This document shows, piece by piece, positions 1-64,000 of a DNA stretch of 64,000 nucleotides (the stretch's first letter is position 1; the number at the start of each line of letters is the position of its first letter). The stretch is taken from positions 80,256,862 to 80,320,861 of the forward strand of contig NC_080584.1 of NCBI RefSeq assembly GCF_029962835.1, written 5' to 3'. The notes under the pieces are model-generated. The model worked only from the letters and a program-made list of their open reading frames with translations, was not told where the DNA came from and made no database searches. Made by a program: the position numbers and the translations under genes. Origin of the DNA: Magnolia sinica (taxonomy: Eukaryota > Streptophyta > Magnoliopsida > Magnoliales > Magnoliaceae).

Positions 1-1135
1 TTGTGAACACTGGACTCTCTTTCTCTCACTGTCACTTTCCTCGATAGAGGGATGGGATGACTAGATGGCTAAATCCCTAAGGGATGAGGCTTCTAGATGC
101 CCTTTGAATCTACTGGATGTTTCTAGGATGGGAGTGGATACTTAAAATGAGAAGTGGAGGGGGCTATTTATAGCCTCCAAACTCAGTTTTCTTATAATTC
201 CTTCAAAGTCCATGCGTAAAAGGCAATTAAAAGATTGTAATTAGAGATTGCTAGATGACATCATCTCATGGGTTGGATGATATGGTAAAAGGATAATTTT
301 AAGCAAGGAGATGGGCATCAGAGTAAACGTACATCACTCACACACTTAAGGTCTGGAAAGGGGTGATCCCACATGCTACAGGGATGCCACTTAAAAGAGG
401 GGGCATGACACATGGTCAGTGGGAAGCTATCTGCCATTGGTACCCATTTGGACTTCCTGCGTTGGCAAGAAGCCTCCCTCACTCATGTGGAAGCTCTGCT
501 GTGAAGGACATTATGTAGAGGTTTTGTATGGTACTCAAATTGGTCGTACTTTTGGGCTTAAGTAGGTGAGTTGATTGGGTTGGCAGACCGGATGAGTGAC
601 TCAGCAAGTTGATTAGATGAGTTAACTTGTCAAGTTAAGTCAAGGCTCTAGGGTTCTAGTTCATAGGCTTCAGGATTAAATTGACTACGTTGACTGGGTT
701 GACTAGGTTGACTAGTTTGAATGGGTTGACTGGGTCGAGTTTAGGGTTTAGGATTGAAGTTCCTAGGTTTTAGGCATATAGGATTAGGGTTTAGGATTGG
801 GGTTTGGTTGATCATCCGTTAATGCAAACTCAATAAGCTTCAGGATTAGACCGGATAAGTTAACTCAACGAGTTGATTAGATGAGTTAACTTGTCGAGTT
901 AAGTCAAGGCTTTAGGGTTCTAGGTTCATAGGATTCAAGATTAGATCAACTGGGTTGACTGGGTTGACTAGGTTGACTGGTTTGAATGGGTTAATTGAGT
1001 AGAGTTTAGGGTTTATGATTGAGGTTCCTAAGTTTTAGGCATCTAAGATTAGAGTTTAGGATTGGGGTTTGGTTGATCATCTGTCAGTACAAACTTAATA
1101 AGCTTATTAGGCTGGGGTGGGGTGTATACAGATGC
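1..1135. repeat. LTR-like repetitive sequence with tandem units
   Basis: No gene is visible. The stretch has a TATA-like CTATTTATAG near 165-174 and is rich in short motifs such as 'gggttgactaggttgac' and 'agggtttagg'. This composition resembles a plant LTR or its flanking repeat, but no primer-binding site or matching partner LTR was found, so the family is not settled. Confidence 0.4.
568..1104. repeat. two tandem units of about 265-270 bp
   Basis: Unit 1 (568-839) and unit 2 (840-1104) can be aligned along their length. Both contain 'ttgattagatgagttaac', 'agtcaaggct', 'ggattggggtttggttgatc' and end in 'taagctt'. Mismatches are scattered throughout, so the duplication is old. Confidence 0.75.
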
Positions 1136-1740
1136 TCCTCTTTGGCAGAGATTATGTTCAACCGAATGTAAAAGCGAGTGAACCCTCACCTTTGCTGGTC
1201 AGTCATGAATTGTGGTTTGGATTCATTGCCTACCTTTGTATCTGTGTCATCTGGTTAATGGAAATAGATAACTCGCATATGTCATGAGGGTTTGAGGAAA
1301 ACTTTGCAATTGTCCCTACGCAGCCCGCTACTTGCAACCCTTTCTCTCCTTATCAGTATTAACATTGTAAATGTATAGTAGAGTCGTTATGCTTTATATG
1401 GCGCCTTACGAGGGTATTGACCCAAACTAAAATGGATGTTGCTTCCTAGATCACCCTAAGAGTAATTGTTTTGCTTGATTGTCAAAATGGTAAGCCGCCC
1501 TGCAATCAGCCTTACAAGAAACTCACTACACCGACTTGGACTTAATCAAGTTGCACAGGCATCCACACCTAGATATGTGCAAGTTACCTTTTTTCATGCA
1601 ATCTTCTGGTTCTCGTGCACACTCCGTCTTCCTTTTCTATAGCTTATTTTTCTCTCATCTCTAATTCCACCTTATATCATAGCTCCATCATTGCTTCTTG
1701 TACACACTCTGTCCTCCTTTTATGCCTTCGCCAAGCCCAG
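1136..1740. other. no gene recognised
   Basis: The stretch between the tandem repeats and the copia remnant holds only short open frames and no motif I recognise. It may be the 3' non-coding part of the copia element or another degenerate retroelement. Confidence 0.3.
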
Positions 1741-4700
1741 AGAAGTTGCACAGAACTTAAACTTTTCTAAGAAAACTACCTTAGTGAGCATGTTCGGTGG
1801 TTTTATGCTGGTGTGAATCTTCTCCAGAGTCACACCTCCTTCCTTTAACACCTGTCAGATAAAATGGTGACAAACATCAATGTGTTTGGTAGTAAGTGAT
1901 AAATAGAACTTTTAGTCAAATCGATAGTACTTCGCCCTCACAATTAACCGACACAGACTCCTATTAAAGTCCCAACTAATTTATCATCCCCCACAACCAA
2001 ACACCTTCCTTGAATGTCTCCATCACTGCCATCTTTTACTATGTCTACTTCAATTGTGGAAAGATCTACCATAAATTGAAGCTTCAACATCCAATCGATC
2101 ACTCCACCTGCTAGCACAAACGAGTAACTAGAAGTTGACTTTTTAAAATCCACATTGTATGCGTAATCAAAATCCACATAACCAACTAACTTGGCCCCTG
2201 ATTTTTAAAAGACAAGACATAGTCTTGTGTACCTCGAATGTATCAACGTAGCCATTTCCTTACTTCCTTGTGTTTCCTTCCAGGGTTGGACATATATTTG
2301 TTAACAACACTAGCCACATGTGAAATATCCGGTCTAGTACAAACTATGATGTACATCAAACTGCCCACCATATTCGAATAAGGCACATGAGACATAACCT
2401 GCTTTTTTTCATCTATTTTAGATATTGTTCCAAAGAAATCTTAAAGTGAGCCACATGGGGAATGCTAACCGACTTTACCTTATCCATCACATACTTGATC
2501 AACACCTTCTCATAGTATTGTCTAAGATAACCAAAGTTTGCTCCTCTTCTCGTCTTTATGGATTTTAATGTCGAGAACCCTCTTTGCAACCCCCAAGTCT
2601 TTCATCTCGAATGTCCGTGATAATTGAGTCTTCAGTACATTGATTTTAGACATGCTATAACTAGTGAATTTGTCATCACTTAGTGTCTTATAATAGACAT
2701 AGTGATCATACTTACTCCTGATAAACTTTTGACTCAACATGAAAAAAATTAAACTTTTTGTACCATGCCTAGGCAACTGTTTCAGGCCATACAACGACCT
2801 TTGTAACCTGTAAACCTTGTTCTTTGCCCCTTTCATTTCGAAGCCTTTTGGTTGCTTCATGTAGATCTGCTCTTCCAATTCCCCATGTAGGAATGCAATC
2901 TTCATGTCTATTTGTTCCAGTTCGAGATCATATTGGGCAAGCAGTGCCAATACGAATTTGATAAACACTCGCTTTACAACTGGCATGAATATCTCAATGA
3001 AGTTGACATCTTCCCTTTGAGCGTATCCCTTTGCTACCAATCTTGCCTTGTATCTATCCCCTTTCTTCTTGAAGATCCACTTGCACCTTATCGCTTTTCA
3101 GCCAACTAGAAGCTCCACTAGCTCCCACGTCTCATTCTTGTACAAGGAGTCTATCTCATCATCCATGGTAGCTTTTCACTTTTTTACATCTGACTCGTCA
3201 AGAGCCTCCTGAAGAGTAAACGAATCCCCCTCATATATAATGAGGGCATATGCGATATTTGAGTTATCCCTATATCTCATTGGTAACCTGTGATCTCGAG
3301 GCAGATTCCTTCGCATAAATGGTTACTCCACCTGCTCTTATACCTCTTTTTGAATTTCTGTCTCAACCTAAATATCATCTTTATCAACCTGAATGTCCGT
3401 AATAAACCTTTCCGGTTCCTCTTGCTTATCCTTACGAAATAAGAATCCTTCGTCAAATTTGACATCACGGCTAAAGATGATTTTCTGTGTGACTCAGTCA
3501 TACAACCTATATCCCTTCACACCACCAGCATAACCAACAAAGATGTAATTTTTGGCTCTTTGGTCTATCTTATCTCTCTCAACTGAGGGTAAATGAGAGT
3601 AAGCTTCACAACCAAACACACATAGTCCCGAGTAGTCTACCTACTGACTACTGCATACTACCTCTGTAATTTTACAATCAATGACCGTAGAAGGGGACTG
3701 ATTCACCAAGTAACAAGCCATGTTAATGACCTTAGCACACATTTTTTTGCCTAACCCAGCATTACTAATCATACATCAGGCCCTCTCCAAGAGAGTCCAA
3801 TTCATCCGCTCAGCCAAACTATTCTGTTCAAATGTGTAGTGCTCTGTGTTGTACCTTACAATCCCTTCATCCTTATAGTATTGATTAAATTAACCACCGT
3901 TATCTGTCCTTAGAACTTTCACCTTTCGCCCTGACTATTTTTCCATCATCACTTTCATTGCTTAAAATTAGTAAAAACATTGGATATACTTTTCATGAAA
4001 TAAACCCATACATTCCTAGAATAGTCACCAATGAATGTGATAAACTTTGACAATCCTCCAACGGAAACCATAGGCGACGATCCTCATACATCAGAATGCA
4101 CATAATCAAGAACTCCCTTATATACATGTTTGCTAGATTTAAAAGAAAATATTGAATGTTTACCATATATATGATGCTCGCATATAATTAAAACAAAACT
4201 TTTAAAAGATAGAATTAAATAATGATTAGAAAGTACCTTCATATCCCACTCACTCATGTGACCCCGACATGCATGTCATATACGTGTAAATATGGAATCT
4301 ACTGCAGACACTGTAGTTTTACCCAATGAAGTGCTCCCGATCAACTTATAAAGGTTTCTGCTCCTCTATGCATTCTTAACAATGAGCACCCCCTTTAAAA
4401 CTTTAAAGACGAGATTAAAACCAGCGAACTTACACCCAAGCGCCTCGAGTGCTCCAAGAGATACCAAGATCATCCTCATCTCAGGAATGTGTCTCACTTT
4501 GGTCAAGTTATGCTCCTAGCTATTAAACATCTTGATGTACACTATTTCAACACCCACTACATTATAGGCATTATCATTGCCCATAAATACCTGGTCATCA
4601 TCGTACTCTCTGTAACTAGTGAACCAACTCTGATGAAGAGTCATGTGATATGAAGACCCAGTGTCCAAAATTCACTCATCCCTATGATCATCGTACAAGT

Positions 4701-5900
4701 GTCTGATGATAGACACCAGCAACACATCACTATTGCTCATACCTACATTAGACTCGGCAGTGTTGGCTTCCATAGAAGAAGCCTCTTTGTTCTCTTTCCT
4801 TGCCCTAGGATTTGTATAATCATTCTTTATGTGCCATGACATCTCACATTTTTTTCACTTCAACTTTTCATTACCCTCGCCCTTGGATTTGGATCTCAAT
4901 TAAGAAGATCCACTGTCTTGCTAAAAAATTTTCCCCCTCATAAATAATGCATCAGTAAAGGCCCCCGTGTTACCATTTTTCTTTCTCATCACCTTTCCTT
5001 GAAAGGTTGAGATAACAGTATCAACATTAAGGGACATTTTACCAATGCACAACGTGTCTTTGAAAGACTCATATGAAGCCGAGAGAAAATTTAACGAGAT
5101 GCATGCCTGATCTTCATCCTTAACCATTTCCTCCACATCCAACAATTTACAAATCATCTTATTAAAGTTGTTAATGTGGACCTCAACATCATCTCCCTCT
5201 GTCATCTTAAGATTGAACAACTGCAACCTCAAATATAGGCGATTTTCAAGAGATTTCTTCGCATAGATGTCCTCTAAATTCATCCATAAACTTGTTGTAG
5301 ATTTCTCTCTCATGACATTATAGAGGACCTCATCGTTAAACACAATTGGATGGAGGTTCTCACTTTCTTATCCAATTTGTTCCATTCATCATCTTACATA
5401 GATTCTGGTTGCTTTTCAAAGACTTCGTTCAATCCTTGCTCAACTAATTATAGGCGAATCATCTTGACCTTTCATAATTCAAAATTGTTTTTCCCAAAGT
5501 ACTTCTCAACATCGAACTTAATATTAAATGTCATTGATACTCTACTTTCAGATTCAACTTGCGCCCCAACATTAAGATCTGATACCACTCGTTAAGCAAC
5601 TGCGGAAGCACACAAAGAAGAACCAAGTAGAGAATTTCAATAGCACAATCAAGCACAATCACAAAGACTCTAAATTTAACATGAAAAATTCCTTTCAAAA
5701 AAAAACCATGGTACAAAGCGACAAATATCACTATGAAAACAGAAAATATAATAGATCAAAAGAATACCCAATTCGAACAAGCCTCAAATTTTCCCTTACA
5801 AACCCTTAAGAACTCTAGGAACAAATTAGGAAGCTCCAATATATATACACCCCAATCCCGATTACCCCTTATTTATAGCTTTAGGTAGAATCACAATCGA
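1741..5900 (-). mobile_element. Ty1/copia LTR retrotransposon, broken fossil
   Basis: The element reads on the minus strand. Recognisable parts from its 5' side are a gag of the UBN2 type (about 4921-5343), a zinc-knuckle/protease zone (about 4600-4900), an integrase zone (about 3500-4250), reverse transcriptase (about 2522-3040, with 'YGLKQ' and 'MKIAFLHGEL') and an RNase H zone (about 1790-2400). A Met-tRNA primer-binding site (minus 'TGGTATCAGATC') lies near 5577-5590, so the 5' LTR should lie just beyond it. No matching second LTR was found and the outer limits are approximate. Many breaks are present, so it is an old, inactive copy. Confidence 0.8.
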
Positions 5901-5934
5901 AATCAGAAATAAATCCCGCAAAGTTTTGTAATTA

Positions 5935-6245
5935 TTTTTAGTGACGGAAACTATCATCGCTAAAAGCTTAACATTCATTTTTTAGGGACGAAAATATTCG
6001 TTGCTAAAAGTTTTTTTAGCGACGAAAATATTCGTCGCTAAAAGTTTTTTCAACGACGAAAATATTCGTCGCTAAAAAGCTTATCTTTGTCGACGATTCA
6101 AATTTTTTGTCGATAAAAATCTCGTGTTGGCCTTTTAGCGACGAAGTTAACGACGAAAATTTTCTCCGCTAAAAGTTTTTAGCTACGAAAATTTTGCTTT
6201 TGGCGATGAAAATTTTCGTCGCTAAAGGTGGGATTTCTTGTAGTG
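5935..6245 (-). mobile_element. CACTA transposon end with subterminal array
   Basis: The right edge reads 'gggatttcttgtagtg', the reverse complement of a CACTACAAGAAATCCC terminus. Inside it are repeated palindromic motifs of the type 'agcgacgaaaat...' and 'cgtcgctaaaag'. This is the usual CACTA layout of a short terminal repeat plus a subterminal array. No opposite end was found nearby, so this is a fragment. It shares its motif style with the array at 17781-18390. Confidence 0.7.
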
Positions 6246-6725
6246 ATTAATAGACCATCAATGACATTAAACCCACTTTGATGATATCAAACTAATACCA
6301 AAACACTCCAACAAATAATCATAGATTTCCTGGATGTTTCTGATGGCATTGAGCATGCCCTCGATGTCATTGAAACTAACTTCAAAGGCATCGAACAAGT
6401 TACCAAAGTGTTTAGTGATCAACATGAGAAAATTCAAAATTTCTCCATGATATCGAGCTGGATTTCAATGGCTTCCAACTCTCATCCCCAACCATGTTAA
6501 ATTACATATTTAAGACATCAATCAACTAGGTCATGGTCTCGCTCACATGGTCTCGCCCATGCCGGTTGGGGTCGCAACGAATCGTGCTCTTATTGAATGC
6601 TTGACGATCAGTCATACGTCACTGGTGTAAGAATATTACACCTGTGTGGGGCCAACAGTCGAAGTTGATAAATTACTCAATCAGTACGTTGGAGATTTGT
6701 CTGATGATTGGACCTGTCCATCTTC
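6246..6725. other. no gene recognised
   Basis: AT-rich spacer between a CACTA fragment and a hairpin element. I see no coding or RNA feature. Confidence 0.4.
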
Positions 6726-7309
6726 TAGGGGCGCGGATTAGATACTGACAAGGTCAGTGACCAAATCGCTACTGAAGTGACGTCACCAAGCTCTGTTGGC
6801 CCCACCCTGTTGCATGTGTTATATCCATACCGTCCATCCATTTGGAGAGATCATTTTGTGGCATGATAAAAATAATGAGATAGATCTAAAGTTTAAGTGG
6901 ACCCACCATAGAAAACAATGGGGATAGTGACATCCACCGTTCAAAACTTCTTAGGGGTTACAGAAGTTTCCGATCAAGCTTATATTTTTGTTTTCACTTC
7001 ATTTATCTCTATGTTAATTTATGAATAGGTTGGATCTAAAAATACATCATGGTGGGCTCTATAAATGTTTCAACGGTGGGTGTGACTGATCCCATGGTTT
7101 TCTGCGGTGGGTCCACTCGAACTTTAGATCTATCTTATTCTTTTTCTAATGCCATAAAATGATCTCTACAAATGGTTAGACGGTATAGATACAACACATA
7201 CATCATAGTGTGTCCACGGAGCTTAGTGGGGTCCATGGAGCTTGCTGACGGGACTTCTAGCGATTTGGCTACTGACCTTGTCAGTATCTAATACGCCCCC
7301 GAGAAACGG
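6726..7309. mobile_element. hairpin MITE with long inverted arms
   Basis: The left arm begins near 'gggcgcggattagatactg' and the right arm ends 'cagtatctaatacgccccc', its inverted copy. The arms continue inward with 'gacaaggtcagt' and its complement, and with the 'catccattt...aaatgg' pair. The element is about 580 bp and nearly its whole length can fold. It carries no coding capacity. No clear target duplication was found, so the superfamily is uncertain. Confidence 0.75.
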
Positions 7310-8318
7310 AAGGAAAAGGAAAAGCACATGATATATTTTCCTTTTACTAAAGGAAGTCAGCTTTGTCATTATAATCACTCGCATGATGGGACCCACGTAG
7401 AGAGATGGTCGGATGAGTAGCAACCATTTCAAACGATCGACGGTTCAACTTGCCCGAACCTCGAGCTCAATGGTAAGCATGAAAGAAATAAAAATAAATA
7501 AATAGAAAGGCACTGAATGAGGCATGGTCCAGTAAGCATGGAGAAATCGCAACCTTGACCGTAGATTTGTGCATGTTGAAGCCACTGAAAGCTTTCTAAG
7601 GAAGCCAATGGCAAGATGACCATAATGGCCGAATGGCCTTTCTTTATGGGCTATAAGCTAGCAATCCACGTTATTATTGTGGTCCTCATCACCATATAAA
7701 ATTTCCACGCGAAGGGTGGTCCACCCTTTCAACGGACCAACGCATACTGTTATCTGCATACACGTGCACCTGCATGCCATGCACAGGCATATGTAAATGC
7801 TCATGAAAATCTAACTTTTGACTAAAAGACAGATAAATGAACAGCCGTTGGATGAAGGGGATCTTGAAGTTAATTTTTTTAATTATTAATTTTCTCCATT
7901 TCCCTTCCATTATCCCCTTGATCCAAGGAGTGGTGGGCCACTCCAATTGCGCTGTCGTGGCTTGGACCATTAGGAGGACAAAGGGTTATAATAGAATGCA
8001 TGATCGTGCTAAGAAGTTGGAACCCAATCTTCTGTATCTTTGCCCCTCTTTCGATTACAAAGTTGAAATCTCAGCCATCCAAATGATCCTTTCCCTTTTC
8101 CTTTCTTTTATTTTCTTTCTTTTTCTTTTTCCTTTTTCTTTTTTAAAATTTATTTACCTATCTTTTTCGTATTGCGAAGATGCCTCCCTTTGCCTCCATC
8201 ACAAGGCAAGATGTGGGCCCCATTTCAAGGTGGCATTAGACCGGGCCGGACCTGAATTTGAAGTAGGCCGGGCCTTGGTTTTGCTATACTTTCAAGGGCC
8301 GACCTAAGACTGAAGGCA
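7310..8318. other. no gene recognised
   Basis: The stretch contains a CT-rich tract near 8090-8150 and scattered short open frames that resemble no known protein. No repeat boundaries were found. Confidence 0.35.
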
Positions 8319-9553
8319 TAGGGGTGTCAATGAGTCAAATTGGGGTTGGGTCCTATAGCATCCATACCCATGATAACCGGGTTCAGGTATTGATATGTCC
8401 GGGTCGTTTCAGGTCCGAGTCTAGTCCTTTAAGACACAGGCTGGATCTGCTCAAATTAATATAATTTACATGGTTGCGCCCACCCGATGAAAGTATTAGA
8501 TTGCACACACATGTGTCACCTTTACATGTGCATGGTCTCTAAACAGGCTCTCTGACATGCATGTGACTTTTAGGAACCTTATTTGTTTTGCTAGAGGAAT
8601 TGGAAAATGATACTACTAGGTGAACCTCATTGGAGCTTTGCGGACCCCATCTGTTGGACATTTGAACCATGCATTTGGTGTGTCACACTACAGGAAAATT
8701 AGTACTGTGACTCTTCATGGTTGGATTTACCAACCGCATCTCAATGGCTCAACAGATAATCAAGAAGGTTTTAACAGTTGAACGTCCACTCTCAATTATT
8801 TCCTTTATTGGCCCCACTTAAGTCATGAATTAGCCTTATTTTTTATCCCATGGCTCACCATATGAAGGACACATCTGATGGATGGAGTGGATACCCCACA
8901 CACATCATGATGAGGCATGTAGAGCTCAACCCTTAGGAAGTTTCCATGAGGTCGACCTCAAAGAGGACGTGCTTTTGCAGGTGACCCCAACACTAGGCCA
9001 GTTAGCTGGTGTCAAAGCTCTATGGGCTCCACCATGCATGTTTTATCCACACGGTCCATCGATTTTTCAAGATGAGGCCGATTAAAATCTCAAGTGGATC
9101 ACACCACAGGAAACAGTGGGAATTGAATGTTATGGTTGGAAACTTCATGAGGCCGCCGTGAAGTTTATTTGTCATCTAACCTGTTCATGAGGTGACACAA
9201 ACCTAGATTTAAAGGAAAACACAAATATCAGCTTGATCCAAAACTTATATAGACCTGAAGAAGTTTTCAACTGTAACATCTAATGCCCACTGGTTCCCAT
9301 GGTGTGGCTTACCTGAGACTTGGAATTGCCTCATTTTTTTTTAGCTCATGCCCCCAAATGATCTGAAAAAATGGATGGACAGCGCCGACAATACACATAA
9401 GCTAGCTATTGGGGTTACCAGCCAAACCGCGTCCCCTCAAAGAACTTTTCCTCGAATAATCAATATATGATACTGAGTAAATAATTCTATTATTAAATCA
9501 AACTGGGTTGGGTGCATCTGGTCCCCACGGATCTGGTACGATTGACAGCCCTA
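8319..9553. mobile_element. hAT-like non-autonomous element (tentative)
   Basis: The left end 'taggggtgtcaatgagtc' and the right end 'gattgacagcccta' are imperfect inverted repeats of the TAGGGGTGTCAAT type common at plant hAT MITE ends. The interior has no transposase and contains a nested hairpin element (about 8990-9436). The flanking 8 bp do not match well, so the target duplication is lost or the limits are wrong. Confidence 0.45.
8990..9436. mobile_element. hairpin MITE
   Basis: The left arm has 'gctccaccatgcatg' followed by 'cacggtccatcgattt'. The right arm has 'aaaatggatggacagcgcc'. The outer arms 'ttagctggtg' and the 'accagc' side are loosely complementary. It belongs to the window-wide hairpin family and sits inside the hAT-like element. 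Confidence 0.6.
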
Positions 9554-9726
9554 GCGAGAACATTACATGCCCATTTATGATATTACGTGGAGAGGTTCGA
9601 TTATAAGGGGCCGGGCCCGGGCTTCACTTTGGGCCCGGTGTGGATTATCTAACCCGGCCCTGGTTCCATTGTCACCTTCTCTTCAAGCTTCTCTTTAAGT
9701 AGCATGCACCTCTTGTAGTCGAGACC

Positions 9727-11709
9727 ATGCAAGTTGTTGTTAAAATGTCACAGCTAATCCTCCTTTTTCTGATAAACAAGTTCGTGGATGCTGTTAACGA
9801 GGAAACTACATCCAACTTGCCCTACAAAAGCATGTTTTTGAAGATCAAGGATGATCTAAAAAAGGTCAGCAACTGGATCTCTAATGATCCATCGATTCTC
9901 TCCGAAGTAAAGACCGAAGGTCCATCCGCTCTCTCCAAAGCAAAGACCGAAGATCCATCTGCTCTCTCCAAAGTAAAGACCGACGATCCATCTGCTCTCT
10001 CCGAAGAAAAGACCGATGATGCATCTGCTCACTACAAAGTAAAAGCTGACGATTTACGAGAGTCTATGTACAGCCTAGACGAGATCTTGAGGGAGTGCCT
10101 GATGCTGTCCAAGAAGCGCAAGGAGAGGGGGAAAATCTGCATGAATTTGTATTCTCCCCACGAGCTGTGCACTCTAAGCAAGTTCAATGAGAAATTGCAA
10201 AAGATCAAGCAGTATCTCCACGGCATCCGGAGTAATATACCGCCTGGGCTGGAGGATTCCATCCGCGGTGGTGCACCAGACACAAAAGAAAAACGTCTTC
10301 AATGGACTTCGAGCGCCATCGACGAGACTAAGATATATGGGTGGGACAAGGATGTGGAGGAGATCAACAAGGAACTCATCAAGGAGGGCACCGATCTCAA
10401 CAAAGTCGGGATCGTCGGCATGTTTGGCAGTGGAAAAAGCACATTGGCCCAGAAGATATTCGTGAGCGAGGACGTGCTCGACACCTTCCCGCTCAGATTA
10501 TGGGTGTGGGTCTCGCCACAATGCACAAAAGAAGAGCTCGTTCGTAGGATGCTTGATAATCTTGGAGTGGAAGAGGAGGAAATCGAAAAGACTCTCGAGA
10601 TCGATCCGACCAAGAACAAGATCGGCGTGTTGCTGTTCATCCTCTACCTCCAGCTGCTAGACAAGAGGTATCTCATAGTGTTTGATGACGTTTGGAACCT
10701 CGATGGTTGGTACTGCAACTTGCAAGATGAACCACCCGAAGATAAGGAGTGGGACCATTTGGCTCATGGGCTGCCAAAGGGTAACGGGAGCGCGATCATC
10801 ATCACGAGTAGGAAGGAAGACGATGCGAGGAAGATGGTCGGCAAGGGGAAGATATATACTCCCAAACCTCTTATAGGAGATGATGGGTGGACCTTGTTTA
10901 AGAGCGCATTTGAAGAAGAGGTGAATACGTTACCGGCTGAAGATGCGAAGACGTTGACCCTTGAGTCGTTGAAAGACTTGAAACAGGAGATCACTATCAA
11001 GTGCGGTGGCCTTCCGTTGGCATTGATCACAGCCGGGAAGGAGATGGTCCATGAGAAATTGAAGACGGAACGGGAGAATGTTGGGATGGAGATGTTGCAA
11101 TATGTTAAACTGAAAGATAAGAATCCTGTTCAAGATGAAGCGCAAGCTGAGAAACAGAAAGACAAGGCCACTGTTCGTGATGGAGAGCAAGCTGATAAAC
11201 AGAAAGGGGAGGACACTGTTACTGGGGAAGGCTCCGGCCACTCTGTTCGTGATGGAGCACAAGCTGGGAAACAGAAAGCGGAGGATGATCATATTTCTGA
11301 GGAAGGATCTTCTCACGCTGATCGTGATGGAGCAGAAGCTCAGAAACAGAACGTGGAGGAGGGTGTTGCTGAGGAAAGCTCCAGGCAAACTGTTCGTGAT
11401 AGAGCTCAAGCTGAGAAAAAGAAAGAAAAGGTTGAGAAAAAGAAAGCGAAGGATGCTGTTGCTGAGGAAAGCTCCGGGCAAACTGTTGGTGATAGAGCGC
11501 AAGCTGATAAAAAGAAAGAAGAAGCAGAGAAAAAGAAAACAGAGGATACTGTTGCGGAGGAAGGCTCTGGTCACGCTGTTCGTGATGGAGCTCAAGCTGA
11601 GAAACAGAAAGCGGAGGAAGGCTCTAGTCATGCCGTTCGTGATGGAGCTCAAGCCGAGAAACAGAAAGTGGATGATGCTGTGGAAGAAGGCTCCGATCAC
11701 GATGGCTGA
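9727..11709 (+). CDS. CC-NB-ARC resistance-like protein lacking LRR, with charged repeat tail (660 aa)
   Basis: Plant NB-ARC proteins are intracellular immune switches that bind ATP. The NB-ARC core is clear: P-loop GMFGSGKSTLA (231-241), kinase-2 YLIVFDDVW (315-323), RNBS-B GSAIIITSRK (354-363) and CGGLPLAL (426-433). Residues about 20-170 resemble an Rx-type coiled coil ('DLRESMYSLDEIL'), but it is split by five 11-residue repeats (55-109). After GLPL there is no RNBS-D, MHD or LRR. Residues about 468-660 are instead a charged repeat tail of VRDGAQAEKQK-type units. The frame is uninterrupted in one exon. The first ATG (9727, 'gagaccATGc') is used; Met7 at 9745 is an alternative. No TATA box is obvious upstream. 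At 660 residues it is shorter than the 850-1000 usual for CC-NB-LRR proteins. Without MHD and LRR it could be a truncated signalling partner, a decoy or a decaying paralogue. The NB-ARC call is secure; the function is inferred. Confidence 0.9.
   Translation: MQVVVKMSQLILLFLINKFVDAVNEETTSNLPYKSMFLKIKDDLKKVSNWISNDPSILSEVKTEGPSALSKAKTEDPSALSKVKTDDPSALSEEKTDDASAHYKVKADDLRESMYSLDEILRECLMLSKKRKERGKICMNLYSPHELCTLSKFNEKLQKIKQYLHGIRSNIPPGLEDSIRGGAPDTKEKRLQWTSSAIDETKIYGWDKDVEEINKELIKEGTDLNKVGIVGMFGSGKSTLAQKIFVSEDVLDTFPLRLWVWVSPQCTKEELVRRMLDNLGVEEEEIEKTLEIDPTKNKIGVLLFILYLQLLDKRYLIVFDDVWNLDGWYCNLQDEPPEDKEWDHLAHGLPKGNGSAIIITSRKEDDARKMVGKGKIYTPKPLIGDDGWTLFKSAFEEEVNTLPAEDAKTLTLESLKDLKQEITIKCGGLPLALITAGKEMVHEKLKTERENVGMEMLQYVKLKDKNPVQDEAQAEKQKDKATVRDGEQADKQKGEDTVTGEGSGHSVRDGAQAGKQKAEDDHISEEGSSHADRDGAEAQKQNVEEGVAEESSRQTVRDRAQAEKKKEKVEKKKAKDAVAEESSGQTVGDRAQADKKKEEAEKKKTEDTVAEEGSGHAVRDGAQAEKQKAEEGSSHAVRDGAQAEKQKVDDAVEEGSDHDG
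9889..10053 (+). repeat. in-frame 33-bp tandem repeat, five units
   Basis: Five consecutive 33-bp units encode PSILSEVKTEG, PSALSKAKTED, PSALSKVKTDD, PSALSEEKTDD and ASAHYKVKADD. The period is exactly 11 codons, so the frame is preserved. The array sits where an Rx-type coiled coil normally has a short loop between helices. Confidence 0.9.
11128..11706 (+). repeat. in-frame variable repeat encoding the C-terminal tail
   Basis: About eight units of 19-31 codons follow the pattern VRDGAQAEKQK, then acidic residues, then EEGSGHA. Units start near residues 470, 483, 507, 532, 556, 587, 618 and 637. Two middle units carry an extra lysine-rich insert ('KKKEKVEKKKAKD' type). The reverse strand is also open here, which follows from the repeat composition. 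Confidence 0.85.
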
Positions 11710-12104
11710 TTCATTATGCTATTTGCGTTTCGATTAGCTGTTTTCATTTACATTTGCTTTTCGCTTTCATCTGATGGATTGTTTGGCTTGTAATCTTATC
11801 AGATCGTCGACAAAACGATCTATGTTAGGGGTTTTTTTTTTTTTTGGTGGGTTGATTGTGTGAGTTTCTTTGTAGGCATTTGCATTACTTTAATGAAAGA
11901 CGCGTTTGGATGTGCAATTGAATTGAATCTTGCATACTCAAGAGAAGATCAGAAACACAAGCTGCTTCCCGTTTCCTTGAATTTAATTGGCCCACGTCAT
12001 TTATGCTGACGTCATCATAAAATAAATAACTGTTTACAAAATATTGCCTCATTAATAACAAATGTTACGTTTACTGCACCGGACGCGTAGCTGCGACCCA
12101 GGAT
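11710..12104. other. 3' flank of the NB-ARC gene
   Basis: The stretch is AT-rich with a poly-T run near 11832 and 'ttaatgaaag' near 11890. It probably includes the 3' UTR. No canonical AATAAA is evident close to the stop. Confidence 0.4.
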
Positions 12105-12555
12105 CCAGTGACGTCAATGTGAGCTGACCGTGGCCCACATCAATGTATGCTTTATATATCTACGCTCTACATCCGTTTTTTCCACATTGGTTGTCCGAAA
12201 AATGAACCGGATACAAATCTTAGTCGGACCACACCACAGAAAATAATGTCCAGGCTACCATGGAAAACTTTCTAATGCCCACCACAATGTTTATTTGTCT
12301 TCCAACCTGTTGTTTACGAGGTCACAGGGACCAGATGAAGGGAAAATATAAATATCAGCTGGATTCAGAACGTTTGTAGTCCGCATGAAAATTTTAATCG
12401 GCACTGACTGTTGTTTCTCGTGGTGTGGTCAGCCTGAGATTTGCATCCATTTCAAATTTTGTCCGTTCCTTAAAATGAGCCTGCAAAACAAAAAGACGGC
12501 ATAGATATACAATGCATATATAAAGTATGCCTTATGATCACGTACCAGGACACGA
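12105..12555. mobile_element. hairpin MITE
   Basis: The left arm contains 'ggcccacatcaatgtatgc'. The right arm contains 'gacggcatagatatac' and 'atgcatatataaagtatgcc'. The interior has the family's 'cggaccacaccacag' and 'tggtgtggtcagcctgag' pair. It is diverged. Confidence 0.55.
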
Positions 12556-12659
12556 GGTTACAATAAAGATGCATTACTTTTTCAAGACTAGATTGAATTG
12601 CGTAGCAAGTAGTACCCACGTCGGGTCATGTGCTACTAAACAATCTCCATAAGCCTAAA

Positions 12660-13035
12660 TGTGTCTTATTGACGCTGTACATTCATTTTTCACCTCATAT
12701 CAGGGCATGAGCCCAAAAATGAAGTGGATCCAAATCTCAAGTATATCACACCCAAAAAATAGTAATTGAAAGCTCCTCGTTAAAAACTTCCTAGGGCCCA
12801 CTGTAATGTTTATTTGCCATTGAATGAATAGAAAATATAAATATCAACTTGATCCAAAACTTTTGTAACCACCAAAAAGTTTTTTTTAGGGTAGGCATCC
12901 AATCACCAATTTCTTGTGGTATAGTCCACCTGAGATATAAATTTACCTTAATTTTGCACTCATGCACTAAAATAATCCATAAAAATGGATGGACGTCTTG
13001 AATAATACACATATATCATGGTAGGGCCTACAAAG
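12660..13035. mobile_element. hairpin MITE, diverged
   Basis: The left side has 'gcatgagcccaaaaatgaag'. The right side has 'aaaaatggatggacgtc' and 'acacatatatcatggtaggg'. This is the same family organisation as the neighbouring hairpins, with an eroded left arm. Confidence 0.5.
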
Positions 13036-13584
13036 TCTTTCCCGTAGCACACAACCGTCCATGTTACATGTTATCCTAGGCAATTTGAGTACCGTCCATC
13101 ACAGCTACATACAAGGACAAATTGTTAATTGGTGACTCAGGGTGGGCTCTACTGTGATATTTATGTAAAATAAACCACAGCCACTAGGTATTTCAATGCA
13201 TGTTAGGCCATGGGCCCAAAAATCAATTCCATTTATGATTCACGCTTGACTTGTACATAATATATAGGGCCTGCCAAACTATTTCCATTAGTGTATCCCA
13301 AGTGATTCATGTCCAGTTACAAGTGCAATCTAATGGTTAAAGTGGATTTCATACAAGGATCATGGTGCACCCTTTAAAAATCAAGGGTATACATATCTCT
13401 CCCAATCATTTCCTTTAGTGCGGCTCAAGAGAATCATGGGTTAATATGATTTTTTGTCTTTATGCTCAATATGAGACTTAATAATAAATGGCCATGATGG
13501 ATCTTACAAAAACATCACGATAGGCCCTGTTTAAGTCAATAGTTGTGTCCCATACAATTTTTTTTTCCTAAGCAAACTCCATAT
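13036..13584. other. no gene recognised
   Basis: Fragments of the hairpin family ('ctactgtgatatttatg', 'gggcccaaaaatca') are scattered in AT-rich sequence. Nothing coding is visible. Confidence 0.35.
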
Positions 13585-14335
13585 ACAATTAAAGAGATTC
13601 TACCAGTCAAAGTGATGAGTTCCACTAGACAAAGTGACCGGATTGCCGAATAAAGTGATGGAGTTCCGCTAGACAAAGTGATAGGGTTCCACTAGACAAA
13701 GTGATGGGATTCTACAAGATAAATTGATGAGATTGCTCAACAAAGTGATGGTGTTTCACTAAACAACATGACAAGGTTCCACGAGACAAAGTGACGGGAT
13801 TACGGGATAAAGTGATGGAATTTTACTAAATAAAGTGATGGGTTTTATTAGAGAAAGTGACCGCGTTACCCAACAAAGTGGCGAGGTTCTACCAAGTAAA
13901 GTGACGGGGTTGCTGGAAAAAGTGTGGTGGTTTTGTAAGACAAAGTAATGGGGTGTCGTAGTAAGTGACGGGTTTACTAGACATAATGATGGGTTCCACT
14001 AGATAAATTGGTGAAATTACTAGACAAAGTGGTGTAGTTATACTAGCTAAAGTGATAGGATTCTATTAAATAAAATGACAAGGTTTTACTAAACAATTTA
14101 ACGGGGTTATATTGGGTAAAGTGATGGGGTTGCTGGACAAAGTGACAGAATTCCACAGGATAAAGTGGTAGGGTTGCAAGACAAAGTGAGAGGGTTATCA
14201 AACAAAGTGATAGGGTTCCACTAGACTAAGTTTGGGATTACTGGACAGTGACATGGTTCCATTAAACAAATTGATGAAGTTCTATTAAATAAGGTGATGC
14301 GGTTCTCTTAAGTAAAGTGATATGGTTCTATGATG
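13585..14335. repeat. degenerate minisatellite, unit about 22-27 bp
   Basis: About 30 imperfect copies of 'gacaaagtgatggggttcca' occur head to tail. Common variants are 'aaagtgacgggattgc' and 'aaagtgatagggttcc'. The units vary in length and sequence, so the array is old. No coding frame runs through it. Confidence 0.85.
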
Positions 14336-14374
14336 CTTTTATATATGAAATCCATTCTAACCACTTACATTACT

Positions 14375-14399
14375 TTAAAAAAAAAAAAAAAAAAAAAAA
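14375..14399. repeat. poly-A tract
   Basis: An adenine run of about 25 bases lies just after the minisatellite. It could be the tail of a retroposed sequence, but no SINE or LINE body was recognised beside it. Confidence 0.5.
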
Positions 14400-14689
14400 C
14401 ATCTCACCAAAAACTTGTACCATTAGATGAATTACTTGGGCGACACTAATGAAACATTTCAAAAGGTGAGCATTGGCTTGTGCATGATTTCCAATTAAGT
14501 GTCCAACATGAATAATAAATAATAGATGGAAATGATTTTTGGACCCATGACTTGACATGAAATGATACACATCGTGCTCAAAGTTGACTTTACATAAACA
14601 TTATGGTGGAGCCCACCCAAGCCAATGACCTATTTGCTCGCACTGGCTGTGGCAAAAGAGATCCGAATTGCGTGGGATAGCACACACCA

Positions 14690-15110
14690 TAGACAATGCT
14701 ATTGTATGCTATTGGAAAAGCTCCATGGACTCACCATGTGGTATGTGTTTTATCAATGCCATCCATCCATTTTTAGGGATCATTTTATTGCATGAGCACA
14801 AAATTGAGGCAGATCCAAATCTCAGGTGGACCACACCACATGATACAGTGGTGATCAGAGGCCCATCATTAAAAACTTCTTGGGGGCTACAAAAGTTTTA
14901 GATCAAGTTGAGATTTGTATTTTTTTTTCTTCATTCATGTCTTTCTGACCTTAACAGTTGCATTTAATCACCATTCTTTCCAATGATGTGCTCCAGCTGG
15001 GATTAGATCTACCTCATTTTTGGGCTCATGCCCTAATATGAAATGGATAGACAGCATGGATAAAATACATTCATCATGGTGGGCTCACAAATTTTTTAGT
15101 AGCATACAAT
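14690..15110. mobile_element. hairpin MITE
   Basis: The left arm has 'gactcaccatgtggtatgtg' followed by 'tgccatccatccattttt'. The right arm has 'gaaatggatagacagcatgg' followed by 'attcatcatggtgggc'. Outer arms include 'ttgtatgct' and 'agcatacaa' pairs. There is no coding capacity. Confidence 0.65.
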
Positions 15111-15544
15111 ACCGACGTGGGTGCTGTATACTAACTTAGGTAGTCTGAGTCTTGAATTTTGCACAAGGTGATTTTCTAATGGAGCCAATCTATCATACAG
15201 GTTGGATACCACGCACGCATAAAGGTTAGAAGTTATCCATGGGGTGAATAGTGAGTTATGGTCTAACCAGTTGAACGTGAGACCTTCTCATGAATTGACA
15301 ACGATCTAGTTTTGAATCTAAAAAATTTGGACAATCTTGTTGGTCAACAGAGTGTCGTCCATAGTCAACTGCAAGCCTTCTATGGCTAGTGGAAGTGGAT
15401 TCTATTCGGCACAACACCAAACATACTCTATCCATTCCCAACGAAAAAAGCCTCACGTGCACAAATACAGGCATGGATCCACAATAAAAGTAAAATTTAA
15501 ATAAAATAAAATTTAAAAAAAAAAAACATTAGTTTATAGTAATA

Positions 15545-15641
15545 GGATTGCCCAATAAGGTTGTGCTCTATGGGCCCACTATGATACTCGTGTTTTATCC
15601 ATGCCATTCATCTATTTTTCCAAATCATCGTAGGGCACGTG
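15545..15641. mobile_element. left half of a hairpin MITE
   Basis: Only the left arm is present ('gggcccactatgatactc', then 'atgccattcatctattttt'). It stops exactly where an LTR begins at 15642. Confidence 0.5.
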
Positions 15642-16560
15642 TCATGCCTCGAAATATAGGCACTGAGTGTGTACCCTCATACCTGAGTTATGATCCATGA
15701 CTTGCACACTTAGTATACTTAAAACAGTGAGTCACATTATTTAATAGAGACATAATATAATATGAAATTTATATTCTCATTAACATCCATCAATACACTC
15801 ATATCAACCACTAATTCATCCACAAACATTCACTACCATACATTCATGATACTCAAGAATACAAGCTAAAACATTTATGTCCACCAAATTGAAACTTTTA
15901 TTTGTTCAAAATCATCAAGTTATTCAAAAATCTTAAAAATCTAAATTAGAAGTCATTTTAAAACATAAATGAGAATAATAATAGCAAACACATGTCCCAT
16001 TTAATTATTCTACTAATCCAGTGAAGCAAGCTTGTCTTCGGTTAAATATGGTCACTGTTCCTGTGGATCATCAAATGGTTTGGCTTCATGTTCTTATTCT
16101 TGAGTCATTGTATCTGCTTTAATTTCATCTGTATGGTTTTTCCATCAATACACCGTCAGGTGGCCAAGCCCAATGAGTGAACCCATCATGGTTCATGTAA
16201 GATACAATTAAAATAATATACACACAAGTAAAGCATAAAAATCAAAAATACAATGCAAATAATGTAATTAATGTGAATGATGTGGATGGTGTTGATGACG
16301 CATCAAATGGGTATAAATAGAAACCATCCACTTCCTTAGGTCGGATATCAACAACCCGCATCTGCACTCGGCAGGCTTCTACCATCAGTAGGCATCGGCA
16401 AGGCTCGCATCCCCTATTGGGTAAGCTTCCACATATAGTAGGCTTTTGTTGGGTACAATAGGTTGTCATTTAGGAAATCGTACAAGAGTGTTAACGATTC
16501 AAGACATGAATGTTTAATACATTAGAAATCATAATACAATTAATCATAACAATACAACAA
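15642..16560 (+). mobile_element. Ty3/gypsy-type LTR fragment, fossil
   Basis: The sequence starts 'tgtcatgcctcgaaatatag' and continues with 'gagtgtgtaccctcatacc'. It matches the reverse complement of the solo LTR end at 42943 ('tgtcacgccccgaaatccgg'), so both belong to one family in opposite orientation. The far end is not clear. The copy is diverged and old. Confidence 0.5.
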
Positions 16561-16618
16561 TTTATTTTTCTTTTTTTTTTTAATAATAAAAATCATATTC
16601 AAAAACCATATTTCATAA

Positions 16619-16620
16619 CA

Positions 16621-16667
<47 letters not shown>
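16619..16667. repeat. (AAT)n microsatellite
   Basis: A run of AAT trinucleotides of about 48 bp, within AT-rich sequence. Confidence 0.9.
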
Positions 16668-16669
<2 letters not shown>

Positions 16670-16824
16670 CACTAAAAAACTGAAAAACTTGGCTAAGAAC
16701 ATCTTTGATAACAATATGCCCCGCTAAATTTGAAAACAATCCTATAAAATTATGCTCGAAAAATAGCTACCATATATAATGTCCAAAAGCATGACAACAA
16801 CAGCACACGTGCCCAGTTGTGGAC

Positions 16825-17300
16825 TCAAGGAGCAATGACAATCCGACCTGCAGCTTGATTAAGATCACGCTGACCACTCGAGATAATTCTCCTCCCCCCT
16901 TTTGGATCAATGTCAACTATGTTCATCTTTTGCAACTGTTGAAGGATGTGACGAGAAATGGAACTGCTGCTCTTGTAGAAATGTGATGGACGATCCCTAT
17001 TTCTCTTGCGCCCACCATAAATCTTCTGGAAACCACCAACTCCAATACCCTACTCAAATAGATCTTCCTTGCGATGGAAGTAGCTCCGATATAATACCAA
17101 TCCAGGTCGTAGGGAGCAAGCTCCTTGAATGTGGCAGTTTTCACAATATCAATCTAATGAGGAAGCTTAACCTTTCCAGAGAGCTTGAGATGAGCAGAGT
17201 AAGCTTTCATGAAGTCATGTGGGGAAACGTCCTTCACTGTTCTCGCCGCCTCTATCTCTTTGTTGTTGTTACGACTATTAAGGTTAGGGTTTTTATTTAT
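16825..17300 (-). pseudogene. RPS19: processed pseudogene of ribosomal protein S19 (eS19)
   Basis: On the minus strand the sequence encodes recognisable eS19 pieces without introns: 'VKDVSPHDF', '[12 protein letters not shown]', 'DWYYI', 'ARKIYL', '[20 protein letters not shown]', 'RDL' and 'AGRIVIAP', ending in a stop at 16825-16827. The functional protein has about 143 residues and this copy covers nearly that whole length. The start codon is lost (ATA in place of ATG near 17255). An in-frame TAG replaces the expected tryptophan region after 'KVKLP'. One frame change lies near the 'KIYL' segment. A telo-box-like AAACCCTAA sits in the former leader near 17283-17292, as in plant ribosomal-protein genes. 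The loss of introns and these breaks indicate a dead retrocopy. Confidence 0.88.
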
Positions 17301-17692
17301 TTTAATCATATGGGAGAGGAAACATATTGGGATTACTCACGTGATGATTTAGGGAGAAATCCGATGGAGCAAATCAGATAATACCTATAATCCATATGCA
17401 ATACACCATAACATTAAAATGAATGGATAAAAATATCAAGTTCATAAAGCCCTTGATTAATTTCAATTACTAAGGCCATAAATGGGAGTAATGCGTAGGT
17501 TTTACAAGGTAATGTACCTAATAGATTGGGTTTATCTTATCTATCCCAATCAAAAAGGACAATGCTAGATTTCTTATAAGATGACCCACCAAATGGATGA
17601 CTTAGATCTTGTACTAGCATGCTCTGACGATACGAATCGTGGGTGCTTGTTCTCATTCTCTGTACATCTTTTTGCTATTTGAATGAAAGCAT

Positions 17693-17693
<1 letters not shown>
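17301..17693. other. no gene recognised
   Basis: AT-rich spacer between the RPS19 retrocopy and an AT microsatellite. No feature is supported. Confidence 0.35.

Positions 17694-17780
<87 letters not shown>
17694..17780. repeat. (TA)n microsatellite at a CACTA end
   Basis: A pure TA dinucleotide run of about 85 bp runs straight into 'acaagaaatcccacc', where a CACTA terminus would have CACTACAAG. Confidence 0.9.
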
Positions 17781-17783
<3 letters not shown>

Positions 17784-18390
17784 AGAAATCCCACCTTTAC
17801 CGATAAAAATTTTCATCGCTAAAAGACCGACGCAAAAGGTTTTTATCGACGAAAAATTTTAATCGTCGGCAAAGGCAAGCTTTTTAGCAACGAATTTTTT
17901 CGTCATTAAAAAAACTTTTACCGACGAATTGTTTCGTCGCTAAAAAACTTTTACAATACTTTTAGCGACGAATATTTTCGTTGCTAAAAAATAAATGTTA
18001 AACTTTTAGCGGCGATAGTTTTCGTTGCTAAAAATAATAACAAAACTTTTAGCAACGCATATTTTCGTCGCTAAAAAATAAATGTTAAACTTTTAAAGAG
18101 GATAGTTTTCGTCGCTAAAAATAATTACAAAACTTTAACGCCGAACATTTTCGTCGCTAAAAAATAAATGTTAAACTTTTAATGACGATAGTTTTCGTCA
18201 CTAAAAAATAAATGTTAAACTTTTAGTGACGATAGTTTTCGTCGCTAAAAATAATTACAAAACTTTTAGTGACGAACATTTTCGTCGCTAAAAAATATAT
18301 AAAAATCTTTTACCGATGAAAATTTTCGTAGATAAAAATATTTACAAAACGTTTACCTACGAAAAATTTTTGTACGTAAAAGTCTTTTTT
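17781..18390 (+). mobile_element. CACTA transposon end with subterminal array
   Basis: The terminus 'acaagaaatcccaccttta' matches the inverted CACTA end at 6222-6245. It is followed by about ten copies of palindromic motifs 'gacgaaaattttcgtc' / 'tagttttcgtcgctaaaa', with a repeating spacer 'aataaatgttaaactttta'. The element extends to the right; its other end was not identified. Confidence 0.65.
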
Positions 18391-18659
18391 TTTTAAAAAA
18401 AATATTCCAGCACAAAATTCCACACAAAATTCCTGATATACACCTATTACAATATATTTCATCATATTCATCCTGATAAACACTTGTTATCTAATATATT
18501 TCATCATATTCACATTCACATCCATCTAAGCCCAAATAGTAAATCCATCCAAACATAAACTACATTCATCCAAACACAAACAATCTTATCCACATCACAT
18601 TCATTCACGCATAAATACATATAAGCTTAACATCAAAAACAAAAATACAAAAAATCACA
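18391..18659. other. no gene recognised
   Basis: AC-rich, AT-rich spacer between the CACTA array and the telomere-like array. Confidence 0.4.
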
Positions 18660-20545
18660 AAGATGAAAGCAGAGGTTTAGTTTAAGGTTATAAGTTTAGG
18701 TTAAGTATAGGTTTAGGTTATGGGTTAAGGTTTAGGTTTAGGTTATAAGTATAGGTTTTGAGATTTGAGAATAGGTTTAGGTTAAGGTTATAAGTTTAGG
18801 TTAAGGTTATAAGTATAGGTTATAGGTTTAGGTTAAGGTTTAGGTTTAGGTTATAAGTATAGGTTTTGGGATTTGAGAATAGGTTAAGGTTATAAGTTTA
18901 GGTTAAGGTTATAAGTATAGGTTTAGGTTATAGGTTAAGGTTTAGGTTTAGGTTATAAGTATATTTTTTTGGGATTTGAGAATAGGTTTAAGTTAAGGTT
19001 ATAAGTTTAGGGATTTGAGAATACATTTAGGTTATAGGTTTAGGTTTAGGTTATAAGTTTAGGTTAAGGTTATAGGTTTAGGTTTAGGTTTAGCTTTAGG
19101 GAATTGAGAATAGGTTAAGGTTTAGGTTTAGGAAATCGGGTTCGGGTTCGGGATCGGGTTTAGGTTTGGGTTTAGGTTATAGGTTATAGGTTATAGGTTT
19201 AGGTTATAGGTTAAGGTTTGGGTTATAGGTTAAAGTTTAGGTTTAGGTTTAGGTTATAGGTTACAGGTTATAAGTATAGGTTTAGGCTTAGGTTATAAGT
19301 ATAGGTTTTGGGAATTGAGAATAGGTTTAAGTTTAGGTTATAAGTTTAGGTTAAGGTTATAAGTATAGGTTTAGGTTATAGGTTAAGGTTTAGGTTTAGG
19401 TTATAAGTATAGGTTTTGGGATTTGAGAATAGGTTTAGGTTAAAGTTATAGGTTTAGGTTAAGGTTATAAGTATAGGTTTAGGTTATGGGTTAAGGTTTA
19501 GGTTTAGGTTATAAGTATAGGTTTTGGGATTTGAGAATAGGTTTAGGTTAAAGTTATAAGTTTAGGTTAAGGTTGTAAGTATAGGTTATAGATTTAGGTT
19601 ATAAGTATAGGTTCTGGAATTTGAGAATAGGTTTAGGTTAATGTTATAAGTTTAGGTTAAGGTTATGACTATAGGTTTAGGTTATATGTTAAGGTTTAGG
19701 TTTAAGTTTAGGTTATAAGTATATTTTTTGGGATTTGAGAATAGGTTTAAGTTATAAGTATAGGTTTAGGTTAATGTTTTGGGTTATAGGTTTACGTTAA
19801 TGTTGTAGGTTATAGGTTTAGGTTATAGGTTTAGGTTATATATTATAGCTTTAGGGAACTGAGAATAGTTTATAGGTTATAGCTTTACGGAATTGATAAT
19901 AGGTTATGGTTTAGGTTTACGTTTAGGTTTAGGAAATCCGGTTCGGGTTCGGGTTTAGGTTTGGGTCTTCAAGTTTAGGTTTAGGTTTAGGTTAGGGAGT
20001 TGAGATTAGGATTAGGTGTAGGTTTAGGTTTAGGGATTTGAGAATACATTTAGGTTTTAGGTTCAGGTTTAGGTTTAGGTTTTAGGTTTTAGGTTTAGGT
20101 TATAAGTTTAGGTTTAGGTTTAGGTTTAGGTTTAGGTTATAGGTTATAGCTTTAGGGAATTGAGAATAGGTTAAGGTTTAGGTTTAGGAAATTGGGTTCG
20201 GGTTCGGGTTTAGGTTTTAGGTTTTAGGTTATAGGTTTAGGTTTGGGTTTAGGTTGTAGGTTATAGGTTTAAGGATTTGATAATACATTTAGGTTATAGG
20301 TTTAGGTTTAGGTTATAGGTCATAGGTTTAGGTTTAGGCTATAGGTTTAGGTTTAGGTTTACGTTATAGGTTATAGGTTATAGGTTATAGGTTTAGGTTA
20401 TAGGTTTAGGTTTAGGTTTAGGTTTAGGTCATAGGTTTAGGTTTAGGTTGTAGGTTTAGGTTTAGATTTAGGTTTAGGTTATAGGTTTAAGTTTAGGTTT
20501 AGGGAATCAGGTTTGGTTTTGGGTTCGGATCGGGTTTAGGTATTC
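18660..20545. repeat. telomere-like (TTTAGG)n array with higher-order units
   Basis: About 1.9 kb consist of 'ggtttaggtta', 'ggtttaggttt' and 'ggttataagt' motifs. Higher-order units of roughly 105-120 bp are marked by recurring 'gggatttgagaatagg' (near 18748, 18868, 18969, 19303, 19417, 19523, 19610 and 19728). The core hexamer TTTAGG is one G short of the usual plant telomere repeat TTTAGGG. It is an interstitial satellite rather than a chromosome end. Confidence 0.85.
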
Positions 20546-20814
20546 TCTAGTATTATCTACTAATGAACCTAGTATTATCTACTACATACTAGTAACATAC
20601 AACCAATATTGGGCCACCACACCATAAGCTACAAGAATTTCATGTCCCCTTAAACAAGGTATCCTCCATTGATAACATATATATATATATATTATAAATT
20701 CTTTATTTTTATTTACATTCGCAAATACATTCATCATCCATCCAAGAAAATTGAAACAAGTACTGTGACTCTATGACTAACAGTTGAAAAGGAAAATCAT
20801 GCATCTTATCTTAC
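20546..20814. other. spacer, probably a former intron
   Basis: No repeat or coding match is visible. It lies directly downstream, on the minus strand, of an intact splice donor of the AGO4-like exon, so it may be residual intron sequence. Confidence 0.35.
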
Positions 20815-21127
20815 CGTCGCAATTGACGGCACGTTGGACTGGCTTGGGGAACCATGTGATACATCCATCCCCAGGATGATTGTGGGAACTCCAGAAATTA
20901 GGGGAATGGAAAGTGAGTGTTCAACTGCAATTAAGGAATTCATTCCACCAAGCTGTTGAAAAGAAAGGAAAGGAGGTTGTTAGCTAGATAGAGAGATCAC
21001 ACCTGAAAGTCCATAGGAAAGGGACATGATATTTCAGTGACAGCTCACCTTGGCATTTATCTTTAAAAGAACATTTTTCAGGCATTGGTCATTGACTCTT
21101 TGAGGCGCAATGCATTGAGTGACAATA
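20815..21127 (-). pseudogene. AGO4-like: AGO4-type Argonaute fragment, two PIWI-region exons
   Basis: Two minus-strand exons are clear. Exon a (21127-21049) encodes 'IVTQCIAPQRVNDQCLKN' and 'VLLKINAK'. Exon b (20952-20815) encodes 'LGGMNSLIAVEHSLSIPLI' then 'PTIILGMDVSHGSP' and 'SQSNVPSIATV'. The intron between them (20953-21048) has GTGAGC and TTTTCAACAG borders, and exon b ends in a GTAAG donor. The match is to the AGO4/6/9 clade, whose proteins bind 24-nt siRNAs and guide DNA methylation. 'GMDVSH' carries the first catalytic aspartate of PIWI. Upstream PAZ exons and downstream PIWI exons were not found in the flanks; an NRPE1-like piece and a satellite occupy those sides. It is therefore a fragment, moved or truncated. 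The exons themselves read intact. Confidence 0.85.
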
Positions 21128-21228
21128 CTATGTATGTGTTTTATCCATAAGGCATATCTAAATAAGGCACCTCATGACAACTACTTATTTTTGGTATTTC
21201 CTAATCTTATTTTCATTTATCATCCTAC

Positions 21229-21770
21229 AAGGCACCTCATGACATTACTAAGAAGTATGGGGCTGTTAAAGAGGTTGATGATTCTTCTACAAAGGCATGG
21301 CTTGAAAAGATACGCACAATGTTTATCAGGAAGGGATCAGGGTTCTCTTCTCGTAGTGTGATTACTGGGGATGCATATAAAGGGATTCATGAAATCGGTT
21401 TACCATTAGAAATTGCTCAAAAGATCACATTTGAAAAGAAAGTCACTACATACAACATGGATCATTTACAAAAACTAGTGGATGACAAATTATGTGTAAC
21501 ATATAGAGATGGTTCAGCCACTTATGCAATTAAGGAAGGTTCAAAAGGACATACATATTTGAAAGTTTGTCAAATCATAAACAGGCGTTATTTATGGACA
21601 GAGACATTGTTTTCATTAATAGGCCACCTAATACTCGTAAACATTCATTGCAAGCATTTTTTGTCTATGTGCATGACGACCATACTGTTAAGATCAATCC
21701 TATTATTTGTGCTCCCCTAGGTGTGGATTTTGATGGGGATTGCGTTCATATGCTACTTCATAGATCATAC
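21229..21770 (+). pseudogene. NRPE1-like: fragment of RNA polymerase V largest subunit
   Basis: The plus strand encodes 'DITKKYGAVKEVDDSS', 'KAWLEKIRTMFIRKGSGFSS', 'RSVITGDAYKGI', 'GLPLEIAQKITFEKKV', 'LQKLVDDKLCVTYRDG' and 'GSKGHTYLKVCQIINRR', then in another frame 'DIVFINRPPNTRKHSLQAF', 'YVHDDHTVKINPIICAPLG' and 'VDFDGDCVH'. These are hallmark segments of NRPE1, including the DFDGD metal-binding site, and fit NRPE1 better than the Pol II or Pol IV homologues as I recall them. A +2-nt change near 21588-21595 breaks the frame, and the similarity stops after 'DCVH'. The left limit looks like an old exon border ('ctacaag' before 'GCACCTCATGAC'). Only about 175 of roughly 2000 residues remain, so it is a pseudogene fragment. 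Confidence 0.85.
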
Positions 21771-21878
21771 TCCGAGATAAAAGGTGTCAATTATATATAA
21801 AAAAAAATTATAGTCCAAAAGCAGACAATAAAGATCACAAATTCTGACTATAAAGGTGATATTTAGAGTTAAGCTTAC

Positions 21879-21931
21879 CGTCATTGTCATGTTGAAACCG
21901 TTCCTTGAATACAGGGACGTCCTTTATTGAT
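21879..21931 (-). other. candidate orphan exon
   Basis: A 53-bp minus-strand segment has a good acceptor (pyrimidine tract plus TTTTAG) and donor (GTAAGC). Only one frame is open, encoding 'SIKDVPVFKERFQHDND'. I do not recognise the family. It may be part of the same displaced sequence as the AGO4-like exons, or chance. Confidence 0.25.
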
Positions 21932-24140
21932 CTAAAATAGTCAAAGAGAATTGCAGTTAAAAGAAAGAAAGAAAAAAAAAGGGCAAGCAGGTAATTAGAC
22001 ACTCAAATGCAACCAAAAAGGAAAATATAAACTTATCTGGTTAACTCCCCCTAAAGTGACACCTACACCAACCTGCAACAACGAAAACCAGATCAGTCCC
22101 AAATGTGTACATCATTTCTATCAAATAATGAAAAATAAAAATCAACTTTTACATTTAATTTCTATCAACCACAAACACTAAAGACACATGAGAATATGTT
22201 TCCAACTGTCTTTAAAAATTGAAGTACAACATTTATGAAAATAAGATTTAAGAAGAAAAAAAAAAACCCATGTTTGTATGTACAATTAAGCTAATGGTGT
22301 TCCCAAATGATTGTAATGAAGAAGAAAGCCTCAAACTGGAACCATATTCCTTTCCAATCTGACTTGAAAGTAGCATAGTTGCAACTGGAAGCCAAGTCCT
22401 TGAATATGATTGCCAGGTACTTTTGCTTATTTCCACTTTAGTATACTTTTAATTGCAACCAAATTCGATAGCATCCATACACAACCAATTCAAAGTAGGT
22501 GAGGCTCCTACTAGTGCAACTCATATCATACCTATTTAATAAATACAACCAGGAAAAAAAAAAAAAAAACACCAACACAACTTTCTGAGTATAGTATTCG
22601 TAGTAGTAACAGAAATTTGCAAGATTCAACAATGAGCTGAGTTAAGAAATTTGACAATACCATATGCAGAAATATGCCACATGTGATGATTAAAAGTTCT
22701 CTTAACTTTTGAACAATACCATATGCAAAAATATGCCACAACATTTCAAATTCGGAAGTTGAACCCGAGTTTTGTCTAGTTTTGTCCATATGTACTGCAA
22801 TAAAGGTTCCAGACCCAACCCAATTTGACCCCCGCTTTAGCAACAAGAAGGATACATTTTATGCATTGTATAAAGGCAAAAGAAGTTTCTTATGGTACCT
22901 CATTAGGAAAAAGAGATCTTCCTCCTCAAGCAAATAACTGATAAAGCAGAACCCAACATCCAAGAAAGTCCATTTACACCACAAATCAAAAATTTATTAA
23001 TGCCACAAGCAAACCTGAAAAAAGAACCTAAAAAAATAACAAGGCTAATAGGTACTTGCATAGAAATTGTCTCAGCCAACAGGCTCTAGTAATTTCAAAT
23101 TGTCTATTAGGTGATCTAAGTTTTGGAGCAATGAGGAAACTGAGAACTAGGAGAAAAATGCTCCAGCTGTACAATAAGCACAAAATAAAATAAAATAAAA
23201 TAATCATAAAATTTTAACTAAATACAAAGAAAATGGGACATATATAAACACCCTATAGAGGTGTGGTAATCTTCATTTTAGAACTTCCAGTAATAGAGGA
23301 TAAGGGCTTGGGGTAGTGCCATATGGATAACTCAATATTAAACTCTTTTTTTTTTTTTTTTTTGAAGCATAACATGCAGTTACCAATGCATAATGACGAA
23401 AGGCGAGAGCTAAAATCCTCCAAAAGTGGTGACTCAGATGGTGTTGTTCCCACCAAGTAGAGAATAATCCATTGAGTAAGTATTTCCTAAATCATGGGAA
23501 TCAATTCAAGTTGTACATGGGAGATGTCTTCATGAACCATAAGGACCTACAAATAAGTAAGAAATTCAATAGAGAAAAGAGAGATTTAGGTGAGATTCTC
23601 AAAGCATGGCCGTAATTGTTGAAAGGTTTGCATTTTAACATAATTACATAAAAGTTTTACTAAAAAATGCATAATGACAGATGAGACTGCCTGGAAGAAC
23701 TTGGAAGAAAACAAACTCAGTGCAGCCCGAAGTAGACAAACAATGAACAAATTCAAGGCAAAGATGGCACTTCTTTAAAAACATCTAAAAGATGAACCTG
23801 CAAAAGTTTGGTTTTCAGGGGAACTATAAGACTTGCTACATCTAGAAATTTGCTAGTACTTACAATGAAGAGGTGGGACCTCAAACAGAGAAAGTTACAG
23901 TGAGGAGGTGCCTATACAACCTGCATTCCAATAGCAGATGAAAGGACATTCTCCGAAACATCAGTGATGATTTTATTTTAAAGAAAAGAGAAACATAAAT
24001 ATAGAGAGGGCTGACAGGGGCTCAGATATAACAGAGGCATTGCCTCGGAGATGACTAGATCCAATCCAGTCACCCGCAGCAAGTCTGTTCACATGACCGT
24101 CCGCCTCCCAAATACAGCTTAAAACCAAATTCTCTTTTCT
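21932..24140. other. AT-rich region, no gene securely recognised
   Basis: The region looks intron-like and holds a possible minus-strand exon near 22898-22945 (TTTATCAG acceptor, ATGAG|GTACC donor, 'YLLEEEDLFFLM'). It has poly-A/T runs near 22553 and 23347. No protein family could be assigned. The hAT element at 24149 is inserted at its right side. Confidence 0.3.
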
Positions 24141-24527
24141 ACTCCTAGTAGAGCTGTACACGAGTCGAGTCGAGTCGAGTATCGCCCTACTCGCACTCGG
24201 CTCTTAACGCCCGAGTGCTGCTCGTACTCGGCTCTACTCGGCCGACGAGCATGGACTCCCTGCTCGTACTCTACTCGCCCGAGTACGAGCCGAGTACGAG
24301 TATTAAACGAGTCGAGTCGAGTCCAAGTTTTCGAGGCGAGTTCGAGTACGAGTAGAAATCGAGTCGAGTAGAGTGCGAGTTTTTGAGGCGAGTTCGAGTC
24401 AATTGGAATTCGAAGTTAAACTAAACAATAAAAGATATAAAATGCACATAATTTATGATTAAAAAACTTTGATAATTACATTAACATATTTATATTACAT
24501 TGTTCACTTCAAAATGACAATTTATAA

Positions 24528-25247
24528 CTAATAACCTCCATAAGAGGAGTGTCTTCCTGTATTGTCATCTGATCCATCGAAACTGCTATCTATTTTTTCA
24601 TATACAAATTGGTTCACTTCCTCTAAGTCAGAAGGCGAAGAGATTTTTCCTTCGTGCTCTTTTACACTTTGAACTAGATTTTTCAAACTTGCTTTATATG
24701 AAGAATTGTATGTAGTACCCAGTGCCCTATAAAATTCACCGAGACGAGTCAGGAATTTGAATTTGTTACTCTTTTTTTTCTTCTTATTTGTCGTACTCGA
24801 GTAACTCGACCTTGCTTCAACATCATGTTGTCTTTGACTCGAATATCGCTGAAGTCTAGAAACATCTTCCATACTGCGTTTTAAGGCGAGTTGGAATTGT
24901 TCTTCCTCCAAGCCTTTTAATCTGGCTTCCTCTTCTGCATCTTCTGTAGATGTCATTCGTGTACTAGATCCAGAAGCAGAAAGTTTGGATGGAGTAAAAG
25001 GTTTTCTATTCGAATCTAACAGAGCTTGAAAAAGAATTTGGACATCCTTAGGGGCATTGGGGTATGGTTTTGCATCACCACCTCGACATGACAAGTGTAA
25101 GTGAAAGCGATTAGTCTTGTTTACAAACTTTGCACCACACAAACCACACTTAATCTTTATTTTTCCAGACCTTGGTGGTGATTCAACTAGAGAAGCATAG
25201 TCCCAAATGTTTGTCGATGGCTCAGATGACGACATATCTACATTCAA
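24528..25247 (-). CDS. second ORF of the hAT element, BED-like zinc-finger protein (239 aa)
   Basis: The frame is open for 239 codons from an ATG at 25247 to a TAA at 24528. Residues 29-59 ('KIKIKCGLCGAKFVNKTNRF', then 'HLHLSCRGG') have C34-x2-C37 and H49/H51/C54. This resembles the BED-type fingers of hAT transposases and their domesticated relatives. Residues about 90-140 are low-complexity and charged. Residues about 170-239 are a possible globular C-terminus ('SNKFKFLTRLGEFYRALG'). It lacks the hAT catalytic and dimerisation motifs, so it is not a second transposase. It lies downstream of the transposase on the same strand, about 250 bp after its stop. A role as an end-binding or regulatory factor is inference. 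A displaced N-terminus of another hAT is the alternative. Confidence 0.6.
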   Translation of the reverse strand: MNVDMSSSEPSTNIWDYASLVESPPRSGKIKIKCGLCGAKFVNKTNRFHLHLSCRGGDAKPYPNAPKDVQILFQALLDSNRKPFTPSKLSASGSSTRMTSTEDAEEEARLKGLEEEQFQLALKRSMEDVSRLQRYSSQRQHDVEARSSYSSTTNKKKKKSNKFKFLTRLGEFYRALGTTYNSSYKASLKNLVQSVKEHEGKISSPSDLEEVNQFVYEKIDSSFDGSDDNTGRHSSYGGY

Positions 25248-25497
25248 TTTTTAATTTAAAAATCAGAATATTGATAAATAAATTGAACTTGATATAGGAA
25301 CAAAAGAAAGCAATATAAATGTATCAAAAGTAAAAAATAAAAGCAAATGAACAAGCATATGTAAATAAATATCAAAGATTAAAAGTTTTCCAAACCACAT
25401 TCCAAAAGGACCAACACTTTCGTGTTTGCAATTACAGTGAAATAATATTACAGATCATTCAACATTCAACCAAAAAAAATTACAAAACCGAAAATAA

Positions 25498-27516
25498 TTA
25501 CTGATCTGTAGGTAGAGACTCATCACGAATCTCAATCTCCTCGTCTTCATCATCATCATCATTCATATCTCCTCCCCATATTGGGCGCAACCAATCTTGC
25601 GTACAAATCAACGCCTCAACTGTATTTGGCGAAAGTGAGCTTCGATACTTGCTCACAACCCTGCTCCCTGTGCTGAATGCGGATTCTGATGCCACTGTTG
25701 AAATTGGTATAGATAATATGTCCCGTGCCATCACAGATAATGTAGGGTATTTTGATTCACTAACCCTCATCTTCCACCATTCCAACACATCAAATTCGGA
25801 TCGCACTACGATTAGCTCCTTGAGGTACATTTCTAACTCTGATTCTTTAGTATCAACTCCCATTCGTGCTTGTGCTAAGTATGATATGTATTCATTTAGC
25901 ACATCCGGATTACCAGGTACAAAAATATCCGCATCTCTAATTTCTTCAACACCCGCTGCAGGTAAAGTATTAACATACGATTTGTACAAATCTTCAAGGG
26001 CTTGACGAACCTTAGACGTCTCTGCTGCCGCTCTTTCAGTAGGATAAAGCTTCATGAAAATAAAGCTAACCAACCCCATATTACAACGAGGATCAAGAAC
26101 AACTGCCAAGGACATCAACAGATGACATTCGTCCCAGTATTTATCGAACTTCGTCTTCATACCAACTGTCATTTGGCGTATGAAATCTGGACCCGCACTG
26201 GTATTTTTCTGTAGAGCATCCTTAATTTTCCAAAGAGACGGAAGAAACAGATTCGCAGTTGGATACTGATTCCCAGAAAAAATCTTCGTGCAATCGTAGA
26301 AAACTTTGAGAAATGTGTGAACTTGTTATGCTTTGGCCCAATCATCTGTGCTCGGCAACCAAGAATACATTCTGTCACGTGCCGCGTATTCAGGAAATGC
26401 AAGCTGTAATTTCATTGCCGCATCTAACATTTCATAGGTCAAGTTCCAACGTGTACAGATATCCAACTTCAACGTTTTTTTAGATGGCACATTCAAACGT
26501 TGGATGATGTCATTCCATACACTCAGTCTCGATGGTGACCCCCTTATATATTTCATACTTTCTCTTATGTTCTCTATAGTGTTGTCAATTGCTTTCAACC
26601 CTTCTTGTACAATCAAATTTACAATATGGGCACAACATCTGACCTGGAATATTTTTTCTTCAAAAAAAAAATTTCCTGTAGCCTTGAACTGGTTACGTAA
26701 GCATGAAATGACATTGTCATTTGCCGAAGCATTGTCTAAAGCTATTGCTGAAATTTGCTTCTCAATGTCCCAGCCTTCTAGACAACTGTAGATGCAATCT
26801 GAAATAAGTAAACCAGTATGTGGAGGAGGAAGGTGTTTGAAGTTCAAAATTCTCTTGCATAGTTTTCAATCTTTATCAACATAGTGAGCGGTTAATGAAA
26901 TATATCCTTTTCTTTGATTGGATGCCGTCCATAAATCAGAAGTCAAAGCTATTCTAGTCACTGAAGCCAAAACTTCTTTCAGTTTCATCTTCTCCTTTGC
27001 GTACATCTTCATGCTTTCTCTCTGCACTGTGACGCGGGAGACATTCTCGGCCCGAGGATTAAGGAATTGACAGAAAGCCCTAAATCCTTTACTTTCAATC
27101 ATTCTGAAAGGTTTTTCTTCCAAAATCACTAATCTAGCAAACCACTCATTCAACTTCTCCTTGTCAAACTTATGAGTGGACACTATGCCTAGGGAGTCGT
27201 CCCCTTCTGACTTCGTAAATGACAGTATCTGTTGGCCAGGAGGAAGAAGTCTTGCTTTCTTAGGACACGTCTTCAAATGTCTAATCAGATGTGTCGTAGA
27301 TCCTCTTGGAATCTTGTTGAATAACCCTTTGCAGTGATTACACTTTATCTTCAGTACACCGTTAACTGTCACATCTTCGAAATCATCCCACACTGCTGAT
27401 CTCTTCTTCTTCCCTTTACATGCGGTTGACGTGTCTGTGTCACCCTCTACTATTAGAGGAGATGTGGCCGATGCACCCATTCCAGGGATATTTGGGCTTT
27501 CGTCTTGACTAGCCAT
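25498..27516 (-). pseudogene. hAT transposase with N-terminal BED finger, two in-frame stops
   Basis: A single frame of 673 codons runs from ATG 27516 to the stop at 25498. The N-terminus has a BED finger (C59-x2-C62, H76-x3-H80; 'KIKCNHCKGLFNK', 'THLIRHLKTC'). Typical hAT transposase blocks follow: 'ALTSDLWTASNQRKGYIS', 'CCAHIVNLIVQEGL', 'LDICTRWNLTYEML', 'LAVVLDPRCN' and the C-terminal dimerisation block 'ILSIPISTVASESAFSTG'. Two stops interrupt it: TGA at 26866-26868 (after 'AHYVDKD', where TGG is expected) and TAA at 26326-26328 (after 'DWAKA', where CAA is likely). There is no frameshift, so decay is slight. The enzyme would cut and paste the element in the nucleus; this copy is probably inactive unless supplied in trans. 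Confidence 0.9.
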
Positions 27517-29399
27517 CTATAAAATAAAGTTCTCGATATGTTATACGGCTATACCTAGGGGTTAGGGTCCTAGATGGCTAGACCGACCGCTAGACGGGCA
27601 TAATTACTTAACTGTCTAAATCAGTCACCTATTCAAAGTTAGATAGATTGTAATGCTTCATTTTTCAATTTAAATGCTACGCCGAAATTCCGGCAGCATC
27701 TCCCCTTATCTCTCCAGAATATATTAATCTTGTATTTGATTCTCATGTCAATCATCAACATAAAGTGTGGACATTTGACGACGGAAATAAATACATGAAA
27801 TATATCCAGAGAGAAAAAGAAGAGACGAAACCAGAACAGGCATATGCATTTAAATTGGAATAAATGAAGACATTACAATTTATCTAACCCTGAATTGTCC
27901 AAAAAGGGACAATTTGAGAATTTCTATGCATCCAAAAACACACTGAATCTATGTCTGACAACATAGAAATCCTCAAATGGGCAACCGATTATCTTATACT
28001 ACAAGTCTACAACTAAAACAATACAAATAATTCATATCTATGCAAACAATGGAGCATGCTGAAATTGACATTTATCATCTAACTAACTAATAACAAAATG
28101 TCAAATAAAAAACCAAAGGCATCTTAAAGTGGTAGCATTCAACACTAACAGTTTCATTAATTGTTAGCCCTATCCACTTATTAAGTGGATCACATTTAAA
28201 GATCTTTATAAACAAAAGCTACTCTGACTTTGATAGGCCCACCATGATATTAATTGAAGACCCACGATAGGCTTAGAAATAAACAAACAAACAAAATGAT
28301 GACTTGTAAGTTGTAATTGAGGTGGGCCACACACTAAAGTAAATAATTGGGAGTGAGATGTTCACCTTTGATTAAAAAATTTCTATATTAACAATTTCTA
28401 GCATATGTTAAACAATTTCTATATTAACATATCAGGTTAATCCCAAAACTATATTTTGACCATACAGGATCAAATTGAATATTTTGACCTGGGCCCACAT
28501 GGCCAATTTGAGACCGAGGGCAGGCTAGGAATTTTGATGGCCAACTTGGTTTGACTCATATACAATTTTAATTCTACCTAATGAAATTCAATACCATTTA
28601 ATCTGCATTCCTATCAGTATGGATCCGGACTGTCCTGGGTTTGCACTCTCACGTACATCAAGTGATAGGACTGTGTAATTTACCTTTTCAAATCCACAGC
28701 CCTGCCCTGTGTACAATGATGAACGGCGATAATCAAGAGTGGGCTACCGCCTACCGCGATGAACTGGGGTTGTTGCAATATATTTCGTACTATAGAAAAC
28801 CAAGTACATGTAATGTAAATTATAGTTGGAGAAAAGGAAAATCAACAATGAGACCAATACAGTCAATGATACAACATATATGCACGAACTCTACGTGCAT
28901 CGTTGTCTGAGCTTTTGGAGTGAGTCCCACGTTCATGATTCAGACAATTGATCTAATGGCTAAAACATGAATGGTGGATGCACAAGCATCTTCTATCGTG
29001 GAAAATCCTAACCCTTAGATCTGTGATCCATTTTCAGTCAATTTAAAATGCCCCACTTTTATATTTGTACGCTAGAGTTGTACATGAACTGAGTTAGCTT
29101 GGTTAATTCGGTCAACTCGACTCGGCTTAGAACTTAACTCGAACTTGAGTAGGCTTAGAACTTGACTCAAACTTGACTCGATTCAAATCAGTTCAACTCG
29201 GATCACATTCACTTAATATAAATATTTACAAAATATTTACATTCACTCAATGATACAACATGTATGCAAATGGAAACTGAACTTAGCAATTCACCATGAT
29301 ATCAAGAGAAAACACAAATATCAGGTTAATTTCAAACTATATTAACAATTTCTAACATATATTAGCAATTAAAAATTAAAAAAATAAACCCCATACGGC
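27517..29399. other. non-coding interior of the hAT element
   Basis: The stretch lies between the transposase start and the CT-rich leader zone. It may contain a 5' intron. Near 29064, 'tagagttgtacatgaactga' resembles the hAT terminal repeat, so a diverged relative may be nested here. No gene is visible. Confidence 0.4.
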
Positions 29400-29975
29400 C
29401 ACACCTTACCGGGCGAGCAGAAGAGGGACGACCGGCAGCTGCGTGCAGGGCAGGGCGATGACGGACGACGGGACGAGTGGCAGCCTGGCAGGGACGAGCT
29501 GCGGCACACCGGACGAGTGGCAGGGATGAGCTCCGTCACCGGACAGGGGCACCTGATAGGCCGCAGGGACTAGCGGCACCGCCGGACAGGGGCTAGGGGC
29601 GAGTGAGAGAGAGAGAGGGAAGAAGAGGGACCGCCGACCGGGCGCTGGGAGAGGGAGAGGAGAGAGAGAGAGAGAGAGTTTTTTTCGAACCAAGCACCGC
29701 CGGACAGGGGATAGGGGCGAGTGGGCGACTGGCGAGTGAGAGAGAGAGAGAGAGGAAAGAAGAGGGACGACCGGACGGGCGCTGGCCGCTGGGAGAGGGA
29801 GAGGAGAGAGAGAGAGAGAGAGATTTTTTTGAATGCTGGTTGGGAGGGAAGGGTGGCGCTGCTTGAAAAGGACGGGTGGGGCCGTGGGGCGGTGGGGGTA
29901 GGGTTTGGGGCTTGGGCGCTGTGGAAAATGACGGGCGGGTAGGGCTTTTTTTTTTCGGGCGGAGTTATATACACA
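29400..29975 (-). repeat. GC/CT-rich leader-like zone with tandem duplication
   Basis: On the minus strand this reads as a C- and CT-rich sequence with (CT)n runs, like a plant 5' leader. Two imperfect tandem copies of about 120-135 bp (29583-29703 and 29704-29840) share 'gggcgctggg', 'gagagggagaggagagagag' and a T run. It lies between the right end of the hAT and its transposase and may hold the element's promoter and leader. Confidence 0.5.
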
Positions 29976-30160
29976 GGTACCGAGTCGAGTACCGAGTCGA
30001 GTACTTCTAGACTCGTACTCTACTCGTAATCTAAACGAGTCGTGGAAACCCGTTCGTACTCGGCTCTAACTCAGACGAGTCGAGTACGAGTCGAGCATTC
30101 CGAGTCGAGTCGAGCGAGTACTCGAGCCTTAGTCTGCTCGTGTACAGCTCTAACTCCTAG

Positions 30161-31759
30161 CAATCATATTTCTATTTTAAAAAGAAAATACAAGACTGAT
30201 CTCTGCATTAACTATATAGTTGATTTAATACCATTGTTTCTCCTTCATTTGAATTTAGTCTAGAATGAATGAAGCTTGGCAGATGAATGTGTGCTGGTTG
30301 ACTCGAAGACAACCAAGATTTTTTTTTCCCCCTTTCCAAAAGTCCTGACTTTTTATTAAATTACTGTTAGTTTTCCTCAAAGTCCATATGAACAACTGTT
30401 CAATTTTTAATAAGTTGAAGTCACATATATAAAAGTAAAAGGAAGCTGCTCATGGATCCAGATCTCTTGCATTTCTACTATAAACAAAACATGGGGTTCT
30501 TCCCTCTACAATCCCAAAATAGATCATTTGCTCTTCCCTTCTCTCCTCTCCATCCATCCACCAGCAATGCCCCCATATCCATACTATTCATGACGTCATT
30601 CCTATTTTTACAAGGTGATCCTCATCAAAGGGCTAACATGTTGGACGGTTCTTGTGGCACACACACATAAAAGTTAGAAGTTACCTGGTGGGTGTGCCAA
30701 CTGATAGACTAAGTAGTTGAACTTGAGACCTCTTTTAACTGGGAATTACCTGTCCTTACAAATATAGTATATAATCACTTCACACCTATATTAAAAAGGA
30801 CCAATCCCCTCGAGATTTTTTATTTCCAACTTTCCCCTTGAGATAGCATACATTCTCTTAAACAATGGGTTGCATTGATAAGCATATGGATGGATACTAT
30901 TTCAGACTCAGATGCAATAGGCAGCCCAAAACCCATTGTAGATCCAGCTTTGAACCATGAAATGATCCATGCCATTGGCAGCATCTCAATAACCTGGACT
31001 AAAAATAATCAATAGAATAGGCTGCGCCCACTCATCTCATCTGGACAACCTGCCAACCGCAACAAATCCACCTAAAAATTAAAATTTAAAAAAAAAAAAA
31101 AAAAAAAACTAGACGTGGACGGTGTTGTCAGGCGTTCTGTGGGGTCCACCATTTTGATGGAAATGCATGCAGGAGATTTTGTAAGGAAATTAAGGAGAAG
31201 AAAAGGAAGAGATGCATTAGAGAAATCTGTTGTAATACAATTCGAGGGAGGGATGAAATGGGAAAGTAGAATATACCTCAGTGGAGGTGAAACGGAACGC
31301 AGGGCCTTCCGTTTGAAGGTGATGCTCGATGGAAGATGAAGCTTAAACGACCCTAGGAGGATTTCTCGTCAATCGAAGATGATCCTCAAATAGCCCTGGG
31401 AGGATTTCTCGTCGATGGAAGATGAAGGAAAGAGGGAAAAAGATGAAAAGAGGGATAAGGGGAGCGGGCGTTGGATGGTTTTAGATAAAAATTTCATATC
31501 TGTATATTGCGAGTTTACCATTATTTACAACACAAACTCTATTAACGACTGTACATACATTAGACCATTTTATGGATGGTTAAGATTTTTTTACATAATA
31601 AAATGCATAAAAATTTACTATTTAAAACTAGACCAATTATTTGAATGGTCTGGATAACTCTATATCTTATCCACTATTGTTATGGACGAGTCACCACCAT
31701 TTTACACAAAATACAAGACTCACAATTCAAAACTTGAAATCCAAAACGGTAAGCCGATC
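30161..31759. other. no gene recognised
   Basis: AT-rich spacer with a poly-A run near 31087-31107 and an imperfect tandem pair of about 50 bp around 31345-31430 ('aggatttctcgtc' twice). Short open frames here resemble nothing known. Confidence 0.35.
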
Positions 31760-31978
31760 TTTGGACCTAGTATTGCTCTACGGGCCCCACCATGATATAT
31801 TTGTTTCATCCACACCGTCCATCGATTTCAAGAAATCATTTTGTACAAGATCACAAAAAACTAGATTGAAATAAATCTTTTTTGGACCACACAATCATAA
31901 AACATTATTGGTTGGACGTCCACCATCAAAAATCATTCTTCGCGGATGGATTTATGGGCTAGGGCTACGGCTAACGCA

Positions 31979-32436
31979 CTGGTGGTCGGTGCTCTGTGGG
32001 CCCCACCATGATGTATGTGTTTCATCCCTGCCATCCATCTATTTTTCCATTTCATTTTATTGTATGAGACAAAAAATGAGGTATATCCCAATCTCAACTG
32101 GACCACATTATAGGAAACAGTGTTGAACGAGCGTTGACCATTAAAAACCTTTTGGGGGCCATATAAAGTTTTGGATCAATCAGATATTTTTTTCCCTTCA
32201 TCTGGGCCTGTATGACCTAATCAACAGATTGGATGTCAAATAAAAAGTACAATGGGCCTTAAGAGGGTTTTAATGGTGGATATCCAATCACTATTGTTTC
32301 CATGTGGTGTGGTCCACCCGAGATTTATATCCCTCTCATTTTTTATATCAAGCCCTAATATGATATGTAAAAATGGATGGACGGCATGGATGAAACACAT
32401 ACATCATGGTGGGACCCATAGAGCACCGACCACCAG
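31979..32436. mobile_element. hairpin MITE, best-preserved copy
   Basis: The left arm 'ctggtggtcggtgctctgtg' continues into 'ggccccaccatgatgtatg' and 'tgccatccatctatttttcc'. The right arm is its inverted copy ('aaaaatggatggacggcatg', 'catacatcatggtgggacc', 'gagcaccgaccaccag'). The length is 458 bp. There is no coding capacity. It defines the consensus of the hairpin family in this window. Confidence 0.85.
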
Positions 32437-32839
32437 CCATGGGTCTGGTGTCACGGGGAGTAGCCAATTCGTTTCCCTCTTGGACGCCATATGGTGACGA
32501 CACTAAGTTTTGTTGGCCCCACTATGATGTATTTGTTATATCCACACCGTCCATCCATTTTAAGATATCATTTTAAGTCATGAACTAAAGGATGAGGCAG
32601 ATAAAAATCTGTAGTGGACCCCACCATAGAAGTCTCAGGTGCACTACACCACATGAAAATAATAGTAATTGGATACCCATCATTAAAATCCTCCTAAGGC
32701 TCACTGTACTATTTATTTGACATCCAATATGTTGATTAGGTCATACAGGGCCAGATGAAGGGAAAAAACAAAAATCAGCTTGATCCAAAACTTTTGTGGC
32801 CCCAAAATGGTATGACATCCAATATTATACTGTTTATAT

Positions 32840-34306
32840 TTTTTTAGATGTCTTCACATAGTTTTAGATGGTATGGCCCACCTGAGTTTCATATACAGAT
32901 GATTTTTGATATATCTCATAAGCTAAAGGGGAGACAATAAATGCACGATGTTGATGTTCGACACACATCATGATGGCCCCCACAAAACTTACATTAATTC
33001 TTAGGTTCTCAAGGTGTCAATAAGTTGGGTCACAATTTTGACCAGAATATTTGGCCCATTTTACATATCTGGTCCGTTCACTCTATTTTATTAATCATTA
33101 CCCTCAATTTGACTAGTTACTCACCTTGATCATAGTGCATATGCATAAGAAAGATATTGGTCAAACAAGATTGATCAACAATTTCAGTGAAATTTGATTT
33201 AAACATCTAAGTTATTTACTCTTCAATTTGAACTGATTAGATTAACTAAAAACGATTAAAGGTTCAATTAGTGGAAGTGCCTAATAATTTAGTAATTTTA
33301 TTTTTTGTCTCATGCCATAAGACAATCTTTAAAAATAGATGGACGGCATGGATTAAACACATACATCATGGTGGGGCCCACACAGCATTAACCACCAGCC
33401 ATTGGATGGTGTAGGAGCGGATCTGTTCCCCTTATTTGTGGTGTGGTCCATTTAATCTTTGGATATGATTCATTTTTTGGATAATTCTATAAAATGATCT
33501 CGAAAAATGAATGAACGGTGTGGGTTTATCCCAAATTTTTGGAAAAACCAAAACCCAAGTGGACCATGCTACACAAAACAGTGTGGAATAATGATTTCCA
33601 CCGTTGATACCTTCCTTGGGCCCACAGTAATGTTTATTTGTCATCCAACATGTTCATAATATTAAAAAGATATAAATGAAAGGAAAACACAAACATCAGC
33701 CTAAATGTGGGCCACACCACATAATATAATGGAGAGGGGTTTCCTTAAAACATTCATAATCATATATTGGGCCTGCCTAAATGTGATTCACATATCCAAA
33801 ACTCATGTGGGCCCCACCAAGTGCTTATATATATTTTTAGGATGTCTTCAATTAGCTTTAGATGGTATGGCCCACTTGAGTTTCATTTACTGATGATTTT
33901 TGAGATATGTCATAACCTAAAGGGGACACATCAAATCCACAGTGTTGATGTTTAACACACATCATGATGAGGCTCACAAAACTTACTAACATCAATTCTT
34001 AGCTAGGTTCTCACGAGGTCAATAAGTTGGGTCACAATTTTGACCAGAATATTTGACCCATTTTACATGTCTGGTCCATTCACTCTATTTTACTGATCAT
34101 TACCCTCAATTTGACTAGTTACTCGCCCCAATCATGCTACATATGAGAAAGATATTGGGCAAATAAAATTGATCAATAATTTGAGTGAATTTTGATTTAA
34201 ACATCTAAAGTTGTTTACTCTTCAATCTAGACTAATCAGATTGTTCAAAAACAGTTAAAGGTTCAATTAGTGGATGTGCATAATAATTTAGTAATTTTAT
34301 TTTTCA
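32840..34306. repeat. direct duplication of about 470 bp around a hairpin copy
   Basis: Copy 1 (32840-33307) and copy 2 (33833-34306) align throughout, for example 'gtcaataagttgggtcacaa', 'ttttgaccagaatatttg' and 'aggttcaattagtgga'. Divergence is noticeable, with small indels. About 525 bp of hairpin-derived sequence separates them. Confidence 0.8.
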
Positions 34307-34611
34307 CAGATAAATTTCAATTTCCTTTTAAAAATAACATTTTTTTTCAAAATGTATATTTTTTTTCTTTTAACAAAATATCATTTTTATTAAAAAATAT
34401 TTCAAAAAATATTTAAAATACAAATTCTAAATTTTTATTTTCAAAATCTCAAAAGTTTTCTCATATTTTTTTTTTCTCTCAAAAATTTCAAATTGCCGAT
34501 TTTTTCTTCAAAAGCATCATTTTGTTCTCAAATTTTTTCTCAAATATTGTTAAAATTTCAACTTCTTAATATTCTTTTTCATGTGATATTACAAATCATT
34601 TAAACATTACC

Positions 34612-34807
<196 letters not shown>

Positions 34808-34839
34808 AATAGTATGTCTATTGATCCAGACATTGAACA

Positions 34840-37785
<2,946 letters not shown>

Positions 37786-38205
37786 CGCAAAAATGAAGTA
37801 CATCCAAATCTGAAGTGTTCCACATCACAAGATTATAGTGGTGATTGAACGCCCGCCATTAAAAACTTCATAAGGCTCATTGTAATGTTTATTTTCCATC
37901 CAACCTATTGATTAAGTCACACGGAATGAGAAGAAAGGAAAACACAAACATCAGCTTCATACAAAACGTTTATGCCCCCTGAAAGATTTTAATGGTGGGT
38001 GTTGAGTCACCGTTTTTTCCTGTGCTGTGATTCACATGAGATTTGTATCTACTTTATTTCCTAGCCCATGCCTTCAAATAATCTGAAAAAATGAATGAAC
38101 CACGTGGATAAAACACATACATTATAATGGGCCTACAGAGAACCATACATCATGATGGCCCACAGAGAACCATCCAGTCGCTACTGGCGTCAGTAGGTAA
38201 TCCAG
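37786..38205. mobile_element. hairpin MITE, partial
   Basis: The right arm is present ('aaaaaatgaatgaaccacg', 'aaacacatacattataatgg') with a repeated 'cagagaaccat' and an outer 'cgctactggcgtcagtag'. The left arm begins at 'gcaaaaatgaagtacatcc', so its outer part is missing. Confidence 0.6.
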
Positions 38206-38474
38206 ATCTCACTTTATACAAGTCCTTACTTCTTGTACGTGGTTTGATGAATGATGGGCACATATGATACTTTTCTTTGGGCTCAATATAGTGCATCCAA
38301 AGTATGACCAGTTGCACATAATCGAATTTGTGGCCAACCTGATGAGTGTGACACATGATCTTCAAAGCCGTGGTAGCCTTTTAGATGGCCAAGAAAATTT
38401 CTGTCCACATTTATCTTGGTCGAATAATAGTCGTTCAAATCTTACTGTATTGGTGTAGCAAATAGAAGAGATGA

Positions 38475-40745
38475 TCACTTACCTACAATTAGTTTAGCCC
38501 TACCAGGGCCCGGGTCTATCAGGTGAGACATTAGAAACCATACAAACGTGAGAAGCTCTCCACCTTTACTAAGGCGTTGAGCATGGGCTATCCCGCTACA
38601 GTTACATGCAGCGTAGGATAGCATCTCAACCCATACCTCACAGATCAGGGCCCATCTCTGCGTCACCTTCACTTTATCTTTCAGCTTCTTCGCGAGAATA
38701 CATGCATCGAACAACACCGATTTGCTCCAGTCTCCTTTCACTTCGATGGGATCTGCTACCGTATTCACCGATAGTAGATCTTCGCATGCGGACTGTCGTT
38801 CCTTTTCCCGTTCTTCCTCCGAATATTGGGAAGAGCAGAAAATGGGGGATGCAAGGTACGGGTTCTCCCTAAATGGCTTTCGGAGGAAGAATTTTCGGGC
38901 TTCAGCACTGGTCTCCAGGAACCTAATCACGGCCGATGATGACATCATGGAAGGCTGCATGACGAGAAGATATATCATGTAATCAGATATAAGCTTACTT
39001 AGTCGGCGATGTATGGTTGTTGAAATGGGGACTGCCTCATTTTCTTGGTTGACTGCTTCATTTTCTTGGTTAAGGTCGTTTGGTCCCTTGTTTTTACTGT
39101 TGTTATTTGTGGGAGGCGTCTTGCCAACGTCCTCGTTGGTGTAATAACAAATGGTGGTGGCGATATGCCACCTTAGCAGACTCTCATCGAATTCGACCTG
39201 GATGCTGTCGCCAAACTGACTGAGGTAGCCCCTCTGCTCGAGGGCCCATTGGCCCCGGACGGCCTTGGGCTGTTTCATGATCTCGGTTTTCTTCTTCAAC
39301 TCGTGAAAGATGATATTCTTCATATCTTCGGAGACAGCTACATGGTAGGTGTATTGCATCTCCTTCATGAGGTTACCCAACATTTTGCATGGCAGCACAG
39401 CCAAGGCCTTCTGGATGTACGAGGCCTCAAAGAACTTCCCACAGAGGGTGTGTCGATTAGCAATCCGTCTCAGGTACTGATCATGTTGAGGGATACAAGT
39501 GTCTATCAGATTATATTGCATGATGGATACGGACCATCGATCATGAGGCAGTAAGTTAGCTATGATCTTAAAGACTATGGGACCGAGCATTGGAATCTTG
39601 ACGGCAGACCAGTTGGAGATCAGGAGCATGATAAAAGCCACAAAATCCAAGGCAATAGCGCCACCTAGCAACGTGTAGGTGATGGCGATGTCGAGTGGGA
39701 GGAAGTCGCGTTTGTTGGTGCAGAAGAAAAGCAAGAAAGCAGTCATGATCGAGCAAGAGCAAATGGCCCGTAAGATGTAGCCGACGATATTGTGCACCAC
39801 GGCAGCCTTAGTGAAGAGCACATCGTAGATGAATTCGAGCTCGTACTCAACGACCCGGAACGCGTCCTCTGGGAACCACCTCAGGAAGGTGTTGCGGCTC
39901 TCTACCTGGTCGTGGAAGCTGGCCATGAGATCAATGATAAGGCCCTTGAAGTTCTTGAAGAAGCGGTGAGCCTTGTACATTCTCGTCAATTCGTCCATTT
40001 CCTGTTGCTGCATCTCGATATCATGGGCTTCGGGCTTTGTGCTATTCACTATCTGCGCGGGGATCCCTGCCTCTTTTTTCGACTGGTGTTCCTCCATAAG
40101 CTTGGCGTAGTTCGTACCGGGGCCCAACTTTTCAAGCATCGAGTCCCGGAAGCCATCCATGCTCGCGAGGTAGAGCGCATACGTCCGCTCTCCATACTTG
40201 ATAATCCCAGCAACAAACATGAATAGAGTCGGGGCTAGGAGCTTGTTTTTTGGCACGGAAAGCAAGAAAACGTAACCAGCCAAGCCAACCTCAAACATCA
40301 CTCCAAGCAAATGCCTAAGCCACAGCTCATTGTCTTCCATCGCAAAGGCCGTGATCGTGTCAGGTCCACCGAGGTGCAAAAGAAGGAAGGGGGCCCAGAA
40401 GGCTAGAGCGTTGTTGTTGGAGGATTTTTCAACGTTGTGCTTTGGACCACCAGAAGAGGCCATGATTTTGACGCCGGGCTTGCTGTTGCCACCGGTTGTA
40501 TCTGACGTGTCCCCTACGCTGTTGGAGAGGAGGCCCAGTGCGAAAACAGCCAACCAGTCGGCAAGCAGGTAGAGGGACCATGTGAATATGATGAGTGGCT
40601 TTGATGCCGTCCGTTTGCGTAGGGTCACCAAGAAGATGAGAAGGATTTGCACCAACAGACTACAGAGAACGAAGACCCGAACGTCCCAGTTATTCCACAA
40701 GTTTCTCACAGGCTTAGAAAATACTTCCACTCTTCCTTCTTCCAT
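38475..40745 (-). CDS. DUF4220/DUF594 multi-pass membrane protein (756 aa)
   Basis: A plant-specific family of unknown biochemical function with an N-terminal DUF4220 domain and a C-terminal DUF594 domain. The frame is intact in one exon. Numbering from the chosen Met: hydrophobic segments at about 24-43, 51-74, 112-134, 150-165 and 170-183. Family signatures are 'FWAPFLLLHLGGPDTITAF' (116-134), 'WLRHLLG' and 'IIKYGERTYAL'. Two further hydrophobic segments follow in the middle, and the DUF594 block 'MLSYAACNCSGIAHAQRLSK' then 'GGELLTFVWFLM' is near the end. The start at 40745 ('aagATGGaag') is preferred because relatives begin shortly before 'PVRNLWN'. An upstream in-frame ATG at 40793 lies inside an LTR and would add five LTR-coded residues. 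'TTGTAG|GTAAGT' at the 3' end could be a splice donor, so a short further exon is possible. A copia element begins 33 bp upstream of the ATG. Confidence 0.92.
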   Translation of the reverse strand: MEEGRVEVFSKPVRNLWNNWDVRVFVLCSLLVQILLIFLVTLRKRTASKPLIIFTWSLYLLADWLAVFALGLLSNSVGDTSDTTGGNSKPGVKIMASSGGPKHNVEKSSNNNALAFWAPFLLLHLGGPDTITAFAMEDNELWLRHLLGVMFEVGLAGYVFLLSVPKNKLLAPTLFMFVAGIIKYGERTYALYLASMDGFRDSMLEKLGPGTNYAKLMEEHQSKKEAGIPAQIVNSTKPEAHDIEMQQQEMDELTRMYKAHRFFKNFKGLIIDLMASFHDQVESRNTFLRWFPEDAFRVVEYELEFIYDVLFTKAAVVHNIVGYILRAICSCSIMTAFLLFFCTNKRDFLPLDIAITYTLLGGAIALDFVAFIMLLISNWSAVKIPMLGPIVFKIIANLLPHDRWSVSIMQYNLIDTCIPQHDQYLRRIANRHTLCGKFFEASYIQKALAVLPCKMLGNLMKEMQYTYHVAVSEDMKNIIFHELKKKTEIMKQPKAVRGQWALEQRGYLSQFGDSIQVEFDESLLRWHIATTICYYTNEDVGKTPPTNNNSKNKGPNDLNQENEAVNQENEAVPISTTIHRRLSKLISDYMIYLLVMQPSMMSSSAVIRFLETSAEARKFFLRKPFRENPYLASPIFCSSQYSEEEREKERQSACEDLLSVNTVADPIEVKGDWSKSVLFDACILAKKLKDKVKVTQRWALICEVWVEMLSYAACNCSGIAHAQRLSKGGELLTFVWFLMSHLIDPGPGRAKLIVGK

Positions 40746-40773
40746 CTTGGCAAAAATATCAAACATGTTAGAA

Positions 40774-40778
40774 GTAAG
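40774..40778. repeat. target duplication GTAAG, left copy
   Basis: GTAAG directly precedes the copia LTR at 40779 and recurs at 46271-46275 after its other end. Confidence 0.92.
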
Positions 40779-40928
40779 TGAAGAGTTGAACATGAAAAGT
40801 AAATGTAATTTTATTTATTACAAATACTTGTACACAATATGGGTACACTTTACAACACTCACAACTATCACTCTTGAATGACAACTCTCACACACAAGAA
40901 AAAATTCTTTTGAACTCTTAATACTTGG

Positions 40929-42943
40929 TGTAATAACCCTAAATTTTGGTACATTATAAAAAAAAACTAAATTAAATATCTAAAAATTTTATTTTTAAAT
41001 AAAAAATAAAAACAAGTCAATAGTTGAGTTGGTAGTGAAATTCTTAATTGAGAGAGAGGTTTAGGAATCGATTCTTAAAGTAATAATAATAAATTTTTTA
41101 TCAAATATCATAAAAAAATTCAAATTCAGGATAAGGGAGGATGTGCTCATCCTATCTTATGAGAATTTTCTTTAAAAATGGATACGAAAAGTTTCTGTAT
41201 TAAAAAAAAAAAAAAAAGAGATAGGAAGCCCTAAAGTAAAAGGAAGAAGAAATTTTAAGAAGGCTCGATCAGGTAAGTTCCAATCGTTAGATCTTTTTAA
41301 CTTTTTATTTTGTTGTTAATTTTTTCTTGATCTATACAATGGATGGCGTGGATCATCCACACCATTATTGTATAGGTGTGTAGAGTCAATTTTAAAAAAG
41401 TGATGTTTTTATGATTTCGGTCTAATTAGTAATATTTTAGGAATAAATTAAATGGATAGAATCTGATTATGCTAAGATAGATCTCTACAGATATATGATC
41501 CCTAAGGCCAAAATATACAAGGGCCATAATTTTTAGATCAATCTAACAATCAGATAGGCCATATTAGTCGGATCTAAAAGTGTTTAATAAAGGAATCTTA
41601 GATTTTTACGTAAGTGTTGGTATCACTTGGTGTAGAAGGTCGAGTTGGGCCATCGGTGTATGTGTGGTTAGATCCACACCATCCATCTAATGTGTAAAGG
41701 CAAAATATGATAATACCTCAAGAATCTGGATGATCCAATCATCCGGTGGGCCACCCCGATTAATTATTTGACATTCAATTTCAGGTTTTAGATTTTAGCT
41801 TTAAGATGTTAATCAAAGGTGGGCTCCACCATGTAATACAAATAAATGAATAATAATATCGTTGATATAATTGATAGGACCCCGGAATTCAAATTAACCT
41901 AATTACATTGCAAAGTCAATACTACCAAACTCAGGTGAGTAACCTAACTTGTCTCATAATTCATTAAAATTAAAATAAATCATTGTGATTGTTTGATTGA
42001 TTTACTGGTTTGAATATTTTGATATGATAATTGTATGATAAATTTATATGTGAATATTTTAATCGAGACAACTATGCCAAATATGAAAAATATGCATTTA
42101 CATATCATCCCTCATTCATTGTATTGCATAATACATGGTCGATCTTAGGGGCCCTCCTTGAAAGAAATGTCGATCTTAGTAGAGCGTTACTAGATGCGGG
42201 CTATGCCCAAGCCTACCGAAAAGTGGAAGCCTACCCAACGGGTGGATGCGGGTTGACGACCTCCAACCCAAGCAGATGGATGATCATCCCATCTGATGTA
42301 TTCATACATCATTTTACATTCATATCTTTGTACATGTATTTATGTATTATTTTAATTGTTATGATTATGAACCATGCTGGGTTATATCATTAAGCCTGCC
42401 CAGCTTACATTTTTATTGATGGAAAAATCGTACAGAGGAGCTATTAGCAGATGATGTGCCGTAAGAATCGGAAGGATCTACTATACCTGAACACGACCTA
42501 CCTGAAACATGACCATACTTATCCGAGGATGAAGTGGTGGCATTAGAAAATTTTTTATTATATATTTTATTTTGTTAGCACAGTTTAATTAACGAATAAT
42601 GCATACTGGCATTTATTTTGAGATTTTAAGCAATTATTTAGATTTATTTCTTTGTAATAATGTTAGCATGGAATAAATATCATTATATTATAATGGTATA
42701 ATAAATGAATGATTTTAAAGTTTATTTTATTTTAAGAGTCGTCAAGATTTATATATGTTTAGTTGATTGGTGCTAAGTATTATGCATGTGTGATTGAGAT
42801 TATGATAGACCTTATACTGAATATAGGTATCATCTCTGATTAAACTGATTAATGAATTAAATTAGTACACTTTGTGTACGAGTTACGAACTGAAACTCAG
42901 GTCTGAGGGTGCACACTCTATACCCGGATTTCGGGGCGTGACA
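40929..42943 (-). mobile_element. solo LTR, Ty3/gypsy type, nested in the copia 3' LTR
   Basis: A 2015-bp segment runs from TGTAATAACCC to GGGGCGTGACA on the plus strand. It interrupts the copia LTR and is flanked by the 5-bp repeat CTTGG (40924-40928 and 42944-42948). On the minus strand it begins 'TGTCACGCCCCGAAATCCGG', a typical gypsy LTR start. No internal region is present, so it is a solo LTR left by LTR-LTR recombination. It must be younger than the copia element. Confidence 0.88.
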
Positions 42944-43023
42944 CTTGGATACCTTGCTTTCACTCTCGAATTCACTCTTTGTTGTTTTTATGTTTTTGTA
43001 TTATGTACAAATGAGGCTCTTCC

Positions 43024-43034
43024 TATATTTATAG
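43024..43034 (-). promoter_or_regulatory. TATA box of the copia 3' LTR
   Basis: CTATAAATATA on the minus strand, conserved in the 5' LTR near 45990-46000. It lies downstream of the heat-element array in the direction of transcription. Confidence 0.6.
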
Positions 43035-43112
43035 AGAGCTATGGAAGATTGTAGAATCAATATAACTCTAAAGAGTTCTAGAAGCTTCCAAATATCTTAT
43101 AAGGTTCTATTA

Positions 43113-43285
43113 TATTCCAGAACATTCTAAGAGAATCCGGAAGGTTCTAGCATAGTCCGGAACATTTCGGAAGAGTCAGGAAAACTCTATCAACTTCTAG
43201 AAGTTTCCAGAATGTTCTAGAAAATTCTAAAATTTTTTAAAAATATTTGGAAGTTTCCGGAAGACTCCGGAATATTCAAGAGAGG
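43113..43285 (-). promoter_or_regulatory. heat-shock-element array in the copia 3' LTR
   Basis: The HSF binding site is made of alternating nGAAn/nTTCn pentamers. At 43194-43228 seven perfect pentamers abut (CTTCT AGAAG TTTCC, then AGAAT, GTTCT, AGAAA, ATTCT). The flanks from about 43113 continue largely in the same 5-bp register with partial pentamers, and another near-perfect run (GGAAG TTTCC GGAAG) lies at about 43249-43278. HSF binding is inferred. Confidence 0.7.
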
Positions 43286-46044
43286 TAGTGATGACATTTA
43301 ACACTCCCCCTCAGCACCAACTCTCACAATTCTGCCTTGGTCATCATGTCAAGTTGCTTTTTTGAATTTGGTGAACTTAGCATTGCTTTCGTGAGTATGT
43401 TTGTAACTTGGTTGTCGATCTTCACATCCTTGGGTTTTGGAACTAGTTCCCAATTCTGATTTTGATTCAATGCCTTAATCTCTTCTTCCATCACCTTCTG
43501 CCATTTTATGTCTCGGGATGCTTTTTTAAATGTTGTTGGCTCTTTCACGGTCTCTTCTTCTGCTAAGGCAGCCTCCACGTATCTTGGGTTAGGCTTTCTC
43601 TGTCTAGTCGACCTCCTAAGTGGTGAGTTGTCTACTGCAACCTCCTGTTGACTCGGCCGAAGCTCTTCTGAACTACTTTAATGTACTCCAGTTTGCCAAG
43701 GACTCATCGATTTATCTGGTGTTCCAGACAGATTAGGCACTTGCTCACCATCTCCTACTGTAGGCATCAACTCATTAGTTGAACTAGGAGATTCTTCACC
43801 TTCCCTTGTCTCCCCCATCTTCTCATGTAGATCATCTTCTAAGTCTTGAGAGTTTGGCAGCTACTCTTTCAGTGGCGACCACCATGATGAGGCTTCATCA
43901 AAGACAACATTTCTAGATATGTAGCACCAACTAGTTGTAGGGTTGCAACATTTCCACCCTTTCTTTTCACTGCTATAGCCCAAAAAGATGTAACAAATCG
44001 CCTTCTTATCAAACTTGCTACGCAAGTGATCAGGCACAAACACATAGCATACACATCCTAAGACTCGGAAGTGACTCACCTTGGGCTTTATGTTCCATAG
44101 TTCCTTGAAGGGTGAGACAAAGCCTAGTTTTGCATGTGGTAGCCTATTGATCACATAAGCTGCTGTTTGCATGCATTCTGCCCAGAATCGGCTGGGCACA
44201 TTCTTTGCATGTAGCATGCTTCGACATATCTCTGCAAGATGACAATTTTTTCTTTCAGCAACGCCGTTTTGTTATGGAGTGCTCGAATAAGTCAATTGTC
44301 GTCGAATTCTACACTTATATTACATAATTTGAGAACTCTTTCGACGTATACTCTCCACCATTATCCGTTCGCAAGCATCGGATCCTTCTATAGAACTCAC
44401 TTTCGACATTTTCCCGAAATTCTTTAAATTTTAATAAAGTTTCTGACTTCTCTTTTATGAAGTAAACCCAAATATACCTTGAGAAGTCGTCAATGAAGGT
44501 CACCATGTAACTCATGCCACTAATCGATGCTTGTTTTACCTGTCCGAACATGTCTGAGTGGACAAGCTCCAAGGGTTCTTTAGCTCTAAACTTTGATTCT
44601 TCATATGGCAATTGGTGTGCTTTGCCATATTAACACCCTACACAAATTATATCTTCTCGAACATCCAGCTAGGGAAGACTTTTGAGCATAGCCTTCTTCA
44701 TCATTATCTTTAGCTTATGATAACTCACGTGCCCTAAACGTGCATGCCAGAGATCTGCAGTCTCATTTTTCCGAGTCTTATCTACATAAGCTGATTCAGC
44801 TAACATTACGTAGATTGACTCCAAGCGTCGTCCTTCCATGATAGGCGTACCTAATGGGTTAAGTTTCAGTACACCTTAATATCCTCCGGTCCAAATACTA
44901 CATAATTCCCAGAAGATGTCAGTTGTGATACTGACAACAGGTTTTTCTTCATCTCTAGCACGTGATAAACATCTCGAAACTTTACTTGATTAGGGCTAAA
45001 TCGAGGTGTGATAGTAGTCATGCCTACGTGAGTTATCGGCAACCTTGAATTATTAGCTGTTACCACCACCCGATCTCCTTTGTAGGCAGATAAACTTGAC
45101 AGTTTCTTCTTATCACCTATCATGTGGTTTGAGAACCCTGAATCAATGATCTAATCATCATTGTAGTTGATAGCTCCTTGATTGGAAACTGCGGCAAGGA
45201 CTATTTCACCCGTCTCTGTCACTATTGAGGAAGCAACTACTTCGTCAGTGACTGTGTTAGACTGCTTGAGTAGTTCATCAAAATCTATCTCCTTCTCTAA
45301 ACAATCTCCTTGGGTGGTGAACATTAACTCATTCTCCAAATATTGAAGTCAAGCATCATTTATTTTTGAAAACAATGATGCAAAGGTGTCCCATGCCATC
45401 TTGGGTGTGTCGTCATCCTTGATTTGCCCGAGCAACTCATCCTCAATGGTTGACTTGAGCACGTGCATTGCCTTCCCGGCCTTAATCTTCCACTTTCGGA
45501 GTGCTTCAGCATTTTCTTTAGAAGGTGGGGTAATCTCATTCCCATTAACAACCTCCCACAAATCCTGCCCTTTAAGGTAGGAGATAATGCGAATCCTCTA
45601 ACTTTGATAGTTGTGGTTGTTAAGTCTCGTAACTCCGCTTGTTGTGTTCGCAAGATCCGCCATCGTGACTTGGTATGATTATCACTCCCTTTACCAAGCA
45701 AGCCAACAAACTTCACAGTCTCTAAACTGTGCACGATCACCTTAAAAAAGGATCCCGACCAAACCTTACTCTGATATCAAATTGAAGAGTTGAACACGAC
45801 AAGTAAATATAATTTTATTTATTACAAATACTTATACACAACAAGAGTATACTTTACAACATACACAACAACTCTTACACACAAGGAAAAACTCTTTTGA
45901 ACTCTTAATACTTGGACACCTTGCTTTCACTCTTGAATTCACTCTTTGTTGTTTTTATGTTTTTGTATTATATACAAATGAGACTCTTTCCATATTTATA
46001 GAGAGCTATGGATGATTCTAGAATCAATATAACTCTAACGAGTT

Positions 46045-46250
46045 CTAGAAGCTTCCAAATATCATATAAGGTTCTATTATATTCCGGAACATTCTAAGAG
46101 AATCCGAAAGGTTCTAGCATAGTCTGGAACATTTCAGAAGAGTCAAGAAAACTCTATCAAACTCTAGAAGTTTCCAAAAGGTTCTAGAAAATTCTAAAAT
46201 TTTTCAAAAATGTTTGGAAGTTTCCGGAAGACTCCGAAATATTCAAGAGA
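46045..46250 (-). promoter_or_regulatory. heat-shock-element array in the copia 5' LTR
   Basis: The counterpart of the 3' LTR array. Pentamers AGAAG, TTTCC, (AAAAG), GTTCT, AGAAA and ATTCT run at 46166-46195, and GGAAG TTTCC GGAAG follows further right. One pentamer has decayed relative to the other LTR. Confidence 0.68.
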
Positions 46251-46270
46251 GGTGGTGATGACATTTAACA

Positions 46271-46275
46271 GTAAG
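46271..46275. repeat. target duplication GTAAG, right copy
   Basis: The partner of 40774-40778. Sequence beyond it (46276 onward) is the former 5' flank of the DUF4220 gene. Confidence 0.92.
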
Positions 46276-46498
46276 ATCGGTTCCATGATACATGGATCCG
46301 ACAGCCAGAAACAGCTGATTGCCATGAGTTCTGCCACCTCTCTAATAGCCCATCAGGTGGTCAGTACAAATTGATCGACGCATTCGCCGGTCCTATTCCG
46401 TTCCGGATCAACAAGACTTATTGGTCCGTATCAGGTGGGTTTGTCCCACAAATCGTGTTGGTCCAGTCATCATTTGGTCCACACATGTAGCCTGAACA
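46276..46498. other. displaced 5' flank of the DUF4220 gene
   Basis: Before the copia insertion this sequence adjoined the DUF4220 start region. It probably contained promoter or leader sequence, but I see no decisive TATA box. Segmental duplication copy A begins right after it. Confidence 0.4.
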
Positions 46499-46582
46499 TG
46501 GACTGTTGGCATATTTTCTAAAGCTGTCCATTTTTCCTATGTTTGAGGCTTATCAGATGAACTAACCTCCCCGGGTTTGAAT

Positions 46583-46745
46583 CCTTAACCTCAGTGGTAG
46601 ACTCTGAGGAGTTTCAACATGAGGTCTTGGGTTCAATACTCATAAATGGTAAAATCCTGCGACGGCAGTGTGCGTGGGTGTGTGTGTCAGGTGCATGTGT
46701 TAAAAAGAAAAAAATTAAAAAAAGAAGAAGAAGAAGAAGAAGAAC
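46583..46745 (+). mobile_element. tRNA-derived SINE (copy A)
   Basis: An A-box-like 'ctcagtggtagac' and a B-box-like 'gggttcaatactc' are followed by a body with 'gtgtgcgtgggtgtgtgtg' and an A-rich (GAA)n tail. The same sequence is at 58705-58907. A minus-strand relative is at 47929-48095. Confidence 0.55.
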
Positions 46746-46776
46746 TAACATCACCGAATTTTGGACGTTGCATAGC

Positions 46777-47321
46777 TTCCACCCAGGATCCAGCCATGTG
46801 GGTGCAACCCTGACCGTGGGACCACCTCAATATATGACTTGTATATCAATGCAGCCATACATTTTTTCAGCAGATTTTAGAACATGGTCCCACAAATAAG
46901 GCAGTTCCAAATCTCAGCTGAACAACACCACGGCAAAACAGTGGTGATTGAACGGCAACCATTAAAAGCTTCCTACGGCCCAATGTAATTTTTATTTGTT
47001 ATCCAAACTGTTGATTAGGTCATAGAGACCTCCACGAAGGGAAAACATAAATAGTAGCCTGTTTATTTGCCATCCAACCTGTTGATTAGGTCAGGCATAC
47101 TTGGAAGAGGAGAAAACAGAAATATCAGCTTAATCCAAAATGTTGGTGATCCCAGTAGTGTGTTCACCTGAGATTTGGACCTGACACATTTTCGAGTCCA
47201 TGCTATAAAGTGATATTAAAAAATGGATGTACGCTATGTATAAAATGCACACTGGCGGGCACATCAGAGCACGGAGCAGTAGCCAGCTACTGTCAGCATC
47301 ACTAGGCAATCCGCGTCTGTG
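46777..47321. mobile_element. fused pair of hairpin MITEs (copy A)
   Basis: The left part matches the start of the B-copy hairpin at 58943-59222. The right part matches the end of the B-copy hairpin at 59557-60049. Sequence between the two is absent, which gives a composite hairpin-like unit. Confidence 0.7.
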
Positions 47322-47744
47322 GCCAAAGGGGCTGAGATGGGTCACTTACTAGATTCAACGGTGGCCGGATCTTGTGGCCCACTCTCCAAGTGTTTTGCGC
47401 CCTTCAAAGATAAGCTTTGACGTCACCACACCAAACGAGCCAAATCTACGACTTATTATCAAGCATCATCGTATATTAATTTATAGCACGCCAAAAGCAG
47501 AACAGCCAAACGTAAGAGGAAAGAGTCTTCTCCCCGCAAGCAAGGAAGATGTGCATCTTTATTCCCATGTACCAGCTGAAAAAGTGCAGATTTCCTAGTT
47601 TCACACGTGTGTAGTCCATATCTCATCTACTCACAATCACACGTGCCAACATAACACATTTTTCTGAGATCTGAGCTTTCCATCTGGTCACCACTTGGAT
47701 AAGACCCTGGTGGTAAAAATATTACGCTAATTCGCTCAATAAGC
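47322..47744. other. no gene recognised (copy A)
   Basis: Non-repetitive spacer with GATAAG at about 47410 and 'acacgtgt' motifs near 47604 and 47640. It could be an old promoter region, but no gene is attached. Confidence 0.3.
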
Positions 47745-48215
47745 ATCAGCCAAGATGGTGCCGCCCTTACTGTAGGGCACACTTTGATGTATGAATTCTA
47801 AATCGACTCCGTCTATCCGTTTTTACAATTTATTTTAGGACATGAGCCTAAAAACGCAGCAGATCCAAATTTCAGGTGGACCGCAGTGGTGGTTGTACAC
47901 CCTTACCATTAAAAGCTTCCTAAAGCATTTTATTATTATTTTTATTTTTTAACACACGCACGGTACCCCATGTACTCCCGCACTCACGCCATAGTGGGAT
48001 TTCACCACTTATATATAGGTAGTCACCCCAGGACCTCAAGTTGAAAAAGGTCTACCATAAGGCAAGGACTTGAACCCTGAGACTTGGTTCTGGTTGATTA
48101 TTGGGCATGTGCCCTAAATTGATTTAGCAAATCGGATGGACGGCGTGGATATAGAATACATACATCAAGGTGGACCCCATGGTAAGGTCTGCATATCTCA
48201 GGTGAGGTGGGCCAT
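47745..48215. mobile_element. hairpin MITE split by a SINE (copy A)
   Basis: The left arm is 'gggcacactttgatgtatg' and the right arm is 'cggatggacggcgtgg', then 'acatacatcaaggtgg'. A minus-strand SINE (47929-48095) sits inside it. Confidence 0.65.
47929..48095 (-). mobile_element. tRNA-derived SINE (copy A)
   Basis: On the minus strand it reads 'agggttcaagtccttgcc', 'atggtagac', 'cttgaggtcctgggg' and ends in '(TAA)n/A-rich' after 'gtgcgtgtgttaaaa'. It is the same family as the plus-strand SINE at 46583. Confidence 0.55.
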
Positions 48216-48623
48216 GTGGTGTGTATGTGTGGTGTTGGGGAAAAAGTAATTAAGTCCACCGAGGAAAGATTGGTTTCAATGTAGTAGATCTGGCACAGAG
48301 GGCATTTGGCGGCTGAAATTGGGATTAGACTCATTCCTGATTATGCAGGATAACTATCCAAACGGGCCCGTAGACCATTATACAATTTTATTTTATTTTT
48401 TAAATACATTACGTGTTGTTGTTAACCACGTAGCATCGTTTCACATTAATTAGAAATTGAAATCTCAACTATGGCAAAACCATTTTCGCTGCGGGAACCA
48501 ACCCTACGGGTCTAAAGCATGGCATCAATTTGTAAAGATGGCTATCGGTAGTCTTCTCCCTCCCATGCACGAAAGCATTTACTCTCTCTTTATCTCTTTA
48601 TCCCTCTTTTCCTTATCTTAATT
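48216..48623. other. no gene recognised (copy A)
   Basis: AT-rich spacer shared with copy B (60966-61340). The CACTA insertion follows. Confidence 0.4.
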
Positions 48624-48979
48624 CACTACACCAAAATTGTCCGTCTGGTACGGTCGGGATTTTAGTTCAGAAACGGCTCTAAGCCGTTTCTATTTGAAAT
48701 GGTAATCAGCCGTACTGGACTAATTGCTGCTATACGCTGTTATTTCAATTTTTTTGTTGGTGTGTCCTAATTGAGTCTTGGATGTTCTTATTTATTATTA
48801 TTATACTTTATTGTTTTATTTTGAAACAGATGGACGGAATGGATTCTATTATTAACCTCTGAGTGGACCTCAAATGGCTCGAGAGCCATATTACTATAAA
48901 GTACTGTAGACTACCAAATGTTTTACTTCATTTCCATACGCAAAAACGCCCTAATCCCTCATTTAACATCCACCGCCGT

Positions 48980-49230
48980 CTGCGTCTTCCTCTCTGTCTC
49001 GCTCTCCCTCTCTCAAGCTCCCTCGATCTCCCTCCCTCGATCTCCCGATCTCAACCCTCTCTCTCGATCTCCCTCTCCCGATCTCAACCCTCTCTCTCGA
49101 TCTCCCTCTCCCGATCTCAACCCTCTATCCCGATCTCAACCCTCTCTCTCGATCTCCCTCTCCCTCTCCCGATCTCAACCCTCTCTCTCGATCTCCCTCT
49201 CACTCTCCCTCCCTCTCCCGATCTATGGTG
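48980..49230 (+). repeat. CT-rich 33-bp tandem repeat, likely captured 5' leader
   Basis: About five units of 'cccgatctcaaccctctctc' plus 'gatctccctct' lie in tandem. It precedes the eIF3a-like piece and resembles a plant 5' leader expanded by tandem duplication. Confidence 0.65.
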
Positions 49231-49247
49231 AGTGTTTGATTTGTACG

Positions 49248-49387
49248 GCAGAGGCCGAACGGCGTAAGAAGGAAGATGCAGAGCAGAAAGCCAAGCTGGA
49301 TGAGATCGCTGAGAGGCAAAGGCAGAGGGAGAAGGAATTAGAAGAGAAGGAGAGGTTTGAGGAGAGAAGCTCTCCTAGGAAGGACAT
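49248..49387 (+). pseudogene. eIF3a-like: captured fragment of translation initiation factor eIF3a
   Basis: An acceptor-like 'ttgtacggcag' precedes codons for 'AEAERRKKEDAEQKAKLDEI', 'AERQRQREKELEEKERF' and 'EERSSPRKD'. This matches the charged C-terminal helical region of plant eIF3 subunit a (relatives read 'DEIAEKQRQRERELEEKE'). eIF3a scaffolds the 43S pre-initiation complex; this piece is only about 45 residues. The identification is good for such a low-complexity region, but another charged coiled coil is possible. Confidence 0.65.
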
Positions 49388-49543
49388 CGGAGCCGTTCAC
49401 ACGGTCTGTGATTTTAGGTAAATCTTGTGATTTGGGAGTACTAAATGACCATTGTTTAAGTTTAACCAGAGCTGGAGTAACACATCTGTAATGGGATGAT
49501 TGATGCTGTTTTTGTTGAGGTTATATGTGCAGGCTAAGATCTG

Positions 49544-49684
49544 GCAACTGAACAAACTGCGAGCCGGATGATTAATCTCCTGAGGCAGCTTCAGCAGACA
49601 TTGCCACCTTCGACCCTTGCATCGACCTGGTCTTCCTTGCAGCCCAAGCAGGAGCTTGCATTGCAATCCATCCTGTCATCCTAA
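49544..49684 (+). pseudogene. captured C-terminal exon, importin/karyopherin-like
   Basis: After a plausible acceptor ('ttatatgtgcag', 49521-49532) the frame reads 'ATEQTASRMINLLRQLQQTL', 'PPSTLASTWSSLQPKQELAL' and 'QSILSS', followed by a stop at 49682-49684. This looks like the conserved C-terminal tail of a plant importin-beta-type nuclear transport receptor. The family is recalled rather than searched. It is a natural gene end, with following sequence (49685-50300) that may be the captured 3' UTR. Confidence 0.5.
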
Positions 49685-52600
49685 GGATCTCGTCTCGAAA
49701 CTATTTGCTGAAGCTTTAGGTGAGTGATCCGTTCTCTAGTGAAAGTACATTTCACAGCCTTACTAGTTGAAATTAGCAGACGAGATGATAACAGTAGACA
49801 TTGCAAGAATGTCATTGGCGCTTGCATACGCCCCGTCTAGATGTTGGCGAAGGCAGGAGGAATGCTAAATCCGGATCATTCATCTTCCAAGCACAAAACA
49901 GAGTTGCATCATACGGGTCGATGTGGCCCATCTGGGGGATCCAGTAACCTTTTCTGTGTGGGTTCTATCCTGCTAATGTCTTCTCAGTGGATGTTCTATA
50001 CTAGAATCTAGCTGGCCCAGTCATTGGGTGAGTGGCACATGCACGCACGTTGAATATAGACCATTGGTCTGTCTGCTTCTGTGTACATGTGTGGCCGCCT
50101 CATGGATGGAATGGCTAGATTTTTAGTCCCTCTCTTACAAAAGCTCTTGATCTTGAAAACAAGTGGTGCATTGTGATTGGAGGGGCACCTAGCATTAGCA
50201 TTTCATGGGAAGCTAGATGAGTTACCACAATCTCAAGCATGTAGGTGTGTATCCAGAAGTTGGTACCGTTTAAATCCTTTAAGATCTGTTTGGTTGCCAC
50301 GTATAAATGAGTTCAACTCATTTTATTTGATTGAATATATACATTCATCTCATTTGATCATATGAATTAGTGAATGACATTTAGTAGGGATTAAAAATAT
50401 AACCAACAATTTATATAATACATAGCAAAATGAGATGAACTCAATTTTCCAGAAGGCAATTTTTTTATTTTTTTTTAAATTTATATAATACATAGCAAAA
50501 TGAGACTATTACTTTGCTGATGATCTTGTTGTGCAGCAGAGATCATCTTCTGAAAAATGAATTTAGTACACTCTGATTCAGTATACGTTGAGTAAGTGCT
50601 CTATCATGAGATACTGCTGTATGTTTCATATACGCAACTAAATAGCATTTTCGGAATGCCAGGTATATGCAGATGTGCAGCAAAGACTGATTTATATAAT
50701 TGATAGTTCTTCAAAATTTTGTACTTCATATAATCTTTTATCTGTCTATAATTTTCTCCAATTATTGGAAAGTACACATATTCCTATCCAAGTATACCTT
50801 TTACTCATAGTACCATTTAAAATCGAAGACAATTTTGGTGAACTGATCCATTGTGCATAATGACAAATTTGAATTTTGGTGAACTAATTCATCATGCATA
50901 GATGACCAACTTCATAATCTGATTAGAAAAGACAGTTTGGTCCCATCTGATCATTAAAACATTGTTGGGGATTGACTCCAATGCTTCTTTTTTATATGTT
51001 GCTAAATTAACATTGTAGTTTGTTATAAATTAGAAGAGAGAAAATATGATAAACATGGACCCAAAGGGCCAATTCTTACATAAGATGGATAGATGAGCAT
51101 GCATTAGACGTACATAACTGTTTCAGTCCCTACTTCACATTCCACTGATCAAACCAACTGCTGCACAATTCTATACAGTATGAAATCCATCTTGTTCTGT
51201 GCCTAGAAAGAATCAAAGTGGCACCAGCTGATTGATAAAAGTAGCCTTTGAAATAGATTACAAATTGTGTATAAATGCAAAGCACAAGACTGCATGGAAG
51301 TATATTCTCATATTGAAGCTGAACATTCATCTGAAAATCCATATCCATATTCATCTCATATTGAATCTTGTCTATACGATTTATTTATCTATAATAAATA
51401 TGGTCTTATACCTTTCAAAAAGAAAAGGAAAAAAAAAAAGATCTATAAGTTTAGATGAAGACACTAATTTGGCTCTAGCATAACTTTTTAAGAAATTATA
51501 AGTCAGGCATTAACTCATACAATCTACATGTGTGGTTACATAAATTGTATACAGCTAGAAAAACTGAGCATGGATGTGACTTGTACAAACAGAAAAACTG
51601 AGCATGGTATACAAACAGAAAAACTTTAAAAAAAGTAGGTTTGTATTAATTACATTGCCAATGTTAATTGTTCTCTTTAGCTTATTATGTAACTAGAGAA
51701 TTAAGATTTTCAGAAAATTTCAACATTTCTCGCCTGCTTAAAGAGTTGGATAAATAAATGTATCATACACCACACACAAGATGTGGTTGGAACGTAACTA
51801 GTCATTTACTCACAATTTCTTACCTTTCATGGAACCAGCAAGTTCCATCTCTTTAAGAACTGTCATGGATCAGTGAATTCCTTTTTAATTTTAATTATTT
51901 ATATAAATAAGTGATGTTGTACAAACACATTTAATTGTTTAAATAAGTGTTGTTGTACACATTTAAGCAATTTCTTATATATTTCGATATTTATTCTTTA
52001 AATGTTTATATTTATGATTCTTTGTTAACTGATGTTGTTAATTAGTATTTAGGCTACCTAGTGGTTTAGCAATGCATCCCCCATTTAAATTTTGTCACTT
52101 CATTTTTATTTTAGTTTGTTATCATATGTTGCAGAATGTCGTCATGGGTTTTGATTTTTAAGCTTTTTTTTGAAAAAATTTCAACTGATAATCATGTGAG
52201 TTGTAAAATCTTATGATCAGTTTTAGTGTCCTACCTTCATCACTCTTTTCTGGATAATATCATTATCTGGAGGGTTGGCCATTCCTTCTGAGTTGGATTT
52301 GGACTTTGGTGTGCTGTTATTATGGTTTTTCTGTCTTTATTAATAGCTTTTGTTTCTATGATCAGTGGTTTTCTTGTTCTTTTGAGAGCCAAAGGAGAGT
52401 CGTTCGAAGAAGTAAGTGGTCATATGTAACATTTTATAAAAGAAAGAAAAATATGTGATGTTTCTGAATATTAAAACACAAGCATGATTGAGAGATTTCC
52501 TTCTGATGTGTGCTTTTATTTTCCTACCACTCTGTTTTTACATAAATTCTACGTTCATAATTTATTATTACTTTTATTTTTACAGGCCTGAAGCTACTAA

Positions 52601-52799
52601 TGTAAATCATTGAAACACCTTTTATTTTTTTTGATGTAATCAGTCAACTTACAACAAATTTAAACTATTGATGGACTGTTTCATGGTTGAAAATATTGTT
52701 TCTGAAGACCAATGTGGCCAACGATACTAATATCTGGTTAGATAATTTAAACTTTGAATTTTGCACAATTCAATACAGGTTTGGCATTTCTTTGTGTAG
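49685..52799. other. CACTA interior of intron/UTR-like sequence
   Basis: AT-rich sequence resembling plant introns and 3' UTRs, probably captured with the exons. A possible small exon lies near 52389-52416 ('LRAKGESFEE', followed by GTAAGT). The phrase 'acatagcaaaatgaga' occurs twice (about 50420 and 50490), a short local duplication. No transposase was seen. Confidence 0.4.
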
Positions 52800-52892
52800 G
52801 GTGGTATTGAAGATGGTGAAGAACCAAGAGCTGCAGCCCTTAGAGAATTAAGAGAAGAAACTGGAATAACGTCAGCTGAAATTATTGCAGAA
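52800..52892 (+). pseudogene. captured Nudix hydrolase exon with intact splice sites
   Basis: A 31-codon exon is bounded by a TTTGTGTAG acceptor and a GTAAGT donor. It encodes 'GGIEDGEEPRAAALRELREE' then 'TGITSAEIIAE', a complete Nudix box (G-x5-E-x7-REUxEExGU). The sequence is closest to the plant NUDT26/27-type diadenosine-polyphosphate/RppH-like hydrolases ('GG.DEGEDPR.AA.RELREET'). The exon is phase 0 and uninterrupted, so splicing into another transcript would insert a Nudix box in frame. On its own it cannot form an enzyme. Confidence 0.85.
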
Positions 52893-53008
52893 GTAAGTTT
52901 CTTAAGTTCTACAAAATCCTTTTAGTAGCTACAATTTTTAGTTTCAATTTTGTTAGCATCCTTTTACAGATTTTTAATACGGCCTTGTATTTACATTCAA
53001 TGTTACAG

Positions 53009-53200
53009 GCAAAGTTAAAGGAGACTCGGTATCACAGTATAGAGGTGTTACAAGGTCAGTAGGAGCCCTCTCTCTCCTCTTGTTTTTTGGTTTAGTTTTT
53101 TGAATTGTTGGCCTGACTGCTAAGATATGTGGTTTGTCTGTGTTTTCCATTGATTGGGATTCCTTGCAACAATAGATCCTGGTAGGAATCTAACTCTCTT

Positions 53201-53243
<43 letters not shown>

Positions 53244-53566
53244 CATGAATGATAATGATAATGATAACAGTAACTGGTTGGGTTTCTCACTCTCTCCTCA
53301 CATGAACATGGATGCATCTACAGACCCACATCATCATCATCATCACTAACACCATCGTCAGCAACATCATCATCATTATTATCAAACACAAGCTGCAGCT
53401 ACTGTTTCTCCTGCAGTTCCAACCAGCTTCTTTCTAGCTCCTCCTCAGATGGAAACACAAGGTGGGGCCCTTTACTCCCAGTTGTCTGTAATGCCACTGA
53501 AATCTGATAACTCCCTTTGTATTATGGAAGCTCTTACAAGATCACAACAAGGTGAAGGTATGTTTC
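53009..53566 (+). pseudogene. ANT-like: captured AINTEGUMENTA/AIL-type AP2 transcription factor pieces
   Basis: Two pieces appear. 53009-53054 has a TGTTACAG acceptor and encodes 'KVKGDSVSQYRGVTR', the start of an AP2 domain that ends at the usual intron position. From an ATG at 53245 the frame reads 'MNDNDNDNSNWLGFSLSPHM', then a His run, an in-frame TAA at about 53347, then 'TSFFLAPPQM' and 'LYSQLSVMPLKSDNSLCIME' plus 'ALTRSQQGE'. 'SVMPL.SD.SLC.MEAL.RS' is a hallmark of AINTEGUMENTA. The N-terminal exon lies downstream of the AP2 piece, the reverse of the real gene order, so pieces were shuffled during capture or come from two genes. A (GA)n tract precedes the ATG (53206-53240), as in a leader. 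Confidence 0.8.
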
Positions 53567-53950
53567 TCTTCTTCCATCTCTTCCTTTCAGTTTCTTTTAA
53601 ATAGCTTCTAAAAATAAAGTCTATGTCTATCTCTTTGTTGATGGAAGGAGTGATGCCGGAGTTGAAGAGCCCAGAGTTACCAGAGAGCAGCCTTTATAGG
53701 TAAAGCACACAAATCTAATTTCCCTATGGTTAGATATATGTCCATATGTGCTTTTGACACGTTTAGTTTCCTTCAACACGTTTATAGGTAAAGCCGTGAG
53801 GTGATAGCTTCATGAGACAGTCCATCTTCGACTGTATGATCGCCGGTTCGATCCCGGTTTTCTTCTGGAGGTGTATGGCCTACCTGTAGTACAAGTGGCA
53901 TTTACTGGTTTTCTTCTGGAGGCGTACGGCCTACCTGCAGTACAAGTGGT
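53567..53950. other. CACTA interior, short tandem duplication
   Basis: A 51-bp tandem duplication ('ggttttcttctggagg' to 'acaagtgg') lies at about 53857-53950. A tRNA-like stretch with 'ggttcgatcccgg' is at about 53805-53865. An exon-like segment 'VMPELKSPELPESSLYR' at about 53648-53700 ends at GTAAAG and is unassigned. Confidence 0.4.
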
Positions 53951-54164
53951 TTTCATTGATAGAAGGGCTGTGAACAACAAAACCTCAATTCAAGCCCTTT
54001 TGGAAAGGCTGGGAGAGGAAAGAGTGAAGAGGATGAGAGATAAGATAGTCTATATACCGAAGTTTGTGTACACCACCCCCAAAGAGGGGTTGGCCGGTAT
54101 GAAGAATGCGTTTGATGTTTCCCTGGAAGGGGTACTGAGAAGATTCCAGGAGCAGAGGACATAA
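53951..54164 (+). pseudogene. captured C-terminus of a GT47 exostosin-like glycosyltransferase
   Basis: The frame encodes 'FIDRRAVNNKTSIQALLERL', 'GEERVKRMRDKIVYIPKFVY', 'TTPKEGLAGMKNAFDVSLEG' and 'VLRRFQEQRT', then a stop. The layout (MR..., IP...VY, P, ...DAFD-like motif near the end) matches the C-termini of plant GT47 proteins such as xyloglucan galactosyltransferases, which act in the Golgi on cell-wall polysaccharides. Only the last ~70 residues are present, so the assignment is tentative. Confidence 0.5.
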
Positions 54165-54731
54165 ATGGAATTAAAAAATTGGGAATGGGAAATCTTGTAT
54201 GTTGTATTTTGTACTTATCTTGGGTGGGGTATATTGATGGAGGGACAGGATGTTCAAGTAGATCGGTGGACGGTTAGATGGATGTGGTTGGTGGATTTTA
54301 TATTGATTGGTTAGCTATAGAGAGTTATTAGTTGCTACCACAATCTGTGGTTAAAGATTATTATGTGTGTGAATCATTCTATTGTCTTTTTCTTCTATTT
54401 GTCTAATTATCTGGCATACATACAAGTAGATTACTACACCACTCTCTCTCTCATACAATGAACAAAGGAGTTTAAAATTGTTATTAAAATTCTGTCCTAA
54501 AATCTGACCGTTGGCAACATTAATAAGCATTCAAAACCGTTTCTGAAATTGTGCCTAAAATGTGACCGTTGGCACCAGAACGGTTTAAAACCGTTCCAAA
54601 AACGGTACCCAAAACGGTTCTGAACTGTTCCTGATTTTCTGCGACGCCTCATTTAGGAATGGAATTAAATCGTTCCTGAATCATTTAGGGACGGTTTAAA
54701 ACCGTTCCTTAACGACGATTTTGGTGTAGTG

Positions 54732-55245
54732 TAATGACCACTTTAACACTTTTCAAGTGACTTGATGGAGATGAAAGTGAGTAAGCTCCCTCTCTCTCCT
54801 CGGGCGCACCTGCCAACGTGGGACTCATGTATCTGATCAGGGCAGTTTATTAGGTGTAGAACCAATTGGCATGGTTGGATTAAAAAATAAAATAAAATCA
54901 TTCCAGGATAGTCATCATATGGGCTACATTGGCTATATTCTAATCATTCAATTTCGTCTTTCGTTTCTACATTTTTTTTTTTTCAAACCTTTTATTCACA
55001 TATAGAAGGGAGGATTACATTCAGGGTGCGGCTTGGGAAATTTTTTTTTTCCAAGTGCAGCCTATCGTATAGGCCTGGGGGTTACTCTTTGGCCCTGGTG
55101 CGGGATGGAACAAAACTGAGTTAGCCTTTCTTAAAGGAACCCAGCCCGTCCTATGTAGGACAATTTCCTCTCGAGAAGCGATAGAAAGTTCCATGATGGA
55201 TGTGAAGACCTGGATTGACTCATTGGAGCTACCTAGGCGGGCCAG
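54732..55245. other. copy A resumes after the CACTA
   Basis: This aligns with B 61341-61851. It contains no gene. Confidence 0.6.
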
Positions 55246-55780
55246 TGATGTAGAACCTGTCACAGACATGTTCTTATCATGGTTGAGCCAAAAGAAGATG
55301 GACCGTAAATTAACCATAACTTTTGATCCGGGTATTGTTATAGGGAGCACAACCTATCAATCTTTACTGAAATGGGCCATCCGAGGTGAACCAATCCACA
55401 AAGTGGGTCGCATTTGTCCGTTTCGTCAAAAAACGCGCGCTTTCAGCTCAAAAACGATTTTTTAGGAAAATTTAACTATTTTTAGTAATTTCAATTTTTA
55501 AAATATTTTTAGAGTTTTAGATTTTCTTTCCTTTTAAAAATAACTTTTAGTTATACTAGGACTCTTCTAGGGAAAGTTTATTTGCAATTTTTATTTTTAG
55601 AAATTAGGCCTTAAGAGAGTTTTATTAGAATTAGGATTTTTATTAGAGCTAGAATTTTGTTATTTTTGGTAATTACGAATTTTAGTTTATTTTTTCTTTA
55701 TTAATGGTGTAAGGAGACACATTAGAGGATTATCAATTATTCATTAATCAATTTCAAATTTATTAGAATTTATTTCTATT
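55246..55780 (+). mobile_element. Ty3/gypsy LTR piece (copy A), fossil
   Basis: Starts 'tgatgtagaacctgtcacag' and matches the first ~535 bp of the gypsy 5' LTR at 61852. Copy A of the duplication ends inside it. Confidence 0.85.
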
Positions 55781-58620
55781 TGGTTGATTTTAATGGTGGG
55801 AATTTCTATCTTAACTATTTACCATGGTGTAGCCCAATCGAGTGTTGAATTTACCTTATTTTTAAGCCCTTGTCCAAACATGAGGTGGCCCACATGATGG
55901 ACAGGATGGATCTACTCAACATGAATTCTCTCCTTCTAGGTTTACGAAAGCAATTCCCCGTTAACCTTTGTAGGTTCATGCAAACTTTATACTAATATTT
56001 AGGAAGAGGAGACGTGTGAAGGGAGAGTAAATGTAAGATGGGTTGTATGCTATTTTAGATTTGGACCATCCAACTTAAAATCAGATCCATGCATTAGATA
56101 GATTACACGTCAACATGCCAGGGGCAAAAAAGAATTTGATGATCTCATGATCAATCATGTCAAATACTTATGAAAAGTGTTGGTTGCTAATAAAACAGTC
56201 CAACGATCTGGATTTAACATGCATACATACTTTCACTTGTACTTTCCTTACAAGCGTAGTTTCCTAGTTTTTGGTACATAATTTCTCTTTAATGAGTCTT
56301 AACTAATGAATGGCCTAGATCTTTAACATGTGCGTCACTTTACATACTAATAATGTTTTATTAAAACTACAGAATGAAATGATACAAATCCATACTAAAT
56401 CTCAGTCAGAGGACACTACACTATTGATAGCAGACGAAGCATGTTTTAGGGCCCTTGGCTCTAGATCTGGCTACATCCGTGGTCTTGGGCATGGGGAGGT
56501 GCCTGCATCGACCCATCGTATCCATGTTGATTTGGATAAGGCTACAAGGAGGGCCGAGCAGGCAGAGGCAATGTTGGTTGAGTTGCAAGAAATGATAAAT
56601 GATATGAAGACATGGCAGACTCAATTGGAGGAAATGTTGCACACCCTCATGTCACAGCAACCCCAATCACATCCTTAGTAGTAAGTTGAATGCCATATTT
56701 AAATTATGTAAGTAGTATAAAATAGTCACTAATAATATTTTATTTTAATAATTTTACAGATTTTTCTGCGGATTGGTGTTATCTTCCTAGGCCGCACCAC
56801 ATTATCGATGACACACATTTCTTTTTTTTATTGGACAATTTGAACATGTGTACTTTTTTATGTTCCGGATAATTATAAATTTAATTATTTTGTTTGATCT
56901 CATTACTTTTTATATTTCAATGGATGATGATGAATATCGATTAATACATGTTATTTTGTTTGATTAAGTTGGTTCAAGCAAAAAATATTGATGCCATTTT
57001 GTGATATGTAATGGTGACATGTTAGCTCATCGCTAATATTTTGTGACAAGTTATTAGGTCGTGGCAAATAATTAAATCATTAGCGACGACTTATTGTTTT
57101 TGTCACTAAATAGAATTTGTGACATTGTGTTTGTGATATAATTGATGACGATCAACAATCGTCGCCACAAAGGCTTTTGCAATGACTTTATGATTTCTTT
57201 AATAATAAGTGGACTCGTCGCAATACATCTTTATTTGCGACGAGTTTTATGTTTAGCGACATTTTATGATATGAAATGACGATGTGTAAACTTGTTGCAA
57301 ATAAGCTATATTTAGTGACAATTTATTAAGTCGTCGAAAATAATTAGTATTTGCAACAAAATTAGCGACAAGCAATACTCATCGCAAAAAAGCTTTTGCG
57401 ACAAGTGTAAAGTTATTAGCGACGATGAAGACTTGTCGCAAAACGTCTTTATTCGCAATGACTTTATATGCAATTGCGACATGTAAACTCGTCGCAAATA
57501 AGCTTTATCTAGCGATGCTGTATTAAGTCATCGCAAATAATTATTATTTGCAACAATATTGGAGATAAGCAATACTCGCTGCAAAAAACTTTTTATGATA
57601 AATTTGAGTTTGTTAACGACGACGAGGACTTGTCACAACACGTCTTTATTTATGACGAGTCTTATATTTAGCGACGTTTTACGATATACAATAGCGACAT
57701 GTTAACTCGTCACTAATAAGCTCTATTTAGTGATGATGTATTAAGTCGTTGCAAATAGTTATTATTTGCAATAAAATTGACGACAAGTAGCAATGCTGTA
57801 AAAAAACTTTTTGTGACAAATTTGGGTTTATTAACGACGACGAAGACTCGTCCCAACACGTCTTTATTCGTGATGAGTCTCATATTTAGCGACGTTTAAC
57901 GATGTGCAATGACGATGTGTCAACTCGTCACTAATTAACTATATTTTGTGACAAGTTATTAGGTCATCGCAAATAGTCGAGTTATTGGTGATGAGTTGCC
58001 GTTTTCATTGCTAAATAGAATTAGTGACGCCGTATTTGCATCAAACGTGGCGACGAGCATAGTCGTCGCTAAAAGTTTTTAGTGATGACGAGGACTCGTC
58101 GCAAAACGTCTTTATTCATGACGAGTCTCATATTTAGTTACGTTTTACAATATGCAATGGTGACGTGTCAACTCATCGCTAATTAACTATATTTTGCGAC
58201 AAGTTATTAGGTCGTCACAAATAATTGAGTTATTGGCAACGAGTTACCGTTTTTGTCGTTAAATAGAATTAGTGTCGTCGTATCTGCATCAAATATGGCG
58301 ACGAGTACAGTCGTCGCTAAAAGTTTTTAGCGACGACGAGGACTCGTCACAACACGTATTTATTTGTGATGAGTCTCATATTTAGCGACGTTTTACAATA
58401 TGCAATGGCGACGTGTCAACTCGTCGCTAATTAACTATATTTTGTGACAAGTTATTAGGTCGTCGCAAATAGTTGAGTAATTGGTGACGAGTTGCCGTTT
58501 TCGTCACTAAATAGAATTAGTGATACCGTATCTGCATCAAATGTGGCAACGAGCATAGTCGTCGCTAAAAGGTTTTAGCGACGAGTTGACTTGTTGTGAA
58601 AAGACTGAATTGTTGTATTG
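55781..58620 (+). mobile_element. CACTA remnant with a Transposase_24-type exon and long subterminal array
   Basis: A diverged hairpin-family piece (about 55781-55930) precedes it. An exon with Transposase_24-type similarity lies at 56373-56678. From about 57000 to 58600 there is a subterminal array of 'gacgacgaggactcgtcgc', 'gtcgctaaaag' and 'gacgtgtcaactcgtc' motifs with an approximate 200-250-bp period (for example 57617, 57838, 58083 and 58333). The right edge 'ttgttgtattg' (58610-58620) is a one-base variant of a CACTA end (CACTACAACAA inverted). The left terminus was not found. Confidence 0.65.
56373..56678 (+). pseudogene. last exon of a CACTA accessory transposase (Transposase_24 type)
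   Basis: After an AAACTACAG acceptor the frame reads 'NEMIQIHTKSQSED', 'ADEACFRALGSRSGYIRGLG', 'HGEVPAST' and a coiled-coil tail 'KATRRAEQAEAMLVELQEMI', stopping at 56678. The 'GYIRGLGHG' block followed by a helical tail is typical of Transposase_24 (Ptta/En-Spm) proteins that accompany plant CACTA transposases. Upstream exons are missing, so it is a remnant. Confidence 0.65.
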
Positions 58621-58704
58621 CGTGGACTGTTGGCATATTTTCTAAAGCTGTCCATTTTTCATACGTTTGTGGCTTATCAGATGAACTAACCTCACCGGGT
58701 TTGA

Positions 58705-58907
58705 ATCCTTAACCTCAGTGGTAGACTCTGAGGAGTTTCAACACGAGGTCTTGGGTTCAATACTCATAAATGGTAAAATCCCGCTACAGCAGTGTGCGTG
58801 GGTGGGTGTGTGTTTCGGGTGCGTGTGTTAAAAAGAAAAATTTTAATAAATTAAAAAAAATAAAATAAAATAAAAAAAGAAGAAGAAGAAGAAGATGATG
58901 ATGATGA
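58705..58907 (+). mobile_element. tRNA-derived SINE (copy B)
   Basis: The duplicate of the SINE at 46583-46745, with a longer A-rich tail ending in (GAA)n(GAT)n. Confidence 0.55.
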
Positions 58908-58942
58908 ACTAACATCACTGAATTTTGGACGTAGAATAGCTT

Positions 58943-59410
58943 CCACCCAGGATCCAGCCATGTGGGTGCAACCCTGACCGCGGGGACCACCTCAATGTAT
59001 GACTTGTATATCAATGCAGCGATACATTTTTTCAGCAGATTTTAGAACATGGTCCCACAAATGCGGCAGTTCCAAATCTCAGCTGAACAACACCACTGCA
59101 AAACAGTGGTGATTGAACGGCAACCATTAAAAGCTTCCTAGGGCCCAATGTAATTTTTATTTGTTATCCAAACTGTTGATTAGGTCATAGAGACCTCCAC
59201 GAAGGGAAAACACAAATAGTAGCTTTGATACAAACCCTCTTTGGCTCCCAATAAGTTTTTAACGATGAGAATCCAATCCTCCATTGTGTGCATGGTCCAC
59301 CTGATAATTGGATCTGCCTCAGTTTTTCGACCATGCCCTAAAATTAGCTGGTAAAATGGATGGACGGTGTCGATATACAATACATACATTAAGGTGGGCC
59401 CCACGGTCAG
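58943..59410. mobile_element. hairpin MITE (copy B)
   Basis: The left side has 'ggaccacctcaatgtatgac' and the right side has 'aaaatggatggacggtgtc', then 'acatacattaaggtggg'. Only its left half survives in copy A. Confidence 0.65.
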
Positions 59411-59556
59411 TGTGGCACGATCTGAAGTTGCAGCTAACGGGGCGTCCTTGAATTAAGGAGTAGCCCATCTACAAAGTGCAGCAAACCTAATGCATGGCTT
59501 TGACGTGTTCCAGATTTGAATTTTTATGCTTTCAAAGTTTCAAAGCAGGGCCAAAG
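59411..59556. other. spacer between hairpins (copy B only)
   Basis: About 145 bp of non-repetitive sequence that is absent from copy A. Confidence 0.5.
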
Positions 59557-60049
59557 GACGCGGATTGCCAGCTGACACTGCTAGTAGCCCCCTGGCTACC
59601 GATCAGTGCTCTTTGAGCCCCACCATGATGTATGTGTTTTATTCACACTGTCCCTTCATTTTTTTCAGATTATTTTAGCATTCGATCCAAAAAATGAGTC
59701 AGATCCAAGTATCAGGGGGACCACGCCACAGGAAAACAGTGGTGGTTGAGCACCCACCATTAAAAGCTTACTACAGACTTTCCATCCAACCTGTTTATTT
59801 GCCATCCAACCTGTTGATTAGGTCAGACATACTTGGATGAAGAGAAAACAGAAATATCAGCTTAATCCAAAATGTTGGTGATCCCAGTAGTGTGTTCACC
59901 TGAGATTTGGACCTGACACATTTTCGGGTCCATGCTATAAAGTGATATTAAAAAATGGATGTACGCTATGTATAAAATGCATACTGGCGGGCACATCAGA
60001 GCACGGAGCAGTAGCCAGCTACTGTCAGCATCACTAGGCAATCCGCGTC
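59557..60049. mobile_element. hairpin MITE with GACGCGGATTGCC ends (copy B)
   Basis: Terminal inverted repeats GACGCGGATTGCC and GGCAATCCGCGTC bound a 493-bp hairpin. 'ggccaaag' lies directly left of it and again 3 bp to its right. This could be a slightly eroded 8-11-bp target duplication of Mutator-like type, which would give the superfamily. Confidence 0.7.
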
Positions 60050-60474
60050 TGTGGCCAAAGGGGCTGAGATGGGTCACTTACTAGATTCAACGGTGGCCGG
60101 ATCTTGTGGCCCACTCTCCAAGTGTTTTGCGCCCTTCAAAGATAAGCTTTGACGTCACCACACCAAACGAGCCAAATCTACGACTTATTATCAAGCATCA
60201 TCGTATATTAATTTATAGCACGCCAAAAGCAGAACAGCCAAACGTAAGAGGAAAGAGTCTTCTCCCCGCAAGCAAGGAAGATGTGCATCTTTATTCCCAT
60301 GTGCCAGCTGAAAAAGTGCAGATTTCCTAGTTTCACACGTGTGTAGTCCATATCTCATCTACTCACAATCACACGTGCCAACATAACACATTTTTCTGAG
60401 ACCTGAGCTTTCCATCTGGTCACCACTTGGATAAGATCCTGGTGGTAAAAATATTACGCTAATTCGCTCAATAA
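60050..60474. other. no gene recognised (copy B)
   Basis: The counterpart of 47322-47744. Confidence 0.35.
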
Positions 60475-60965
60475 GCATCAGCCAAGATGGTGCCGCCCTT
60501 ACTGTGGGGCACACTTTGATGTATGAATTCTAAATCGACTCCGTCTATCCATTTTTCCAGTTTATTTTAGGACATGAGCCTAAAAACGCAGCAGATCCAA
60601 ATTTCAGGTGGACCGCAGTGGTGGTTGTACACCCTCACCATTAAAAGCTTCCTAGAGCATTTTATTATTATTTTTATTTTTTAACACACGCACGGTACCC
60701 CACGTACTCCCGTACTCACGCCATAGTGGGATTTCACCACTTATATATAGGTAGTTATCCCGAGACCTCATGTTGAAAAAAGTCTACCATAAGGCAGGGA
60801 CTTGAACCCTGAGACTTGGTTCTGGTTGATTATTGGGCATGTGCCCTAAATTGATTTAGCAAATCGGATGGACGGCGTGGATATAGAATACATCCATCAA
60901 GGTGGACCCATGGTAAGGTCTGCATATCTCAGGTGAGGTGGGCCATGTGGTGTTGGGGAAAAAGT
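60475..60965. mobile_element. hairpin MITE split by a SINE (copy B)
   Basis: Left arm from 'ggggcacactttgatgtatg' and right arm to 'catcaaggtggaccc'. The minus-strand SINE lies at 60661-60828 within it. Confidence 0.65.
60661..60828 (-). mobile_element. tRNA-derived SINE (copy B)
   Basis: The duplicate of 47929-48095. The B-box-like 'agggttcaagtcc' and tail are conserved. Confidence 0.55.
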
Positions 60966-61851
60966 AATTAAGCCTACCGAGGAAAGATTGGTTTCAATGT
61001 AGTAGATATGGCACAAAGGGCATTTGGCCGCTGAAATTGGGATTAGACTCATTCCTGATTATGCAGGATAACTATCCAAACAGGCCTGTAGACCATTATA
61101 CAATTTTATTTTATTTTTTAAATACATTACGTGTTGTTGTTAACCACGTAGCATCGTTTCACATTAATTAGAAATTGATATCCCAACTATAGCAAAACCA
61201 TTTTCACTGCGGGAACCAACCATACGGGTCTAAAGGATGGCATCAATTTGTAAAGATGGCTATCGGTATTCTTCTCCCTCCGATGCACGAAAGCATTTAC
61301 TCTCTCTTTATCTCTCTTTATCCCTCGTTTCCTTATCTTAATGACCACTTTAACACTTTTCAAGTGACTTGACGGAGATAAAAGTGAGTAAGCTCCCTCT
61401 CTCTCCCCGGGCACACCTGCCAACGTGGGACTTATGTATCTGACCGGGGCAGTTTATTAGGTGTAGAACCAATTGGCATGGTTGGATTAAAAAATAAAAT
61501 AAAATCATTCCAGGACAGTCATCATATGGGCTACATTGGCTACATTCTAATCATTCAATTTCGTCTTTCGTTTCTACATTTTTTTTTTTTTCAAACCTTT
61601 TATTCACATATAAAAGGGAGGATTACATTCGGGGTGTGGCTTGGGGAAAAAATTTTCCAAGTGCAGCCTATCGTATAGGCCTGGGGGTTACTCTTTGGCC
61701 ATGGCGCGGGATGGAACAAAACTGAGTTAGCCTTTCTTAATGGAACCCAGCCCGTCCTATGTAGGACAATTTCCTCTCGAGAAGCGATAGAAAGTTCCAT
61801 GATGGGTGTGAAGACCTGGATTGACTGATTGGAGCTACCTAGGCGGGCCAG
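60966..61851. other. no gene recognised (copy B)
   Basis: Spacer that includes the CACTA empty site at 61331-61348 and an AT-rich lead-in to the gypsy LTR. Confidence 0.5.
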
Positions 61852-64000
61852 TGATGTAGAACCTGTCACAGACACGTTCATAGCATGGTTGAGCCAAAAG
61901 AAGATGGACTGTAAATTGACCATAATTTTTTATTCGGGTATTGTTACGGGGCGCACAACCTATCAATCTTTACTGAAATGGGCCATCCGAGGTGAACCGA
62001 CCGATAAAGTGAGTTGCATCTGTCCGTTTCGTCAGAAAACGCATGTTTTCAGCTCAAAAATGATTTTTTAGGAAAATTTAACTATTTTTAGTAATTTCAA
62101 TTTTTTAAATATTTTTAGAGTTTTAGATTTTCTTTCCTTTTAGAAATAACTTTTAGTTATACTAGGACTCTTCTAGGGAAAGTTTATTTGCAATTTTTAT
62201 TTTTAGAAATTAGGCCTTAAAAGAGTTTTATTAGAATTAGGATTTTTATTAGAGTTAGAATTTTGCTATTTTTGGTAATTACGAATTTTAGTTTATTTTT
62301 TCTTTATTAATGGTATAAGGAGACGCATTAGAGGATTATCAATTATTCATTAATCAATTTCGAATTTATTAGAATTTATTTCTATTTTCTGCTTTTTCTT
62401 CGTGGATTCGAGAAGTCCCTGTGAAGAGTCTAGAGAAGTTCCGTAGATTCGGAATAGTTATCCTCTTGAGGAAGACAGTGCTCGACCTCATGTCCTCCCC
62501 TGTGTCAGTTTGGTATCAAAGCAAGTTTTTTCCTCGGATTAATGGCTTCTAACGACATGTCGGGCAACAATCCCATGGGCGATGCTTCAGGGAATTTATC
62601 TTTAACGGCGGCAGCTTTCGAAGCAGCACGGCGAGAGAATCGGCAAGCCATGCAAGGGCTGCAGGCTTCCATCAATCGCATGGTAGATCATTTGGTGGAG
62701 GCCCTAGGGCAGATCTGTATTCATGGTGGTGATCCACCACTAGCAATTGCTGGAATTCGTAATTACACTGATCTTAGGGCGATACTATCAGTGAACCACA
62801 AGATGAATCACGAATATAAGATGAAAGTCGATTTTCCTAGTTTTAATGGCCAACTCTACTTCAAGGACTTCCTCGATTGGTTGCTTGAAGTCGAACGTTT
62901 CTTCGACTACATGAACATCATAGAAGAAAAGAAAGTTAAACTTGTGGCCTACAAGTTGACAGGCAGAGCTTCAGATTGGTGGGAACAACTTCAACTCGAG
63001 CGGACGAGATGGATGAAGACGCCAATCCGCATGTGGTCGCGGATGAAGAAGTTATTATGCATGCGATTCTTCCCTACCAATTATGATCAAGTATTATTCT
63101 AACAAAATCAAAATTATTGGCAAGATAACCAATCATTAAAGGGTTATGCAGAGAAATCCTATTATTTGTCGACGAGAGATGACCGAGTCAAAATGGAGTT
63201 AAAACAGACCACTGGATTCATCAGGGGTGAACATGTGACCCCTATGGGAATGGTGAACCAACTCAAGACTTCTAAAGTTGAGGGACAATCTCTCATGACT
63301 GAACAGGCCTTTGTTAAACAATATGAGGAAACAGGAGATATATATGCATTAGTTGAAGAGAAAAAATATGTGGAGCCTGTAAATATCTTAGAGGATTTGG
63401 AACCGATATCGCAAGAGTTCAAGGGGGTTATGCTCGATGAGCTCCCTAATAAATTACCTCCCATACGAGATATACAAAATCACGTTAATCCCGTCTCAGG
63501 GGCAAGTCCGCCTAATTGCCCACATTATTAGAAAAAATATGAAATCTTGAAGACAGGTGTGAAGGAACTAATCGATATTAGTCAAGTCAAGGAAAGCATA
63601 AGTATATATGAATTGTGTTGGCTTAAGAGCTTAATGCCAAGTACAAAAAAAGGGTTAATGAATATCGGCGTCAAAAGTTATCTCAGACTCATGTACCAAG
63701 TCTCTTGCGTAACTCAAGGACGAGTTTTTTTTCAAGTGGAGGGGTCTGATGTAAAACCTGTCACAGACACGTTTCTAACATGGTTGAGCCAAAAGAAGAT
63801 GGACCGTAAATTGACCATAACTTTTGATCCGGGTATTGTTACGGGGCGCACAACCCATCAATCTTTACTGAAATGGGCCATCCGATGTGAACTAACCCAC
63901 ATAGTGGGTCGCATCTGTCTGTTTCATCAGAAAACGCGCGCTTTCAGCTCAAAAACGATTTTTTAGGAAAATTTTATTATTTTTTGTAATTTTGATTTTT
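61852..64000 (+). mobile_element. Ty3/gypsy LTR retrotransposon, short and broken, runs off the window
   Basis: The 5' LTR (61852-62507) runs from TGATGTAGAACC to CTGTGTCA. A Met-tRNA primer-binding site TGGTATCAAAGC lies at 62511-62522. Internal parts are a gag-like region (62542-63102, with 'DWLLEVERFFDYM' and 'LTGRASDWWEQLQ') and a piece from just before the reverse transcriptase (about 63166-63620, 'LPPIRDIQNHVNPVSGA'). A purine tract precedes the 3' LTR, which starts at 63747 and is cut by the window end. The internal region is only about 1.24 kb, so it is broken and non-autonomous. The first ~230 bp of the two LTRs differ at roughly 23 positions, so it is several million years old. Confidence 0.9.

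Follow-up and report, generated by a model that had tools for sequence, protein, structure and literature searches.

The soybean element Tgm-Express1, as described in the available part of its report, is a 5.7-kb CACTA transposon that contains exon and intron sequence from five host genes unrelated to one another, and its chimeric splicing was shown by RT-PCR (PMC1947982). In Arabidopsis, rice, and maize, Pack-CACTA and Pack-TYPE elements enclose host DNA between non-autonomous ends, some of them drawing on multiple loci, and fusion of neighboring elements has been proposed as a route of capture (PMC8903248, excerpted text). A Chenopodium CACTA element carries a captured 80-bp AP2 fragment upstream of a transposase-associated domain, and the same source mentions a transposase-bearing CACTA element in Magnolia ashei (PMC8978399). 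How DNA transposons gather pieces of unlinked genes is an unsettled question; a 2026 review, in the passage available, calls the capture route for such genes "yet undiscovered" (PMC13317346). Among the matches listed in our literature search, there was no earlier report of gene-capturing CACTA elements in Magnolia.

We analyzed a 64-kb stretch of Magnolia sinica DNA (hereafter the window) that contains a non-autonomous CACTA transposon of 6108 bp (48624-54731) with pieces of six host genes. Like Tgm-Express1, this element combines a similar length with multiple host gene fragments, but it belongs to another host and carries other genes, and, set against the available part of the soybean report, relatives with subsets of the cargo and two likely parent genes are found on the magnolia side (PMC1947982). 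Given this published near-twin, a previous sequence-only reading of the DNA overstated its case in calling five sources in 6.1 kb striking. With Pack-TYPE elements the window element shares non-autonomous ends enclosing host DNA, but, compared with the worked examples in the excerpted text, it has a greater length and a more composite make-up, and it also shows scrambling within one gene and an order in which captures apparently took place (PMC8903248). Like the Chenopodium element, as portrayed in the cited portion, it has captured part of a flower gene of the AP2 class, but its cargo comes from six genes and the frames scanned held no transposase domain (PMC8978399). The Pack-CACTA kind is already known; what is new is that one genome provides a series of siblings together with likely parents. 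We regard the classification of the window element as a Pack-CACTA transposon as nearly certain. The whole account, in which a Pack-CACTA element mobilized in trans would have assembled its cargo stepwise at the DNA level, has in our judgment a probability of roughly 0.65, mechanism included, on the strength of the sequence comparisons below.

The window element begins with CACTACACCAAAAT (48624-48637, plus strand), a 14-bp terminal inverted repeat that starts with CACTA and whose reverse complement, a perfect match, forms the right terminal repeat at 54718-54731; no further copy of the terminal 13-mer occurs in either orientation in the 64-kb window. The flanking DNA is present twice in the window: the left flank (47058-48622) is 96.4% identical to a second direct copy at 59790-61342, and the right flank (54732-55781) is 94.7% identical to a second direct copy at 61339-62387. 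Because this paralogous copy carries matching flanks with no 6.1-kb segment between them, the window element is an insertion, and comparison of the flanks places the empty site (TAAT) at 61339-61342 on the plus strand. The perfect CACTA-type ends claimed in the sequence-only reading are borne out. CACTA insertions usually show a clean 3-bp target-site duplication; here, the three bases directly beside the terminal repeats are ATT and TAA, and an exact duplication is absent. The joined flanks equal the empty site plus five bases, which corresponds to a duplicated AAT or TAAT accompanied by one or two additional T. We also considered the direct repeats of the window as LTRs and rejected this, finding no clear LTR ends and, with the patterns tried, no primer site beside the repeats; an Rfam search of the window found nothing useful.

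The 601-bp left end (48624-49224, plus strand), which includes a CT-rich minisatellite of ~33 bp, was searched against the 1.84-Gb Magnolia sinica assembly (127 contigs). With 40 of 1024 first-look candidates scored, the search gave at least 40 main matches, the query itself included, at 77-100% identity on 17 of contigs C1-C19, as well as 15 shorter secondary matches; in 37 of these 40, the alignment begins no later than base 6. This stretch is the left end proper to a large magnolia CACTA family, and 48900-49230 is not the captured leader it was earlier taken for. The right end (54453-54731, plus strand), made up of AACGGT subterminal repeats and the right terminal repeat, is likewise common to siblings, being found in L009, L010, L012, L014, L019, L024, and L016. 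Eight of the nine AACGGT copies of the window element fall in 54507-54701; its left end contains no AACGGT and two copies of the shorter AACGG. Both ends were found in 7 of the 20 sibling loci fetched, with the right end absent from view in the other 13. Five of these seven have exact 3-bp duplications (TCA, TTA, CCA, GTA, and TTG), and in the remaining two the duplication agrees in 2 of 3 bases.

Six ORFs were scanned in three loci with these ends, and four of them contained CACTA transposase domains: Transposase_21 (PF02992) in L021 (5.2e-80) and L026 (1.4e-33), and Transpos_assoc (PF13963) in L015 and L026. In the window element, whose longest stop-to-stop frame is 173 aa, a scan of 9 read-through frames, covering 49400-54703 on the plus strand and 49500-52801 on the minus strand, found no transposase domain at E 0.1. 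These relatives suggest that the window element would be mobilized in trans by a tnp2-type transposase recognizing the shared ends.

Between these ends, pieces of eIF3a, importin-5, NUDT25, AINTEGUMENTA (ANT), and XLT2 lie on the plus strand throughout. Fragments of five or more unrelated host genes had been proposed from the letters; protein or gene searches matched the five named and added a sixth. The eIF3a fragment (49251-49404) consists of 25 codons, a frameshift, and 12-13 further residues. It aligned to 25 proteins at 61-91% identity (at least 84% in 5 of the 25) with E-values of 2e-11 to 6e-5, and the stretch past the frameshift aligned in 2 of the 25; P0096 and P0190, each a match from a separate search, are named eIF3 subunit A. 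The importin-5 piece (49499-49681) runs along the C-terminus to the natural stop, is up to 90% identical over 60 aa to plant importin-5 proteins, and has one in-frame stop inside, at a position where relatives carry lysine. Neither piece had a relevant Pfam match; PDB searches gave no match for the eIF3a piece and no relevant one for the importin-5 piece.

The NUDT25-type Nudix exon (52800-52895) has a splice acceptor, a splice donor, and intron-like flanks, and is itself open. It matches Pfam NUDIX (2e-9), lupin Ap4A hydrolase 1f3y in a PDB search (1.7e-11), and plant Nudix 25 proteins, and is also found in L009, L010, and L028. With the Nudix piece amounting to a single exon and the eIF3a, importin, ANT, and XLT2 pieces interrupted, a protein product of the window element seems unlikely. 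The captured fragments, most of them broken, are probably passengers.

The ANT block (53031-53657, plus strand) was compared with one ANT candidate, the ANT gene on C16 (L031; 2.5 kb fetched), and matches it in three parts. The first is the end of exon 2 (encoding SQYRGVTR) with the start of intron 2 (53031-53102; 90.5% to L031 1469-1542), the second a piece of intron 3 by our own numbering (53080-53144; 92.3% to L031 2121-2184), and the third the 5'UTR, exon 1, intron 1, and the start of exon 2 (53139-53657; 94.4% to L031 312-820). As the order along the window element is 1469-1542, 2121-2184, 312-820 in L031 coordinates, the ANT pieces are scrambled, and the captured DNA includes parts of introns 1, 2, and 3; both the scrambled exon order and the capture of introns had been anticipated in the sequence-only reading. 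The exon-2 piece and an ANT protein have an exact run of 11 residues in common, compared with a maximum of 7 in 500 shuffles; the L031 alignment removes the doubt that the scrambling might depend on this short run. A Pfam search with the ANT piece gave nothing useful. Exon-1 matches elsewhere, at C14:1790959 (91%) and C1:88755387 (90%), fall below the 94% on C16, with the C16 locus the only one of the three fetched, and the ANT gene on C16 is the likely parent of the ANT pieces on these identities. Both joins inside the ANT block fall at short T-rich sequence common to both donors, an observation made without a chance control.

Next to the ANT block lies the sixth host gene, represented by the end of an exon and an intron (53659-53782, plus strand; 97.6% to L012). 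Locus L012 itself holds an exon-intron-exon of this gene, open across the splice, and the gene may resemble a calcineurin-binding (cabin-1-like) protein. An 88-bp GT..AG stretch at ~53699-53787 had been considered as filler, a reading mostly replaced by that of the sixth-gene intron through L012. The XLT2 piece (53792-54274, plus strand) comprises the 3' coding region and 3'UTR of a xyloglucan galactosyltransferase (GT47) gene, with a 51-bp tandem duplication and stops. It is 88.8% identical to positions 1133-1601 of L030, an intact, intronless XLT2 gene on C6, and the match continues past the stop codon; the gene on C6 is likely its parent, judging from this alignment. The best protein match to this piece was at 5e-26, the Pfam Exostosin_GT47 matches (5.4e-5 and 4.2e-5) lie under the curated cut-off, and a PDB search gave nothing useful.

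Stops or frameshifts interrupt the pieces of eIF3a, importin, ANT, and XLT2, which could indicate that each entered a plain CACTA element on its own, as a pseudogene or retrocopy; furthermore, XLT2 is intronless, so the XLT2 piece alone fits an origin from DNA or RNA. This explanation is nevertheless highly improbable, since parts of three ANT introns are present and both L009 and L010 repeat the run of ANT, sixth gene, and XLT2. We reject a retrocopy origin of the ANT pieces because of the captured introns. Chance similarity is untenable because of the E-values and because the ANT (C16) and XLT2 (C6) genes were located elsewhere in the genome. Assembly artifact, the related concern, could be prompted by the long direct repeats in the window, yet C11 holds the same composite, flanked there by a separate TCA/TCA duplication, and C9 holds its right half, all within one assembly; taken together, artifact or chance has a very low probability, lower still than that of retrocopy insertion.

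The copy on C11 (L009) is a whole-element sister, identical at 5839 of 6060 aligned bases (96.4%), which indicates that the window element moved as a unit after capture. Siblings with subsets of the pieces, suggested in the sequence-only reading as a means of ordering the captures, also exist, with L010, L016, and L032 each carrying part of the cargo. On C9, L010 has the NUDT25-ANT-sixth gene-XLT2 block and the right end, and its middle differs from that of the window element. Identity between the two is 95.2% in the NUDT25-ANT part and 92.0% in the XLT2-right-end part, compared with 83-85% at the left end. The 9814-bp element L016 has the eIF3a-importin stretch in its left part (89.9%) and a different part of ANT close to its right end. 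In L032, ANT is scrambled in the same order as in the window element but reaches ~120 bp deeper into exon 2, and the extended ANT is followed by the sixth-gene segment with a join as in L012; the window element is without ~160 bp that L032 has. XLT2 was absent from the 1.8 kb of L032 fetched, and this locus may or may not lie in a CACTA element.

A genome search with the ANT-XLT2 region (53020-54165) gave 43 matches from the 40 of 93 candidates scored, with L009 at 93% and L010 at 90%. Its loci include ANT alone as well as ANT intron with the sixth gene and XLT2. Nine of the 43 matches are limited to roughly the sixth-gene segment, one of which adjoins an ANT match (L032). Small internal segments occur in the same order as in the window element in L011, L012, L020, and L028. 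Pfam searches of plus-strand frames of L010, L012, L014, and L024 returned only NUDIX and GT47 (both in L010) and one weak match (L014). The subset relatives and the T-rich joins, the latter without a chance control, favor repeated capture or template switching, as had been proposed for the scrambled exons.

From these loci, we propose that ANT pieces were first captured and scrambled beside the sixth-gene exon-intron, giving a state like that in L032. Subsequently, ~160 bp would have been lost, the XLT2 3' end joined, and NUDT25 placed upstream, producing the block common to L010. This block would then have been joined to a left half with eIF3a and importin-5, the half seen in L016, and the composite would have moved as a unit, leaving copies on C11 (L009) and C12 (the window element). 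The putative mechanism is fusion or recombination between family members combined with microhomology-driven joining. Parsimony, which is not proof, suggests that L032 represents an ancestor rather than a descendant.

Alternatively, one very large ancestral element may have gathered all fragments once, with present elements being its internal-deletion derivatives. Deletion from one ancestor suits the collinearity of the small segments in siblings, and the 160 bp present in L032 but missing from the window element and the 9.8-kb length of L016 are also consistent with it. However, the left 370 bp of the window element and L010 are 83% identical, compared with 92-95% for the NUDT25-ANT-XLT2 block, a contrast for which pure deletion from one ancestor is inadequate. 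Moreover, among the 20 loci only L009 was seen to contain all modules of the window element, although for 13 of the 20 no right end was found. We consider a single gathering ancestor unlikely, while giving it far more weight than retrocopies or artifact.

Fusion or recombination is favored because of this uneven identity and because of GACAATTTTGGTGAACTG (50828-50845, plus strand), a stretch that may be the internal remnant of a right terminal repeat and that matches the reverse complement of the left terminus at 16 of 18 positions. The relic was chosen post hoc; among 1000 Markov shuffles, 1 had a match with at most two mismatches and 15 had one with three. L009 and L016 each have a similar stretch at the corresponding position. 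The case for fusion is weakened by the lack of an internal left-end relic in the window element (best match 6 mismatches in 18) and of an AACGGT array beside 50828-50845. On balance, these comparisons would favor fusion of neighboring family members over a single ancestor trimmed by deletions by about two to one.

More tentatively, and with somewhat less than an even chance, the magnolia family may be a standing exon-shuffling system in which captured modules circulate between many elements through fusion or recombination and are newly joined by microhomology-driven template switching. The modules in this reading are ANT, the sixth gene, NUDT25, XLT2, eIF3a, and importin-5, and the joins include those between distant parts of one gene. 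If true, the family would offer a specific example of the route for capturing unlinked genes that the available passage of the 2026 review refers to (PMC13317346). Within one genome there are likely parents for ANT and XLT2, a possible intermediate with scrambled ANT, siblings with subsets of the cargo, and the composite itself, which makes capture order and junction chemistry workable subjects.

A gene model of Magnolia sinica that bears the name "CRL5" or "ANT" can represent transposon cargo. The NCBI gene model P0107, named "CRL5" and a prediction only, falls in L010, which it matches at 98% over 110 of 133 aa. In three other Magnolia sinica proteins (P0129, P0002, and P0123), ANT exon-1 sequence is joined to other sequence. 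The N-terminus of P0123 is presumably that of a PPR protein, and that of P0002 we take to be a frameshifted ABC transporter, for which sequence comparison gave only compatible letters; Pfam gave no match to P0123 and a chance-level match only to P0002. The other part of P0129 is a protein-kinase C-terminus (2.7e-5).

The element, a non-autonomous Pack-type CACTA transposon, is flanked by a direct duplication of 3-4 kb, and the insertion is present in one of the two copies: the sequence at 46499-48622 and 54732-55781, on either side of the element, pairs with that at 58623-62387 in pieces at 92-96% identity. No LTR ends were evident in this flanking duplication. A gag-like ORF lies after the second duplication copy, at 62470 (PF03732 match, with a score just under the cut-off).

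Three Magnolia sinica proteins encoded on other contigs (P0129, P0002, and P0123) have ANT exon-1 sequence attached to other sequence, the latter being a kinase C-terminus in P0129; these gene models may themselves represent transposon cargo. In a Quercus suber protein (P0018), an En/Spm-type Transposase_24 domain (1.6e-9) is fused with the importin-5 C-terminus. This fusion possibly reflects a separate encounter of importin-5 with a CACTA element in oak, or alternatively an error in the gene model.

Elsewhere in the window, a 779-aa open frame on the minus strand (38475-40814), containing DUF4220 and DUF594, is apparently a host gene. The plus strand carries a 668-aa open frame of NB-ARC resistance type, the tail of which is repetitive and charged (9703-11709), as well as a fragment of RNA polymerase Rpb1 domain 2 (21205-21720; PF00623, 6.5e-10). 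Remains of a hAT-type transposase, with BED zinc finger, hAT RNase-H fold, and dimerisation domains, occupy 24528-27516 on the minus strand.
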